Shown here piece by piece: positions 1-64,000 of a stretch of DNA of 64,000 bases. The stretch lies in NCBI RefSeq assembly GCF_026000115.1, contig NZ_AP026867.1:1457501-1521500 (forward strand), given 5' to 3'. Numbering within the stretch: the first letter of the stretch is position 1; the number at the start of each line of letters is the position of its first letter. The DNA is from Aureispira anguillae. GTDB lineage: Bacteria > Bacteroidota > Bacteroidia > Chitinophagales > Saprospiraceae. The notes beneath the pieces are model-generated. The model was not told the DNA's origin, searched no databases, and saw nothing but the letters and a program-made list of their open reading frames with translations. The translations under genes and the position numbers were made by a program.

Positions 1-1
1 T

Positions 2-3000
2 AATGAAAAGCACATCAAAACCAAAGTAGATTGGTCTAAAGCCTTGTCCTTTATTATACCAGAAGAGAAGTTAATGGACAATGGAATCTATAAGTTAAAG
101 TTTAGACCATCAGAAGGCGAAGGCTATTATCTTTGGAGAATTCGCCCTATGGGGAATTATTACGATGGAGGCTTAGGGCACAATCTGAATTGGGGAAAAT
201 GGTCTGAAATTGGATACCCTGTTGATGCTCAGGGCTATACAGAATTAACGGCAGCTACCTCTTTTGATTGTTTTTATTTTGCAGATCCAGATAAGGAAGA
301 CAACTATATTTATAGTAGAACATTTACAGAAGATGGGCAAGTCTATGAGAACATGACTTATGCCGACAAATTACTTAGACCTCGTCAAACACAGGGGTAT
401 CTACCTGCTGAGGGAAAAACAATTGTAGGGCAAACCTTATACGATCATTTGGGGCGTTCTTCTATTGCTGTGATGCCAGTTCCTGTTGATGGTTATATGA
501 ATGGGTATAGAGAAAAACATGTCAAATCAGCGACGACAAACGAATTGTATAAATTAGAGGATTATGCAACAGATGATAAATTGTATAACCCTGATAGAGT
601 TTCTAATGTAGGAGATCACAGCTATTATTCTGATCAAAACCCAGATCAAACCATTCCAGATGCTCAAGGTTATCCGTTTACGAGATCTATCTATAGCAAT
701 GATGGTTTGGGGCGTGTGACGGAACAAAGTGGTGTAGGAAAAACGCATATGGTTGGTACACGAGCGGCAGGTAGAGGGAGAACAACGACAACCGATATTC
801 AAGTTGGTGTAGAGGATGCCGAGTTGGTCTCTATTTTTGGGGCAGAAGCGCCTAATCCTGCTAACGTTAGTAAACAAGTCGTTACAGATCCGAATGGAAC
901 AACTTCTATCACTTATACTTCAAAATCGGGCAAAACGCTAGCTACTGCATTGGCAGAACCTTATGATCCTGACGGAGACTATCCCTTAGAATCGGTTCAA
1001 GACCCTGCAAGCCCTAAGGTTAATACCCTTCAACTTACTGAGGCTTTGCATCTAGGGCAGTATCAAAATGACCGTTTTGTAAACAGTAAACAACTGATTC
1101 TTTCACAAGATGTTCCCAACTTTCAAATTAACTACGTGCCACCTGGTTGTTCAGGAGGGGGGACAAACTTACCCTTATGTTTGGCCAGTGCGAGTAGTTG
1201 TTCTTATGAAGTAACCGTTACAATCAAGAAAGTACTTACAACAGGAAACGATCCAGATTGGGGAACTTTAATTGATCCAGAAAAATTTAAAATTGAGGTG
1301 TTTCAACACACGGAAACCTCGGTAAGTGGATGTACTCCTGTCTCTATGATTCCTATTGGAACTACCTTGAATTTAAGAAAGGGAACTTATGAAGTGATTA
1401 AAGAAGTAAAAGTACTAGGGAATTCTCTTTCAAATAAAATTGACGACTATTTGGCAGAAACAGAAAAGCAAGTACTTGCTTATATGGAATTGATCGGAAT
1501 TTTGTTGGATCAGGTAGAAAAGGACGAAGATTGGATTGATGTAGGTACAGCAGTTGGACACGTTCAGACTTACTTAGGAACCAGCCGAACGGCTGCTGAA
1601 CAAGCAATCTTAGAAGCGGCATTAGATGGTGTTTTCCAAGGTGCTTTTACTAGTTTTGATTTTATACAATTAGGTAGCCCTGTAGGATTTCCTACTCAAA
1701 TTGTGGTAGATATGATTTACACAGGGAACTTGACTTCTTCTGTTGATGAAGCTGAAGTAGATGAGATAAAACTCATTCTTCACAACTGTGATGGTGACCC
1801 TACTGAGATTTCTTCAGAAATTCAAAAAAAGAAAAGAGCGCTAAATATTGGGCAACAGGCACCTTATACTTATGCACCGAATGATGGGAGCGCCATTAAT
1901 TTTGACTATCCTCCTTTTTTGGAGTATTTCCTAGACAATGGAGGATTGGACTTGCCTGCTAGTGATTTCTCTACTTATTTTAATGGTTATAAATACTGGA
2001 ATTGGGACAATAGTGCATGGGAGCAAATGGATGCTACTTTTTTGACAAAATATACGACTGCTCTTAATGCGATTCCAGTGGATAATGATGCCTTGAAGAT
2101 TTTGAACGCCAATCAATTCAATCGAATGATTTGGCACATGCTCAATGATGAATATTATCCTAATAGTGTTCAATTTGATGATGATCCTGTTAGCCCTACC
2201 TTTAATGAATACATCTATTTTGACCCTACGGCTAACGCCAATGCAGGAGCTTGGCTAAAATTAGATGCTGCGGCTTTGGCTACCTTACGAGAAACTCAAT
2301 ATGATGTGAACGAACTCATTGGTTGTTGGACAAATATTGTTAGTGTATTTAGCAAATTATTGGACAATAGGAGTGCGATTTCAATGCCTAGCGATATGGA
2401 TGCTACCATTGACAATGATGCAGGCAGCGGTTCTTATATGGACGAAGTGAACAATAACATTCCTTGGATCATTCGCTTTCTTTTTGGAGATAAGTTGAAC
2501 CAAAATATGACCAATGACCAAAATAATAATGGTGCTCAACCTGTATTTAGCAATATTCCATTAAGCCCTTCTCATTTACCACAGCGCTTTTTGGAGTGTG
2601 CAGGAGCTAAATATGCTCGCTTGATTGATGAAGTTAGTGATGCGGATGCTAGAACACATATCAATACAACCACTCAACATAGCCCAGCGGCTTCCATGGC
2701 CTTTAATACCTTTGATGTGCCTTTGGTAAATGGTACCCTTACTTCTATAGGAAGCGCTGGTTATCAGCAAACAGTTGGGGGAAGTGTGGTTACCATCCCT
2801 GGTTATGCCGATGAAATAGCAGAGTATTATGGAGAGCGAGAAGGATTTATGGCGAACCACGAAGACCATTTGATTCCAGAGTTGCCATTTATTCAAAATC
2901 CTGTTTTTGCCTTTAAATACTATGAATATTGGGGGCGTAATGCACCAGGCACCTTATCACATCCTTGGGATGGGGTTAGTTGGACCGATCCAGTTTTTCC

Positions 3001-3787
3001 ATTTGGTACGAAGACTCTTTTATTATCTAATATCGATAAACCGTTTAGTTGCCTAACCTGTGAGTCTGCTTATAGTTATTCTGAAACAGCAACCAATGCC
3101 TGTAACAGCTCCAATAGTAGCCATGATGAATGGAATTTCGGGCAACGAAAATTATTCTTAAACTGTATTCAGGACATTCAAAACGATTGGAAAATGGGTT
3201 ATCCTGAAGGCGCAACTATTATCAATAGTAATACCATCTCTTTAGACAAGTCAAACTGTGCTGCTACAGATGCTGGAATTACGGCTGAGATCAATGGCAT
3301 GGTTGACGCTTGCGAAGTTACCTGCGAAAATCGACGAGATGAATTTAGAAAGGAAGTGGTTGAAATGTTCCAAAGAGCTTGTTGGGGCGTAGGACAGTGT
3401 TCTACCCAAAATGTCAATTATGTAACCGCAGCAGAGGTTGAAGCAGTTGTCGATCAATTGGTTTTAAAATGCAAAGGGCAATGTGCTGTAACACCTCCTA
3501 CTCCAATTAACAGAATTACTTGTGTCCATCAAGTAGGGGGCGTTAACATTGAGTATTGTTTGGTTCCTGCTTTAGACGAGTGTGAATTGATGCTCAAGAA
3601 TATTGCGGAATATTGGAAGATTGAGTTACACATTGATCCACCTGCTGGAGTGACTTGTTCAGGGAATGAATGGAACACCCCATTACCAACAGGAAGTGAT
3701 CCAGAAGCTTGTACTCCTTCTGGGGCTGCAAATTCTACCATTAACCAAACGAATGCCACTAATCTACCTGTTCCTGCTAAACCATAA
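2..3787 (+). CDS. Large Rhs/YD-repeat-like protein, 5' end outside window
   Basis: The frame is open to the left edge (first visible codons read NEKHIKTKVDW), so the N-terminus is missing and 1261 residues are visible. A TTG at 44 is not a credible start. Around visible residues 140-240 there are degenerate YD/Rhs-type repeats (QTLYDHLGRS, YSNDGLGRV), followed by ITYTSKSGKT at about 300. The remainder is long, acidic and aromatic-rich, with clusters of Cys in the last 250 residues (for example CLTCESAY, CEVTCENR) that suggest disulfides and an extracellular location. No T9SS tail or toxin domain is visible. It ends 23 bases before the SprB/Rhs toxin gene, so the two are probably co-transcribed. 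I infer that it supplies the N-terminal part of an Rhs shell or a partner of the next protein; its precise role is unknown. Confidence 0.75.
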   Translation, partial: NEKHIKTKVDWSKALSFIIPEEKLMDNGIYKLKFRPSEGEGYYLWRIRPMGNYYDGGLGHNLNWGKWSEIGYPVDAQGYTELTAATSFDCFYFADPDKEDNYIYSRTFTEDGQVYENMTYADKLLRPRQTQGYLPAEGKTIVGQTLYDHLGRSSIAVMPVPVDGYMNGYREKHVKSATTNELYKLEDYATDDKLYNPDRVSNVGDHSYYSDQNPDQTIPDAQGYPFTRSIYSNDGLGRVTEQSGVGKTHMVGTRAAGRGRTTTTDIQVGVEDAELVSIFGAEAPNPANVSKQVVTDPNGTTSITYTSKSGKTLATALAEPYDPDGDYPLESVQDPASPKVNTLQLTEALHLGQYQNDRFVNSKQLILSQDVPNFQINYVPPGCSGGGTNLPLCLASASSCSYEVTVTIKKVLTTGNDPDWGTLIDPEKFKIEVFQHTETSVSGCTPVSMIPIGTTLNLRKGTYEVIKEVKVLGNSLSNKIDDYLAETEKQVLAYMELIGILLDQVEKDEDWIDVGTAVGHVQTYLGTSRTAAEQAILEAALDGVFQGAFTSFDFIQLGSPVGFPTQIVVDMIYTGNLTSSVDEAEVDEIKLILHNCDGDPTEISSEIQKKKRALNIGQQAPYTYAPNDGSAINFDYPPFLEYFLDNGGLDLPASDFSTYFNGYKYWNWDNSAWEQMDATFLTKYTTALNAIPVDNDALKILNANQFNRMIWHMLNDEYYPNSVQFDDDPVSPTFNEYIYFDPTANANAGAWLKLDAAALATLRETQYDVNELIGCWTNIVSVFSKLLDNRSAISMPSDMDATIDNDAGSGSYMDEVNNNIPWIIRFLFGDKLNQNMTNDQNNNGAQPVFSNIPLSPSHLPQRFLECAGAKYARLIDEVSDADARTHINTTTQHSPAASMAFNTFDVPLVNGTLTSIGSAGYQQTVGGSVVTIPGYADEIAEYYGEREGFMANHEDHLIPELPFIQNPVFAFKYYEYWGRNAPGTLSHPWDGVSWTDPVFPFGTKTLLLSNIDKPFSCLTCESAYSYSETATNACNSSNSSHDEWNFGQRKLFLNCIQDIQNDWKMGYPEGATIINSNTISLDKSNCAATDAGITAEINGMVDACEVTCENRRDEFRKEVVEMFQRACWGVGQCSTQNVNYVTAAEVEAVVDQLVLKCKGQCAVTPPTPINRITCVHQVGGVNIEYCLVPALDECELMLKNIAEYWKIELHIDPPAGVTCSGNEWNTPLPTGSDPEACTPSGAANSTINQTNATNLPVPAKP

Positions 3788-3810
3788 ATAAAACCTTAAA
3801 ATAATATACA

Positions 3811-6800
3811 ATGAAAACATTTTTGTTTTTAATCCATCTATTGTTGTTGAGTAGTTTTTTGTATGGGGCTCCTGAACCTACAATTTCTATTACGCATGCT
3901 TGTAATGGAAAATCTGCCTCAATAGCTTATTCTTATACAGGAGAAGACTATCAATTGCAATGGTCAATCAATGGGGGAGATCCTTTTATTACCAAACCAG
4001 GGGCTGGGACGCTCTCGGAAGCTACCCTAGGAGAATATGAAGTCTACCTTTTAATCCCAGGCAAAAGAGAATATAACTATTATGGTCCTTTTACTTACAA
4101 AGTACTGGACTTAACACCGTCCTTTTCTTTAGTGAAAAGCAACGATTGTAATGGGATTAGTAATGATGCTTCTATTCAAATTACACTCAATACGGTTCAT
4201 GCTGGTTATACCTATACGGCTGAACTAAAAGATGCTAGTAACCGAGTGGTAGAGTCTGTAAGAATGAGTGGCAATAGCCATACCTTTGGAGGCTTAGCAG
4301 GAGGAAATTATACCGTAGAAGTTTGGGTTGGAGAGGAGTGTAGTTATGGAGAAGCAATCATATTGCAAGATGAAGAAGATTGCCCACCTAGACCCAATAT
4401 TACTATTCACCACGCTTGTAATGGAAATCCTGGACATATAGATTACTCTTATACAGGCGAAGATTATCAATTGCAGTGGTCGATTAATGGGGGAGATCCT
4501 TTTATCACCAAACCAGGAGCTGGAACCTTAGAACCTGCTGTCGCTGGAACTTATGTGGTGCACTTATTAATACCTGGTAAGTTTAACTATACTTATTATG
4601 GTCCTTATACCTATCAATTATTGGATTTAACCCCAACTTTTTCGGTTGCAGAGGGGAATGCGTGTAATGGAATTAGTGGAGATGCTACTATAAAAGCAAC
4701 TCTTACAACTATGCATGCGGGGTACACCTATACCGCTACCCTAAAAAATAGCAATAATCAGGTGTTACAATCGGTGACCATGACCTCTACAAGCCATACC
4801 TTTACAGGGCTTTCGGCAGGTAATTATATGGTTGAAATTGATGCTGGCGAGGAGTGCTCTTACGGAGAAAGTGTTATTGTTAAAGATGAAGACTTGTCTT
4901 TCTTGGTTGCAACAACCGCCAAAACTTGTCATGACATAGGAGGGGATTTAGAAATAACCTTGCCTAATTTTCAGAGTGGAGCGACTTATACTGTAACCTT
5001 AACCAGTAATGATCCAACATCATTTTTGGGGCCCAATACCAATCAAGTAACTACCTTTACACAAACGACTAGTAGTTATACCTTACCCAATGTTGCGGTA
5101 GGAGATTATACGGTAACCGTCAACAATGGAACCTGCTCTGGCAGTCAGTTGGTGACTGTAGAAGCCGCAGGCGTGGATATTATACCTACGTTACAAAATA
5201 AGGGGACTTGTTATTGGCAATTTAATGCCACAATGATAGGAGGGGCTACAGCCACCAATTACACTTGGTTCTTTAAAGACCATACAGGAGCAATAATTCC
5301 TGCACAAAATATCAGCACGATAGGAGATTTAGCAACCAATACACTAAATACTTCTTGGGCAAAAGTAGTGGTGACTACTACAGATGGTTGTACCTACGAA
5401 AAAGAGATCAATCCATCAACAGACTTGTTTTTAAATAATCAATTGCCAGATTTATTTCCTTACAATGCCAATTGTGGGCAAAGTAATGGATCGATTGGTG
5501 TCGATTGGTTTCTAAAGTTAAACAATCAATTTACGATTACACAAGTAGTCCTAAAACAAACACCATCAGGACCTGCTATACAAACGATTACTCCCAATAG
5601 TAATGATTACAATGCTTCTTTTCAAGGATTAGCAGCTGGAACCTATTATGTTGATTTTGTTTCTAATTCAGGTTGCCATACCAATGAAAATTTGCCATTG
5701 ATGGTAACGGTTGGGGATGATCCTATAGAGATAAAGGGCACGGTGCATTACATCTGTTCTAACAACGCAGTATACATAACCGTTGATGATCCTACCACTG
5801 GCTTTAACTATTCTTGGAAGGATCCCAGTGGTGCTATACTGCTTGGGCAAAACACCTCAACCTTGATGATTAATTCGGCTTTGGTTGGGAGTTATGAAGT
5901 GACAGTGAGTAATGGAACTTGTACCGCTTCTAAGTACTTTCATGTGAGTGCCGTTAATTTGGGAGCTAGTGTTGTCATCGATCAACCTAACTGTTCTGTT
6001 GATGGTAGTTTAGATTTACACATTAGCAACGAAATAGGCTTGCCCTATACCGTTACCTCTTCGTCAGATCCATCTAATCCTATTACCGTATCCTCAATAG
6101 GTTGGTCTGGTTTTAACCATTCATTTCCTGTGAGTACAGATGGGACGTATAGCATTACCATAACCAACGCTTTTGGCTGTTCTCAGGTGCTTTCTAATCT
6201 TGTGGTACAAGACGAGGGGCTAATTGTTCGATTCCAAGACATTCAAAACCCTACTTCTTGTAAGGTAGATGATGGTAGTTTGGATGCCAGTGATGTTCAA
6301 GGAGGTGTTGCCCCTTATACCTATTTGTGGAATACAGGTGGAACCAATCCAATTATTACCAACCTAAAACTAGGGCAAACTTATACGGTAACCGTTACCG
6401 ATGCCAATGGTTGTACAGGAACGATTGGTCATACGTTTAACAATTCTGTTCATGGAATTCAGGATATTGTCTATTCTTGGGATGGTCCCACTTGTTCGGG
6501 AGGGAATCACGGTACCCTTTATGCCATTTTAACGGATCCTGCTCCTTCTCCTACGGTTTCTTATATCTGGAAAGACGCACAAGGATATACCGTGGGTACT
6601 ACTGCAAGTTTGACAGGAGTTCCTTCAGGAACCTATCATCTGACGGTTAAAGACGGAGATGGTTGTGCTTATCAGCGAACGGTTTCTATGCCAGCTTATA
6701 ACCCATTCTATATACCAAGTCTTGAGCGTTTAACCAAGTGCAAAAATGGTTTTGATGGATTTAGCATCGATTACGATGCATTTACAAGCTGTGCAAATGT

Positions 6801-9800
6801 TACGGTAGAAATATACGAAATATTTGATTTCACAGGGGTATTGATTGATCAATTTGTGATGCATCAAAATGACCCTTCTACGCACGTTTATAGCAATTTA
6901 GATTTAGCGCATAGTCAGTTGCATTTTGTGGTTAAAATTACCGATTGTTGTGGCAACTACATTCAAGTTCCATTGATGTATCTCGACAATAGAAATAACC
7001 CAATTGATTTGATCGAATATCCTACGGTAACAACAAGCGTTAGTCCTGCCAATTGCTCGACACCTGGATCCGTTACCTTAACCGCAACGGGCTCTAATGC
7101 GCCTTATAATTGTGTTTGGGAAGATGGTTTTGTCGGACATAGTAGAACCGATTTATTGGCTGGAACGTATACGGTTCAAATTATGGGTGCGGGAGGTTGT
7201 ACCAAAGAAGAAATTATTACCGTTCCAGGAGCCAATGGAGGGGCACACTTAATGAATCCTCATCCTTGTAACGGCTCAATTTCACTTGATCCTAGCAATA
7301 TTGTAGGAGGAACAGGGCCTTATAGCATTAGTTGGACTCACAATGGCGGAACGAGCCAAAATGGAACAACACTAAGCTTATTGGGCGATTATGTGTTGGA
7401 GATTACCGATGCCAGTGGTTGTGTTACGACCGAATACCTAAACATCGCCAATCAAATTTTCACTGTAACCGCCAATACGGTTGAACCCAGTTGTGCAGGG
7501 AATGATGGTCAGATTGATTTGACAATCTTTAACAATAGTTGTAGCGTAAGCAGTTACAATTGGACAGGTCCGAACAACAGTACTTATAGCGGGCATAGCC
7601 TTGATGGTCTGATTGCTGGAACGTATGTCTATACAGTAATTGACGCACACGGTTGTACCGAAACAGGGAATGTTGTTGTTCCGAATAATACCACGCTGAA
7701 TGCAAGTGTAAGCATGGCGGGTTGTTTGCCTCAAGTGGATAATATTACAGGTGGAAAAGCGCCGTATCGATTGGTATTTGATGCACTAAACGCCAACCCA
7801 TTGCAGGCTACTTATTCGTTGGATTTACCTGCCTCAACGGTGTATCCTTTTGCTTTGATTGATTTATTGGAGGGCGATTATGCAGTGTCTATTATAGATG
7901 ATAATGGCTGTGTCTTTAGTACGGTATTGAATACTTTTTCTCAGACCACTTCTACACGTGCCTTTACCAATATACAGATGCGTTGGACACGTCAAGAGCC
8001 TGGTCCTGTAAAAGTAAATCCTGCAACAGGAGATTCGGATATCGTTAAGGATGACTTGATGCAACAAGCTCAAAATTTCTTGGCGGATGCAGACAAACTT
8101 GGAGGGCGTGGCGATCACTGCAAAAAGCAAGGAGAAGATGCCTTGACGCTAGATTATGCCATGCAATTGGAGCATTACACCTTGTATTATTACAACCTGA
8201 GAGATGAATTGATTCGTACTGTCCCTCCAGAGGGCGTTGATTTTATTGAGGGGACGAATTTGACGAATTTATTGGATTGGAGAGCGGATAAAAATGGTAC
8301 AACTCCTGTACCTAGTACAACCATCCCTAACCATGCGATGGTAACACAGTATGATTATAATGCTTTAGGGCAGATGGTTCAAGCTAAAACTCCAAATAAA
8401 GGCAAAATAAATTCTTTTTATACATCTACTGGAATTTTACGTTTTTCGCAAGATGCAAAACAAGCTGCTACTTTACCTACACCACTATATAGTTATACAT
8501 TATATGATAATTTACAGCGGGTTGTAGAGAGTGGAGAAATGTATTACAATGGGACATTAACTCAACATGTTATAGATAATTTAGGCTTAGATGAATTACC
8601 AATAGGGGCAATTAAGGATGAATTTATGCATTCTTATTATTCTACGCCACATGTTATCTCATCAGTACCAGTTACTTATTATAATCAATTGGGGCAAGAA
8701 CAAAGGTATTTAAGAAACAATATAAGTTATACAGAAAGCCATCAAGATGGCATAGTTGTAACGTCAACGTATAGTTATGATGTACATAATAACTTAGAGT
8801 GGATACGTCATTATATACCTGGTCTAGGAGAGAATTACATAGCGTATGATTATGATCTTGTTTCTAGTAAGATGAAGCAACTTAGATATAATGAGTTTTC
8901 TGAGGATCGTTTTTTTCATAGATATGAATATGACGAACAAAGTAAATTAAAAAAAGTCTGGACATCTAAGGATGAATTAATTTGGGATAAGGATGCGGAG
9001 TATGCATACTATGACCATGGACCACTTAAGAGAATGGAATTGGGGGATGATGATATTCAAGGAGTTGATTATGTATATACAATTCAAGGGTGGTTAAAAT
9101 CCGTGAATAACCCTTTGATGAATCAGTATGGAGTAAATTCAAGTAATGAAACCAAAGATTTTGGAAGAGATGGTTTTTCTGGAGCCAATGAGTTCTTTTT
9201 GAAAGATGCATTTGGATACACATTAGGATATTTTGAAGGTGATTTTACTAGAGAAAGCTTAGAGCAAACGGTAGATTTTAATACTCCCTCTCTGTATAAT
9301 GGTAATATTCCAGTATTATCCATGGGGATAAATACTAATGCCCTTACTTCTTCTATGACTGGGTTTAGTAGCCCTGTGGATGAGAGTTTTATACAGCGAA
9401 GTTATATATATGATGAGTGGAATCGTATCAAGTCGAGTACATTACAGGGAGTAAATACAACAACCCCTTTGACATTAGCGAATTTACCTGGTAATGCTTA
9501 TACTACTACATATGATTATGATGAAAATGGTAATATTCAACACCTGAACCGTTATGGAGATAATGGGCTAATTGATGAATTACATTATAATTATGGTGTT
9601 GGGGATTTAAAAGATCAACTAGATTTTATTGATGATTTGCAAGGCTCAAAAAATCAAGGAGATTTAAATGCTCGCCAAAATTATAATTATGACGAAGTTG
9701 GGAATTTAACTCTTATGCAGCAAGGGGATGGAAGTACTATAGAGGAAGATGTAGAAATATTGTGGAGAGTTGATGGAAAAGTGAAACAGGTAAATATAAC

Positions 9801-11337
9801 TAATCACTTAACTAGTGTTGTTAGTCAAATTAAGTATTTGTATGATTCCAAAGGAAATCGTGTTGCAAAAACTTATGATCCTAATATTAATTTAGGAGGA
9901 TCAACCGATGCTATTACAACTTATTATATACGTGATGGATTAGGAGCTATTTTAGCTATCTACCAAAAAGAAGTTTTAAATCCTAATACTATAATTAAGG
10001 TCAAGGATAGAATGCTTTATGGTAGTCAGCGTTTGGGAAGTTATAGTAATTCGATTAACTTAGCGACTAATTCAGAGATTGTAAGAACTTCTAATCCAAA
10101 TTATGATAATTTATATTTTCGAACATTAGGAAATAGGAGTTATGAGATTCCAGATCATTTGGGAAATGTGTTTATGGTTTTGTCCGATCAAAAAGAAAGC
10201 ACAAGTACTGGATATGAAGCACAAATTAAGAGCTATAAACAGTATTATCCATTTGGTTGGGAAATGCCAAGGAGAAAATATAATGCAGAAAATTATCGTT
10301 TTGGGTTTAATGGTAAAGAAGATGATAGACATGAATGGGGAAATTCTCTAATTCAGGATTATGGAATGCGACTTTATAGTCCCTCAATAGGAAGGTTTTT
10401 GTCTGTAGACCCTTTAGCTCCTGATTATCCATGGAATTCTGTTTATGCTTTTGCTGAAAACAGAGTTGTTGATGGGGTGGATTTAGATGGTGGAGAATGG
10501 AAGCATTTTAGTTTAACTTTTGATAAGTTTGGGAAAGTACTTTTAAAGTACATGGGTGAAGAACTTTATGACCCTCCAGTAGAATTAATTATAGGGTCCT
10601 ACACTCCCAAAAAAGGGAGATTGTTTTTGCTTCATCACAATGGATATAGATATACATTTAGTTCCTATGGGCAGTTGATGAAAACGGCTTTTGCAGAAGA
10701 CAGAGAAAAAATTCTAGAAAAGCAAAGTACAGTTGAAGCCACCTTAAATCCTATTCTTGCACTAGGTCAATTAGGTGAACAAGTGAGTCTTGCAATGGGG
10801 ATACTTGATGTAGCTCAATTAGGAAAGGGGATTTATAAACTAAAACCAAAGTTTTTAGAAAAAATAACTAAAATGAGGACTAAGGCCTCTACCCAACTAA
10901 AAACAGCGATGGAGAAAGCAGGAACAGTTTTTAATAGAGCAAAAGGTGTGGCTGAGGAAGCTCATCATTTAATACCAACGACTTTGATTAACCCTAAGCG
11001 ATGGGATGATGCTGCTGTTTTTGTGAAAAAGGCTGTTTTAGAAGGTGGTTTTAATTTGAATGGGGCATTAAATGGAATGGCTGTTCCTCAGGATATTCAT
11101 AGAATGAAAAAAATATTTGATCATCCTGATTATTCTAAATTAATTGAAAAATATGTCTTAGATTACAAAAAAGCAATTGGAACGAAATATACGGGAATGC
11201 AAGCTAGGAATTATTTAGAAACTGTAATTATTCCTAAAGTAGCAAAGCAAGTAGAGGAAGCTAAGGATGCCAAAATAAGGTTAGATGACTATGCAATACC
11301 TATATTAGAAGAATTAGAAAAAATATCAACACCTTAA
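3811..11337 (+). CDS. SprB-repeat/Rhs polymorphic toxin with C-terminal AHH nuclease
   Basis: 2508 residues. Signal peptide at 1-19 (MKTFLFLIHLLLLSSFLYGA). Two copies of a 172-residue unit follow (both contain YTGEDYQLQWSINGGDPF), then a series of Ig-like/SprB-like repeats (VTVTDANGC type) to about residue 1385. YD/Rhs repeats fill about 1420-2110. The Rhs-associated core is at about 2114-2232 (PDHLGNVFMVL, GFNGKEDD, SIGRFLSVDPLAPDYPW, ending DGVDLDGGEW where the usual DPDG lies). The C-terminus carries the AHH motif (A2384-H2385-H2386), NG at 2417-2418 and 2421-2422, and H2430, matching AHH-type HNH/EndoVII nucleases. By family knowledge the core is the autoproteolytic end of the Rhs cage and the tip is a DNase injected into competitors. 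No T9SS domain is present. Base composition drops sharply at about 8400, within the YD-repeat region. The next gene starts 4 bases after the stop. Confidence 0.9.
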   Translation: MKTFLFLIHLLLLSSFLYGAPEPTISITHACNGKSASIAYSYTGEDYQLQWSINGGDPFITKPGAGTLSEATLGEYEVYLLIPGKREYNYYGPFTYKVLDLTPSFSLVKSNDCNGISNDASIQITLNTVHAGYTYTAELKDASNRVVESVRMSGNSHTFGGLAGGNYTVEVWVGEECSYGEAIILQDEEDCPPRPNITIHHACNGNPGHIDYSYTGEDYQLQWSINGGDPFITKPGAGTLEPAVAGTYVVHLLIPGKFNYTYYGPYTYQLLDLTPTFSVAEGNACNGISGDATIKATLTTMHAGYTYTATLKNSNNQVLQSVTMTSTSHTFTGLSAGNYMVEIDAGEECSYGESVIVKDEDLSFLVATTAKTCHDIGGDLEITLPNFQSGATYTVTLTSNDPTSFLGPNTNQVTTFTQTTSSYTLPNVAVGDYTVTVNNGTCSGSQLVTVEAAGVDIIPTLQNKGTCYWQFNATMIGGATATNYTWFFKDHTGAIIPAQNISTIGDLATNTLNTSWAKVVVTTTDGCTYEKEINPSTDLFLNNQLPDLFPYNANCGQSNGSIGVDWFLKLNNQFTITQVVLKQTPSGPAIQTITPNSNDYNASFQGLAAGTYYVDFVSNSGCHTNENLPLMVTVGDDPIEIKGTVHYICSNNAVYITVDDPTTGFNYSWKDPSGAILLGQNTSTLMINSALVGSYEVTVSNGTCTASKYFHVSAVNLGASVVIDQPNCSVDGSLDLHISNEIGLPYTVTSSSDPSNPITVSSIGWSGFNHSFPVSTDGTYSITITNAFGCSQVLSNLVVQDEGLIVRFQDIQNPTSCKVDDGSLDASDVQGGVAPYTYLWNTGGTNPIITNLKLGQTYTVTVTDANGCTGTIGHTFNNSVHGIQDIVYSWDGPTCSGGNHGTLYAILTDPAPSPTVSYIWKDAQGYTVGTTASLTGVPSGTYHLTVKDGDGCAYQRTVSMPAYNPFYIPSLERLTKCKNGFDGFSIDYDAFTSCANVTVEIYEIFDFTGVLIDQFVMHQNDPSTHVYSNLDLAHSQLHFVVKITDCCGNYIQVPLMYLDNRNNPIDLIEYPTVTTSVSPANCSTPGSVTLTATGSNAPYNCVWEDGFVGHSRTDLLAGTYTVQIMGAGGCTKEEIITVPGANGGAHLMNPHPCNGSISLDPSNIVGGTGPYSISWTHNGGTSQNGTTLSLLGDYVLEITDASGCVTTEYLNIANQIFTVTANTVEPSCAGNDGQIDLTIFNNSCSVSSYNWTGPNNSTYSGHSLDGLIAGTYVYTVIDAHGCTETGNVVVPNNTTLNASVSMAGCLPQVDNITGGKAPYRLVFDALNANPLQATYSLDLPASTVYPFALIDLLEGDYAVSIIDDNGCVFSTVLNTFSQTTSTRAFTNIQMRWTRQEPGPVKVNPATGDSDIVKDDLMQQAQNFLADADKLGGRGDHCKKQGEDALTLDYAMQLEHYTLYYYNLRDELIRTVPPEGVDFIEGTNLTNLLDWRADKNGTTPVPSTTIPNHAMVTQYDYNALGQMVQAKTPNKGKINSFYTSTGILRFSQDAKQAATLPTPLYSYTLYDNLQRVVESGEMYYNGTLTQHVIDNLGLDELPIGAIKDEFMHSYYSTPHVISSVPVTYYNQLGQEQRYLRNNISYTESHQDGIVVTSTYSYDVHNNLEWIRHYIPGLGENYIAYDYDLVSSKMKQLRYNEFSEDRFFHRYEYDEQSKLKKVWTSKDELIWDKDAEYAYYDHGPLKRMELGDDDIQGVDYVYTIQGWLKSVNNPLMNQYGVNSSNETKDFGRDGFSGANEFFLKDAFGYTLGYFEGDFTRESLEQTVDFNTPSLYNGNIPVLSMGINTNALTSSMTGFSSPVDESFIQRSYIYDEWNRIKSSTLQGVNTTTPLTLANLPGNAYTTTYDYDENGNIQHLNRYGDNGLIDELHYNYGVGDLKDQLDFIDDLQGSKNQGDLNARQNYNYDEVGNLTLMQQGDGSTIEEDVEILWRVDGKVKQVNITNHLTSVVSQIKYLYDSKGNRVAKTYDPNINLGGSTDAITTYYIRDGLGAILAIYQKEVLNPNTIIKVKDRMLYGSQRLGSYSNSINLATNSEIVRTSNPNYDNLYFRTLGNRSYEIPDHLGNVFMVLSDQKESTSTGYEAQIKSYKQYYPFGWEMPRRKYNAENYRFGFNGKEDDRHEWGNSLIQDYGMRLYSPSIGRFLSVDPLAPDYPWNSVYAFAENRVVDGVDLDGGEWKHFSLTFDKFGKVLLKYMGEELYDPPVELIIGSYTPKKGRLFLLHHNGYRYTFSSYGQLMKTAFAEDREKILEKQSTVEATLNPILALGQLGEQVSLAMGILDVAQLGKGIYKLKPKFLEKITKMRTKASTQLKTAMEKAGTVFNRAKGVAEEAHHLIPTTLINPKRWDDAAVFVKKAVLEGGFNLNGALNGMAVPQDIHRMKKIFDHPDYSKLIEKYVLDYKKAIGTKYTGMQARNYLETVIIPKVAKQVEEAKDAKIRLDDYAIPILEELEKISTP

Positions 11338-11341
11338 TATT

Positions 11342-12148
11342 ATGTTACATAAAGAGTATGAAAAAACAATTTCAGATCACTTTCAAAATGAGTTACTTGT
11401 AAAGTTATTGATAGAGCAATTAAGACCTAAAGTTTACCTCTCTCTTTTAGAGAGTGGTAACTCTAGGCTGTTTTTATCAAGAATTGGTGGGACACCAATT
11501 GTACCTAAGGGCAAAAAATCTTTTATTGAATCTCAGGGCAATTCTATGAGTTTTATTGGTTTGTTAAATTGTGCAGATTTATCAAAATACCACGATGAAC
11601 TTTTATTTCCATCAGAGGGTTATCTAATGTTTTATTGTGATTTAAAAGATATGGAAAGTCAGATTGTTTTTTATGAAAAAGATAAAAACAATTTAATTGC
11701 TTTTACACCTGTATCTGACGAATCTATTTTATTAGAAAATGAGATTGTTTTCAAACAAGGAATGTCAATCCCTCCTTTTGGCTCTGATGTTTATAAAAAA
11801 GAAATAGAAATACCAGCTTATGAAAAAGGCATTGATATTGATATGATTCAATACATGGATTTAGAAAGAGAATTGTCAGGAGGAACAGATCACAATATAC
11901 TAGGGTTGCCTTATGGCTTACAGCAAGATCCATCCTATTTTTGGGCTGCTAACTATTTAGATTCTGACGAAGAGATAATTATTGAAAAAGAACGGAATGA
12001 GTTTTATCTTTTATTGCAAGTAAACATAGCTGATGATACTTTGGGATTAGATATAGATAGAGTTGAAGCGATGTTATACTTTGGTATTCATAAAAAAGAT
12101 TTAATACAAAAAAAGTTTTCTAATACATTGTTGGTACATCAAATTTGA
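11342..12148 (+). CDS. DUF1963 (YwqG-like) protein, probable immunity protein
   Basis: 268 residues with no signal peptide, so cytoplasmic. It resembles the DUF1963/YwqG family: an N-terminal segment LFLSRIGGTPIVPKG, then SFIGLLNCADLSKYHDE and LLFPSEGYLMFYCDL, a Q-rich middle (GLPYGLQQDPSYFW) and a C-terminal LLLQVNIADDT...GIHKKDL. The last block is the conserved 'water-soluble reader' end of this family. It starts 4 bases after the AHH-toxin stop and shares the same AT-rich composition, which is the position where the cognate immunity gene of an Rhs toxin normally lies. DUF1963-type proteins occur next to polymorphic toxins. I infer that it neutralises the AHH nuclease; the following DUF4303-like gene is the alternative candidate. 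Confidence 0.8.
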   Translation: MLHKEYEKTISDHFQNELLVKLLIEQLRPKVYLSLLESGNSRLFLSRIGGTPIVPKGKKSFIESQGNSMSFIGLLNCADLSKYHDELLFPSEGYLMFYCDLKDMESQIVFYEKDKNNLIAFTPVSDESILLENEIVFKQGMSIPPFGSDVYKKEIEIPAYEKGIDIDMIQYMDLERELSGGTDHNILGLPYGLQQDPSYFWAANYLDSDEEIIIEKERNEFYLLLQVNIADDTLGLDIDRVEAMLYFGIHKKDLIQKKFSNTLLVHQI

Positions 12149-12158
12149 ACAACTAAAA

Positions 12159-12707
12159 ATGAACAGGGAACAATTTGTAACACAACTTAAAACAATCGCA
12201 ACAGATTTGTTTACAGAACTAAATAAAGAAAATGAGATCTATCAATTTGGAGTGTATACAGATTCTGATGCTGCTACAATAAGTTTGTGTTACAATACGT
12301 ATAAAAACTTCGCAGATAATCTCCGAAGGAGTTTTCTTGTGGTAAGAACCATTGCAACATATGCTCGATGGGACATGTCTTCGTGGATAGAGATAGAAGA
12401 AGGGGAAGAAAAGTTAGATGATTTAAATCTTTTTTTAGAAGACAATGAAGTGATTGATAAAGAAGAAATTTATGATTGGATGTTTCAGGCGCTCAAGGAA
12501 ATGAAAGAAGAAAATGTCTTTCGTGAAACAGAAGATGATTTTATTCTCAATCTACATGTTTCTGATGAATATATCGACCAAAGAATGTGTGAAAGATTAT
12601 TGGTATTACTAGGGGAGAGCAAACTACAAGAGTTTCGAAAAGATATGGAGGGTAGAGGACTTACCCATGATGCTATTTTATTTTTGGACGCTATAAAAAT
12701 TGCTTAG
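12159..12707 (+). CDS. DUF4303-like protein, probable second immunity protein
   Basis: 182 residues, acidic and cytoplasmic. The N-terminus FGVYTDSDAATISLCYNT followed by a conserved Trp/Glu region (TYARWDMSSWIEIEEGEE) and a C-terminal helical half is the pattern of DUF4303, a family found in toxin-immunity neighbourhoods. It begins 10 bases after the DUF1963-like gene and is closed by a strong hairpin terminator at 12724-12760, so it is the last gene of the toxin transcript. It could be a second, orphan immunity gene retained from an earlier toxin tip, or it could act with the first gene. Family assignment is from motif memory only. Confidence 0.75.
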   Translation: MNREQFVTQLKTIATDLFTELNKENEIYQFGVYTDSDAATISLCYNTYKNFADNLRRSFLVVRTIATYARWDMSSWIEIEEGEEKLDDLNLFLEDNEVIDKEEIYDWMFQALKEMKEENVFRETEDDFILNLHVSDEYIDQRMCERLLVLLGESKLQEFRKDMEGRGLTHDAILFLDAIKIA

Positions 12708-12723
12708 ATTAAATATAGCTTTT

Positions 12724-12760
12724 AGAAATTATTTGGCTATTAGCCAAATAATTTCTTTTT
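12724..12760 (+). terminator. Rho-independent terminator of toxin-immunity operon
   Basis: A perfect 15 bp stem (12724-12738 with 12742-12756, arm AGAAATTATTTGGCT) with a 3-base loop is followed by a run of T. It lies 17 bases after the DUF4303-like stop. Confidence 0.8.
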
Positions 12761-12814
12761 AACTTAACTATTAGCAAAAAGCTGTGTAGTTATTGTATTA
12801 GGTGTAAAACACAA

Positions 12815-13267
12815 ATGGAAATATTATTTAGCTCAGATAGAGCATTTACATTAGAACATTACAATGCTGAGAAGGGCTTGTTGTTAATACGAAGTCCTAT
12901 GTATTTCATGGATCCTTCTATAAAAAATGTTGATTTAATGTTTTCTTATACCAATTACATAGGGATTCCGATTACACTACATGGAATTAAACTAAGAGCT
13001 GGTACAGAAGAAGAGTACAACGTATTTTTAGAACCATTAAAAAACATTGCCTTACATACCAGTAACATGTTTTCAGAAAAAGATTTTTTTGCTATAGAAT
13101 CTCAGGGAGGAGTATTTTACATCTTAGCGAGTCAATACGCAATTGATGAAAATGTCATACCTATTGAAGAAACAATAGTAGCAGATCCTCCAACAATAGA
13201 CGGCTGGAACAGTAAACACAAAGAACATTATGAAGCGTTGATCTGGAAAAAAAGAACAGAACAATAA
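12815..13267 (+). CDS. Small unknown protein in immunity-gene position
   Basis: 150 residues, beginning MEILFSSDRAFTLEHYNAEK, with no signal peptide or transmembrane segment. It reads as a compact alpha/beta protein (RSPMYFMDPSIKNVDLMFSY in the first third, GGVFYILASQYAIDEN in the last). I do not recognise the family. It stands between the terminator of the toxin operon and a second terminator at 13299-13339, so it is a single-gene transcript. Its low GC matches the immunity genes rather than the following adhesin. Position suggests an extra or orphan immunity protein; this is inference only. Confidence 0.7.
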   Translation: MEILFSSDRAFTLEHYNAEKGLLLIRSPMYFMDPSIKNVDLMFSYTNYIGIPITLHGIKLRAGTEEEYNVFLEPLKNIALHTSNMFSEKDFFAIESQGGVFYILASQYAIDENVIPIEETIVADPPTIDGWNSKHKEHYEALIWKKRTEQ

Positions 13268-13298
13268 TCTTTTAAAAAATAGCAATTGTTGAACAAAC

Positions 13299-13339
13299 AA
13301 ATGGTCAGTTGTAGTCATACAGTACTGACCATTTTTTTT
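13299..13339 (+). terminator. Rho-independent terminator just upstream of SprB adhesin
   Basis: An 11 bp perfect stem (13299-13309 AAATGGTCAGT with 13324-13334) with a 14-base loop runs into a T tract ending at 13339. It ends only 21 bases before the ATG at 13361, leaving no room for a promoter between. Confidence 0.75.
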
Positions 13340-13360
13340 AGCCTTAATGAATAACATTCC

Positions 13361-16300
13361 ATGAAACAACTAATCCTTCTAATCGGCTTTTTATTAGCAA
13401 TAAGCAGCACCGCCGTTGGGCAGTTAACCGTACAAAACAACTTGACCGCTCAGCAGCTTGCCAACAACTTAGCAGGGCCGAATGTTACGGTATACAACGC
13501 CGTCTTGTACGATACCGTTCACGTACAAACAGGAACCTTCAATTACCAAGGCAGTGATTTGGGCTTGAATGCAGGAGTGATTCTTTCTAGTGGCAATGTT
13601 ATGGATGCGATTGGCCCCAACAGCCAAAGCGGAACATCGGGAGGACAGATGCTGCCCTTTTACGATACCGACACGATCTTGGAAGCCATTGTAGGCACAA
13701 ACATCAACGATTACACCTATTTGGAATTTGAATTTGAAGTACAAGGAGATGAAATTGCTTTTAATTACATCTTTCTTTCCGAGGAATACAATGAATTTAT
13801 TAATGCCAGTTACAACGATGCCTTTGCCTTTGTGATTAGCGGCCCAGGGATTGTAGGAGAAGAAAATCTAGCAATAGTCCCCAATACCACAGCCCCAATT
13901 ACCGTTCATTCCATCAACAACAACACTCATTGGCAATACTACATCGACAATGATTTTGGCACAGGAACAGTCAATATTGAATTTGATGGATTTACTCAAT
14001 TGTTGACCGCCAGAAAAACAGGCTTACAGCCATGTGCCGTTTATAAACTTTCTTTGCGAATAGCAGACGGTCAAGACGATTTATACGATTCTGCCGTTAT
14101 GTTAGAAGCCAATTCTTTAGTTTCTAATTCCATACAAGTAGTTGGAACAACTTATAGTGCTGATACCACGGCTTTAGAAGGCTGCATTCCTGCAAAATAT
14201 ACCTTTGATTTAGGCTATACCGCCACACAAGATTTGAACATTCCTATTCGATTAGAAGGGACGGCACTGAATGGAATCGATTATCAATACATTGATTCTT
14301 TTGTTACCATACCTCAGGGACAATCCTCTTCAACGCTTATTCTTAACGCCTTACAAGATGGCTTGGTAGAAGGAAGAGAAGTCATAGAGTTGATCTATCG
14401 TCCTTCAACATCTATCTGCGTGCCAGAGGACACCGTACGTTTATACATTGATGATGCTGCCCCAATTTCATATCATACGATTGGAAGCAATTTAACCTGT
14501 CCGAATGACTCGTCAGGAAGCATACAACTAACGATAACAGGAGGAAGCCCCCCTTACCAGATTCAGTATATGGATACCAGTACTCATGTGCTTCAGAATA
14601 TCCCAGACACTAGCTTGCCGATTATAGGGCTTCCTGCGGCAACTTATTGGGTAGAAGTATTGGATCAGTATGGCTGTACCGCAGAAGCCATTGTTGCAGG
14701 AGGCTTGTACAATGCAGGACAAACATTTTTGCCAGATGGTACAGGAGCAGCTTATACCAACAGCATTGCAATTAATGATTTTAATGTAGGGCAAACCTTA
14801 AGTTCTATTCACCAAATCAATGCGATTTGTGCTACCCTAGAACATTCTTATGCAGGAGATTTAAGCATAGACCTAATTGCCCCTAATGGTGCTGTTATCC
14901 AATTAAAAGGAGTAGGGAATACAGGGTCGGCAGTCGCAGCATGCAATTTGGGTGAGCCCGTTGCCTCTGGTCCAACAGACAATTGGAGTTATAGCAATTT
15001 ATCGGCAGGAGTAGGTTATCAATATTGTTGGACAAATAATGCTACTTATCCAACCATGACAGGAATGATTGCCCCCAGTCACCCTGGTCCACCACCAACA
15101 TATACTTATACCACCTTAGCAGGGAACAGCTATACCGATTATTATTTACCAGCAGGTTCTTATACTCCCAGACAAAATTTCTTTGGATTATTGGGCAGCC
15201 CTTTGAATGGAAACTGGACGCTTCGCCTTACCGACAACTATGCACAAGATAATGGTTACTTATTTGATTGGAGCATTAGCCTAAAGGCTGATTTACCAGA
15301 TTCTATTGTTACCTTACAAGAACCTCCTGTGCCAACCATAACACCTGTCTTAAACAACCCTTCCTGCAATGGATCAGATGGAAGCATTAATTTGTCAATT
15401 GGTGGTTTGTTTCCTCCTTATTCCTATTTGTGGTCTACAGGCGACACGACTCAGCACATCAATGGATTGGCAGCAGGGAGTTATGGGGTAAGTTTGACAG
15501 ATGGGAACAGTTGCCTGCATCAAAAAAACATTACTCTTTCCAATGTTTCTGGACCTGTGGTGTCTGCGGTTGTGAATGCAGAAGCTTGTGTAGGAAGTTC
15601 AGATGGGAGCATTGATTTATCAACAGGAAGTGGAAACCTGAACTTTAGTTGGTCCAATAATGAAACGACAGAGGATATAATAAACCTAGCTGCTGGGCTT
15701 TATACCGTAACGATTTCGGATAGTTCTAATTGTCAAACCATTGCTAAGTATACCATTCCACAAGCAGTACCTATGTATACCACAGCATCTATTGTGCATG
15801 AAAATTGTGGCGATCAGGAAGGAGAAATTAACTTGAATGTAAGAGGCGGGGCAGCTCCTTATCATTATCAATGGTCCAATGGAGCGACCGTTCAACAAGT
15901 GCAAGATTTAGTGCAAGGAACCTATCAGGTAACGATTACAGATGCGAATAATTGTATAAAAGTAGATAGCTTTGAATTGCTTAATTTAGTAGGGAATTGC
16001 GTCCGCAATTGCGATTTGCAGCTCGTTAATACACAGATAATGGATGAAACCTGCGCCAATGGGAGCGGAAGCATAGAACTTATGGCTCAATCTACGGGGG
16101 GTACAATTGCTTATGTATGGTCCAATAGTCTTACCGATAATAGAATAAGTAACTTATCAGAAGGAATGTACCAAGTGACGATTTCGGATGCAAGCGGTTG
16201 TCATTTAGTGGATTCTTTTGAGATTAAGAACCAAACGAATGGACTAGCAATTGCAGCAATAAACTCAGTAAATGAACATTGTAGCAGAGGAAATGGCACG

Positions 16301-19300
16301 CTCGAAATTTATGCTGTTGGTGGAATTTTGCCTTATGCTTATCAATGGTCGAATGATTCTAGCAGTTCAAGAATAACCAATTTGTCACAAGGAATTTATA
16401 CCTGTACCATTACCGATGCAAGTGCCTGTTCAATTGTTATTTCAGATACAATTTTTAATGAAACAGGAAGCTTTCAATTGAGTTATGAGAATACAGTAGA
16501 TGCAAGTTGCAACGATTCTACAGGGTCAATTGATATTACAAGAACAGGAGGGGAATGGCCGTATACTTATTTGTGGTCCAATGGAGCAACAACTGAAGAT
16601 TTAAGAGCCATTCCAGCAGGAAATTATTCTTGCACCATTAGTGAAAATCGAGGTTGTTTGATTGTAACACCAACGTATAGAATAAGCAATGATGCTGGCA
16701 ATTTTCAGCTCAATAATATTGATGTTGATCCCGAAATTTGTGGCAATGCAGCAGGAGAAATTCGACTCACTATGACTGGTGGTATTATGCCCTATCATTA
16801 TCTTTGGAGCACAGGGGATACAACCAATAGGATCGAACAATTGTCTTCAGGAATTTATGAAGTAACCATTACCGATTCGATGGGCTGCAAACTAGAACAA
16901 TCCAATCTAATTGTAGGAAATACAAGTGGTCATTTGAGTGTTGATGCGACTCAGGTGATAAATGAAAACTGTTCTGATGGTACAGGAAGTATTTATTTAT
17001 CTACTTCAGGAAACAGTGGGGCGCTGGCTTATCAATGGAATACGGGCTCTAATGCCCCTGGTTTATCTAATTTGAGTGCTGGGCTTTATCGTTGCACCAT
17101 ATCAGATACTTTAGGTTGTACAGTCGTTCACCATGCACAAGTTGTTAATCAAGTTGGTGACCTAGCACTAGCAAGCAGCCAACTTACCAATGAAAGTTGT
17201 ACGCAACAAAATGGAGCAATAGAGATTGGGATAACAGGAGGAAGTTTGCCCTATGCTTATCAGTGGTCAACGGCTGACACCACCAAAGATTTGAACAACT
17301 TAAGTCAAGGAATGTATACCTGTACCATTACGGATAATTTAGGTTGTAAAATCATAAAAGACTTTAGGCTTACCAATACAACAAATTCATACTTGTTGAT
17401 GCCACCAAGGGTCGTACATGAACATTGCAATAACAGTGCTGGTGCAATAGACATTCACCTTATTAATAACAATCTACCTTTGTCGTATCAATGGTCGAAT
17501 GGAGCGAGTACCGAAGATATAACCAATTTGAGTCAAGGAACGTATACCTGCACCCTTACGGATAGTGCTAATTGCCAAGTTATTTTAGGACCTTATTCTA
17601 TTTTGAATACATCTGCAACAGTGCTAGGAGCAAGCCATCTTAGCCACGAAGTTTGCAACCAACAGAATGGCGCAATTGATCTTACAATAATCAGCGGAAA
17701 TCCGCCTTATACCTATCAATGGTCGAATGGAGCAAGCACCGAAGACATAACCAATTTGGGGCAAGGAACATATACCTGCACCCTTACTGACTCCTTAGGA
17801 TGCACGAGCATAATCACCGAAACGATTCAATCAACAGTAGGCAATTTTTCCATTGCAGGGGTTAATATTACAGATGAACATTGCACGAATCATTTAGGAA
17901 GTATTGACTTGTCGATTCAAGGAGGAAATTCGCCTTATACCTATCAGTGGTCGAATGGAGCGAGTACCCAAGATCTAGCCAACCTAAATCAGGGAACCTA
18001 TAGCGTCACCGTAGAGGATGCCAATACTTGTCAGCTTACGGCAACCTATGTTGTCAATAATTTTTCAGGCAATCTACAAATTGCCAACATTGCACAATCG
18101 CCAGAGGTTTGTGGAAACGGTCAAGGCGCAATAGATGTTACAATAATCAACGGGCAAGTTCCTTATACCTATCAATGGTCCAATGGGGCAAGCACCCAAG
18201 ATGTGTTGAATTTATCGAGTGGAATCTATACACAAACTATTACAGACCATAACGGTTGTTCTATTGTTCATTCTAATTATATCAGCAATAGTTCTGGAAC
18301 CCTTTTTATAGATAATCTAACCCAAGTAGATGAACGTTGTAATCAGCAAAATGGCGCTATAAATTTAGCTGTTTTAGGAGGAACAATGCCGTATACTTAT
18401 CAGTGGTCAAACGGTGACACCACAGCAGTTGTTGCTGGGCTAAGGGATGGGATTTATACTTGTCTCATTACAGATGCTACAGGTTGTACGCTAAGCAGTA
18501 CCAGTATACTGAATGATTTAGGGGCTGATTTGCAAATTTCTAATGTAACCGTTTTAGACAACCATTGTGCTAAAGCCAATGGAGCGATCCAGGCCAGGGT
18601 AACAGGCGGAAACCAACCCTATACCTATCAATGGACGTCCAGTACAGCCCATCAATGCGGCAATTATGTCTTAAATATGCATATCCCTTTTGTGACAATA
18701 GGATCGGGCTGGTGGTCCAACCCTATTGCTGCGGTAAGAGTGTCTATTAATAACAGTATTTATGGTTATTATGCCGTTCCGATGGGGTGGAATAAAAATT
18801 TTGAGTCGGCCCTAATTCCCGTTTGTGCTGGAGATAGCATTCAATTAGAATACTTGGGTAATACATCCTATCTATACGCTTATGAATTATTAGATGGGCA
18901 GGGCAATGTACTTTTTCAAGATTGGCCAGCTTCGGATACAGGGATAACCTATCGTGATGCAGTCAGGAGTATCGCTGTAGGGCAAGGAACCAATTATTAT
19001 TCAGGGATTACAGGCGGTAATTATACCCTAATGGTGACGGATAGCAATGGCTGTACGGTCAATCAAACAATTCCTCTAAATAACCTTAGTGATTCTTTAC
19101 AATTGGATCAGGTCAATCTATTGAACGAGACTTGCGGTAATGCGAATGGTTCCATTCATTTAGCGCTATCAGGCAGCAACGCCCCCGCTTATTCGTGGAG
19201 TACAGGAGCCATTACACCAAGCATTCAGGATTTAAGAGCAGGAACCTATGGGCTTACCGTTACCGACGAAACAGGCTGTTCATTGACCGATACCTATACC

Positions 19301-21469
19301 ATTTTAAATAATGCCAATGGAATAGTTGCTAATCCTTTGATTCTATCCGATAGTTGCAACTTAGGAAATGGAGCAATTAATTTAACACTTGCAGGAGGAC
19401 AGACACCTTATTCTTTTAATTGGGAGCATGGTCAAAGAATTCAGAACAGAGGTAATTTATCAACAGGACATTATCAAGTAACCATTACAGATGCTCAAAG
19501 TTGCAAAATTCGAGAACAATTTTATGTGCCTAACCAAACACAAAGTTTTTATGTTGTAGATTCTATTCTACCAGAAATATGCCTTAATGCGGGAGGCGAA
19601 ATACATCTAGAGACGACAGGAGGAAGTCCTCCCTATGTTTATCAATGGTCGAATGGAGGCAGCAGTAGCAATTTGACAGGGTTATCAGCAGGAATATACC
19701 GTTGTTCTATTACTGATGCAACGGGTTGTACCTACGTTTGGTCGGATACTGTACAAAAAATCAATACTCCCATTTCTATTCCCAATGCAGTATATAGAAA
19801 TAGTACATGCTTTGATACCGCAACCGTTGGCAATCTACCTGCTGGGGCAATCTACCTAAATGCAGTAGGGGGGACAGCGCCCTTGAGTTATTTGTGGAGC
19901 AATGGCACGACAAACCCTATTCTAGAAAATATCTATAGTGGGATTTATAGTCTAACGGTTACCGATGTGAATGGCTGTCAACTTATTGATTCTTTTGAAT
20001 TGGAGCTACACCCTTCCGAAAATTTATTTTCAACAATCGATACTACCATTATTCCAGAATATTGCAATAACAATCAAGGAGAGATCACAGTTGACTTTGG
20101 TGCTTATGGTCTTAGAGATTATATTTGGAGTACAGGAGACAGCAGTCTTAATTCTACCACAAGTACCATCTCAGGCTTATCCGCAGGAAATTATTCTGTT
20201 ACGATTTCTCAATTTTATTTTAATCCCTCCATCAATACTACCTGTACGATTACAAAACAATTTGAAGTTCCCCATGATATGGGAACCCTTAAAGTTGATT
20301 CCATCAACCATTTGGATGAATCTTGTTACCAATCGAATGGCATTATTAATCCATTTATTTCAGGGGGAACCCTGCCTTATGCTTATTTATGGTCGAATGG
20401 AGATACAAGCCAAGGACTCGCTGGAATTACCGCAGGGCAATATGCTCTTACTGTGACCGATTCGGTGGGGTGTGAAGCGGTTGAGCAAGGAATTTTTCTG
20501 AATAATTTAACTTTTGGTTTGGGCATTCAAAATACGGTATTAGTAGATGAGCAGTGTGGTGCAGATGGAAGCATTGCCGTGATCGTTTCAGGAGGTAGTT
20601 TACCCTATACTTATCAATGGTCGAATGGCGATAGCAGTGCTACAATAACTGGACTAATTGGAGGCACTTATTATTTAACCGTAACAGAAGGAAATGGCTG
20701 TATCTTTGTCGATTCATTTTACATCAATGGAGCCAATAATCCGATAAGTAGTACTTTTCAAGTAATCGCCCCTAATTGTGCGCTGTCTAATGGTGTTATA
20801 GTGACTGGAGTTAGTGGAGGTGTTTCTCCTTATACTTATGTTTGGTCAACAACGGATACAACAGCAACCATTAGCGATTTAGCAGTTGGGAACTATGCAT
20901 TAACCGTTTATGATAACAATGGTTGCGCTAGAACGTTTGGTTTTCAACTTAGCGATACCACTAATCCTGTTAATTTGCAAATGGTAGACACGGTAAGTAC
21001 TTCGTGTAATAATTGCACAGATGGTGCTATAAATCTAACCTTAGATACGTTGGCGGCTCCCTATACCTTCGCTTGGAGTGATGGAAGTACAACAGAAGAT
21101 CTAGCTAACCTAGCAGCAGGAAGTTATAGCGTAACCATTACGAATGCTGACGGTTGTACATTGGACACCTTATTTATAGTGAATACATCAGTTGGTATAA
21201 AACGCACTAAAACTACAGCAATAGCGGCGAAGGTTTACCCCAATCCTTCGAATGGAAAAATAACCCTTGAATTTACCCAATCGTTAGCAGCACCAACTAC
21301 GATCCATCTGTACAATAATTTGGGGCAAACTATTTACACTAAAAAACTAGAGCTTACCAAGCTAGATCGCTTGATTCATTTACAATTGGAGCACCTTGTT
21401 CCTGGTATTTATTTATTACAATTGACCAGCCAAGAAAACTATTTTATTAAAAAAATAAGAATTCAATAG
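13361..21469 (+). CDS. Giant T9SS adhesin with choice-of-anchor L, P-domain and ~25 SprB repeats
   Basis: 2702 residues, exported by Sec then T9SS and surface attached. Signal peptide 1-20 (ISSTAVGQ). About 30-245 is a choice-of-anchor L domain (LTAQQLANNLAG, IFLSEEYNEFINASYNDAF). About 260-365 is Calx-beta-like. A first SprB-like repeat spans 370-445. About 450-646 is a proprotein-convertase P-domain (HSYAGDLSIDLIAPNG, NGNWTLRLTDNY). From 655 to 2610 I count 24 further SprB repeats of the form GSIDL..GG..PYTYQWSNG..T.DL.NL..G.Y..TITD..GC. One of them (about 1763-1870) is interrupted by a separate beta domain. The T9SS type A domain is at about 2625-2702 (VYPNPSNGK...LVPGIYLLQL). SprB-family repeats are known from gliding adhesins of flavobacteria. 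The role here, adhesion or gliding, is inferred. Confidence 0.92.
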   Translation: MKQLILLIGFLLAISSTAVGQLTVQNNLTAQQLANNLAGPNVTVYNAVLYDTVHVQTGTFNYQGSDLGLNAGVILSSGNVMDAIGPNSQSGTSGGQMLPFYDTDTILEAIVGTNINDYTYLEFEFEVQGDEIAFNYIFLSEEYNEFINASYNDAFAFVISGPGIVGEENLAIVPNTTAPITVHSINNNTHWQYYIDNDFGTGTVNIEFDGFTQLLTARKTGLQPCAVYKLSLRIADGQDDLYDSAVMLEANSLVSNSIQVVGTTYSADTTALEGCIPAKYTFDLGYTATQDLNIPIRLEGTALNGIDYQYIDSFVTIPQGQSSSTLILNALQDGLVEGREVIELIYRPSTSICVPEDTVRLYIDDAAPISYHTIGSNLTCPNDSSGSIQLTITGGSPPYQIQYMDTSTHVLQNIPDTSLPIIGLPAATYWVEVLDQYGCTAEAIVAGGLYNAGQTFLPDGTGAAYTNSIAINDFNVGQTLSSIHQINAICATLEHSYAGDLSIDLIAPNGAVIQLKGVGNTGSAVAACNLGEPVASGPTDNWSYSNLSAGVGYQYCWTNNATYPTMTGMIAPSHPGPPPTYTYTTLAGNSYTDYYLPAGSYTPRQNFFGLLGSPLNGNWTLRLTDNYAQDNGYLFDWSISLKADLPDSIVTLQEPPVPTITPVLNNPSCNGSDGSINLSIGGLFPPYSYLWSTGDTTQHINGLAAGSYGVSLTDGNSCLHQKNITLSNVSGPVVSAVVNAEACVGSSDGSIDLSTGSGNLNFSWSNNETTEDIINLAAGLYTVTISDSSNCQTIAKYTIPQAVPMYTTASIVHENCGDQEGEINLNVRGGAAPYHYQWSNGATVQQVQDLVQGTYQVTITDANNCIKVDSFELLNLVGNCVRNCDLQLVNTQIMDETCANGSGSIELMAQSTGGTIAYVWSNSLTDNRISNLSEGMYQVTISDASGCHLVDSFEIKNQTNGLAIAAINSVNEHCSRGNGTLEIYAVGGILPYAYQWSNDSSSSRITNLSQGIYTCTITDASACSIVISDTIFNETGSFQLSYENTVDASCNDSTGSIDITRTGGEWPYTYLWSNGATTEDLRAIPAGNYSCTISENRGCLIVTPTYRISNDAGNFQLNNIDVDPEICGNAAGEIRLTMTGGIMPYHYLWSTGDTTNRIEQLSSGIYEVTITDSMGCKLEQSNLIVGNTSGHLSVDATQVINENCSDGTGSIYLSTSGNSGALAYQWNTGSNAPGLSNLSAGLYRCTISDTLGCTVVHHAQVVNQVGDLALASSQLTNESCTQQNGAIEIGITGGSLPYAYQWSTADTTKDLNNLSQGMYTCTITDNLGCKIIKDFRLTNTTNSYLLMPPRVVHEHCNNSAGAIDIHLINNNLPLSYQWSNGASTEDITNLSQGTYTCTLTDSANCQVILGPYSILNTSATVLGASHLSHEVCNQQNGAIDLTIISGNPPYTYQWSNGASTEDITNLGQGTYTCTLTDSLGCTSIITETIQSTVGNFSIAGVNITDEHCTNHLGSIDLSIQGGNSPYTYQWSNGASTQDLANLNQGTYSVTVEDANTCQLTATYVVNNFSGNLQIANIAQSPEVCGNGQGAIDVTIINGQVPYTYQWSNGASTQDVLNLSSGIYTQTITDHNGCSIVHSNYISNSSGTLFIDNLTQVDERCNQQNGAINLAVLGGTMPYTYQWSNGDTTAVVAGLRDGIYTCLITDATGCTLSSTSILNDLGADLQISNVTVLDNHCAKANGAIQARVTGGNQPYTYQWTSSTAHQCGNYVLNMHIPFVTIGSGWWSNPIAAVRVSINNSIYGYYAVPMGWNKNFESALIPVCAGDSIQLEYLGNTSYLYAYELLDGQGNVLFQDWPASDTGITYRDAVRSIAVGQGTNYYSGITGGNYTLMVTDSNGCTVNQTIPLNNLSDSLQLDQVNLLNETCGNANGSIHLALSGSNAPAYSWSTGAITPSIQDLRAGTYGLTVTDETGCSLTDTYTILNNANGIVANPLILSDSCNLGNGAINLTLAGGQTPYSFNWEHGQRIQNRGNLSTGHYQVTITDAQSCKIREQFYVPNQTQSFYVVDSILPEICLNAGGEIHLETTGGSPPYVYQWSNGGSSSNLTGLSAGIYRCSITDATGCTYVWSDTVQKINTPISIPNAVYRNSTCFDTATVGNLPAGAIYLNAVGGTAPLSYLWSNGTTNPILENIYSGIYSLTVTDVNGCQLIDSFELELHPSENLFSTIDTTIIPEYCNNNQGEITVDFGAYGLRDYIWSTGDSSLNSTTSTISGLSAGNYSVTISQFYFNPSINTTCTITKQFEVPHDMGTLKVDSINHLDESCYQSNGIINPFISGGTLPYAYLWSNGDTSQGLAGITAGQYALTVTDSVGCEAVEQGIFLNNLTFGLGIQNTVLVDEQCGADGSIAVIVSGGSLPYTYQWSNGDSSATITGLIGGTYYLTVTEGNGCIFVDSFYINGANNPISSTFQVIAPNCALSNGVIVTGVSGGVSPYTYVWSTTDTTATISDLAVGNYALTVYDNNGCARTFGFQLSDTTNPVNLQMVDTVSTSCNNCTDGAINLTLDTLAAPYTFAWSDGSTTEDLANLAAGSYSVTITNADGCTLDTLFIVNTSVGIKRTKTTAIAAKVYPNPSNGKITLEFTQSLAAPTTIHLYNNLGQTIYTKKLELTKLDRLIHLQLEHLVPGIYLLQLTSQENYFIKKIRIQ

Positions 21470-21766
21470 ATGGCAAGAAAAACATCGTAAACAGTAGAAT
21501 TGATGGACTCAAATGGTTGCCAAAGAAAGCGTTAGCTGTCGGGGAATTCTTGAAAAATGGAGGTAAGTTTTGATGGGTAAAAATATAAAAATTTGACTTG
21601 GTCTATATTTTGTGGCATAGAAGATATTCAAATGTAAATTTTTGAATATATTAAAGTTGCTATTTTTAAAGTAGCAAGGCACATCATGATCTTTTTGCTA
21701 ACTAAAACAAAATGAATCATTGTTATAATTCAAAATACTACATCGATCTTCCTAAAAAAACATTTT

Positions 21767-23335
21767 ATGAAACTATTCCTTCTTTTTATTCTCTTGACTA
21801 GTAGTGTAATTACTTGGTCGCAAAATAGCCTTAATTTAGAACACAGTTATACTGGAGAAAATTTTAGCATGCGAGCGGTTTATCCAACCTTTGGCGAAAA
21901 ATACTCTATGATAGAGGAGGCAACGGGCATGCTTAATATTTACAATGCCGACCATAGCTTATGGAAAACGATAACATTGCCTGTACCAGTAGGAGCAACC
22001 GATTATCATTTATTTTGGGTGACAGAGGAGGTGGTAAATCCAGATTCTTTATTTGAAATTGCCTACCGTTATAAACCATCAGCAAGTTCGTCGTTTGCTT
22101 GCCGTTTGGTGAATGAGCAAGGCACTATTTTATTAGATTTGCCTGCAACAAGTCAAATTTACCTGAATCGGATAGGTGGTTTACAAGATAAAATTCTTGT
22201 TTTAGATTCTGCGGGGACAGATGTTTATGATTTGCCTGGACTGACACTTGAACATGAATTTTTGGTGAATCAGGGAGTAAAACGAATAAATTTTGAGTAT
22301 GATGGTGAAAAATATTACTACGCAGATAGAGATACATCATTGCTTTATATTTATAATGACAATTTTTCGCTTTGGAAACAGATCAATATCCCTAGACCAG
22401 CGGGAGCAGTTTCTAATAGCATACGTCATATTTCACAAAGCAAGATTAATGCAGATAGTTTGATAGAAATATCTGCTTCTTTTGTAAATCCTGTGCTCAT
22501 GGAAGTAAACAGTCGAATATTTAATGATGCAGGTGTTGTTTTGTTAGATTATCAGGATGGACGCTATCTTTATTTGGATGAATTGAATGGATCTAGTAGT
22601 AAGCTTATTGGGTATAGATTGTCCGATAGTGCAGATGTATTTTCTGTACCTAGTTTGACCCTAGAACAATCTTATCCCAAACGTGTCAAAAGAATTCATT
22701 TAGCCTTATCGGGGGAGAAATATTATTACTACGATGGAGCGGTGGTGCATCTTAAAAATAGTGACCATAGCGCATGGAAAACAGTACAAATTGGTCCTTT
22801 ACTAGCCAGTGGTTCTAATATAGAACACATTTCTGAGACTAAAATTTTTAGTGATTCTTTGCTCGAAATTGGCTATACTTGGTGGCGAAATATGCCTGGC
22901 AACCAACAAGAGTATAGATCCTTTATCATCAATGAGCATGGAACTGTTTTTTTAGAGGAAAGGAATTGTTATAGAACCTACATTAGTGAAATAGATAGCT
23001 TGGAAACGAAAGTTATTACGACCCTAAACAAACCAAAATGTTGTTTTGATAAAGTATATGAAATTGTAAACAATACCGCCATAAATGTCATAGCCAACAA
23101 GACGCAGTCTATTCATATTTATCCGAATCCTGTATCGGAACATTTGATGATAGAAAACCCTATAGAAGAGCCATTAACGCTTCAATTAATGACCACCAAT
23201 GGCAAGTTGATTCAAACGCTAACAATTAAAGATAAAGTACATGAAGTTGATGTTTCAATGCTGCCAAACGGGATTTATTTTTTATCAGGACATTCTGACA
23301 AATTTAATTTTAATCAAAAAATAGTAGTTTACTAG
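21767..23335 (+). CDS. T9SS-exported protein made of three ~135-residue repeats
   Basis: 522 residues. Signal peptide 1-18 (FILLTSSVITWSQ). Three homologous units start near residues 20, 157 and 297; each opens with L(N/T)LE(H/Q) and contains a block of the type GEKYYY followed by IYN(A/D)D(H/N)(S/F)SLWK.(I/V), then a second half with DSL(L/I/F)EI. About 455-522 is a T9SS type A sorting domain (IHIYPNPVSEHL, MLPNGIYFLSG). The repeat pattern resembles narrative or beta-propeller-like secreted proteins of Bacteroidota, but I do not recognise a named family. Convergent with the M36 peptidase gene; the two share the bidirectional hairpin at 23401-23436. Confidence 0.85.
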   Translation: MKLFLLFILLTSSVITWSQNSLNLEHSYTGENFSMRAVYPTFGEKYSMIEEATGMLNIYNADHSLWKTITLPVPVGATDYHLFWVTEEVVNPDSLFEIAYRYKPSASSSFACRLVNEQGTILLDLPATSQIYLNRIGGLQDKILVLDSAGTDVYDLPGLTLEHEFLVNQGVKRINFEYDGEKYYYADRDTSLLYIYNDNFSLWKQINIPRPAGAVSNSIRHISQSKINADSLIEISASFVNPVLMEVNSRIFNDAGVVLLDYQDGRYLYLDELNGSSSKLIGYRLSDSADVFSVPSLTLEQSYPKRVKRIHLALSGEKYYYYDGAVVHLKNSDHSAWKTVQIGPLLASGSNIEHISETKIFSDSLLEIGYTWWRNMPGNQQEYRSFIINEHGTVFLEERNCYRTYISEIDSLETKVITTLNKPKCCFDKVYEIVNNTAINVIANKTQSIHIYPNPVSEHLMIENPIEEPLTLQLMTTNGKLIQTLTIKDKVHEVDVSMLPNGIYFLSGHSDKFNFNQKIVVY

Positions 23336-23400
23336 AACGGCTTAGTGTACAAAATAAAGTTAGCTTAGTGAAGTAGATTGAATAGAGTTATTGAGAGTAA

Positions 23401-23436
23401 AAAATCCCATACTAGCATTTGCCAGTATGGGATTTT
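23401..23436. terminator. Bidirectional terminator between convergent genes
   Basis: A 13 bp perfect stem (23401-23413 AAAATCCCATACT with 23424-23436) with a 10-base loop. A-rich and T-rich flanks on both sides allow function in both directions. Confidence 0.8.
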
Positions 23437-23469
23437 CTACCTTTAAAGGGGTTGCTTTTTTTGAGACGG

Positions 23470-26400
23470 CTATTCAACTACTAATTTCCGAATTTCAGTA
23501 AAGTTTAATCCTTGGATTCTAACAATATACATAGCACTAGGCAATTGTTCTAGATTTAGTGTAAACTGAGTCGTGCCTCTTTCTAAAGTAGCCGTTTGCA
23601 GAACACGACCATCTATCCCCGACACTTGCACCGTTAAATCATGAGCACTTGCTTTGTTTAATAAGATATTTGCCCAATTTTTACTAGGATTTGGGCTTAA
23701 TGTTATCATGGGGATTGTGGCATCATTTGGCGTATTGATACCAACAATATCATTGATTACTTGTGTGCTAGAACAGGTGCCGCCATTGATGGTAAGTGTA
23801 ACGGTATAAGGGTTACCATCAGCATAAGTATGCGTAGGATTAGGAAGGGTTGAAAAGCTACCATCGCCAAATGACCAATGCCAAGATGTGGCTCCTGCTG
23901 AACCATCAGAAAAGGTAAAGGTATTGTTGGTGTTGGTATAAGTAAAATAACTTAGCACAGGCGTTGCGTAAGCTGTATCTTGAGCAGAAACACAACGTGG
24001 TTCTCGAACTTCTAAATTATAAAAATAATAATAAGTGGTATTGGGTGCTGTTGTGGAAGATGAACTATTAATAGACATTAAGTTAGGACTAGTATAAGGA
24101 TAATTGGCACCTGTTGTATTGCGATACAAATGAAGGTTTTCACCTCCTAAGTTATAGAAACCACTATCTGGCACCATAAGATTAAGATTTACCTGCTGAA
24201 AACCATCTACCAAATAAACAGTTGCATCATCAACAATATTATTGGGAGTAGTTCCAGTTGTATTGGTTCCACTTGCTAAAAAGAACGTTCGGTTGCCAGC
24301 ACCATTGGCATAAACCCAAGTAGAAACTAATTCTAAAGCCTGATCTGCTCTAAAGTTAAGTGCTCCATAGGCATTGGTAAAGCCACCATTCCCGATGGTC
24401 GAATCAAGTGCACCAATGAATTGATGTGGGGCTCCTGTTATGTTTTCAGCATAATAAGTATGCTGCGTTCCAAGATTGGGAATCCAAAGCGTATCTCCCT
24501 GCTGTATAACATGGTTGGCCACATTTTTCCACTGAATGGTACCACTACCCGTAGCTACTAGGAGAGCAGAATCACCAGCACAAATTTCAGTACTAATTGC
24601 AACAGGAGGAGGAGGAAGGGCTATTGTAATTTGCTGACTAGTCGTATCGCTTCCTAGTGGATTGCTAACAATTAATGTTACGGTATAATTGCCATCAGTT
24701 TGGTAAGCATGGGTAGGATTTTGTTGGGTAGAACTAACTCCATCTCCAAAATCCCAAAACCATTGGTGGGGCGTCATGTAGCTAGAATCCGTAAATTGGA
24801 TGCTAGAGACACAGCTATTGAGAGCGCTAGGCGTAAATGCTGCAACAGGTGGGGCAGAAGGAATTAAGCAAACAGGAGAAAGATCAAAGGCTTCTACTTG
24901 ATCGCTGCGACTAGCAGAGCTACCTTGACTAGCACTGTAACCAAAACCACGTTTGGCAAAGACTTCCCAAATTAAACACTCATGGGCTCCATTGTACAAT
25001 AATTGATCGGCTTGTAAGATGGCATCACGACCATCAATCATACCAGGATTGCAAGGTTGCAACTTTAATCCTTCAATGACCAAATTCATTGCTATGTTAT
25101 TTCCCCCTGTGCCATTGTATAAATCAGGATCAGGAACGCCACCATAGGCATCAATCAAAGCCCAGGTTAAATCCCAAAGGGCTGTTGCAAAAATAAAACC
25201 AACACCATGAGGCTGGGAGATGGCAGAAACATTATTAGAGTTGGCATAAGTATAGCCATTTACCGCCCAATCGGTTGAATAAGGAGCTGGTCGAATTCCA
25301 TCTCCTGTATTGGGTTGTCCTTTGACATAAGTACCAATACCTCGTACATCTGTTCCTTGATCTCCTGGTTCAATGGTGAGCATCAACCCAAACCAATCGC
25401 TCCAACCTTCTCCCATTTGTTCCGCATTGTGCAAACAATTAGAATTGTTGGCACCACCTGTTAAACGGTTAGAAATGCCATGGCCATATTCGTGTGCAAT
25501 GATACCATTGTCCAAATCACTATCCTTGTTACTAATACCAGCATTATCAATAGAGACCGATACATTTCCTGTCAATAGTTCTGCTTTCAGTGCATTGGCA
25601 TCTGCGGGTAAAATCATAATAGAAGGGATATTAATGCTACTACTCGTTCCACCCATTACAAATAGAAAGCCCATATTGTTAGCAATGATAACAGCCAACG
25701 CTCCTGCATTTTGTGCCGCTTGAATTTTATCGGTAAAACCACAAGTGCCTTGATCAATTAAAACAATTTTACCATTGAGTTGATTCGCATTAATAATACT
25801 GTCGCAACCATCATGGATTGGAGCAGTAACGTCTTCGAGCAATACAAGATTACCTGTAACTGGAACAGGAGGAAGGCTAGGACCAAAAGAAGCAGTGGAT
25901 GCTAAATAGGTTCCTGTGATATTAGAAGGAGCATTAACCGTTAAAAAATGCCCAATGCTACTACTAAATGGCCAAACGTACATTTGCATTCTAGGGCGAT
26001 TCCCATCATTAGGAGTAGCAAAGTTAGCATTATTGGTGCCGCTACCATCTTGAGTTTCTGCTCGGACATAATCCCCTCCTTGTCCGCCATTGCCGTAGTT
26101 ATTGGCTTGAAAATTACCACTGGCTTCGTCAAAACCATAGCGATACCAAATGTCGTGCATAGCGTTGTTCATGTAAAACAAATTGGTAACCGCAGCATCG
26201 ATATAACTAGGGGGCTGAGCAGCATTGTTAAATGGGAAATTAAATTCTAGATTAGCACCGCCATCAGGGCTATAACCTGGGCTATTGGTATTAGAAGTAT
26301 CTTCATAGGCATAAACGTTGTTGCCTCTGGTAATGGTATATTCGGCGCCATTGGCTCCATTGGTGTCGTGCCAACCATAAGGCGAAGCTATGGGATCAGC

Positions 26401-27183
26401 AGGATTGGTAACCACTGACCGAACGCCATGTGCTGCACTTTCTAGCGGCAGAGCAAATACCGTGTACTGGTCAGGAGCTAAGGTCTTATTGGGTTTTTCG
26501 TTATAGGAGTTGGGCGAATTTGTATGTGGGAGTTTGCATTTGGCAAAGGGGGAGCCATCAAAACGACAATGCGTTACCCAGTCGTTTTTGTGGAGCAATG
26601 CTCCTGTTTGAGCATCAATTAAAACCGACCACCAATGTTGGGCATTTTGCTCATAAATGGATAGTTCCCAAGCCAGATGAATGGCTTGTGTTGAACGAGC
26701 AAAATAACTTAGTTTTACGGGGATGTTTTCTAAGGAAATTCCACCTTTATTATAGATAAAGTGCTTGTGATCCTGTGCGTCAATAACCTTAAGCGCTACT
26801 GGAGAAGGCAGATTTAATGCCTTTGCGGCCAATTTAATGGCTTGATTGGGTTTGATAGAAGGAGTGGTGTATTGTATCTTTTTAGCAATATGATCTACCA
26901 GTCGATTTCCCATGCTAACTACTTTTCCTGCTTTGATCGCAAAGTTGGCAGTTCCATTGCTTAAATCAATTCCATTGTAAGATTGTCGAATATAAGTATA
27001 GCTAGCCCCACTTTGTTGAGATTGATGTTGACTAGTAATGGTCCAATTACTAATGTCATTTTGAGTCAAGCCCAGTTCTTTCTGGTGTTCATTTAAAAAA
27101 TCTTGAATGATTTTGGTTGAATTTTGCGCCCAAAGGGAACTGCAGCCTAATAGATAGGCTATAATAATTTGTAGTACTTTCAT
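23470..27183 (-). CDS. Secreted M36 (fungalysin) metallopeptidase with PA, PKD and T9SS domains
   Basis: 1237 residues. Signal peptide 1-19 (LLGCSSLWAQ). About 20-150 is an FTP-type propeptide (SYNGIDLSNGTANFAIKAGK). The catalytic domain has the zinc motif HEYGH at 564-568, with E592 in GEGWSDW as the third ligand, as expected for M36. A PA domain (GTCGFTDKIQAAQNAGALA, about 455-520) is inserted before the active site. Two PKD domains follow (FWDFGDG near 800, HWSFGDG near 1099) with a domain of unknown type between them, and a T9SS type A tail (LSPNPSKNWA, 1160-1237). Family knowledge: it degrades extracellular protein, and the propeptide keeps it inactive until secretion. All catalytic residues are intact, so I expect an active enzyme. 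Confidence 0.93.
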   Translation of the reverse strand: MKVLQIIIAYLLGCSSLWAQNSTKIIQDFLNEHQKELGLTQNDISNWTITSQHQSQQSGASYTYIRQSYNGIDLSNGTANFAIKAGKVVSMGNRLVDHIAKKIQYTTPSIKPNQAIKLAAKALNLPSPVALKVIDAQDHKHFIYNKGGISLENIPVKLSYFARSTQAIHLAWELSIYEQNAQHWWSVLIDAQTGALLHKNDWVTHCRFDGSPFAKCKLPHTNSPNSYNEKPNKTLAPDQYTVFALPLESAAHGVRSVVTNPADPIASPYGWHDTNGANGAEYTITRGNNVYAYEDTSNTNSPGYSPDGGANLEFNFPFNNAAQPPSYIDAAVTNLFYMNNAMHDIWYRYGFDEASGNFQANNYGNGGQGGDYVRAETQDGSGTNNANFATPNDGNRPRMQMYVWPFSSSIGHFLTVNAPSNITGTYLASTASFGPSLPPVPVTGNLVLLEDVTAPIHDGCDSIINANQLNGKIVLIDQGTCGFTDKIQAAQNAGALAVIIANNMGFLFVMGGTSSSINIPSIMILPADANALKAELLTGNVSVSIDNAGISNKDSDLDNGIIAHEYGHGISNRLTGGANNSNCLHNAEQMGEGWSDWFGLMLTIEPGDQGTDVRGIGTYVKGQPNTGDGIRPAPYSTDWAVNGYTYANSNNVSAISQPHGVGFIFATALWDLTWALIDAYGGVPDPDLYNGTGGNNIAMNLVIEGLKLQPCNPGMIDGRDAILQADQLLYNGAHECLIWEVFAKRGFGYSASQGSSASRSDQVEAFDLSPVCLIPSAPPVAAFTPSALNSCVSSIQFTDSSYMTPHQWFWDFGDGVSSTQQNPTHAYQTDGNYTVTLIVSNPLGSDTTSQQITIALPPPPVAISTEICAGDSALLVATGSGTIQWKNVANHVIQQGDTLWIPNLGTQHTYYAENITGAPHQFIGALDSTIGNGGFTNAYGALNFRADQALELVSTWVYANGAGNRTFFLASGTNTTGTTPNNIVDDATVYLVDGFQQVNLNLMVPDSGFYNLGGENLHLYRNTTGANYPYTSPNLMSINSSSSTTAPNTTYYYFYNLEVREPRCVSAQDTAYATPVLSYFTYTNTNNTFTFSDGSAGATSWHWSFGDGSFSTLPNPTHTYADGNPYTVTLTINGGTCSSTQVINDIVGINTPNDATIPMITLSPNPSKNWANILLNKASAHDLTVQVSGIDGRVLQTATLERGTTQFTLNLEQLPSAMYIVRIQGLNFTEIRKLVVE

Positions 27184-27521
27184 AAAAAAAATTAGTCTGA
27201 ACTTGAGGGGACGTACAGGATAAATTAGTTGATTGGTAAATGTACATTTTTATAAATGGATTAAAAAACGCAATCTATTATTTGATGGGAATATGACAAA
27301 GAGGTAGAATAGCTGTTTATAAAATGAAATTCAAAGCAACTAAAAGATAGTAATAGGGGAGAAAAGAGCTGCTTTTATTAGCCTAAAATGTTCATAGCTT
27401 TGTGAATGAGTCTTTTGGGATAAAGGAAACTTTTTGGCTTTGGTAGGAATAATTGGTAGAGGGGGAAAATTGGGGTGATTTTGGTATAAAAAGGATTGTT
27501 CTTATAGGGAAAAAGTTTTCT
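27184..27521. other. Intergenic, no gene seen
   Basis: 338 bases of AT-rich DNA between two minus-strand genes. It should hold the promoter of the M36 gene; a TACATTTA box (minus strand, near 27242-27249) is a weak -7 candidate with no clear -33 element. No RNA gene or repeat recognised. Confidence 0.4.
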
Positions 27522-27818
27522 TTAATTTAAAGAAAATTCTCTTACTGTTTGGCTAGAATTATGAAACATTAGTGGCATTATTGATGGAATCATAAATTCA
27601 CTTAATGATAGTTGTGCAATTATTTCCATGACTTCAAACTCATTTTCTGCACCAGCAATTAACCATAATTTAGAACGATTGAGGGATAGGGAGTAACTTT
27701 TGATGATTCCTTTAGCCATCATTCGATCGATTTGTTGTTGCTGCTGAGGAATCTTGTTAAGAAAATCGTTGGTAAAGACGTCTAGCAATTCAAACTCTAC
27801 CATATAAAACTGTTTCAT
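27522..27818 (-). CDS. Small muconolactone-isomerase-like protein
   Basis: 98 residues with no signal peptide. The pattern KGIIKSYSLSLNRSKLWLI...AENEFEVMEII..LSLSEFM...I.PLMFHN matches the ferredoxin-like fold of the muconolactone delta-isomerase superfamily as it appears in Bacteroidota. These stand-alone proteins are usually outside any catechol pathway, and no aromatic degradation genes lie near, so an enzymatic role in catechol breakdown is unlikely. A dimeric alpha/beta-barrel protein of unknown substrate is the fairest statement. It is the only gene of its transcript. Confidence 0.65.
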   Translation of the reverse strand: MKQFYMVEFELLDVFTNDFLNKIPQQQQQIDRMMAKGIIKSYSLSLNRSKLWLIAGAENEFEVMEIIAQLSLSEFMIPSIMPLMFHNSSQTVREFSLN

Positions 27819-28252
27819 GATTAACGATTTTTAAGTGATAAGAACATGTCTCTCTTATATTTATTGATTATTTTACCTTATAAAGAACTTAAATTAATAA
27901 AAGAGATCAAAAAAAAATAAAAATTAACCTGTTGTTTATTTTAAGTAAATGTACAGTTCAAAATAATAAATAAAAGAAAGTTTAAGTGTCACTTTTATAC
28001 TAAAAAAATAATTTGTTTAAATTATTTGCGTAAATAATTGCTTATTCTTTCGGAATCCGCTACTTTTACAATTGTCAGTCTTTTGCTTAGATTAAATAAA
28101 CAATATGATTAAAGATTGACATATTGAGGATCAACTCTTTATTTTTATGGGAGTATCCAATCATCAACAAAAAATGGTTGAGAATTGGGTAGGAAGCCAA
28201 GAACAAAAAGGTAGAGTTGGGGATTTTTTCTCTGTTTAAAAGTTTTATTGTT
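27819..28252. other. Divergent intergenic region, very AT-rich
   Basis: About 434 bases between the minus-strand isomerase-like gene and the plus-strand S24 regulator. It holds a good promoter candidate at 28038-28068 for the regulator. I see no ORF, tRNA or strong hairpin. Confidence 0.5.
28038..28068 (+). promoter_or_regulatory. Bacteroidota-type promoter for S24 regulator
   Basis: TTG at 28038-28040, a 20-base spacer, then TACTTTTA at 28061-28068. This fits the Bacteroidota -33 TTG / -7 TAnnTTTG pattern with one mismatch in the -7 box. The start codon lies about 180 bases downstream, so the 5' leader would be long. Confidence 0.45.
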
Positions 28253-29092
28253 ATGAATAGTGTTGTAACTCAGCGTTTTATTAATTGCCACAATAAGTTA
28301 AAAAAAGATCAGCGTATTCGTTCTAGTCGACAATTTGCGCTTTCATTAGATTATTTGCCTCAGAGTTTGAGTGAAATACTAAAGAATAGAAGGGATGTTA
28401 CGATTGAATTGTTGCGAAAGGCAATAGAACACTATAAGATTAATCCTGTTTATTTATTTACAGGGGAAGGTCCTATGTTTATGAAGGAGGAAGCGCACAA
28501 AGATTTTCGGGTATTAACGATTGTTACAGATCCTCAAAATGATGAGCGTATTGTTCATGTTCCAATGCCTGCTCAGGCGGGGTATGCTTCTGACCTAAGT
28601 GACCCAACATTTGTACAAAATTTGCCTTCTTTTTCGTTACCTGATTATAAATATAAGGTGGGAACGCATCGTTCTTTTGATGTTGCAGGGGACAGTATGG
28701 AACCAACACTTTATGAGGGAGACAAGGTGATTTGTAGTTATTTGGAGCCAACACTTTGGGAAACCTCCGTTAAGAAAAACTATGTTTATGTGATTGTGAC
28801 CCAAGGAGATGTCTTAGTAAAAAGAACACACAATAATATCAAGACGGACAAATCGTTAACGTTGTTTTCCGATAACCCTTATTATGAGCCTTTTGATGTA
28901 AAACTCAGTGAAATAAAAGAAATTTGGTACGTTCGTGCTAAACTTAGTCCTTTTTTACCTTCTCCTCAAAATGTAAAAAATATACTTCGGGATGAGGTGA
29001 GTGACTTAAAAGATAGTATGATGCAACAATCTACGATTATTGAAAATCTTTATAAAACCATAGAAGAACTAGCGAATCTAAAAAAGAAATAG
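28253..29092 (+). CDS. LexA/CI-like transcriptional regulator with S24 autoprotease domain
   Basis: 279 residues from the ATG at 28253. The frame extends 12 codons upstream to a TTG at 28217, but MNSVVTQRFINCHNKLKK is the natural N-terminus of this family. Residues 1-75 form a helix-turn-helix region (RQFALSLDYLPQSLSEILKNR is XRE-like). The S24 domain has the catalytic Ser148 in GDSMEP and Lys190 in VLVKRT. The likely self-cleavage bond is A109-G110 in PAQAGYA. The C-terminus is a short coiled-coil-like tail. Such proteins repress their targets until self-cleavage triggered by RecA-type stress signals; no phage genes lie near, so this is a chromosomal regulator. The heptose kinase follows 33 bases later and may share the transcript. 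Confidence 0.88.
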   Translation: MNSVVTQRFINCHNKLKKDQRIRSSRQFALSLDYLPQSLSEILKNRRDVTIELLRKAIEHYKINPVYLFTGEGPMFMKEEAHKDFRVLTIVTDPQNDERIVHVPMPAQAGYASDLSDPTFVQNLPSFSLPDYKYKVGTHRSFDVAGDSMEPTLYEGDKVICSYLEPTLWETSVKKNYVYVIVTQGDVLVKRTHNNIKTDKSLTLFSDNPYYEPFDVKLSEIKEIWYVRAKLSPFLPSPQNVKNILRDEVSDLKDSMMQQSTIIENLYKTIEELANLKKK

Positions 29093-29125
29093 ATTACTAT
29101 GTTATTGGGTTGATTTAAACTGTTT

Positions 29126-30118
29126 GTGAGTGTGAAAGAAATATCCTTAGAAACTTGTTTTGATGATTTAAACGTATTAATTATTGGAGATGTTATTTTG
29201 GATCATTACCTAATAGGAAAAGTCGATAGAATATCACCTGAAGCACCTGTTCCTGTCGTTTTGCACGAAGAAGAAGATTATCGTTTAGGAGGGGCAGCGA
29301 ATGTAGCGCTTAATATAAAAGCAATGGGGGCTACCCCTTATTTAGTTTCTTTGGTTGGGGATGATTTATATGGTAAACAGTTTGTAGACTTGCTTACAGA
29401 GTTGTCGCTCAAAACAGCTTATTTGGTCAAAGAGCAAGGACGAACGACCACTTGTAAAACTCGAATCTTGGCACGAAACCAACACCTGTTGCGTTATGAC
29501 CACGAAACAACAAAGCCAATCAGTGCCGCAATCCAACAAAAAATTATGGATCAAATTCATCTTATTCTACAAGATGAAAAGATAGATGTTATTGTATTCC
29601 AAGATTATAATAAAGGTTTATTGACCAATGAACTCATTCGACAGGTTTTGGATTTAGCAAAGAAACATCAAATAAAAACATTAGCAGATCCCAAAAAAAC
29701 TAATTTTTTAGCTTATTCTGGTGTTGACTGGTTTAAGCCTAATTTGAGAGAAATTAATGAAGGACTAAATTTTTCTATCTCAGAAAAAGCTCCTCAACTT
29801 GCTCAATTGTCAGAAGCTGCATCAATGCTTCAAAAACACCTAAGAAATGACTACACCTTAATTACTTTAGGAGCAAAAGGAATGTATTATGCAGGCAGAG
29901 AGGATTCTGGGTTAGTGGCAACGCAGGAGCGTCAGGTAGCAGATGTATGCGGAGCAGGAGATACTGTTATTAGTATTGTTGCTTTGGGGGTGGCCGCAGC
30001 GCTAGATGTTAAAAAAGTATTAACGTTAGCGAATATAGCAGGAGGGCAGGTTTGTGAAAAAGTAGGGGTTGTCCCCATTGATAAACAAGCCTTACTTGAC
30101 GAATATTTTAATACTTGA
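29126..30118 (+). CDS. rfaE1: D-glycero-beta-D-manno-heptose-7-phosphate kinase (RfaE domain I, PfkB family)
   Basis: 330 residues from GTG at 29126 (a second in-frame GTG is at 29132; no ATG is available because a stop lies at 29111). PfkB/ribokinase signatures: GDVILDHYLIGKVDRISPEA at the N-terminus, the substrate-binding RLGGAANVALN, and the ATP/catalytic motif DVCGAGDT with D279 as the base. Length equals the kinase half of HldE, so the adenylyltransferase half must be encoded elsewhere. The enzyme phosphorylates heptose 7-phosphate at C1 in ADP-heptose synthesis for the LPS inner core, in the cytoplasm. The ends fit the family closely. Confidence 0.92.
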   Translation: MSVKEISLETCFDDLNVLIIGDVILDHYLIGKVDRISPEAPVPVVLHEEEDYRLGGAANVALNIKAMGATPYLVSLVGDDLYGKQFVDLLTELSLKTAYLVKEQGRTTTCKTRILARNQHLLRYDHETTKPISAAIQQKIMDQIHLILQDEKIDVIVFQDYNKGLLTNELIRQVLDLAKKHQIKTLADPKKTNFLAYSGVDWFKPNLREINEGLNFSISEKAPQLAQLSEAASMLQKHLRNDYTLITLGAKGMYYAGREDSGLVATQERQVADVCGAGDTVISIVALGVAAALDVKKVLTLANIAGGQVCEKVGVVPIDKQALLDEYFNT

Positions 30119-30470
30119 TGGAGTAATTCTCATAACACTAAATCTTTGTTTAATTGCGGTATAAGGTAAAAGTAATTGGAAAATGATTTTTAAAAAATCT
30201 TTTTTTATTGCTTTTGCGGATCGAATAGGTAGAAGTATTTGAATTTCATTTCTTCTAACTATTAATTTTAGGATTAATGTCGTCAATGGAGCGTCAAAAA
30301 ACAGTATTGTTATGAAAATATTAAGATTAAATTTACAACTTTAGGAAAAATGATTTACTTTTACACGTATTATTTAGTAGGTGTAATTGCGAATACACCA
30401 AATGATAATTGGAAATAGTACATATTTTTGCGAATTCATTATTTAATTTATATTAAAGTACAAATCTATT
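30119..30470 (+). other. Intergenic region upstream of codon-optimised surface protein
   Basis: 352 bases, strongly AT-rich. Two -7-like boxes are visible: TACTTTTA at 30355-30362 and TATTTTTG at 30423-30430 (an exact TAnnTTTG). No ORF or RNA gene is seen. Confidence 0.5.
30423..30430 (+). promoter_or_regulatory. Candidate -7 box for T9SS protein at 30471
   Basis: TATTTTTG matches TAnnTTTG exactly, 40 bases before the ATG. No TTG lies at the ideal 19-21 base distance upstream, so this is a half-supported promoter. Confidence 0.35.
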
Positions 30471-32624
30471 ATGGTTAAAATTAATCTTATGCGTTTGTCT
30501 GCATTAGTAATTGCCTGCTTTTTTGCAGTAGGAACTACTAACGCGCAGACTAAAGTTTGGGGAGTTGGCTCAGGTACAGGTGTAGCTGAAGCTGAGTTCC
30601 AAAACAACTTTGTACAGGCAGGTACTTTTGCTGCTGGTGACAATGCAACTGCTTGGACAGCTCTTTCTATTAACCAAAGTACTGGTGCCGTTACTCCTGG
30701 TGCTGCATATTGGACTAGAAACTTAACTGGATATTCTCAAGGAGCTTATTGGAGTGGAACTACTCCTGTAGCGTCTCCATCTCAAGCTAATGGTGTCGCT
30801 ATTTTTGATTCTGACTTTTTGGATAATGGTGGTGTAGCTGGTGCATTTGGTACTGGTACTGCTCCTACTGACCATAGAGGAGAGTTGATTTCACCTAGAA
30901 TTGACCTTTCTGGTTATATGGACTCTGCTTTGGTAATTCAATTCTACGCACTTTACAGAGATTTCCAAATTGGAGAACTATCTGTTGCTGTTTCTGTAGA
31001 TGACGGACAAACTTGGGCTGCAACTGAAGATTTCAGATCTGCAATTCCTGATTTGACTCAAGGTAATGCTCGTGTTTTGTTTGCTGGTGTTACTGCTGGT
31101 GTAGCTAACTTATCTCAGTGTCGTATCAAATTTGTTTTTGACGGAAATTATTACTTTGCATTGGTAGATGACGTTACTATTGAAGTAGCTCCTACTTATG
31201 ATATTTCTATGGGTGGACCAGAGCCAGGTGTTAATACATTGACTGGTAGTGGTGACAATGCAAAAATTGGTGGTAACCGATACAATGCATTAGACAATAT
31301 CGTTCATGCTAATGATTTGAGAGAATGGTTCTGGGGTGGTAAAGTAACCAACTTTGGTGCTGTTGATATTGTTCCTCAAGATTCTGCTGCTATGTACGTT
31401 AGTATTGACTTTACAGATGCTGTAACAGGTGCTACTACTGCTGGTGTTTATTTGGATACTGTATACATGGATAGTACAATCAAAGCTGGTGATGCAGCTG
31501 GTGTAACAGAACTAAACTACTTAAAAGACATTGCGTTTATCAATACGCATGGTGCTGGTGATTATACTGTAACTTATTGGGCTTCTCACAAGAATGCAGA
31601 TGGCAATAATAATAACGATACTACAAGACACGTCTTTACTATCACAGATGGTGGTGGAGCATTGGGTAACTACATGTCTAAAGTTAGAGTAGATGCTACA
31701 GATGGTGGTGTTAGAGCTACTTCTGGTACTTTCCCTGGTGGTGGACCTTTCTCTGCTTGGGAGTTTGGATCTGTTTTCTTCTTCCCTAGAGGTGCTAGTG
31801 ACACAGTTTCAATTGATTCTGTTTCTTTCCGTTACCGTTTGACCAATGGTTTCTCTGGTGCTGCTACTCAAACTTTGTTCTGTAACATTTATCAAATGGA
31901 TGCATCTGCTAGTTACCGTTTGAATGATGCTGCTTTGTTGACTCAAGTTGGTGTAGCTCCTGTAACTTTGAGTGGTTTAGGTTCTACTGTAGCTGCTGGT
32001 GATTATGGTTTAACTACTATCTCTGGTTTTGTAGATGCTAGTTCTGGTGGTGCTATGGCTCCATTGGTTGATAATGGATTCTACTATGTTTCTATTTTGA
32101 CTAGTCCTTCTTTGACTGGAGGTTCTGCTACATTTGATTCTGATGATGTGCCATGGTATGGTAGCGAAGATGGTAGCAACTACTATATGAATGCTGCTAT
32201 GACAAGAGTTGATTCTGTAATCAACCCATCTCCTCTAAGTGTTACGGACAATGCTGGTACTGCTACTTGGTACTGGACTGGGTTCTCTAGCGGTAGTATT
32301 CCTTCTTTAGGTTTATTCTTAGGTGTTAAACCTGTAAACCCTGTATCTGTTTCTACTGTATGGGAAACTGAAGGTGCTAACTTAAGCGTTTATCCTAATC
32401 CAGCTCGTGAAGTATTGAACATTCACTTTACTTTGGAAGAAGCTGATGATGTTATGTATATCGTAACAGATGTAGCTGGTCGTGTAATTAATGTAACTGA
32501 AAGCGGTAATGTAACAAACGATACTTATGTTCTAGATGTATCTAACTTGCCTGCTGGTGTTTATATGGTTACTGCTAAAACTAGCAAAGGAACAAGTTCT
32601 ACTGAGCGTTTCATCGTTAAGTAA
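30471..32624 (+). CDS. T9SS-exported surface protein, probably abundant
   Basis: 717 residues. Signal peptide 1-25 (CFFAVGTTNAQ). The N-terminal half contains a jelly-roll-type domain of the MAM/LamG kind (RGELISPRIDLSGYMDSALVIQFY, VSVDDGQTW), then Thr/Gly/Ala-rich beta segments. The T9SS type A tail is at about 640-717 (LSVYPNPAREVLNI, NLPAGVYMVTAK). Codon choice is strikingly uniform (GCT, GGT, ACT, TCT, GTA dominate), unlike every neighbour, which is the usual mark of very high expression. A strong terminator follows. I do not recognise a catalytic domain; a structural or sheath-like surface protein is a reasonable inference. Confidence 0.88.
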   Translation: MVKINLMRLSALVIACFFAVGTTNAQTKVWGVGSGTGVAEAEFQNNFVQAGTFAAGDNATAWTALSINQSTGAVTPGAAYWTRNLTGYSQGAYWSGTTPVASPSQANGVAIFDSDFLDNGGVAGAFGTGTAPTDHRGELISPRIDLSGYMDSALVIQFYALYRDFQIGELSVAVSVDDGQTWAATEDFRSAIPDLTQGNARVLFAGVTAGVANLSQCRIKFVFDGNYYFALVDDVTIEVAPTYDISMGGPEPGVNTLTGSGDNAKIGGNRYNALDNIVHANDLREWFWGGKVTNFGAVDIVPQDSAAMYVSIDFTDAVTGATTAGVYLDTVYMDSTIKAGDAAGVTELNYLKDIAFINTHGAGDYTVTYWASHKNADGNNNNDTTRHVFTITDGGGALGNYMSKVRVDATDGGVRATSGTFPGGGPFSAWEFGSVFFFPRGASDTVSIDSVSFRYRLTNGFSGAATQTLFCNIYQMDASASYRLNDAALLTQVGVAPVTLSGLGSTVAAGDYGLTTISGFVDASSGGAMAPLVDNGFYYVSILTSPSLTGGSATFDSDDVPWYGSEDGSNYYMNAAMTRVDSVINPSPLSVTDNAGTATWYWTGFSSGSIPSLGLFLGVKPVNPVSVSTVWETEGANLSVYPNPAREVLNIHFTLEEADDVMYIVTDVAGRVINVTESGNVTNDTYVLDVSNLPAGVYMVTAKTSKGTSSTERFIVK

Positions 32625-32642
32625 TACTTTTTCTAAGTAATC

Positions 32643-32681
32643 AAAAAAGGGACAACTCCGAATTGGAGTTGTCCTTTTTTT
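32643..32681 (+). terminator. Strong Rho-independent terminator
   Basis: A 17 bp stem with one G:T position (32643-32659 with 32665-32681), a GC-containing core GACAACTCC and a T tract on the 3' arm, 19 bases after the stop of the 717-residue surface protein. Confidence 0.88.
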
Positions 32682-33160
32682 ATTGTTGCTATTTAGCAAC
32701 TTAATCGATTAGCCATCTATTAATAATTTTAAAGTATTAGTTTCTTGTTGCTTCCTATTTTCTATAGTAATAATATTTCATTATAGTTTATTAGGAATAA
32801 TAAGAAGGCTTTTTAGGATTAATGAAAAAATAAATACATGCATTTAAAAACTATTTGTTTTGTTAGTACAACATAATATTTTAGCTACCTTTGGCTCCAT
32901 GAAAAATGCTTGGACAGCCTAAATTTTAGCTACTACTTATTGCTTTTTTAAAGTCGCAGTAAATCAAGGTTTTATTTAACAGATAGTAAGTGGTGTAATA
33001 ATTTTTAGTGATGATTTAGGGGGAATAGCAATCACAAACGACCTATAAAGAATAAGTTTGGGCAGAAGGATAGGAGTACCATTTATCCAATCTATTTTAC
33101 CCACCAATAACTCCCACAAAAGCTTGCAGATTCATTTATTCTACGAACAAAAATGTAATA
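32682..33160. other. Intergenic, no gene seen
   Basis: About 480 bases. An 11-base direct repeat ATTTTAGCTAC occurs twice within 50 bases (near 32878 and 32922). A possible short hairpin lies between (GGCTCCA...TGGACAGCC). I see no coding region or clear promoter; the MBOAT gene must be transcribed from here. Confidence 0.4.
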
Positions 33161-34582
33161 ATGGTATTTAGTTCAACAATATTTATCTTTTTATTTTTAC
33201 CAATTGTTTTATGTTTACATTCTGTATTAAAAGACCAATATCGGAATTTATTTCTTCTGTTTGCTAGCCTTTTTTTTTATGCTTGGGGAGAACAGATTTT
33301 AGTGTTGTTAATGATTGGCTCCGTTTGCCTTAATTATATCGTAGGAAATTTAATAGAGTTCTATCAGAGACAAGGACGAGAGAAGGTAGCTAAGTGGGTT
33401 CTTGGATCAGGAGTTGCAATCAACCTTTTAATATTAGGCTATTATAAGTATATCCATTTTTTAGTCGAAATTTTGACCGATCTTGGATTTACTATTAACG
33501 CAGATCTTTCTGGTATCACGCTTCCAATTGGTATTTCGTTTTTTACTTTTCAGGGGATTTCATACCTCATTGATGTCCATAGAAAAACCGTAGAAAGTCA
33601 AAAAAGTTTGATCAATTTAGGGATGTATATTTCATTGTTTCCACAGCTTATTGCGGGGCCAATTGTTCGGTATGCAGATATTACCAAAGAAATTGAAAGT
33701 CGAAAAATAACAACCGATTTATTTAAAGAAGGAATTTCTAGATTTATTATAGGACTTTCTAAAAAGATATTTATTGCCAATAATGTTGGGTTAATTGCAG
33801 ATTTAGTGTTTGCTATTCCTGCTAATGATTTACCAACCTCTTTGACTTGGATTGGTATTTTGTGTTATACCTTGCAGATTTACTATGATTTTTCAGGTTA
33901 TTCGGATATGGCAATAGGGTTGGGTAAAATGTTTGGGTTTAATTTTAAGGAAAATTTTGAACACCCTTACTGCTCAAAGTCTGTTCGGGAATTTTGGCGA
34001 AGGTGGCATATCTCATTGTCATCTTGGTTTCGAGATTATTTATATATCCCTCTAGGAGGAAATAGAAAGGGGAATTATCGCACCTATATCAATTTGATAC
34101 TTGTATTTTTTGCCACAGGACTTTGGCATGGAGCAAGCTGGAATTTTATTGTTTGGGGCTTCTTTCATGGTTTCTTTTTAATTGCAGAGAAAATAACCCC
34201 ATTTCAATTACCTGCTAAACTTCAATTTTTGAAGCGAGTCTACCTGCTTTTTGTTGTGATGATAGGTTGGGTATTTTTCCGTGCAGAAAACCTAACTTAC
34301 GCCTTAGATTACATGGCAAAGATGTTTTCGTTTGTCGGAGGAGAAATGAGCGACAATAGCCCTTTTGAGAGTTTGGATGTATGGAAGTATATCGCTATTG
34401 GACTAGGGATTTTATTTTCTATTCCTTTGCGACAATTTATAGAAGAAAAAATAAAAACCTTTACGGGCAATAGCGCTTGGTTTGTTCTTTTTAAGGAATT
34501 ACTTTATCTATTGGTTTTTGTCTGTGCAATTATCGAATTGGCACAAGCAACCTATAATCCATTTATTTATTTTAGATTTTAA
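33161..34582 (+). CDS. MBOAT-family membrane O-acyltransferase (AlgI/PatA-like)
   Basis: 473 residues with about 10 hydrophobic segments. Family signatures: FLFLPIVLCLH at the N-terminus, YYKYIHF, LPIGISFFTFQGISYLIDVHR, REFWRRWHISLSSWFRDYLYIPLGGNRKG and the catalytic ATGLWHGASWNF with H323. These proteins pass an acetyl group across the inner membrane to an SGNH-type partner that acetylates an exported polysaccharide. The next gene, 5 bases downstream, encodes that partner, so the pair is a complete transfer unit. No glycosyltransferases are adjacent, so the polysaccharide substrate cannot be named. Confidence 0.93.
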   Translation: MVFSSTIFIFLFLPIVLCLHSVLKDQYRNLFLLFASLFFYAWGEQILVLLMIGSVCLNYIVGNLIEFYQRQGREKVAKWVLGSGVAINLLILGYYKYIHFLVEILTDLGFTINADLSGITLPIGISFFTFQGISYLIDVHRKTVESQKSLINLGMYISLFPQLIAGPIVRYADITKEIESRKITTDLFKEGISRFIIGLSKKIFIANNVGLIADLVFAIPANDLPTSLTWIGILCYTLQIYYDFSGYSDMAIGLGKMFGFNFKENFEHPYCSKSVREFWRRWHISLSSWFRDYLYIPLGGNRKGNYRTYINLILVFFATGLWHGASWNFIVWGFFHGFFLIAEKITPFQLPAKLQFLKRVYLLFVVMIGWVFFRAENLTYALDYMAKMFSFVGGEMSDNSPFESLDVWKYIAIGLGILFSIPLRQFIEEKIKTFTGNSAWFVLFKELLYLLVFVCAIIELAQATYNPFIYFRF

Positions 34583-34587
34583 TAACG

Positions 34588-35877
34588 ATGAAAAGGAGCA
34601 TAATACCCTTTATAACTGCTGGATTGGTTTTTGTAGCGACTATTTTTTTTCTAAATCAGATGGTAGCGCCCTTTAGCTTGCAAGCGCTAAAAACAAAAAT
34701 ATTTACCTGTTTAATGGCGGCCACTTTTTCTATTGCGACCTTTTTGACACTTTACTTAAAAGAAGTTAAACTAGAACAGTTGAGGTCTAATTTATACATT
34801 GTTCTTTTCTTTGTTATTATACTAAGTCCAGAATTTGTAAAGCAGTTCAATCTAGAAAAGAAGATAGTGATTGACGAAAAGAGAACCTTAGCAGAAAAAC
34901 CAGCCTTTACCTTTACCAAAGATTATCCTCAAAAATATGAAGCTTATTACAATGATAATTTTGGTCTGCGTTCTAACATTATTAGTTTTACCAACAAAGT
35001 GAAGATGTCTTTTTTTAGCAGTTCTATCAATAATGAGCTGGTTAAATTTGGAGGCGATGGATTTCTTTTTTTGGCGTCAGCATATGCCATAGAAGAAAGT
35101 TATACGAATACTAACCTATTGTCACCAGAGGAGCTAGAAGCTGTCTATCAGTTGATGCTGGCTAGAAAGACGAAGTTGAACGAACAAGGAATTACTTTTG
35201 TGCAAGGGTATTGGCCCAATAAACATACTGTGTACAGAGATGAATTGCCGAGTGCTATGAAGCAGAAAATAAAAAATGATCAATCGCTCGCCAATCAAGT
35301 AATAAGCTATTTTGCAGAGAGAGGCTTAACTTTTTTGGATGTTAGCGAGGAGTTGTTAGCAGCTAAAAAAGGAACACAACTATATCAAAAATTTGATACG
35401 CATTGGAATTTAGATGGCGCTTTTGTCGCTTATCAGGCTTTTTGCAAAAAAACATTTGCCGAATTGGGCTTAACGGCTTTTAAGAAAGAAGATTTTACTA
35501 TTAAATATAAAGAAACAAGGAGGGGCGATTTGGTTTATATGTTAGGGATGGATGAGTTTCCAGGGTATTATGATGAATTGCCTACCTACACAACTAAAGA
35601 CAACCGTTTATCCTATGTATTTATGGATGCAAGTTCTTTTCCCGAAAGAACAATAATAACAGTGAATGAAAATTGCAAAAACAAGCAAGTCGCCTTAGTT
35701 TTTAGAGATTCGTATGGGAAAAACCTAATTCCCTTCTTGTCACTTCATTATCATAAAGTAGTCTATATAAAATACTCGGATAAGCCTTATTTTAATGAAG
35801 AAATGATTGCGAGAGTTCAACCAGATGTAGTCATGTCTTTGGGCTTAGAACGTTACCTGAGTTTGGTCTTAAAATAA
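34588..35877 (+). CDS. AlgJ/AlgX-like SGNH O-acetyltransferase, membrane-anchored
   Basis: 429 residues. Three hydrophobic segments in the first 90 residues (FITAGLVFVATIFFL, CLMAATFSIATFLTLYL, LYIVLFFVIILSPEF) anchor it, then a periplasmic domain. It carries the ALGX/ALGJ-type triad: D270 and H272 in FDTHWN, and S375 in FRDSYGK. GGDGFLFLASAYAIEE near 150 is the usual substrate-side motif (DGWLFL type). It starts 5 bases after the MBOAT gene. Known family role: it takes acetyl groups delivered by the MBOAT protein and adds them to a polysaccharide in the periplasm. The triple transmembrane anchor is longer than in AlgX, which has none. Confidence 0.87.
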   Translation: MKRSIIPFITAGLVFVATIFFLNQMVAPFSLQALKTKIFTCLMAATFSIATFLTLYLKEVKLEQLRSNLYIVLFFVIILSPEFVKQFNLEKKIVIDEKRTLAEKPAFTFTKDYPQKYEAYYNDNFGLRSNIISFTNKVKMSFFSSSINNELVKFGGDGFLFLASAYAIEESYTNTNLLSPEELEAVYQLMLARKTKLNEQGITFVQGYWPNKHTVYRDELPSAMKQKIKNDQSLANQVISYFAERGLTFLDVSEELLAAKKGTQLYQKFDTHWNLDGAFVAYQAFCKKTFAELGLTAFKKEDFTIKYKETRRGDLVYMLGMDEFPGYYDELPTYTTKDNRLSYVFMDASSFPERTIITVNENCKNKQVALVFRDSYGKNLIPFLSLHYHKVVYIKYSDKPYFNEEMIARVQPDVVMSLGLERYLSLVLK

Positions 35878-35954
35878 AAAAGCATACCAATGATTTAAAG
35901 AAAGTGGCTTTTGTTAAAACTTTAGTGGAATTAGGAAACATAAAGTTAAAAAAA

Positions 35955-35962
35955 TACATTTG
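35955..35962 (+). promoter_or_regulatory. Candidate -7 box for T9SS protein at 36015
   Basis: TACATTTG is an exact TAnnTTTG match, 52 bases before the ATG. The -33 position reads TTAGG rather than TTG. Confidence 0.42.
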
Positions 35963-36014
35963 GAGATAGTTAGGTGTTTTATTTCTCAAGTATTCATTAA
36001 CTAAAATCCAAGCC

Positions 36015-37412
36015 ATGAAAAAGTTGATAGTATCCATTTTGCTTTTTATGATTAACTATTCTATCCTATTAGCAACCCATAATAGGGCGGGATCCATGAC
36101 TTATCGACAGCTTTCAGGTTTAACGTATGAGATTTCTATCATTACCTATACAGGACTTATTGGAGGGAATGCGCCAAGTTTAGATGTTGATTGGGGAGAT
36201 GGAGTAATCGAAACGGTTTATCGAACAAGCTATTCGATATTACAAGGCATGGCAATACAAAAGAACATTTATACCTATACGCATACCTACCAATCTTATG
36301 ATAATTACACGATCTCCATACAAGACCCCAATAGGAATGATGCGATTTTAAATATTAATAATGGCACTTCGATTAATATTCCATTTTATTTAGAATCTAC
36401 CTTGTTCCTATCCAATGGAGGGTATAATAATTCCGCAGAATATTTGACGGTGCCAATATTGGAGGCAGAAGCAGGAAAGCCATTTAGATATAGCCTCGCA
36501 GCAATGGATATGGATGGAGATATTTTAACGTATGAATTGGTTACTCCAAAATCAGCTATTGGTCTTGATGTACCCAATTATTTTATTCCAGATACAACCT
36601 CTTTATATTATTTGAATGGTGAATTGCAGTGGGCTACCCCTCAAAACATAGGTGCTTACACCTTTGCTATCAAGGTAAAGGAATACAGAAATAATATCTT
36701 AGTGGGGACAACATTAGTTGATTTTCAACTGAATGTTGTTCCTCCTGTTAACGGGGCTGAATTTGTAGGAAATACTAGTTGGTTGGTGGATGCCAACCAT
36801 CATTATAGTTACCAACTTTCTCCTTTTGATACCTTACAGTTGTCTTTATTGTATAGAGATACCATTGCTACCACCATTGATTTAGAGGCTTATAGCGAAA
36901 CATTGATGAATGGAAATCAAGCTACTTTTATCCAAACACAAACTGGAACATCTTTTATCGCAAAAGAATACACTTGGATTCCTAATACAACTCATGCTAG
37001 GTGCGCTCCCTATCTTCTTACATTTAGAGGGCATTCTACTACTAATCAAATAATATCCAAAGATTTAACGGTAATGATTTGGGTTCGAGATTCTTCTTTG
37101 GCTTATTGTGAGGGGCTTATTAACCAATTGAACATACCAATTCATCAAATTGAAAGCCCTTTAGAAGAGCTATTAATCCATGTTTATCCGAATCCATTTA
37201 CAGATAAAACTACTATTGCAATTGAAAATAGACGAGAGAATGAAGAAGTAACTTTTCAGCTTTTTGATGTTTTGGGAAACCAAATTTTTTACGATCAAAT
37301 TAATGGAGAGACCTATACTTTAAGGAGGAATAGACTGGTTGCTGGCTTGTATTTCTACCGAATTGAGGATGCCTTAGGAAATAGCAAAGTAGGAAAAATT
37401 CGGATAAATTAA
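36015..37412 (+). CDS. T9SS-exported protein with THNRAG-type N-terminal domain
   Basis: 465 residues. Signal peptide 1-20 (LLFMINYSILLA). It begins with THNRAGSMTYRQLSGLTYEI, an N-terminal beta domain frequent in secreted Bacteroidota proteins, and includes DVDWGDGV, a PKD-like turn. The middle (FRYSLAAMDMDGDILTYEL) is cadherin-like, with a second block LNVVPPVNG. T9SS type A tail at about 390-465 (IHVYPNPFTDKT, RLVAGLYFYRI). The protein at 61211-62347 has the same N-terminal domain. Function unknown; surface or secreted. Confidence 0.87.
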   Translation: MKKLIVSILLFMINYSILLATHNRAGSMTYRQLSGLTYEISIITYTGLIGGNAPSLDVDWGDGVIETVYRTSYSILQGMAIQKNIYTYTHTYQSYDNYTISIQDPNRNDAILNINNGTSINIPFYLESTLFLSNGGYNNSAEYLTVPILEAEAGKPFRYSLAAMDMDGDILTYELVTPKSAIGLDVPNYFIPDTTSLYYLNGELQWATPQNIGAYTFAIKVKEYRNNILVGTTLVDFQLNVVPPVNGAEFVGNTSWLVDANHHYSYQLSPFDTLQLSLLYRDTIATTIDLEAYSETLMNGNQATFIQTQTGTSFIAKEYTWIPNTTHARCAPYLLTFRGHSTTNQIISKDLTVMIWVRDSSLAYCEGLINQLNIPIHQIESPLEELLIHVYPNPFTDKTTIAIENRRENEEVTFQLFDVLGNQIFYDQINGETYTLRRNRLVAGLYFYRIEDALGNSKVGKIRIN

Positions 37413-37781
37413 GATACAATATACCAAACCAATATTATGAGTTCTCTCTCTTTTTAGATTATTGTTAATCTATTAAGAAAGCAGCAGATACTACCCCAGA
37501 AGTTTGAAAAATTTATAACCAAAATATACTTATTTTTAATAAAGGCAAGAATATGCTTCTTTTAGGCAAGAATTTTATTGATTTTTAATAAAAAAAAATC
37601 TTATATTGCAATTATCGTTTATCTTGATATAATATAATGCAAAAGGTATATTTTGTTGAAATATAATTATTATTAAGATTCTGGTAGATAGAAGCTCCTC
37701 TCTCGAAGCTTCTAGATATAATAGAAGGCCCCAAGTATATTCCTATTTTTTAGTGTGTTAAGATGAAGATAGTCTATTGTA
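37413..37781. other. Intergenic upstream of first TSP3 giant protein
   Basis: 369 bases, extremely AT-rich in the middle. A small hairpin (37690-37696 AGAAGCT with 37707-37713) lies about 70 bases before the first ATG. No exact TAnnTTTG box is seen (TATATTTTG near 37649 is one base too long). No ORF or RNA gene recognised. Confidence 0.4.
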
Positions 37782-40700
37782 ATGAACTATCGCATCCATT
37801 TTTTTACTTTAAAATATGTATATATGTTGGGATATAGACAATTTTTTATTGGATTGTTGAGCTTATTTTTTTCATTTGAGAGCTTGAGTCAAACCTCAAT
37901 TTCTGGCGTTGTGAATAGCTATACAAATGTAAGTTCAATTAATCTATCTACTTGCGAAAGCTCTATTACAGTAGGTGATGCCTCTTTATTTGCCCCAGGG
38001 GATAGGGCACTTATCATTCAGATGAAAGGAGCTAATATTGATCAGACAAACACAGCTTCTTTTGGATCAATAACAAATTATAATAGTGCAGGTCTGTACG
38101 AATTTTTTACCATTATTGAAGTTAATACAGGAACCAATACCATTGTAACAGGCAGTTTTAACAATAGCTATGATCCAGCGGGTGTCGTACAGTTGGTTCG
38201 TGTTCCCAATTATGATGATGTAACCATCAATGGAACCTTGACAGGACAAGCATGGAATGGTACAACAGGGGGGATTGTTGCAATTTATGCGAGTGGAACC
38301 GTAAGTTTAGGAGCGAATATAGATGTAACGCAACAGGGATTTAGAGGTATATCAACTCCTAATTCTCCCTCAATTTGTACGGCAATGGATTATTTTTATC
38401 CTGATGCTAGTAATGATGGGGCACACAAAGGAGAGGGCATAGCACTTTCTGATCTTAATTTTTCAAAAGGAAAAGGAGCTTGGTCAAATGCTGGTGGTGG
38501 TGGTAATGCCCATAATGCTGGTGGCGGTGGAGGTGGTAATGGAGGAGCAGGAGGTCGTGGAGGCGAACAATGGCAAGGATGTGGCAATACCTTAACAGGT
38601 ACGAATGCTTTTGCCACAGGAGGAGTAGGTGGACATGCGATGCCAATAGGTCCCTCTTTTAATCGGCTGTTTTTGGGAGGAACAGGAGGATCAGGAGATG
38701 CCAACAGTGGTTTTCCTTCTAATAGTACAGAAGGAGGTGGAATTGTAATTATTAGAGCCAATAGTCTAGAGGGAAATGGTTTTAGTATTATATCGGTTGG
38801 AGGAACAGTACCTGTGAGTACTAGTGGAGCTATTGATGGCGGTTCTGGAGGAGGAGCAGGAGGGAGTGTTTGTTTGGATTTACAAACCATAGGTGCTACT
38901 AGTTTAACAGTGGATGTGCATGGAGGAGATGGTCAAGATATTGATTACAGAGGTGACGATGCCCATGGTCCTGGTGGTGGTGGTGGTGGCGGAATTTTAT
39001 GGCACAATGTGGGGACATTACCAGGCAATGTAACGGTTAATGCTTCTGGCGGTAGAGAAGGGCGCATGTTACAAACTCCTAATGCTGGTACAACAAATGG
39101 AGCATTGGCTGGAGGAAATGGACGAATCATAGCTAGTCTAACACTTCAAGAAATTGATGACAATGATAATGATGGACTGAGTGCAGATTGTGATGTAGAT
39201 GACGATAACGATGGGATTTTAGATGTGGATGAATGTCCTTGTTTGGGGCAAGAATTAATTAATGGCAGTTTTGAAGATCCAGGGGGCTTTGCTTTTGTCA
39301 ATGAAAATTCTGTACCTGGCTGGAATACAACAGCATCTGATAACTTGATAGAGTTGTGGAATTCTGGTTTTAATGGAGTGCCATCTTCGGATGGTGGTCA
39401 TTTTGCAGAATTAAATGGAAATGAAGTATCTTCTTTGTATCAAATCATTTGTACAGAACCTGGTGCTACACTTTCTTGGTCTATTGATCATAGAGGGAGA
39501 GCAGGGGTAGATGTAGCCGATTTTAAAATAGGATCATCTGTTGCTTCTGCTGTTTCTCAGCAAATTATGTCGGATGGAACATCAGCTTGGGGAACTTATA
39601 CAGGAACCTATATTGTTCCTGTTGGTCAAACGAGTACTTTTTTAGTATTTGAATCTATTTCCTCTGTAGGTGGAGCAACCCTTGGAAATTTTCTAGACAA
39701 TATTCAGGTAGTTCAGACGGGGCAGTGTGATGCTGATGGAGATGGTATTCCCAATCATTTAGACCTAGATTCGGACAATGATGGTATTCCAGACCTAGTA
39801 GAAGCAGGTGGTGTTGATGTGGATGGTAATGGACAAGTAGATGGCAATATAGATGCAGATAACGATGGGCTAATTGATCTTTATGATGCTTCTGTAGTTA
39901 GTACTACGAATGTTACTAATACATCGGGTGATGATTGTCAAACGGTAGGAAGTCCAGCACACACATTGAGTTTTACTTCTGGAACAACAGATGCTTCAAG
40001 CAATGTTACCTTGACTTTTTCCGTGACAGGGGCATATGGAATTAATTCGGCTACTTTTACACTTACAGGTGAAGGAGCTACTAATTTAGGTACCTTTAGT
40101 CGACTGAATTCAGATAATGCTACTTATCCAGATTGTGGTGTGCCTGCTATGAATTTTAGTATAACAATTTCTCAAGCTAACTGGAATTTATGGAACGATG
40201 ATGGAACTGTAGTGATTAATTATCAGGCAAATGCTGATGTTGCATCAGGTTTTTGTACTAATTCTTCTTGTATTTCGAATGTTGCAGCCAATTATCAAAT
40301 TACCAATGTTGTATCTTCTGGAAATAATATAGCCAATAGTGACAGTGATGGCGATGGCATCTTGGATGTCTTAGATTTGGATTCGGATAACGATGGAATA
40401 CCAGATGTGGTAGAAGCAGGCGGCACCGATGTAGATGGAGACGGTCTAGCAGATAACTTTGCCGATACGGATGGCGATGGCTTTAACGATGCGGTAGATG
40501 GCGATGTCGGGAACGATGGGACAGCAGAAAATAGCAGTGATGCTTTGGTCTTGACAGGAGTAGATACGGATAATGATGGCGCTCCTGATTCTTATTCCTC
40601 AGGAGATACCGATGGAGATGGGATCATGGATCAGTTGGATTTGGATGGCGATAACGATGGCATACCAGATGTGGTAGAAGCAGGCGGCACAGATGCAGAT

Positions 40701-43700
40701 GGAGATGGTCTAGCAGATAACTTTGCCGATACCGATGGCGATGGTTTTAACGATGTGGTAGATGGCGATGTCGGGAATGATGGTACGGCAGAGAATATAG
40801 CAGATGTTTTGGTTTTAACAGGAGCCGATACCAATGGAGATGGTGCCCCAGATACTTATGCAAGAGGAGATTTGGATGGCGATGGTATTCTAAATCAATT
40901 TGATTTGGATGCGGACAACGATGGTATTTTAGATGTAGAAGAAGCAGGCGGAATAGATGCCAATAGAGATGGAATAGCGGATGGTTTTGTGGATACCGAC
41001 GGAGATGGTTTTAATGATGTAGTAGATGGCGACGTCGGGAACGATGGCACGGCAGAGAATACAGCAAATGCGACCACGGTAACAGGAGCAGATGGAAATG
41101 GAGATGGAAGACCAGATACCTATCCCAATGATAATACAGATGGAGACAATAATTATAACTTCTTGGATATAGATGCGGATAACGATGGAATCGTAGACAA
41201 TACAGAAGGACAGGCAACGGCTTCTTACCTTGCCCCAGCAGGGACAGATGCGGATGGAGATGGGATAGACGATGCTTATGACAATGACGATGCAAACTTT
41301 GGCGGAGCAGGTTCAGGGATCGTACCTAATAATGCCGATGGAGTAGACAATCCCGATTATTTGGACTTGGATAGTGACAATGACGGAGAGTTGGATGAAC
41401 TAGAGGGGCACGATACAAATGGAGATGGCTTAGTAGATGGCACAGATAGCCCCAATGCGAATACAGGTTTATCAGGAGGAACAACAGATACAGATGGAGA
41501 TGGCTTGTTGGATGGTTATGATAACAATACAGCAAGTACAGATGCCACTAATACCAATTTGAATCCCAATAGTCATCCTGACGCAGATGGTCAAAATTCT
41601 GAACGAGATTGGAGAGAGGCACTAGATACGGATCAAGATGGTGTCGCTGATATAGTAGATTTAGATGATGATAATGATGGAATTTTGGATGTGGATGAAG
41701 GGCATTGTTTTTCTGCTCCTGTAGATCTAATTAATGGAACAGTGGATGTTACTAGATCGGGTTATGCTTTATCATCTGATTTCGATTATGTAGCAGCACA
41801 GGGAGGAAGCCCTTCTCCACTTGCGCCAGAGGTTTTCTTAAATGCTTATGATTCTTTAGGAGGAGCGGGGAATTTTAATTACTCATTTCCTAACCCAACG
41901 AATATTTATGCAGATGCGAGTGGACTAGTTAGTATTTCATTTTATTACTATGATAATATAGGAGGTTCAACAGGAACCTATCTAACTAGTTTTCCATTTA
42001 ATTTAATAACATCATCGGGAACAATTAATGGAACATTAGATATTTCAGGTGATGCTGCAACACTTGATGGGGGAAATTGGGTTTACAAAACAATAACTTA
42101 CGCAGTGCCTCCAAACGCTGTAGTAACCTTGATTGGGTTTACTACTCAAATGGAAGGAAATTCTAGTGGTTATAATGCTGTATTTAATCCTGTAAATACA
42201 GAGGTTTATGCTATTGCATTGGAACCAATTATTGCTTGTGCGGGAGATATTGATACAGATGGAGACGGTATACCGAATCATCTAGACCTAGATTCAGACA
42301 ACGACGGCATAGCAGATATAGTAGAAGCAGGAGGAGTGGATACAAATGGTGATGGTGTAGTAGATAATTATACGGATACGGATAACGATGGTCTAAGCGA
42401 TGAATACGATGTAGACAATGGGGGGACTGCGATAGCGAATAGTGACAGTGATGGCGATGGCATCTTGGATGTCTTAGATTTGGATTCGGATAACGATGGA
42501 ATACCAGATGTGGTAGAAGCAGGCGGCACGGATGAAAATGGAGACGGTCTAGCAGATAACTTTGCCGATACCGATGGAGATGGTTTTAACGATGTGGTAG
42601 ATGGCGATGTCGGGAACGATGGGACAGCAGAAAATAGCAGTGATGCTTTGGTCTTGACAGGAGCAGATACGGATAATGATGGCGCTCCTAATTCGTATCC
42701 CTCAGGAGATACCGATGGAGATGGGATTATAAATCAGTTGGATTTGGATGGCGATAACGATGGTATTCCAGATGTGGTAGAAGCAGGTGGCACAGATGCA
42801 GATGGAGATGGTCTAGCAGATAACTTTGCCGATACCGATGGCGATGGTTTTAACGATGTGGTAGATGGCGATGTCGGGAATGATGGTACGGCAGAGAATA
42901 TAGCAGATGTTTTGGTTTTAACAGGAGCCGATACCAATGGAGATGGTGCCCCAGATACTTATGCAAGAGGAGATTTGGATGGCGATGGTATTCTAAATCA
43001 ATTTGATTTGGATGCGGACAACGATGGTATTTTAGATGTAGAGGAAGCAGGCGGAATAGATGCCAATAGAGATGGAATAGCGGATGGTTTTGTGGATACC
43101 GACGGAGATGGTTTTAACGATGTGGTAGATGGCGATGTTGGAAACGATGGCACGGCAGAGAATACAGCGAATGCAACGACTGTAACAGGAGCAGATGGAA
43201 ATGGAGATGGAAGACCAGATACTTATCCAAACGATAACCAAGATGGAGACAACAATTACAACTTCTTGGATATAGATGCGGACAACGATGGAATCGTAGA
43301 CAATACAGAAGGGCAAGCAACGGCTTCTTACCTTGCCCCAGCAGGGACAGATGCGGATGGAGATGGGATAGACGATGCTTACGACAATGACGATGCAAAC
43401 TTTGGTGGAGCAGGATCAGGGATCGTACCCAACAATGCGGATGGAGTAGACAATCCCGATTATTTGGACTTGGATAGTGATAATGATGGTTTGTTAGATA
43501 ATCTAGAGGGACACGATACGAATGGAGATGGTCTAGTAGATGGCACAGATAGTCCAAATGCGAATACAGGTTTATCAGGAGGAGCAACAGATGCGGATGG
43601 AGATGGCTTGTTGGATGGTTATGATAACAATACAGCAAGTACAGATGCCACGAACACGAACTTAAATGGGAATAGTCATCCAGATGTAACCAATGGGGTA

Positions 43701-45872
43701 ACGATAGAGCGGGATTGGCGAGAAGGAAATACAACTTATGCAGCGAATGACATCAATACGACACCAATTAATGAGACGGCAAGTTGTAATGTCTTAACCA
43801 ACGATTGGGATCATGAAAACAATACGCAAGTATTGACCGGTAACATAACAATAGATACAGATGGAGATGGCGTACCAGAAACAGCCAATGGATTGGGAAC
43901 AGGAGTGACGGTAGGAGGAGTGAATGAAGATGGGACAGCTAATAACAATGCAGGTACCTTGACGCAAAATTCAGATGGGACGTATACATTTATACCCACA
44001 GCAAATTTTGTAGGAGAGGTACGCTATAGTTATCAAGTATGTGATAATGGGAGTCCTCAAGCTTGTGAGGAAGCATTGGTAACAATAGATGTAGAGCCCT
44101 TGCCAACCACCGATAATGGAGAATTGGCACTGGCACCAGATGCGAATGTCACCTATGACGATTTAGCAGTAAGTGGTCAAGTTTTGTCGAATGACAACGA
44201 TCCAGATGGGGATAACATCACTGTGACTGGGACAATTAATATAGACACAGATGGAGATGGAGTAGTAGATGGTACAGCAGGATTGGGAGTAGGAACAACC
44301 ATAGCAGGAGTGGATCAAAATGGAGCAGCAGTGACCAATGCAGGCACCTTGACGCAAAATGCGGATGGAAGTTATACCTTTGATCCCGTAGCAGGTTTTG
44401 TAGGAGAGGTTGTTTATGAGTATACGGCTTGTGATGATGGCGTGCCTATGAGTTGTGAAACAACAACGGTGACAATACATGTATTACCATCAGTGTACAA
44501 CAGTACAAATGCAATCGATGATGAGGAGTTTTTAGACAAAGGAACGACCTTGACGGCAAATGTGTTGGACAACGATAATGATGTAGAAGGAGATAGCCAA
44601 ATCGGAGGGGTAAGTTTGGTGAGTGGAGCAAGCCAAGGTACGGTGACTTTAAATCCAGATGGGAGTTATACGTATAGCCCAACTGATCCCAATTTTAGTG
44701 GGAACGATGAGTTTGTGTATAGCATCTGTGATGATGGAACGCCTAAAGCATGTGATACCGCAACGGTTTATCTGACAATCTTGGATGTTAATAAGGACTA
44801 TGGAGATGCGCCAGCAGCCTACGGAGTAGCCTATCATAGAGCAATGAGGGATGGAAATGTGGATAATGTACTGGATGGTGGAACAGATGTTTGGTTGGGT
44901 AGCAATACCGATTTTGAAAATGCAAGTTCAGCTTCGGGGACAGATAATTTTGACGATGGAATTAGTTTTGGAACAGGGGCAGGAGCGTTTCCAACATCTG
45001 TGCTGGCAAATCAGGTATTCAATTTAGATATTACCGTGAACTCGGCAGTGGCAGATAATGTATTTTATGGTTTGTGGATCGATTGGAACGCCGATGGGAT
45101 TTACGATGACTTTTACAATGGTTCGGTAGCGACAGCGAGTCCAACAACAACAACGGTTGCCGTAACAGTTCCAGCTACCTATCAGAGTACTCAAACGGTA
45201 AACGTACGTTTAAGAGCCGATGACGATGCTTTTGCTGTGGGAGATTTTTCAGGAGGAAGAACCAATGGTGAGGTAGAGGATTATCAAGCCCTAATCGTAG
45301 ATTTGCCCGTCGAATTATTAACTTTTACAGCTAAATTAAAAGGAAAGAATACAGGACAATTGAATTGGGCAACAGCAACGGAGCTAAATAATGCAGGTTA
45401 TGAAGTAGAGCAGGCTTTGCCAACAACAGGAGTGCCTGTCTTTAATCCGATTGGTTATGTAGAAGGAGCAGGAACGACCATTCAGGCTCAACATTATCAG
45501 TATGAAGTGCCGAATTTAGTAGCAGGGGTCCATTATTTCCGCCTGAAGCAAGTAGATTTTGATGGAACGTATGCTTATTCAAATATTCGTGCACTGAATG
45601 TAGAAGCGCCATTGGTACAAAAGCTATTTCCAACGCTTTTGCAGGAAGGAAGCAGTACGATTTATATACAAATGGCAAAAGACGATGATTACAAAATAGA
45701 AATCCTAACAGCGTTGGGGCAAGTGGTAGAGGAACGTCGTATACGCCTTCAAGCAAGTGCTTATTATGAAATGGAAGTTGATCTGGCGCATTATGTGTCA
45801 GGGGTGTATGTGGTTCGTGTGAGTGACGGCACAGGAACTTATACAGAAAAAATACGAATAAATAACCAGTAG
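37782..45872 (+). CDS. Giant TSP3-repeat T9SS surface protein, paralogue 1
   Basis: 2696 residues. The ATG at 37824 ([16 protein letters not shown]) gives a more typical signal peptide than 37782. Layout: N-terminal beta domain (40-195); glycine-rich stretch (about 236-450, many GGGGGG runs); TSP3 DxDNDG repeats; a domain with [10 protein letters not shown] (486-650, galactose-binding-like); a domain ending near 845; TSP3 array A (850-1300); a unique domain (1305-1490); TSP3 array B (1490-1985); three cadherin-like/tandem-95 domains ([12 protein letters not shown] type, to 2330); a GEVED domain ([24 protein letters not shown], 2335-2505); and a T9SS tail ending KIRINNQ. DxDxDG loops bind calcium in this family, so a rigid Ca-dependent fibre is likely. 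Adhesion is inferred. Paralogue of the gene at 46510. Confidence 0.92.
40335..41580 (+). repeat. TSP3 array A, copy 1 of intragenic direct repeat
   Basis: A 1.2 kb coding segment repeated at 42438-43683 with a constant offset of 2103 bases (701 codons), checked at both ends (AATAGTGACAGTGATGG and ATAACAATACAGCAAG). Encodes DxDNDGIPD / [11 protein letters not shown] units. Confidence 0.88.
42252..45872 (+). repeat. 3.6 kb scaffold repeat, copy 1
   Basis: Matches 50209-53829 at a constant offset of 7957 bases, checked at the start (GATAC(A/G)GAT...GACGGTATACCGAA), in the cadherin region (CAGCGAATGACATCAA at 43741 and 51698) and at the stop codon. No net insertion or deletion. One difference in the 60 bases from 45301. 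Confidence 0.9.
42438..43683 (+). repeat. TSP3 array B, copy 2 of intragenic direct repeat
   Basis: Partner of 40335-41580 in the same gene. The whole stretch from 42252 to the stop is also repeated at a fixed 7957-base offset in the next gene. Confidence 0.88.
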
Positions 45873-45955
45873 TATACTCCATTCAGCAATGTTGAATTAG
45901 TAGATGGGAGGTAGAATACCTAGAACTAGGCTTTGTCAAGATTATGGAGAAAAAG

Positions 45956-45990
45956 ACAGAACCGCTCTAATGGAGTTGGTTCTGTTTTTT
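45956..45990 (+). terminator. Rho-independent terminator after paralogue 1
   Basis: Stem ACAGAACC (45956-45963) with GGTTCTGT (45978-45985), followed by a T run to 45990 and more T-rich sequence. Confidence 0.75.
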
Positions 45991-46509
45991 ATTTTATAAA
46001 TTATACTGGGCTTATTCTTGGGTTGTATAGTAGTGTTTTATGTAGTATATATTATCTAATATTTGTTTTTTATTTATTTTAGTGCTATCATTGTAATACA
46101 GTACTTTATATATTAAGGAATAATGAGATAAGGTAGTGTATAATAACACTTAGGGAATGTGGATTTTTGCCCCAAAAAAAATCCTTTTAAAGTAAAAACT
46201 TAAAAACCATATTGAACACTTTTGCTCCTTGTATTTTAAGCAGGAAAAATTACTTTATCAATGTCTGAAACCTAAAAATGCGATGATTTAGCATTTAATA
46301 GATGGTTATAAGACCAATTAATCTTAAGTATCATTTCTTTTACACAACTAGAGTATTCTAGTTGAATACCCCTAACAAATTTATAAAAAAACAATAGGAT
46401 TTAACGCTAAAGCTGCACGGCAGCTTTAGGCTTTTATGTTTATAAGCCTAATTTGAATTGAAGTCTTTGAACGATATCCAATTCTTTTTTTTTAATAAAA
46501 ATATTAATT
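45991..46509 (+). other. Intergenic between TSP3 paralogues, with hairpins
   Basis: About 520 bases. Two hairpins are visible: GGATTTTT (46161-46168) with AAAAATCC (46177-46184) followed by TTTT, and a stronger one at 46407-46429 described separately. No ORF, and no sequence similarity to the region upstream of paralogue 1 that I can see. Confidence 0.45.
46407..46437 (+). promoter_or_regulatory. Hairpin with T tract in leader of paralogue 2
   Basis: A perfect 9 bp stem CTAAAGCTG (46407-46415) / CAGCTTTAG (46421-46429), loop CACGG, followed by GCTTTTATG. It is shaped like a terminator but sits 450 bases after the terminator of the previous gene and about 73 bases before the ATG at 46510. It could be a leader attenuator or the end of a short untranslated RNA. 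Confidence 0.45.
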
Positions 46510-49500
46510 ATGGGAGTTTTTTTACAATTTAAACAACAATGGCTCACTGCGTGCATGATTTTGTTGCTTTTGGGACAGGGGCTGTTCTCATTTGCACAAT
46601 GTGCAGGTACATTGACCTCAACCTTAGATTGGTCTGATTTTAAAGTTGCTCCGCTTACAGGAGAAAATGCCTATTTTACGATCGCTTCTAATATAAGTAA
46701 TGGAGGCCTTGCCGTAAATTATAATGTAACAGATTTATATGGGATTAGTGATAACCGTAGTAGTTCAATTATTAGTTCTACTTTTGGAGGGGTAAATGAC
46801 CAATATATCTTATATCAGAATGCGAATAACGTTAGTGAGCAATCACAACATTGTTTTCAGTTTAATCAGGCTATCGATTTTACAGTAACATTAACAGATA
46901 TAGATTCAATTGATGGGAGTTACCAAGATTCTATAGTCATTTTGGGATACAATAATGGTACATTGGTAGATATTACACCTGCAGATGTTAGTTTTAATGC
47001 TTCTTTTGTTTCTTTTAATGATGCAACCAATAGCTTTGTAGGGCTAAATAATGTAGGGAGCTCTAGTTCAGATGGGAATGTAACAATTACATTTCCTAGT
47101 CCTATTACAGAATTTTGTGTAATATATAGGAATGGGGCTGGAGTAGTTTCTAACCCAGGCAATCAACTTGTTGGAATTTCCGATTTTGCTATGACCTTCG
47201 CTGATAACGATTGTGATGGTATTGGAGATGCAGGAGATCTTGATGCAGATAATGATGGTATTGCAGATGTGAATGAGCAATCTTGTATTGCTAATCAGGA
47301 TACAATAGATTGGTCTGATTTTAAAGGTGCGTTAGTTTCAGGGCAAACTAACTATTATCAGATTGCTACGCCTGTCACAACAAACGATGGAAATGGTTTA
47401 GTTGCGTCTATGTATAATCCTTTTAATATATCAGAGGCAAGTGGAAGGAATGGTTCTATTTCCTCTGGCACATTTGGAGGTATTTCAGATCAATATTTTA
47501 TGTATCATGATAATACGAGCCAAGAACAAATGGCTATACATTGTTTTAAATTATCCGACACCTTAAGCAATTTAACGTTTACGTTGACGGATATTGATGT
47601 AAATGATTTATCTAATCCTAGTACCAATTCTTGGTTAGATAGTATCGTTGTTATGGGGTATCAGTTTGGTAAACCAGTAGATATTACGATTGCAGATGTT
47701 AGCTTCAATGCTAGTTTTGTTGATTTTGATGATGCAACGAATAGTTTTAGTGGCTTGCAGAGTGTGGCTTCTACTTCTTCGGATGCTAATGTAACCATTA
47801 CTTTTCCTGAAGGGGTAAATGAAATTTGTATAAAATATGGGCATGGTCTTGCTGTACAAGCTGATCCTGGAGCAAATATAGTAGGCATTTCGGATTTTAC
47901 CTTTACTAAAAATGACTGTAACTTAGATACAGATGGAGATGGGGTTCCTAATCATTTGGATTTGGATTCAGATAATGATGGTATTCCTGATTTGGTAGAG
48001 GTAGGTGGAGTAGACACCAATGGGGATGGCGTGGTAGATGCTATCGTAGATGTGGATGGAGATGGTTTGACAGATGGTTATGATTCCAATTCTAACACAT
48101 TAAATACTGCTAGCACGGTTGGAGACTGTTCAGGAACAGTTGTTGGCTACAATCATAATGTAGCACTAGCTGTTGCTACTATAGATGCTGTTGATGACCC
48201 TGTTGTTACATTTTGCCTAGAAGGTGATTATGGAAATGGTTCAACTGAAATGATAGAAGTTTATGGAGAAGATGCTGTTTTAATCGCTTCTTTTACAAAG
48301 CATTCTTCTAATAACCCTGCTTATGGTGATTGTGGAAGTCCTGCTGTTTGTTTTAAAGTGACGATTCCTTTAGCGTCTTGGAATTTATGGAATGATGATG
48401 GATCTGTTAGCATGCGATTTACTCCAACAGCGGATGTGAATTTTTGTACGGATTATTCTTGTCTAGGAACGGTTTCTGTTGAATATATGACACCCAATGC
48501 TAATAATACAGCCCTTGTATTAAAGGATGCAGATAATGATGGTGTACCCAATCATTTAGATTTGGATGGCGATAACGATGGCATTCCAGATGTGGTAGAA
48601 GCAGGAGGCACGGATGCAGATGGAGACGGTCTAGCAGATAACTTTGCCGATATAGATGGCGATGGTTTTAACGATGTGGTAGATGGCGATGTCGGAAACG
48701 ATGGTACGGCAGAGAATACGGCAAATGCGACCACGGTAACAGGAGCCGATACCAATGGAGATGGTGCCCCCGATTCTTATCCAAACGACGATTTAGATGG
48801 CGATGGTATTCTAAATCAATTTGATTTGGATGCGGACAATGATGGTATATTAGATGTAGAGGAAGCAGGCGGAATAGATGCCAATAGAGATGGAATAGCG
48901 GATGGTTTTGTGGATACCGACGGAGATGGTTTTAATGATGCTGTAGATGGGGATGTTGGGAACGATGGCACGGCAGAGAATACAGCAAATGCGACCACGG
49001 TAACAGGAGCAGATGGAAATGGAGATGGAAGACCAGATACCTATCCCAATGATAATACAGATGGAGACAGCAATTATAACTTCTTGGATATAGATGCGGA
49101 TAACGATGGAATCGTAGACAATACAGAAGGACAGGCAACAGCTTCTTACCTTGCCCCAGCAGGGACAGATGCGGATGGAGATGGGATAGACGATGCTTAC
49201 GACAATGACGATGCAACCTTTGGCGGAGCAGGTTCAGGAATTGTACCCAACAATGCCGATGGAGTAGACAATCCCGATTATTTGGACTTGGATAGTGACA
49301 ATGACGGAGAGTTGGATGGACTAGAGGGGCACGATACAAATGGAGATGGCTTAGTAGATGGAACGGATAGCCCCAATGCGAATACAGGTTTATCAGGAGG
49401 AACAACAGATACCGATGGAGATGGCTTGTTGGATGGTTATGATAACAATACAGCAAGTACAGATGCCACCAATACCAATTTGAACCCTAATAGCCATCCT

Positions 49501-52500
49501 GATGAAGATGGTCAAAGCTCGGAGCGAGACTGGAGAGAGGCGCTAGATACGGATCAAGATGGTGTGATGGATATCGTAGATTTGGATGACGATAACGATG
49601 GAATTTTGGATGTGGATGAAATGGATTGTAGTGGTTTTTCTCTTGATTTGTCTTCGCTCTCTAATGGTACACCAAATATAGTGAATCAATCGATTAATTC
49701 TTTGGTGAACTTTAGTGCTACAATAAATGGTAATTCAACAAATATTAGTGTGCCTGCGGGGAATGGTTTAAGTGAGTTATCGATGGGTGTCACAACAACA
49801 TTAGGTGCAGCAAGGACAGAGTTTATGGAATATAAATTTACATTTAACTATCCTGTCAATATTCGGTTCGAGCAAGGAAACGCAAATGGGTGGTTTGATG
49901 ATCAAGAAGAGTGGAATATTACAACGTCTTCAAGTACATGGAATGTGACAACTCCAGTCATTACGCATAGTGCTGTGATTGGTAGTCCTGCTGCTGAGTT
50001 ACAAAATATAGTGGGAAATGGTACCTCTGATGTTACATTTGTTCCAAATGTATCAGGAGGTCATGTTCCTATAGGGACTTCTGAATGGGAGATTACAGGA
50101 AATGGCATTAGAGCGTTTACCATTAATTTTATGGAGTCGTTAACAAATGTTTCGTCAGGACTTGGTCAGAAATCTGTTATTCGAATCTCTATTCCTTGTT
50201 TACCAAGAGATACGGATTTAGACGGTATACCGAACCATCTAGACCTAGATTCAGACAACGACGGCATAGCAGATATAGTAGAAGCAGGAGGAGTGGATAC
50301 AAATGGCGATGGCGTAGTAGATAATTATACGGATACGGATAACGATGGTCTAAGCGATGAATACGATGTAGACAATGGGGGAACTGCGATAGCGAATAGT
50401 GATAGTGATGGCGATGGCATCTTGGATGTCTTAGATTTGGATTCGGATAACGATGGAATACCAGATGTGGTAGAAGCAGGCGGCACGGATGAAAATGGAG
50501 ACGGTCTAGCAGATAACTTTGCCGATACCGATGGCGATGGTTTTAACGATGTGGTAGATGGCGATGTCGGAAACGATGGGACAGCAGAAAATAGCAGTGA
50601 TGCTTTGATCTTGACAGGAGCAGATACGGATAATGATGGCGCTCCTGATTCTTATTCCTCAGGAGATGCAGATGGAGATGGTGTACCCAATCATTTAGAT
50701 TTGGATGGCGATAACGATGGCATTCCAGATGTGGTAGAAGCAGGAGGCACCGATGCAGATGGAGATGGTCTAGCAGATAACTTTGCCGATACCGATGGCG
50801 ATGGTTTTAACGATGTGGTAGATGGCGATGTAGGGAATGATGGTACGGCAGAGAATATAGCAGATGTTTTGGTTTTAACAGGAGCTGATACCAATGGAGA
50901 TGGTGCCCCAGATACTTATGCAAGAGGAGATTTGGATGGAGATGGTATTCTAAATCAATTTGATTTGGATGCGGACAACGATGGTATTTTAGATGTAGAG
51001 GAAGCAGGCGGAATAGATGCCAATAGAGATGGAATAGCGGATGGTTTTGTGGATACCGACGGAGATGGTTTTAACGATGGCGTAGATGGCGATGTCGGGA
51101 ACGATGGCACGGCAGAGAATACAGCAAATGCAATGACTGTAACAGGAGCAGATGGAAATGGAGATGGAAGACCAGATACTTATCCAAACGATAACCAAGA
51201 TGGAGACAACAATTACAACTTCTTGGATATAGATGCGGACAACGATGGAATCGTAGACAATACAGAAGGACAAGCAACGGCTTCTTACCTTGCCCCAGCA
51301 GGGACAGATGCAGATGGAGATGGGATAGACGATGCTTACGACAATGACGATGCAAACTTTGGTGGAGCAGGTTCAGGAATTGTACCCAATAATGCGGATG
51401 GAGTAGACAATCCCGATTATTTGGACTTGGATAGTGATAATGATGGTTTATTAGATAATCTAGAGGGGCACGATACGAATGGAGATGGTCTAGTAGATGG
51501 CACAGATAGTCCAAATGCGAATACAGGTTTATCAGGAGGAGCAACAGATGCGGATGGAGACGGCTTGTTGGATGGTTATGATAACAATACAGCAAGTACG
51601 GATGCCACCAATACCAATTTGAATCCCAATAGTCATCCAGATGCAACCAATGGGGTAACGATAGAGCGGGATTGGCGAGAAGGAAATACAACTTATGCAG
51701 CGAATGACATCAATACGACACCAATTAATGAGACGGCAAGTGGTAATGTCTTAACCAACGATTGGGATCATGAAAACAATACGCAAGTATTGACAGGTAA
51801 CATAACAATAGATACAGATGGAGATGGCGTACCAGAAACAGCCAATGGATTGGGAACAGGAGTGACGGTAGGAGGAGTAAATGAAGATGGGACAGCTAAT
51901 AACAATGCAGGCACTTTGACGCAAAATTCAGATGGGACGTATACATTTGTCCCCACAGCAAATTTTGTAGGAGAGGTACGCTATAGTTATCAAGTATGTG
52001 ATAACGGGAGTCCTCAAGCTTGTGAGGAAGCATTGGTAACAATAGATGTAGAGCCCTTGCCAACCACTGATAATGGAGAATTGGCACTGGCACCAGATGC
52101 GAATGTCACCTATGACGATTTAGCCGTAAGTGGTCAAGTTTTGTCGAATGACAACGATCCAGATGGGGATAACATCACTGTAACAGGGACAATCAATATA
52201 GACACAGATGGAGATGGAGTAGTAGATGGTACAGTAGGATTGGGAGTAGGAACAACCATAGCGGGAGTGGATCAAAATGGAGCAGCAGTGACCAATGCAG
52301 GCACCTTGACGCAAAATGCGGATGGAAGTTATACCTTTGATCCTGTAGCAGGTTTTGTAGGAGAGGTTGTTTATGAGTATACGGCTTGTGATGATGGCGT
52401 GCCTATGAGCTGTGAAACAACAACGGTGACAATACATGTATTACCATCAGTGTACAACAGTACAAATGCAATCGATGATGAGGAGTTTTTAGACAAAGGG

Positions 52501-53829
52501 ACGACCTTAACGGCAAATGTGTTGGACAACGATAGTGATGTAGAAGGAGATAGCCAAATCGGAGGGGTAAGTTTGGTGAGTGGAGCAAGCCAAGGTACGG
52601 TGACTTTAAATCCAGATGGGAGTTATACGTATAGCCCAACCGATCCCAATTTTAGTGGGAATGATGAGTTTGTGTATAGCATCTGTGATGATGGAACGCC
52701 GAAAGCATGTGATACCGCAACGGTTTATCTGACGATCTTGGATGTTAATAAGGACTATGGAGATGCGCCAGCAGCCTACGGAGTAGCCTACCATAGAGCA
52801 ATAAGAGATGGAAATGCGGATAATGTACTGGATGGTGGAACAGATGTTTGGTTGGGTAGCAATACCGATTTTGAAAATACAAGTTCAGCTTTGGGGACAG
52901 ATAATTTTGACGATGGAATTAGTTTTGGAACAGGGTCTGGAGCGTTTCCAACATCTGTGTTGGCAAATCAGGTATTCAATTTAGATATTACCGTGAACTC
53001 GGCAGTGGCAGATAATGTATTTTATGGTTTGTGGATCGATTGGAATGCCGATGGGATTTACGATGACTTTTACAATGGTTCGGTAGCGACAGCGAGTCCA
53101 ACAACAACAACGGTTGCCGTAACAGTTCCAGCTACCTATCAGAGTACTCAAACGGTAAACGTACGTTTAAGAGCCGATGACGATGCTTTTGCTGTGGGAG
53201 ATTTTTCAGGAGGAAGAACGAATGGTGAGGTAGAGGATTATCAAGCCCTAATCGTAGATTTGCCCGTCGAATTATTAACTTTTACAGCTAAATTAAAAGG
53301 AAAGAATATAGGACAATTGAATTGGGCAACAGCAACGGAGCTAAATAATGCAGGTTATGAAGTAGAACAGGCTTTGCCAACAACAGGAGTGCCCGTCTTT
53401 AATCCGATTGGTTATGTAGAAGGAGCAGGAACGACCATTCAGGCTCAACATTATCAGTATGAAGTGCCGAATTTAGTAGCAGGGGTCCATTATTTCCGCT
53501 TGAAACAAGTAGATTTTGATGGAACGTATGCTTATTCAAATATTCGTGCACTGAATGTAGAAGCGCCATTGGTACAAAAGCTATTCCCAACGCTTTTGCA
53601 GGAAGGACGTAGTACCGTTTATATCCAATTGGCAAAAGACGATGATTACAAAATAGAAATCCTAACAGCGTTGGGGCAAGTGGTAGAGGAACGTCGTATA
53701 AGCCTTCAAGCAAGTGCTTATTATGAAATGGAAGTTGATCTGGCTCGTTATGCGTCAGGGGTGTATTGGGTTCGTGTAAGCAATGGTCTTAGTGCTTATA
53801 CTAAAAAAATACGGATAAATTATGAATAG
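46510..53829 (+). CDS. Giant TSP3-repeat T9SS surface protein, paralogue 2
   Basis: 2439 residues. Signal peptide 1-30 ([12 protein letters not shown]). Two copies of an approximately 205-residue domain open the protein (TLDWSDFK...[10 protein letters not shown]...VGISDF and TIDWSDFK...[10 protein letters not shown]...VGISDF), each followed by DxDxDG repeats. Then come a domain shared with paralogue 1 (CxGxx..NLWNDDG..), TSP3 array A' (675-1040), a unique domain (about 1040-1235, [14 protein letters not shown]...), TSP3 array B', three cadherin-like domains, a GEVED domain and a T9SS tail ending RINYE. From codon about 1234 to the end it is nearly identical to the preceding gene, base for base. 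It lacks the glycine-rich region and N-terminal domain of paralogue 1. Probably another Ca-stiffened adhesin presenting different domains on the same stalk. Confidence 0.92.
48541..49500 (+). repeat. TSP3 array A' (paralogue 2, copy 1)
   Basis: Repeated at 50680-51639 with a constant offset of 2139 bases (713 codons), checked at GGTGTACCCAATC and ATAACAATACAGCAAG. It shares third-codon differences with array A of paralogue 1 (CCTATCCCAATGATAATACA) rather than with its own neighbour B'. Confidence 0.85.
50209..53829 (+). repeat. 3.6 kb scaffold repeat, copy 2 (includes TSP3 array B')
   Basis: Partner of 42252-45872 at +7957 bases, ending exactly at the stop codon. Non-homologous sequence begins immediately after both stops and immediately before both starts of the block. 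Confidence 0.9.
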
Positions 53830-53866
53830 TTTATTAACCATTCTAAAATAAAATTGTAGCAAAGAA

Positions 53867-53908
53867 ACAGGACAAACTCTAATTAGGGATTGTCCTGTAT
53901 TTGTTTTA
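53867..53908 (+). terminator. Probable terminator after paralogue 2
   Basis: Stem ACAGGACAA (53867-53875) with TTGTCCTGT (53890-53898), loop 14 bases, followed by a moderately T-rich stretch. No similarity to the terminator of paralogue 1. Confidence 0.65.
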
Positions 53909-54386
53909 GGAGGGGGGGGAGATGCTTCGCCTTGGGAATCGATCTGAAATCATTTGAATATGTATTGTTCTTTTTATTATATTGAAATGCTTTTTTTTAT
54001 AAAACTCAAGATAAAAGTGGGGGAATGTGTGTTTTTTTTACGTTTAAAATACTATCTTCTGTCCTTGTAATGAAGTATCGCTAATGATGCCACTTTATTA
54101 CTAAACATTACTCCGTTGAAAAATCGTATTCGATTATTACATTAGTGCTACGCAGTTGATTATTAAAACGATGAATTTTTGCTGTTCAAAGTATTAGTTA
54201 TTTGGTAATCAATCGAATACAAGATGTTTTTTTGCTTTTTTACAAAAAAAGCAAAAAACTATCTCACGAGTGTAACGAGCTAATTAACGAAGTATTAACT
54301 AAAAAAATCAATGCTTGAACTCAACCTATTAATTGTTGAGCGCAAAGAAATAGTACTAGTAACCCCACAATTAAAAATATAAGACG
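53909..54386. other. Intergenic with inverted repeats and an A/T hairpin
   Basis: About 480 bases. It holds a spaced inverted repeat (GTATTCGATTATTAC at 54126-54140 with GGTAATCAATCGAATAC at 54204-54220), a T6GCT6/A6GCA6 hairpin at about 54226-54258, and CTCACGAG...CGAGC at 54263-54280, which resembles the repeat element at 60955. No ORF seen. Confidence 0.5.
54226..54258. terminator. T-rich/A-rich hairpin, possibly bidirectional terminator
   Basis: A TTTTTTGCTTTTTT arm pairs with AAAAAAGCAAAAAA across a short loop. The stem contains only one G:C and one C:G pair, so it is weak as a terminator; it could instead be a bent-DNA or protein-binding site. Confidence 0.35.
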
Positions 54387-54806
54387 ATGGAATGTAAGAC
54401 CAAAGAAATAACGGTAACCCTTATACAAGATCAGATTGTAAAAACAGCGGTTAATGAAAATATTACAGAGTTAACCTTAGAAGGAGTAGACGAGGTTATT
54501 GCCGCAACCAATAAGGTTTATTTATCCAATGATAAACCTAAAGTTGCGCTCATTTGTGCGCCTTCATTTTATATAAAAAAGGATGTATTAAAAGGTTATG
54601 CTGCCAATAGGGAAGTTGAGGCTTTGGCTGTTGCTATTGTAACGCCTTCTTTTGGTTCTCAAATCATGGGAAATTTATTGCTGACACTCCGAGGGAGAGT
54701 TTTGGCTTTGAGTAATGATAAAATTGAACCGTCTAAAGTTTTTAGGGATGAAAAAAAAGCAATCAAGTGGTTGTTAGGGCATCTTGGAGTAGCAGAAGAA
54801 CGTTAA
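54387..54806 (+). CDS. Small STAS/SpoIIAA-like protein of unknown function
   Basis: 139 residues with no signal peptide. The pattern (strand ITVTLIQDQIVKTAV, helix EVIAATNKVYLS, strand KVALICAPSFYIKKDVLKGYA, helix REVEALAVAIVTPSFGSQIMG, then KAIKWLLGHL) is the alternating alpha/beta layout of SpoIIAA/STAS-like domain proteins, which are common as single-domain proteins in Bacteroidota and end in the W-L-L segment. No phosphorylatable DS(S/T) motif is obvious. The downstream secreted PEP-synthase-like gene begins 1 base after its stop, so the two are translationally linked. Function is not known. Confidence 0.7.
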   Translation: MECKTKEITVTLIQDQIVKTAVNENITELTLEGVDEVIAATNKVYLSNDKPKVALICAPSFYIKKDVLKGYAANREVEALAVAIVTPSFGSQIMGNLLLTLRGRVLALSNDKIEPSKVFRDEKKAIKWLLGHLGVAEER

Positions 54807-54807
54807 A

Positions 54808-56841
54808 ATGAGAATAAATTCTTACCGTAGATCTATGAAAAAAGATAGCTTTTTAATTCATTGCTTTTTTATTAGCCTCTTTTTTTGTGGTAAAATTTTG
54901 GCTCAAAATGAGTATAACGCAAAGGATTATCAGTTTATTTCTTATGATAAAATTCCTACTTGGAAAGTAATTGTAGCAGATTGGGATCAATCAGAACCTT
55001 CTGTCCACCTATTTGATACAGAGCGATACAAGGGACATGGCAATTATGTTTGTTATGGAATGAAAACAGGACTTAGGTTTCCTCAATTTAAGGAGTTGGT
55101 AAGGCATCCTAGCCATCGTGTTTATTTACCTGTTTTTTTGTATGATTTAAGAAAGATGCCTATGGTGATTGAGGGAGAAACATATACTTGGGCGGTTCGA
55201 TTAGAGCATTATGATTATACCGATGATCCTTATTCTATGGAGCAAACTTTTGTTCGTTTGATGAAAACCATGGAAAAATACATTAGAAAGCAGGCAGGTA
55301 ATATAGGAAGGGGAATTGCCCTATTAGCAAGTTCCTCAGCAGCCTTGCCAAATAAAACAATTCGTAAAGGATTAGAACAGCAAGGATACCAAACAATGGC
55401 ATTGTATGAATTAATTGCTGCCTTGGAAAAGTCCCCCCAAGAAGCAATAACTCCAACAAAAAATAAAGAACAATCATTTGCTGCCAAATTATTAAATACA
55501 GGAATAGCTGTTGGTTATCTTAAATGGATAAAAACAGGGGAGGAAAATAAGGTGACCAGCAATTTTAAAAATATCTTACTTTACGAAAGCCTTCCTTATC
55601 GTGTCCCAATTGCGAATGGAATTATTACAATAGAACCACAGACACCACTTTCTCATATTAATTTATTAGCAAAAAATAGAGGAACAATAAACGCTTATTT
55701 GCAGGCTAAATTGCCACAAGATTTTTTGCAAAAATATGGCAATAAATTGGTGAAAATCATCGCTAAAAAAGAAAATGGAAAGGATGCTTTGGAGATCGAA
55801 TTAATTTCAGAACGAGAGGCACAAGAACACTGGAAAAACCAACGCAAATTAAGGGTCAAGATTCCTAAGCCTGATTTGTCAGTAGCTTCTTTTTCGCACT
55901 TTGAATTAGGGGCTCGTACGGTACAAACCGTAAATTGCATTGGGGCAAAGGCTGCCAATTATGCTTGGCTACAGCATGAATTACCTGAATATACTCGTCC
56001 TGGTTTTGCCATCCCTTTTTATTTTTATTTCAAAACGGTTAAAAGCTGTGGAGCAGATCAGTTAATTGAATCCTTATTAAAGGATCAGTTCAAACTTTCT
56101 TCGAAAGCGCTTAACAAAAGGTTAGAAAGTATACGAAATAGAATTTTAACGGCAAGTCTAGATGAACGCATTTATAGAGAATTAGAATTGATTGGCGAAA
56201 AATATTACAAAGGAAAGCGTGTGCGTCTTCGAAGCTCTACTAATTGTGAAGATTTGGCAGATTTTAATGGTGCAGGTTTGTATGTTTCTAAGGGCTTTCA
56301 ACAAGGTTGTGAACGAAAAGTTGTACAAGAAAAAATTTTGAAGGTCTATGCTTCTTTATGGCTTTCAAGAGCCTTTGAAGAACGTGCTTTTTTTGGAATC
56401 GATCATAGACAGGCAGCGATGGCTATTTTAATCAATGAGGCTTTTCCTCAAGAATATGCCAATGGTGTTGCCTTAACCATTCCGAATCCAACAGGAACGC
56501 CAAGTATTCATATTAATACTCAATATGGAGAGGTTTCTGTGACCAACCCTAAAGATGCTAGCCGCCCAGAAATTATTTATTTTAGACAGTTGGATAGTAA
56601 GTGGTATGTGACCGAATCTAAATCTTCTTTGCAGAATATTTTTGTGGATAATCCACTACTCACACCACTTGTTCGGCAATTGCAAAAGGCTTGTGCAGAG
56701 ATAGACGCTTCTCTGCGCAAAAAACTTATCAATCCAGAAAATTATGGGGTTGATGTAGAGTTCAAAATTATGAAAAAAGGTGCTGTTTTTAAGCTCTATA
56801 TCAAACAAGCAAGGTTGTTAAATACAGTCTTACCCGAATGA
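54808..56841 (+). CDS. Exported PEP/pyruvate-binding (PPDK N-like) protein
   Basis: 677 residues from 54808. The second ATG at 54835 (MKKDSFLIHCFFISLFFCGKILAQ) gives a cleaner signal peptide and may be the true start. About residues 270-300 hold TPLSHINLLAKNRGT with H283, matching the phosphohistidine loop of PEP-utilising mobile domains. From about 385 onward lies the PEP/pyruvate-binding ATP-grasp domain (GAKAANYAWLQ, PGFAIPFYFY, VRLRSSTNCEDLADFNGAGLY with R473, R475 and S476-S477, then GVDVEFKI). The order (mobile domain first, ATP-grasp second) is reversed relative to PEP synthase, and the PEP-binding TIM barrel is absent. Export of an ATP-grasp protein is unusual. The substrate is unknown; PEP synthesis itself is unlikely. 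Confidence 0.85.
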   Translation: MRINSYRRSMKKDSFLIHCFFISLFFCGKILAQNEYNAKDYQFISYDKIPTWKVIVADWDQSEPSVHLFDTERYKGHGNYVCYGMKTGLRFPQFKELVRHPSHRVYLPVFLYDLRKMPMVIEGETYTWAVRLEHYDYTDDPYSMEQTFVRLMKTMEKYIRKQAGNIGRGIALLASSSAALPNKTIRKGLEQQGYQTMALYELIAALEKSPQEAITPTKNKEQSFAAKLLNTGIAVGYLKWIKTGEENKVTSNFKNILLYESLPYRVPIANGIITIEPQTPLSHINLLAKNRGTINAYLQAKLPQDFLQKYGNKLVKIIAKKENGKDALEIELISEREAQEHWKNQRKLRVKIPKPDLSVASFSHFELGARTVQTVNCIGAKAANYAWLQHELPEYTRPGFAIPFYFYFKTVKSCGADQLIESLLKDQFKLSSKALNKRLESIRNRILTASLDERIYRELELIGEKYYKGKRVRLRSSTNCEDLADFNGAGLYVSKGFQQGCERKVVQEKILKVYASLWLSRAFEERAFFGIDHRQAAMAILINEAFPQEYANGVALTIPNPTGTPSIHINTQYGEVSVTNPKDASRPEIIYFRQLDSKWYVTESKSSLQNIFVDNPLLTPLVRQLQKACAEIDASLRKKLINPENYGVDVEFKIMKKGAVFKLYIKQARLLNTVLPE

Positions 56842-57105
56842 TGTTCTATTCATAAAACATTCATTATTTAATGATTCAGTCTGCTAATTATTAAAAAAAA
56901 GAAAAAAATGATAGCGGAAAAATTGCTTAATGGAGAAGTTTTATTGATACAATAATGACCCACTGCCGAATGTCAATCAATTTAGACCAAATAATCAAAG
57001 AATATTAAATTTAAAATTCCTTATTTTGATTTGGTATTTAAGTTGCTTTTTTTTGAAAGCGTAAAATTACTAATTGCATTGGCATAAATTGTAAAAACAC
57101 ATAGC

Positions 57106-58260
57106 ATGAAACTGTTTTTTATAGGGATATTTTTGTTGAGTACTAACTTTTCTTTTGGAACCTCTATCCTAGGGGGTGGAATGATTGCATCAAAGGCTCA
57201 ATTGAACTTAGATTCTTTTCCGATTTGTTCAAAATTTGATAAGCAGGTAAAAATAGATACGAACCTATTCACCAATAAACAAAATAACAACATCGATTTT
57301 GTCATTGCTAAAAACGAATACCAGTTGGTTGGTTGGATAGATTTAAACAAAGATAACAAAGCCGATATTGTTGCTCATGAACCGAGTGCAGTTGGAACAA
57401 GTAATGAACAGTTTTTTACTTTTTTTATTAATTGTGGAAATGGTTATTATGCGCCAACATTGGTAGAATATGGGAGAAAATTTTACATCAAAAAAGACCT
57501 CACAAACCATTTTGATTGCCATCATATTATCTTAGAATCTTGGGATATAATAGGGGATGCTGGGGAAATGTCGGTCAACAAACATTTTTATACCTATTCT
57601 TTTGATGGAGAGCAGACCTTTAAAAGAATGTTTCCAGAGCTTGTTTTTGAAAACAAAGATCTTTTTATGGAAGAAATTCCAGGCGACTATATTTCTCCCA
57701 TTAGTGTTAATCAAAATTCTATTAAGGTTGATTTTATAAGGGTTCAACAAGAAGCAAATAGAATTGATATCGAATTAAAAAACCAAAAAATACTGAGCTT
57801 AGAATCTGTAAAACCGAATGAGATTATAGAGGGTAAAAGTCATTACAAATTGATTCAATATTATAAAAAAATAGACCATGTGCTTTTCCAAAAACAAGCG
57901 TGGGAGGCAGAGGAATATGTTTTAATATCTTTAGAAGATGGTTCTTTGACAAGGTTAAAGAATCGCCCGATTTTTTCTGAAAGCCAAGAAAAGTTTTGCA
58001 CCATTAAAAACCAAGAAAAAGGTCATACCATAGATAAAAAGTTGGCTTTATATTCCATTAAAAATAAAGCAATAACTCCTCCTGTTATCATAGATATAAA
58101 GGGAAGCTCTGGCACTTCTCCTAGAAATCGATCCAGAAAATTTTCGATAAAGTTAGTTGATTGGATTGGAGAATCAGGATTGCGCTGTATTCAAACCATT
58201 GACAATGGAATGCAGGATGTTGAACGGGAAGCTACTATTTGGCTAAAAAAAGATTTTTAG
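57106..58260 (+). CDS. Exported protein of unknown function
   Basis: 384 residues. Signal peptide 1-19 (FLLSTNFSFGTS). Near residues 76-90 is a VGWIDLNKDNKADIV segment, an FG-GAP/EF-hand-like calcium loop (D-x-N-x-D-x-x-A-D). The rest is mixed beta strands with no T9SS tail, lipobox or catalytic motif that I recognise. The gene is monocistronic and convergent with the S41 peptidase gene. Probably periplasmic. Family unknown. Confidence 0.75.
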   Translation: MKLFFIGIFLLSTNFSFGTSILGGGMIASKAQLNLDSFPICSKFDKQVKIDTNLFTNKQNNNIDFVIAKNEYQLVGWIDLNKDNKADIVAHEPSAVGTSNEQFFTFFINCGNGYYAPTLVEYGRKFYIKKDLTNHFDCHHIILESWDIIGDAGEMSVNKHFYTYSFDGEQTFKRMFPELVFENKDLFMEEIPGDYISPISVNQNSIKVDFIRVQQEANRIDIELKNQKILSLESVKPNEIIEGKSHYKLIQYYKKIDHVLFQKQAWEAEEYVLISLEDGSLTRLKNRPIFSESQEKFCTIKNQEKGHTIDKKLALYSIKNKAITPPVIIDIKGSSGTSPRNRSRKFSIKLVDWIGESGLRCIQTIDNGMQDVEREATIWLKKDF

Positions 58261-58267
58261 TAAATTG

Positions 58268-58300
58268 GGACAGATTCCATTTCTTATGGAATCTGTCCTT
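58268..58300. terminator. Hairpin between convergent genes
   Basis: A perfect 13 bp stem GGACAGATTCCAT (58268-58280) with 58286-58298 and a 5-base loop. The T tract is short on both sides, so termination may be partly Rho-dependent. Confidence 0.7.
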
Positions 58301-58314
58301 TGACGTTAATGGTA

Positions 58315-59346
58315 CTATAATAGTTCGATAATAGCTCGTTCAATTAGTTTATCCTCAGAGGTCGTTTCCCCGTAGGTGGGATCATTTTTAACAACAATTG
58401 AGGGAGTTATGCCTTCTTTAAAGTAGGAGGTTCCATCTGGAAATTCTGTTCTAGAATTTGTAATAGAAAAGGCCCAACCATTGGATAAATCTTTATGGGT
58501 AACATTACCTGAACAACCAAGAGAGCGGGACCCAATATGTACCAAATTATCTCTTTGCAGCATTGCTAGAAGAAACATCTCTCCACCACTACAAGTACAG
58601 CCGTTGGATAATAATGCTATTTTTACAGTTCTAAATCCAGAATCTCCTTGTGGTTCAACTTCCCATTCCTTTTTTATAAATGTTGAACCGTTGGGGTAGT
58701 ACTCATTCATATAAATGCTTTTCTTATTAAGGAACCGTTGGGCAATATACCTAGGAACATAATTGGTGCCACCCGCATAGGAACGCATATCTACGATTAA
58801 TGACTTTACGCCTTTCTTTTGGAGTTCTTGGACAATTGTATTAATCGCTAAAACCCCTTCTTCTACGCCTAAAGAACTTGTTCCTCCAACATTAGAATTG
58901 AACGAGTTGATATAGATATAACCGATGTCATTATGCGTTTTAACGGTACCGTAGGTATAAAAATGACCTTGCTTGATGATGTCTATTTCTTGAAATAAAG
59001 GGCGTTTTATTTCAAGGTTAAGCGGGGTCTTGACGGCGACATATACCTGTTTATCTAGCTGCTCTAAGGGATAAACATGGGGGTCTTTTAGTTCATTTAG
59101 TTGAACTTCTAATAAGATTTTAGCTAAGTTTTCTTGTGTTGGTTTTGCTGTTATTTCGCCTAAGTACTTTAACCTTAATTCTTCCATGGTAAATGGATGA
59201 AAATCACGGTAGGCATAATCCTTTTTTAAATATTCAAAAAATAAATTATAATCCGCTTCAACCGAATGATCTACTACAAAATCTTTATCACATGCACTAA
59301 ATAATACAAGTGATGATAGACCAAATATGCATAATATCTTTCTCAT
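58315..59346 (-). CDS. S41-family peptidase lipoprotein (C-terminal processing protease type)
   Basis: 343 residues. Lipoprotein signal LVLFSAC with C19 as the lipidated residue. N-terminal helical region (YNLFFEYLKKDYAYRDFHPF) typical of Bacteroidota S41 proteins, then the tail-specific protease core: DIGYIYINSF, KKGVKSLIVDMRSYAGGTN, and NGCTCSGGEMF with S253 as the nucleophile. It lacks a PDZ domain, which is common in this subgroup. A lysine partner may be K281 or a neighbour; I could not fix it. It probably trims envelope proteins from the periplasm. The outer-membrane-barrel gene lies 4 bases upstream in the same operon. Confidence 0.85.
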   Translation of the reverse strand: MRKILCIFGLSSLVLFSACDKDFVVDHSVEADYNLFFEYLKKDYAYRDFHPFTMEELRLKYLGEITAKPTQENLAKILLEVQLNELKDPHVYPLEQLDKQVYVAVKTPLNLEIKRPLFQEIDIIKQGHFYTYGTVKTHNDIGYIYINSFNSNVGGTSSLGVEEGVLAINTIVQELQKKGVKSLIVDMRSYAGGTNYVPRYIAQRFLNKKSIYMNEYYPNGSTFIKKEWEVEPQGDSGFRTVKIALLSNGCTCSGGEMFLLAMLQRDNLVHIGSRSLGCSGNVTHKDLSNGWAFSITNSRTEFPDGTSYFKEGITPSIVVKNDPTYGETTSEDKLIERAIIELL

Positions 59347-59350
59347 TATT

Positions 59351-60160
59351 CTAAAATTTATAAGTTAGGCCAATGGTATTGTTAATGTCAATGCCTTTTT
59401 TTATTAGAGGTTGTTTTAAGTGTTTGTAGGCTAGTATGAACGCATAATTGAGTGCCAAATTGTTGGTGATGTGGTAGACTAAACGAAGTCGATTTTCCAT
59501 GTAAATTGTATTTAAAACATGGGCAAATCGTGGCGTCTCAAAAGCTGCTGCTAAAGTTCCTTTTTCTTTTTGTAATTCTTCTGTGATGAGCTGCTGACCA
59601 TTGTTGTGCGGTCGCCATAAAACACCTAAACAATGAAAATTAAAATCATACTGTAAGGATAATTTAGGACTGATAGCATAATGAAGAGCAGCACTCAGCC
59701 CTAACCCTAAATTGATGTCCCACCCATAGGCTAATAGATAAGACTCAGGAAACCATATTTCTCCTCCAAACCCCAAATTACCGCCTAAATAAAACGCTAA
59801 TTTATTTTCTTGAAGCGTTGATGGGGTTAGGTTAAAAAGGCAGTGGAGTTTAAATTGCCCATTGTAACTCAACAATTGGCTAATTGGATTATCTTTAATG
59901 CCCCAAGTACCTGTAGAAAAACCAAGAGCAGTAGTTAAGAGGCACGTTTTACTTTTGTATTCATATTGTAAGGTTCCATTATGACTACCTCCATAGCGTG
60001 GTAATCTAGAATAAACAGCATCAAACCTCATATTGTATTGTACGCCATAAAAGAGGGATAAATGATGTTTGGGAATTGGTTTTTCTTGTGCCAGTAGTTT
60101 AAATGAAAAACAAATTGATAAGCAAAGGGGCAAAGCAATAAGTACGATTTTTTTTCTCAT
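59351..60160 (-). CDS. Outer-membrane beta-barrel-like protein
   Basis: 269 residues. Signal peptide 1-24 (LSICFSFKLLAQ). Alternating hydrophobic strands with aromatic girdle residues (HHLSLFYGVQYNMRF, LSLQYDFNFHCLGVLW, NNLALNYAFILAYKH) end in a terminal Phe (IGLTYKF), the hallmark of outer-membrane barrels. The number of strands suggests an 8-12 strand barrel. The S41 peptidase gene follows 4 bases later, so the pair is one transcript. No specific family recognised. Confidence 0.75.
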   Translation of the reverse strand: MRKKIVLIALPLCLSICFSFKLLAQEKPIPKHHLSLFYGVQYNMRFDAVYSRLPRYGGSHNGTLQYEYKSKTCLLTTALGFSTGTWGIKDNPISQLLSYNGQFKLHCLFNLTPSTLQENKLAFYLGGNLGFGGEIWFPESYLLAYGWDINLGLGLSAALHYAISPKLSLQYDFNFHCLGVLWRPHNNGQQLITEELQKEKGTLAAAFETPRFAHVLNTIYMENRLRLVYHITNNLALNYAFILAYKHLKQPLIKKGIDINNTIGLTYKF

Positions 60161-60269
60161 TATTATTGATTATTGTAGCTTGTTATTTATAAGAAGGTAA
60201 TTTTTTACACCTCTATATATTTATCCCACAAAATTAATAAGACCTTTAGATATAAAACTTGACCTAAAG

Positions 60270-60833
60270 TCAAGAAATAATATCTTTTCGTATTCTGCTC
60301 AATGTTTCTGGAAGAATGCCAAAGTAGTTGGCGATCTTTTTTAGCGAGATTTTTTGTAACATTTCTGGATTTTTTTGGATTAAATCCAAATACATTTCTT
60401 TTTTTGTTTTGGTAAGAAAATCTTTCTCTCGTTGAATTGATCTTAAGAAGTGTTTTTCCAATTCTACTCTTCCGATTTTATTGATTAATAGAGAGGTCTC
60501 ACATGCCCTTTGATAAGCGTGAAAGTCGAATTCCTCAAATACGCAATCTACGATGGCAACACATTGAATGCTAGAAGGTTCTCTAGTTAGAGCAGAAGCA
60601 TAAGAACCAAAAAAGGTATTGGCAAAATTAAATAAAATTGTTTTTTCTATTTCGCCAAAAGAGACCGTTACTTCTACAATTCCTTGGTTGAGAAAATGCA
60701 TCTTATTGGTAATCTTGGAATAAGGAAGAATGATCGTTCCTTTGGCAGCTTTTTTTTGATTTACCTCAAAAGGAAAATCAGATGCCTCGAATTTTGGATG
60801 GTAGTTTTGTTTAATATATTCAGTTAAAGTCAT
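60270..60833 (-). CDS. Crp/Fnr-family transcriptional regulator
   Basis: 187 residues. N-terminal cyclic-nucleotide-binding-like beta roll (KGTIILPYSKITNKMHFLNQGIVEV, EKTILFNFANTFFGSYAS) and a C-terminal winged helix (LKKIANYFGILPETLSRIRK, about 158-180). The effector-binding residues typical of cAMP sites (RxS, GE(L/I)) are not present, as in most Bacteroidota members of this group, so the ligand is unknown. It is 109 bases upstream of the barrel/S41 operon on the same strand and may regulate it, though this is inference from position only. Confidence 0.85.
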   Translation of the reverse strand: MTLTEYIKQNYHPKFEASDFPFEVNQKKAAKGTIILPYSKITNKMHFLNQGIVEVTVSFGEIEKTILFNFANTFFGSYASALTREPSSIQCVAIVDCVFEEFDFHAYQRACETSLLINKIGRVELEKHFLRSIQREKDFLTKTKKEMYLDLIQKNPEMLQKISLKKIANYFGILPETLSRIRKDIIS

Positions 60834-60954
60834 AGTAGTGATTGGTATATAGCTGGATTGGTATTCTAGTTGCCTTAAATGGATTGTAAATCAATGGCAT
60901 AAAATCTTAAAATAGCTCAACTAAACCCTTGTTTTATTTAATTCCAATTGTTTA

Positions 60955-60984
60955 GCTCGCTTTGCTCGTGAGTCAGCAAGCTGG
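60955..60984 (+). repeat. Extragenic repeat unit 1
   Basis: 30 bases with the core CGCTTTGCTCGTGAG, matching 61068-61097 at 28 of 30 positions. It is followed by related words (CGTTC, GAGCGGGCTTTGCC) that make the region self-similar. Confidence 0.75.
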
Positions 60985-61067
60985 TTAGCTATTCGTTCCT
61001 CATGAGCGGGCTTTGCCTTTGTAGCTTTGGCTACAAGCTTACATCGTTCACTTCGTTCATACTTATA

Positions 61068-61097
61068 GTTCGCTTTGCTCGTGAGCCAGCAAGCTGG
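61068..61097 (+). repeat. Extragenic repeat unit 2
   Basis: Second unit, 113 bases after the first; two substitutions (GTTCGC for GCTCGC, GAGCCAG for GAGTCAG). A diverged half copy (GCTCG-N6-TCGTGAG on the opposite strand) lies at 54263-54280. Confidence 0.75.
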
Positions 61098-61145
61098 GGT
61101 TGTCCTGTACACAGGATAATTCGTTATGAAGAAAATACATAAAAA

Positions 61146-61180
61146 AAACAGAATAAAGACATAAATGCCTTATTCTGTTT
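61146..61180 (-). terminator. Rho-independent terminator of T9SS gene
   Basis: An 11 bp stem AAACAGAATAA (61146-61156) with 61170-61180, followed on the minus strand by a T tract complementary to the A run starting at 61141. Lies 31 bases beyond the stop of the gene. Confidence 0.75.
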
Positions 61181-61210
61181 CCTGTTTTTGTCAATCTTTA
61201 AAGAATCATT

Positions 61211-62347
61211 CTATTGCTTGACAATTCGCTTGATGGTTCGTTGGTTGTTAGAGGTAAAATCTAAGAAATAAACCCCTTTAGGCCAAGTTGCTAAATGAAT
61301 GGTGGTTCCCTTCCGAAAAGATTGGTAAAGCAACTCTTGTCCCTGTATGGAATAGAGCCTTAATTCTACTTCTTGTTCTGTCCCCGTTTCTATGGTCAGT
61401 TCGTTATGGGTAGGATTCGGAAACAATTGAATGGTAGGCGTTATGGTTGTTTTGTTGAGTGAGTTGATTAGGTTGCAAGGCATTGGAGTGAGTTGGATGG
61501 TAAAATCTTTATACGTTTTACTTAATAGTACTCCTGCGGTATTGTATTCTAATATTGAAAATCCAACAAGGAACGTTCCTGAAATAGTAGGTGTTCCTGA
61601 TAATTCTCCCGTTGAAGGATTCCAATTAAAAAGGGTATTTCCGATGGGTGATTGATAGGTATAGGGAGCATGGTGAGATACGCTATTATAAGGTGGAGCA
61701 GCAGGAGGAATAGGCAGTGGGTTCCCTGAAGTGCCTCCATCAAAAGGAGCGTAAAAAACATAAACTAAAGAGTCTCCATCAGCATCGGTTGCACTAAGAT
61801 CAACAGAAAAGGTATCATTAACGGTCAGATGTAGTGGTACTTCGTTGTTGAATTTAGGAGAACTATTACAACTCAATAGAGCTGCTGCTGTGATTTCTGT
61901 CGTAATCGTCATACCAGTATTATTGGGATCTATTATATTGACGATATTGTAATTTCTACAACAGCGTTGATAACTGATGACATAACCTGAAGAATTAACG
62001 GGCAGGGTTACCACGGTACTGTAAACCGTAGCGTGTAGGCATAGGTTAGGAGGGAGGCAGGTGTCTGGATAATTTAAGCTTAAGGTATCGTTAGATGCTG
62101 TATCTAAAGGTATAGAAACAGTAGAAATAAAACCATTGGTTTGTGCATTAAAAATTCCAATAGAAGCTGGGTTGTCAAACCAAGGAATTCCACTATCACA
62201 ATCTCTATAGATTTTTAAATTTATTCGATATTGATTGTTTCCTAAGCAGTCGTAAGTCATTTCTCCGCCGACAATATGTGTGGCAAACGTTTCTTTTTGC
62301 AGCCCCAAAAAGAGAATTAAGGCTAATAGCGCATATTTTAATACCAT
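61211..62347 (-). CDS. T9SS-exported protein with THIVGGEMTY-type N-terminal domain
   Basis: 378 residues. Signal peptide 1-22 (ILFLGLQKETFA). Mature start THIVGGEMTYDCLGNNQYRI with paired Cys (Cys at CLGN, RDCD), followed by ISYQRCCRNYNIVNIIDP and a putative Ig/cadherin-like segment (LTVNDTFSVDLSATDADGDSLVY, then GELSGTPTISGTFLVGFSI). T9SS type A tail at about 305-378 (IQLFPNPTHNEL, WPKGVYFLDF). Same N-terminal family as the gene at 36015. Such proteins are secreted or surface-bound; no enzyme motif is visible. Confidence 0.9.
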   Translation of the reverse strand: MVLKYALLALILFLGLQKETFATHIVGGEMTYDCLGNNQYRINLKIYRDCDSGIPWFDNPASIGIFNAQTNGFISTVSIPLDTASNDTLSLNYPDTCLPPNLCLHATVYSTVVTLPVNSSGYVISYQRCCRNYNIVNIIDPNNTGMTITTEITAAALLSCNSSPKFNNEVPLHLTVNDTFSVDLSATDADGDSLVYVFYAPFDGGTSGNPLPIPPAAPPYNSVSHHAPYTYQSPIGNTLFNWNPSTGELSGTPTISGTFLVGFSILEYNTAGVLLSKTYKDFTIQLTPMPCNLINSLNKTTITPTIQLFPNPTHNELTIETGTEQEVELRLYSIQGQELLYQSFRKGTTIHLATWPKGVYFLDFTSNNQRTIKRIVKQ

Positions 62348-62381
62348 GGTTTTTATTGTATCGTTTTAATTAAAAAAAGAA

Positions 62382-62389
62382 CAAATTTA
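62382..62389 (-). promoter_or_regulatory. Candidate -7 box for T9SS gene at 62347
   Basis: On the minus strand this reads TAAATTTG, an exact TAnnTTTG, 35 bases before the start codon. No TTG lies at the ideal upstream distance. Confidence 0.42.
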
Positions 62390-62551
62390 GTTTATTCTTA
62401 GCTGTTTTTCTGTTTTGTCAAGAAAAATAATCTATGATTGGGGGCATATTATTTTATTAGCAAAAGGAGACATAATACCAATACTACATTGATGATTGCC
62501 TTGATAACGCCCCAAATTTAGAACAATCAGTGTTTTTTAGATTCTTTTTAG

Positions 62552-62559
62552 TACTTTTG
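62552..62559 (+). promoter_or_regulatory. Candidate -7 box for SBBP protein
   Basis: TACTTTTG is an exact TAnnTTTG match, 40 bases before the ATG at 62599. The -33 region reads TGTTTTTT rather than a clear TTG. Confidence 0.45.
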
Positions 62560-62598
62560 AATTAAACTCTATTATATATATACCTAAACCTTTATCCT

Positions 62599-64000
62599 AT
62601 GAAACTTAATCTAAAAAGCCTTGCTTTCTTCTTTTTGTTTTTTTCTTCGATCCATCTCTTTAGTCAAAGTTTAAACCTCGAATGGGCTTATGCTCCGCAA
62701 TCCGTAGGGTGGGACGAAGCTTCAGAAATAGTTCAAGATAGCGCTGGATTCATATACGTAACTGGATATTTTGGTCAGACAACAGATTTTGACCCAAGTG
62801 CAGGAACAGCAATTCTGAATTCTAATGTAGGTACTGACGACCTTTTTGTTCTAAAACTAGATCCTTTTGGCAACCTTGTTTGGGCAAAAGGAACGAATGT
62901 TCCTTCTTTAGTGGATGTTAGAGGTGAAGGACTCGCCATTGATGATGCAGGAAATATTTATGTAACAGGGTACTTTGATGGTACTGTTGATTTTGACCCT
63001 GGACCAGCGGTCAATAATTTAACGTCAAATGGAGGGACAGACATCTTTGTTTTGAAACTTGATAACGATGGTGTATTTCAATGGGCACATTCTTTTGGAG
63101 ACTATAGTGAAGATGAAGGAGTAGCAATTACGACGGATCCAATGGGAAATGTTTGTGTTACTGGTTTTTTTAAGTTTACCGTTGATTTTGACCCTGGATC
63201 TGGAATAAATAACCTGACTGCTCTTAATAGAGAAGTTTTTGTACTAAAATTAGATGCAGCGGGCAACCTTGTTTGGGCAAAATCTTTGGAAGGAACGACA
63301 AGTTCAGATGAAGGGCGAGATATAAAAACAGATGCAAACGGTAATATTTACATGACAGGATACTTTTCAGGTAATTTGGGGATAGACCCTGGTGTTGGTT
63401 CTTCTTTTTTATATAGTCAAGGCAATTGGGATGTTTTTATTGTAAAATGGACTGCTGCGGGTAATTTGGTTTGGGGACGTTCGATAGGAGGTCCAATGGA
63501 TGATTCTGGCTGGAGCTTAGATGTTGATGCAGGAGGAAATGTTTATACAACGGGATATTTTGAAGGGACCTGCAATTTTGATTTATGGGGAACAAATACC
63601 ATGGAAACAGCCGTTGGAAATAGCGATATTTTTATCCAAAAATTGGACTCTAACGGTTGGTTTCAATGGGTAAAACCATTTGGAAGTGCGGCTTATGATT
63701 GGGGGCAACGAGTTGAAGTTGATAACCATGGAGACGTTTATATTACTGGTTTTTTTGTAGATTCAATAGACTTTGACCCTGGACCAGGAGTGCACCAACT
63801 TCGAGCCAATGGAGCCGCAGATGCTTTTATCCAAAAACTTACGAATAATGGTGATTTTCTTTGGGCGACAAGTTTTGGAGGGACACATCAAGAGCGATGC
63901 AGAGGTTTATTAGTGGACAAAATAACCAATGATGTTTATACCGCAGGCAAAATAAACGGTGTGGTAGATTTTGACCCAAGTTCTGGTGTTTATAATTTAG
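62599..64000 (+). CDS. SBBP beta-propeller surface protein, 3' end outside window
   Basis: 467 residues visible, open at the right edge. Signal peptide about 1-23 (FFFLFFSSIHLFSQ). A repeated unit of 60-70 residues follows: G(N/D)(I/V)Y(V/I/M)TGYF.G..DFDPG......(D)(I/V)F(V/I)(L/Q)KLD..G...WA.S(F/L)G. Seven or so copies are visible (for example VTGYFDGTVDFDPGP, YMTGYFSGNLGIDPGV, YITGFFVDSIDFDPGP). This is the SBBP repeat (PF06739 type), which folds as a beta-propeller. Proteins of this type in Bacteroidota normally end with a T9SS tail, so one is expected beyond the edge. Likely secreted or surface-bound; the ligand is unknown. Confidence 0.88.
   Translation, partial: MKLNLKSLAFFFLFFSSIHLFSQSLNLEWAYAPQSVGWDEASEIVQDSAGFIYVTGYFGQTTDFDPSAGTAILNSNVGTDDLFVLKLDPFGNLVWAKGTNVPSLVDVRGEGLAIDDAGNIYVTGYFDGTVDFDPGPAVNNLTSNGGTDIFVLKLDNDGVFQWAHSFGDYSEDEGVAITTDPMGNVCVTGFFKFTVDFDPGSGINNLTALNREVFVLKLDAAGNLVWAKSLEGTTSSDEGRDIKTDANGNIYMTGYFSGNLGIDPGVGSSFLYSQGNWDVFIVKWTAAGNLVWGRSIGGPMDDSGWSLDVDAGGNVYTTGYFEGTCNFDLWGTNTMETAVGNSDIFIQKLDSNGWFQWVKPFGSAAYDWGQRVEVDNHGDVYITGFFVDSIDFDPGPGVHQLRANGAADAFIQKLTNNGDFLWATSFGGTHQERCRGLLVDKITNDVYTAGKINGVVDFDPSSGVYNL

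Follow-up and report, generated by a model that had tools for sequence, protein, structure and literature searches.

Genes A and B of Aureispira anguillae probably belong (we put this at about 0.7) to a small Aureispira family of T9SS-exported modular rods, which exchange domains by means of their repeat arrays and would have a surface-binding role. The domain exchange is well supported by sequence comparison, and we infer for the family a role in adhesion and prey specificity. Both genes lie on contig NZ_AP026867.1 in the window, i.e., the whole stretch of 64,000 nucleotides that was analysed (positions 1,457,501 to 1,521,500 of the forward strand), and are intact open reading frames where they were expected (Table 1).

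Table 1 Features of genes A and B, in window positions
Feature	Position	Strand	Evidence
Gene A, predicted T9SS-tailed giant surface protein, 2696 aa	37782..45872	+	
A: AgmC_N-like N-terminal domain, aa 39-412	37896..39017	+	NF047640 192.7 bits, E 9.7e-57
A: insert 1, aa 486-649, cysteines at its borders	39237..39728	+	
A: insert 2, aa 704-851, F3-type domain	39891..40334	+	
A: first DxDxDG repeat array, higher-order unit 264 bp	40347..41699	+	
A: slot-3 cargo, aa 1308-1488	41703..42245	+	
A: second DxDxDG repeat array	42252..43748	+	
A: cadherin-like/tandem-95 and GEVED domains	43749..45302	+	Pfam GEVED 45066-45287
A: T9SS type A sorting tail	45657..45860	+	TIGR04183 29.5 bits, cut-off 23
Gene B, predicted T9SS-tailed giant surface protein, 2439 aa	46510..53829	+	
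B: ~200-aa domain, two copies (48% identical) separated by a short repeat stretch	46510..47919	+	
B: insert 2, aa 527-672, homologue of A insert 2	48088..48525	+	
B: first DxDxDG repeat array	48526..49620	+	
B: slot-3 cargo, aa 1039-1233	49624..50208	+	
B: second DxDxDG repeat array	50209..51705	+	
B: cadherin-like/tandem-95 and GEVED domains	51706..53259	+	Pfam GEVED 53023-53244
B: T9SS type A sorting tail	53614..53817	+	TIGR04183 23.9 bits, cut-off 23

From the second repeat array almost to the C terminus, a length of 3614 bp, the DNA of A and B is 96.65% identical, which bears out the near-identical C-terminal scaffold described in the initial annotation; the first array is 93.6% identical over 1072 bp. 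The GEVED and cadherin-like labels are backed by Pfam matches above the cut-offs, and the proposed T9SS tails of both proteins pass the NCBIfam model TIGR04183, as do those of the family members C (29.6 bits) and D (39.6 bits; cut-off 23). The Pfam model of this tail (PF18962) stays just under its cut-off of 27 (A 25.5, B 26.4 bits). By their tails, A, B, C, and D are predicted to be T9SS type A cargo, exported and anchored at the surface. The TSP3 label stands as regards motif density—DxDxDG occurs 18 times in 499 residues, with a mean of 1.1 in shuffles—and falls as regards the Pfam model TSP_3, which fails to match either of A's arrays even with the limit relaxed to E ≤ 10. Hence, we call the arrays TSP3-like; judged by their motif, they probably bind Ca2+. 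A sequence search of the array against solved structures gave nothing at E ≤ 0.01, and a search for viral relatives gave one stretch fitting a pattern and none confirmed. On plasmids, the scaffold of D matches 86 records, every one below 60% identity; none of the 15 matches listed is from Aureispira, and most are annotated as tandem-95 or Ig-like.

The slot between the two arrays (slot 3) is bounded by the edges of the A–B matches (A 41700–42251, B 49621–50208). The similarity of the A and B cargoes in this slot equals the shuffled level (Smith–Waterman Z 1.7–1.8), and the other pairs give Z values of −1.3 to −1.4 (A versus C) and 2.0 (B versus C). The first domains of A and B—AgmC_N-like versus a duplicated ~200-aa domain—are unrelated as well. 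The earlier claim of unrelated domains is hence right for the first domains and the slot-3 cargoes, and wrong for insert 2, where residues 704–851 of A and 527–672 of B are homologous (39% identity, Z = 33.8). None of the ten scanned segments of A, B, and C reached a Pfam cut-off, and insert 1 of A has no Pfam match at E ≤ 1. Among nine genus genomes, the sole relative of the A slot-3 cargo is a small gene beside C (31%), and 2 of 395 phylum genomes bear homologues, one being its own genome. The B cargo has one match in these 395 genomes, weak and partial, and no relative in the nine genus genomes, in a search without positive control (B is unreadable in the searched copy). By sequence, three inserts match nothing below E 0.1 among solved structures. 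Models of A insert 2 (four-row alignment) and of the A slot-3 domain (single sequence) are of low confidence, with mean pLDDT of 47.6 and 44.0, and are all-β or nearly so; the latter model resembles carbohydrate-binding modules (best Foldseek E 3.4e-4), a likeness that is a lead only, as the structure models are poor; the Foldseek matches of insert 2 likewise count as leads. One of its eight Foldseek matches at E ≤ 0.001 is an unrelated eukaryotic complex.

Further scaffold copies with other inserts, as anticipated in the initial annotation, were found genome-wide in the form of a third gene, C, and a fourth. Gene C, 5.4 Mb along the same contig, shares scaffold and slot with A and B and carries a third unrelated cargo; the fourth family gene sits on a 122-kb contig. 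Six of nine Aureispira genomes, strain CCB-QB1 included, carry the scaffold. Of 13 family members, four show slot 3 at 21 residues past an ERDWR motif: A, B, C, and, from another genome, K2. The slot cargoes of these four are mutually unrelated (Z about −1.3 to 2.1). K1 and K2 stem from a metagenome bin, have 1050 codons without difference, and are not main evidence. Domains occupy several slots along the chain, not one end alone. Microsynteny at the A/B locus is weak, with one neighbour that is 45% identical and on the opposite strand.

The paralogues have common domains of mosaic ancestry. B and C show no nucleotide difference over 240 codons, where A and B show 22; in the GEVED block, A and B show none in 39 codons, and B and C show 54 in 38. 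The A/B/C site patterns alternate 84 times versus 170.9 in shuffles (0/20000), and the longest B–C identical run spans 31 polymorphic sites, the shuffle maximum being 10. In the cadherin tree, A, B, and C form one clade (100/100) and are 99–100% identical, with 72–75% identity to Q1, F1, M1, F2, and F3. In the GEVED tree, C groups with F2/F3 (89/91; 80–81% identity) and is 71–72% identical to A and B; a 100/100 split separates A, B, C, F2, F3, and H1 from the rest, and the link of A/B to Q1/F1/M1 is one of percent identity (80–81%), not of a clade in the tree. The array and cadherin DNA of the three genes is near-identical though the C locus is megabases away. It is homogenised within the genome and the N-terminal and GEVED parts are not, which is, on these comparisons, the picture of a gene-conversion mosaic. 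Across species, the combinations are swapped: the inserts pair A with F3 of G002 (73%) and C with F1 (79%), and the N-termini pair in reverse, A with F1/Q1 (75%) and C with F3 (70%). Inserts lost and gained independently could also account for this pattern. Of the original image of changing domains on one fixed stalk, the change is corroborated by the additional copies with other cargo, by these swaps, and by one replacement; the domains, however, sit in several slots, and because copies overwrite each other, the stalk is fixed within one genome only.

The replacement is seen at locus 1 of genomes G001 and G002, whose compared flanks are 99.2–99.8% identical, yet which are classed as separate species. 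Here, across the inserted domain, the genes Q1 (G001) and F1 (G002) differ at 137 of 557 bp; elsewhere, they differ at 27 of 6655 bp. The divergent block has sharp edges (gene nucleotides 1788–2344, residues ~596–781), and 51 synonymous and 45 nonsynonymous codons are changed within it. As a control, at least 5 mismatches occur in 0 of 303 100-bp windows outside the family genes of this genome pair, and at least 10 in 8 of 151 within them. Neither G001 nor G002 yielded a donor of the block (next-best match 36%), so that the event is taken as an import, not as an exchange between paralogues. A diversity-generating retroelement or hypermutation is disfavoured by the substitution pattern, which is neither adenine-biased nor mainly nonsynonymous: the 137 differences comprise all six base-pair types, 54 are without A, and 74 fall on third codon positions. 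The search for swapped inserts between strains hence gave one replacement in three comparable gene pairs; in the other two, which are partial in G001, the inserts are unchanged, and it is the arrays, close to ends of G001 contigs, that show dense patches of differences. Exchange between close relatives is accordingly documented by one genome pair and one fully assembled gene. Q2, a whole family gene of G001, is absent from the corresponding place in G002.

The alternative that survives best, albeit one that we regard as somewhat improbable, is a neutral by-product: near-identical arrays would recombine simply as repeats, and the inserts would merely be tolerated, without selection for new binding. 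Arrays do carry mosaic patches as well (e.g., 59/150 nt in the F2 array, G001 versus G002), and K1/K2 and F2/F3 are likewise homogenised. However, the single fully assembled G001/G002 difference spans a domain and not the arrays, and the slot-3 cargo is different in all four genes with the slot. Gene conversion of the repeats can itself be neutral, so that any selection for variety would be hypothetical.

Another reading, which we consider unlikely, is that the rods have no function as adhesins and are surface fibres for structure or motility, such as gliding tracks or parts of grappling hooks, in which the inserts act as spacers. AgmC and CglD are adventurous gliding proteins of Myxococcus origin, and matches to both models speak for such fibres: A and D have the AgmC N-terminal domain (E 9.7e-57 and 1e-51), and C matches CglD (NF033765) weakly (E 1e-5). 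These scores, however, remain below the equivalog cut-offs (A 192.7 and D 176.2 bits of 275 for AgmC; 23.5 of 400 for CglD), and unlike the AgmC equivalog, the Aureispira proteins bear a T9SS tail. The SprB-type gliding adhesins of Flavobacterium are giant, repetitive, T9SS-exported surface proteins, too—export being predicted in our case—but neither A nor B has an SprB repeat match at E ≤ 0.01, and their C-terminal signal is of type A. The genus Aureispira is known for Ca2+-dependent prey catching, and A. anguillae is a marine bacterium and kin of known prey-catching strains. A cited paper associates CCB-QB1 with ixotrophy in its title, and Aureispira is reported to employ its T9SS in predation, which would also suit fibres of this kind. 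In a spacer, though, one would not expect a replacement such as that seen between the close relatives G001 and G002.

It is very unlikely that collapsed or chimeric repeats in the assemblies have feigned identity or swaps. The draft G001 does have contigs ending inside two family genes, and K1/K2 are of metagenomic origin, but G000 and G002 are assembled in few contigs (3 and 2), the Q1 insert is interior to an 82-kb contig, and G001 yielded no second copy of the G002 allele that might have been misplaced (Q1 79%, next 36%), making misassembly an improbable source of the Q1/F1 difference. Least credible of all is a recent tandem duplication followed by ordinary divergence of unconstrained parts: duplication is the probable origin of the A/B pair itself, as its adjacency and its identity in GEVED (97%) and tail (92%) indicate, but simple divergence is disfavoured by slot-3 cargoes without detectable similarity between bordering DNA that is 94–97% identical and by the conflict of B=C with A=B segments, neither such sharp slot edges nor this conflict being a likely product of point mutation.

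Rhs/CDI polymorphic toxins and strain-variable RTX adhesins such as LapA likewise combine a long conserved scaffold with an exchangeable functional domain. Unlike in these, the variable parts of the Aureispira family are internal, with several per chain. The nearest precedent is the modular gingipain/HagA exchange in Porphyromonas. There, only the C-terminal adhesin domain of Kgp from Porphyromonas gingivalis is described as strain-variable, unlinked to catalytic variants, and allelic exchange and gene conversion are invoked for Kgp, RgpA, and HagA (PMC5266723). Both systems have a conserved C-terminal domain on the cargo and modular adhesin domains common to paralogues—putative adhesins in our case—and mosaic ancestry of paralogues and single-domain replacement (in one of three gene pairs) are found here as well. 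Gingipains, however, are proteases whose adhesin domains are cleaved, and not array-stalked rods, whereas in Aureispira one slot takes unrelated cargoes and the stalk is homogenised across loci. Among the matches listed by a literature search over titles and abstract openings, mainly open-access, none describes an exchange of this kind, whether for Aureispira or for array-stalked T9SS proteins.

On the most likely reading, the T9SS exports A and B as surface adhesins, and their repeat arrays double as stalk and recombination arms. The rod would consist of the N-terminal domain, acidic DxDxDG arrays with slots for globular domains of ~150–230 aa, cadherin-like and GEVED parts, and the sorting tail. 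Near-identical arrays would serve as arms for homologous recombination—by gene conversion among paralogues as well as import from other strains—which would exchange the slot domain and retain reading frame, stalk, and export tail. The T9SS would place the rods at the surface, Ca2+ would stiffen them, and slot and N-terminal domains might recognise glycans or proteins on the surfaces of prey, kin, or substrate, such that an exchange of domains would alter the binding repertoire. A bolder and rather doubtful extension is that selection keeps the dual role of the arrays as Ca2+-stiffened stalk and homology arms, and that an open recombinational cassette system, in which slots are held in common and recognition domains can be swapped, thereby keeps redirecting the T9SS surface rods of an ixotrophic predator towards new prey or new surfaces. 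In this family, the arrays look like arms by which the stalk is retained and the displayed domain left free to vary. Giant T9SS proteins with repeats occur widely in Bacteroidota, and most of them lack an explanation. For this family, a vague label of adhesin would give way to defined slots and domains, and these may offer an entry to the question of whether predators tune their capture by recombination.

The giant genes A and B share one scaffold. Both proteins start with a hydrophobic, signal-peptide-like segment (judged by eye), carry the acidic repeat in their middle, and have cadherin-like/tandem-95, GEVED, and T9SS type A sorting domains at the C-terminal end. The near-identity of this scaffold, as proposed in the initial annotation, is borne out at the DNA level—96.65% over the 3614 bp that run from the second array almost to the end, with the first array at about 94%. 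The arrays are built of 264-bp higher-order units, and the second array of A (499 aa) holds 18 DxDxDG motifs versus 1.1 in shuffles. Their earlier naming as TSP3 arrays agrees with this motif count, but at a threshold as loose as E ≤ 10, the Pfam TSP_3 model matches neither array of A; hence, they are termed TSP3-like here. The variable domains had been described as unrelated. This holds for the cargoes of the slot between the two arrays (slot 3; no detectable relatedness, Z = 1.7–1.8) and for the N-terminal first domains—A has an AgmC_N-like one, B a duplicated domain of ~200 aa—but not for residues 704–851 of A and 527–672 of B, which are homologues (39%).

Features of the window (bare coordinates) and of DNA stretches outside it (L handles)
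Feature	Coordinates	Size	Remarks
Gene A	37782-45872	2696 aa	Intact
Gene B	46510-53829	2439 aa	Intact; head to tail with A
Slot edges between arrays, A	41700/42251		Match edges of A–B DNA comparison
Slot edges between arrays, B	49621/50208		Match edges of A–B DNA comparison
C		2555 aa	Same contig as A/B, 5.4 Mb further along; 2.2 Mb the other way if contig circular
D	L022:4554-16763	4069 aa	On 122-kb contig
Giant ORF	3811-11337	2508 aa	Weak SprB, RHS-repeat, and PKD-like matches
Giant ORF	13361-21469	2702 aa	Weakly like the preceding ORF (22%)
MBOAT acyltransferase adjoining AlgX-like SGNH gene	33161-35877		Upstream of A; polysaccharide-acetylation-type pair
Small gene, then PPDK_N-domain gene	54387-56841		Downstream of B; small gene with DUF7793 match just below cut-off
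Gene beside C	L021:9567-10838	423 aa	Just downstream of C
Q2 (in CCB-QB1)	L055:3035-10663	7.6 kb	
DDE transposase gene (in G002)	L057:11149-12429		About 130 bp upstream of F2

A search of the own genome (7.79 Mb, three contigs) for more scaffold copies with other inserts was positive: at least two lie beyond A and B, C bearing a third cargo in the same slot and D also carrying the scaffold. Altogether, 48 places match at E ≤ 0.001, many through the tail alone. With a 518-aa cadherin–GEVED query, six of nine genus genomes match at E ≤ 1e-30 in 12 places, which together with B make up the 13 members analyzed, none left out; at E ≤ 1e-40, 16 of 199 family genomes match, two of them in the genus, those outside it at 36–62% identity and mostly partial. 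In the named collection (32 loci in all), Aureispira sp. CCB-QB1 and bins of Aureispira or Saprospiraceae come closest; a few other groups give weaker and only partial matches.

Slot 3, located 21 residues past an ERDWR motif, occurs in four of the 13 members: the three genes A, B, and C, and K2 of a further genome (G007, a metagenome bin). Its four cargoes are mutually unrelated (Z from −1.3 to 2.1), and that of K2 resembles a D domain instead (29%). By a motif-gap rule, 24 slots were detected in the 13 proteins, and 15 have cysteine-framed array/insert junctions, five of these being recent copies inside D. There, residues 1305–2572 hold five copies of one insert domain (94.5–99.4% pairwise identity, 276-aa spacing, repeat stretches in between), which is a recent internal amplification; among solved structures, hexosaminidase chains are the best sequence match of this insert, a weak one at E 0.16. 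The gene beside C encodes a slot-3-type domain (31% to the A cargo) with the same kind of sorting tail and no stalk—possibly a cassette source or a short relative.

Profiled codon by codon from the second array onwards, A, B, and C are mosaic up to their ends. B and C show no nucleotide difference over 240 codons in which A and B show 22, while the GEVED block has none between A and B in 39 codons and 54 between B and C in 38. Among 344 informative sites, the odd-one-out counts for A, B, and C are 22, 0, and 0 at nt 960–1680, and 9, 5, and 148 at nt 2520–3200. The site pattern changes 84 times along the alignment versus 170.9 (sd 7.5) when shuffled, with 0 of 20,000 shuffles as low; the longest identical runs span 31 polymorphic sites for B–C (shuffle maximum 10) and 59 for A–B (33), that of A–C (3) not being unusual. 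Such alternating segments could hardly come from one tree. In the cadherin part, a single clade (100/100) unites A, B, and C, which are 99–100% identical mutually and only 72–75% to Q1, F1, M1, F2, and F3. In the GEVED tree, C groups with F2/F3 (89/91, 80–81%) and is 71–72% identical to A and B; these are 80–81% identical to Q1/F1/M1, yet the two groups stay separate in the unrooted tree, which splits A, B, C, F2, F3, and H1 from the other seven rows (100/100). This indicates that the stalk copies of A, B, and C overwrite one another. In the genome G002, zero-difference patches likewise alternate with diverged ones between F2 and F3, 1.77 Mb apart, and K1 and K2 share 1050 codons without difference, subject to the caveat of their assembly.

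Combinations are also crossed between species. A joins an F1-type N-terminus (75%) to an F3-type insert (73%), C an F3-type N-terminus (70%) to an F1-type insert (79%), and H1 an AgmC-type N-terminus to a C/F2/F3-type GEVED domain (100/99). Homologous genes lie in the same arrangement upstream of C and F3 (74%), while for A/B and F1 a single homologous neighbour was found, 45% identical and on the opposite strand. The crossed A/C and F1/F3 combinations could also stem from inserts being lost and gained independently.

Insert exchange between close relatives is seen in one genome pair, CCB-QB1 (G001) and G002, which are classed as separate species with compared flanks 99.2–99.8% identical. At locus 1, their genes Q1 and F1 have the same length, 7212 bp, and 164 differing sites: 137 fall within one 557-bp block (gene nt 1788–2344), the insert, and 27 in the remaining 6655 bp. 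The arms on either side of this block, 428 and 209 bp long, show no difference at all. Hypermutation is argued against by its 51 synonymous versus 45 nonsynonymous changed codons and by every base-change type being present; because of this spectrum, the block resembles an imported allele. Neither genome yielded a donor (next best 36%). In a control outside family genes, 0 of 303 100-bp windows hold five or more mismatches; inside, 8 of 151 hold ten or more. Counting against exchange, the F2 and F3 pairs—both partial in CCB-QB1—have unchanged inserts and dense difference patches in the arrays, near contig ends. The CCB-QB1 contigs L123 and L124 end inside these counterparts at the same array sequence, as expected if near-identical arrays broke the assembly. 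At the level of whole family genes, Q2 lies in an 8.7-kb CCB-QB1 stretch that corresponds to 290 bp in G002, which lacks the gene there (L122; flanks 99.5% identical). The transposase gene near F2 has no match in L124, its CCB-QB1 counterpart, in which the two flanks adjoin without a gap.

The sequences themselves thus show that arms are shared, that ancestry is mosaic, that one insert was sharply replaced, and that combinations are swapped. Because near-identical arms of hundreds of bp flank both sides, RecA-type homologous recombination within the arrays is probably responsible, acting both among paralogues and with DNA of other strains. The inserts would do the recognition. For the slot-3 domain of A, a low-confidence all-beta model (mean pLDDT 44) gave eight Foldseek matches at E ≤ 0.001: seven from carbohydrate-binding module families 16 and 32 (9–12% identity) and an unrelated eukaryotic complex. 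This likeness, the only hint at recognition, is treated as a lead only, since such models often give false matches.

The nearest described case found is that of Kgp, RgpA, and HagA of P. gingivalis, which, according to excerpts of PMC5266723, have adhesin modules in common, the C-terminal adhesin domain of Kgp varying between strains by what is ascribed to rearrangement and allelic exchange. The Aureispira family follows the same logic with a different build: a T9SS rod stalked by arrays, in which one slot takes unrelated cargoes and the stalk is homogenised across loci that lie megabases from each other. The genus is known for Ca2+-dependent prey capture, and the title of a cited work links CCB-QB1 to ixotrophy. 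Grappling hooks reportedly feature in a 2024 paper on ixotrophy. The T9SS would display these proteins, with Ca2+ stiffening the arrays; the Ca2+ dependence of prey capture and the part of the T9SS in Aureispira predation (excerpts of PMC12421860) are compatible with such a putative Ca2+-dependent T9SS stalk.
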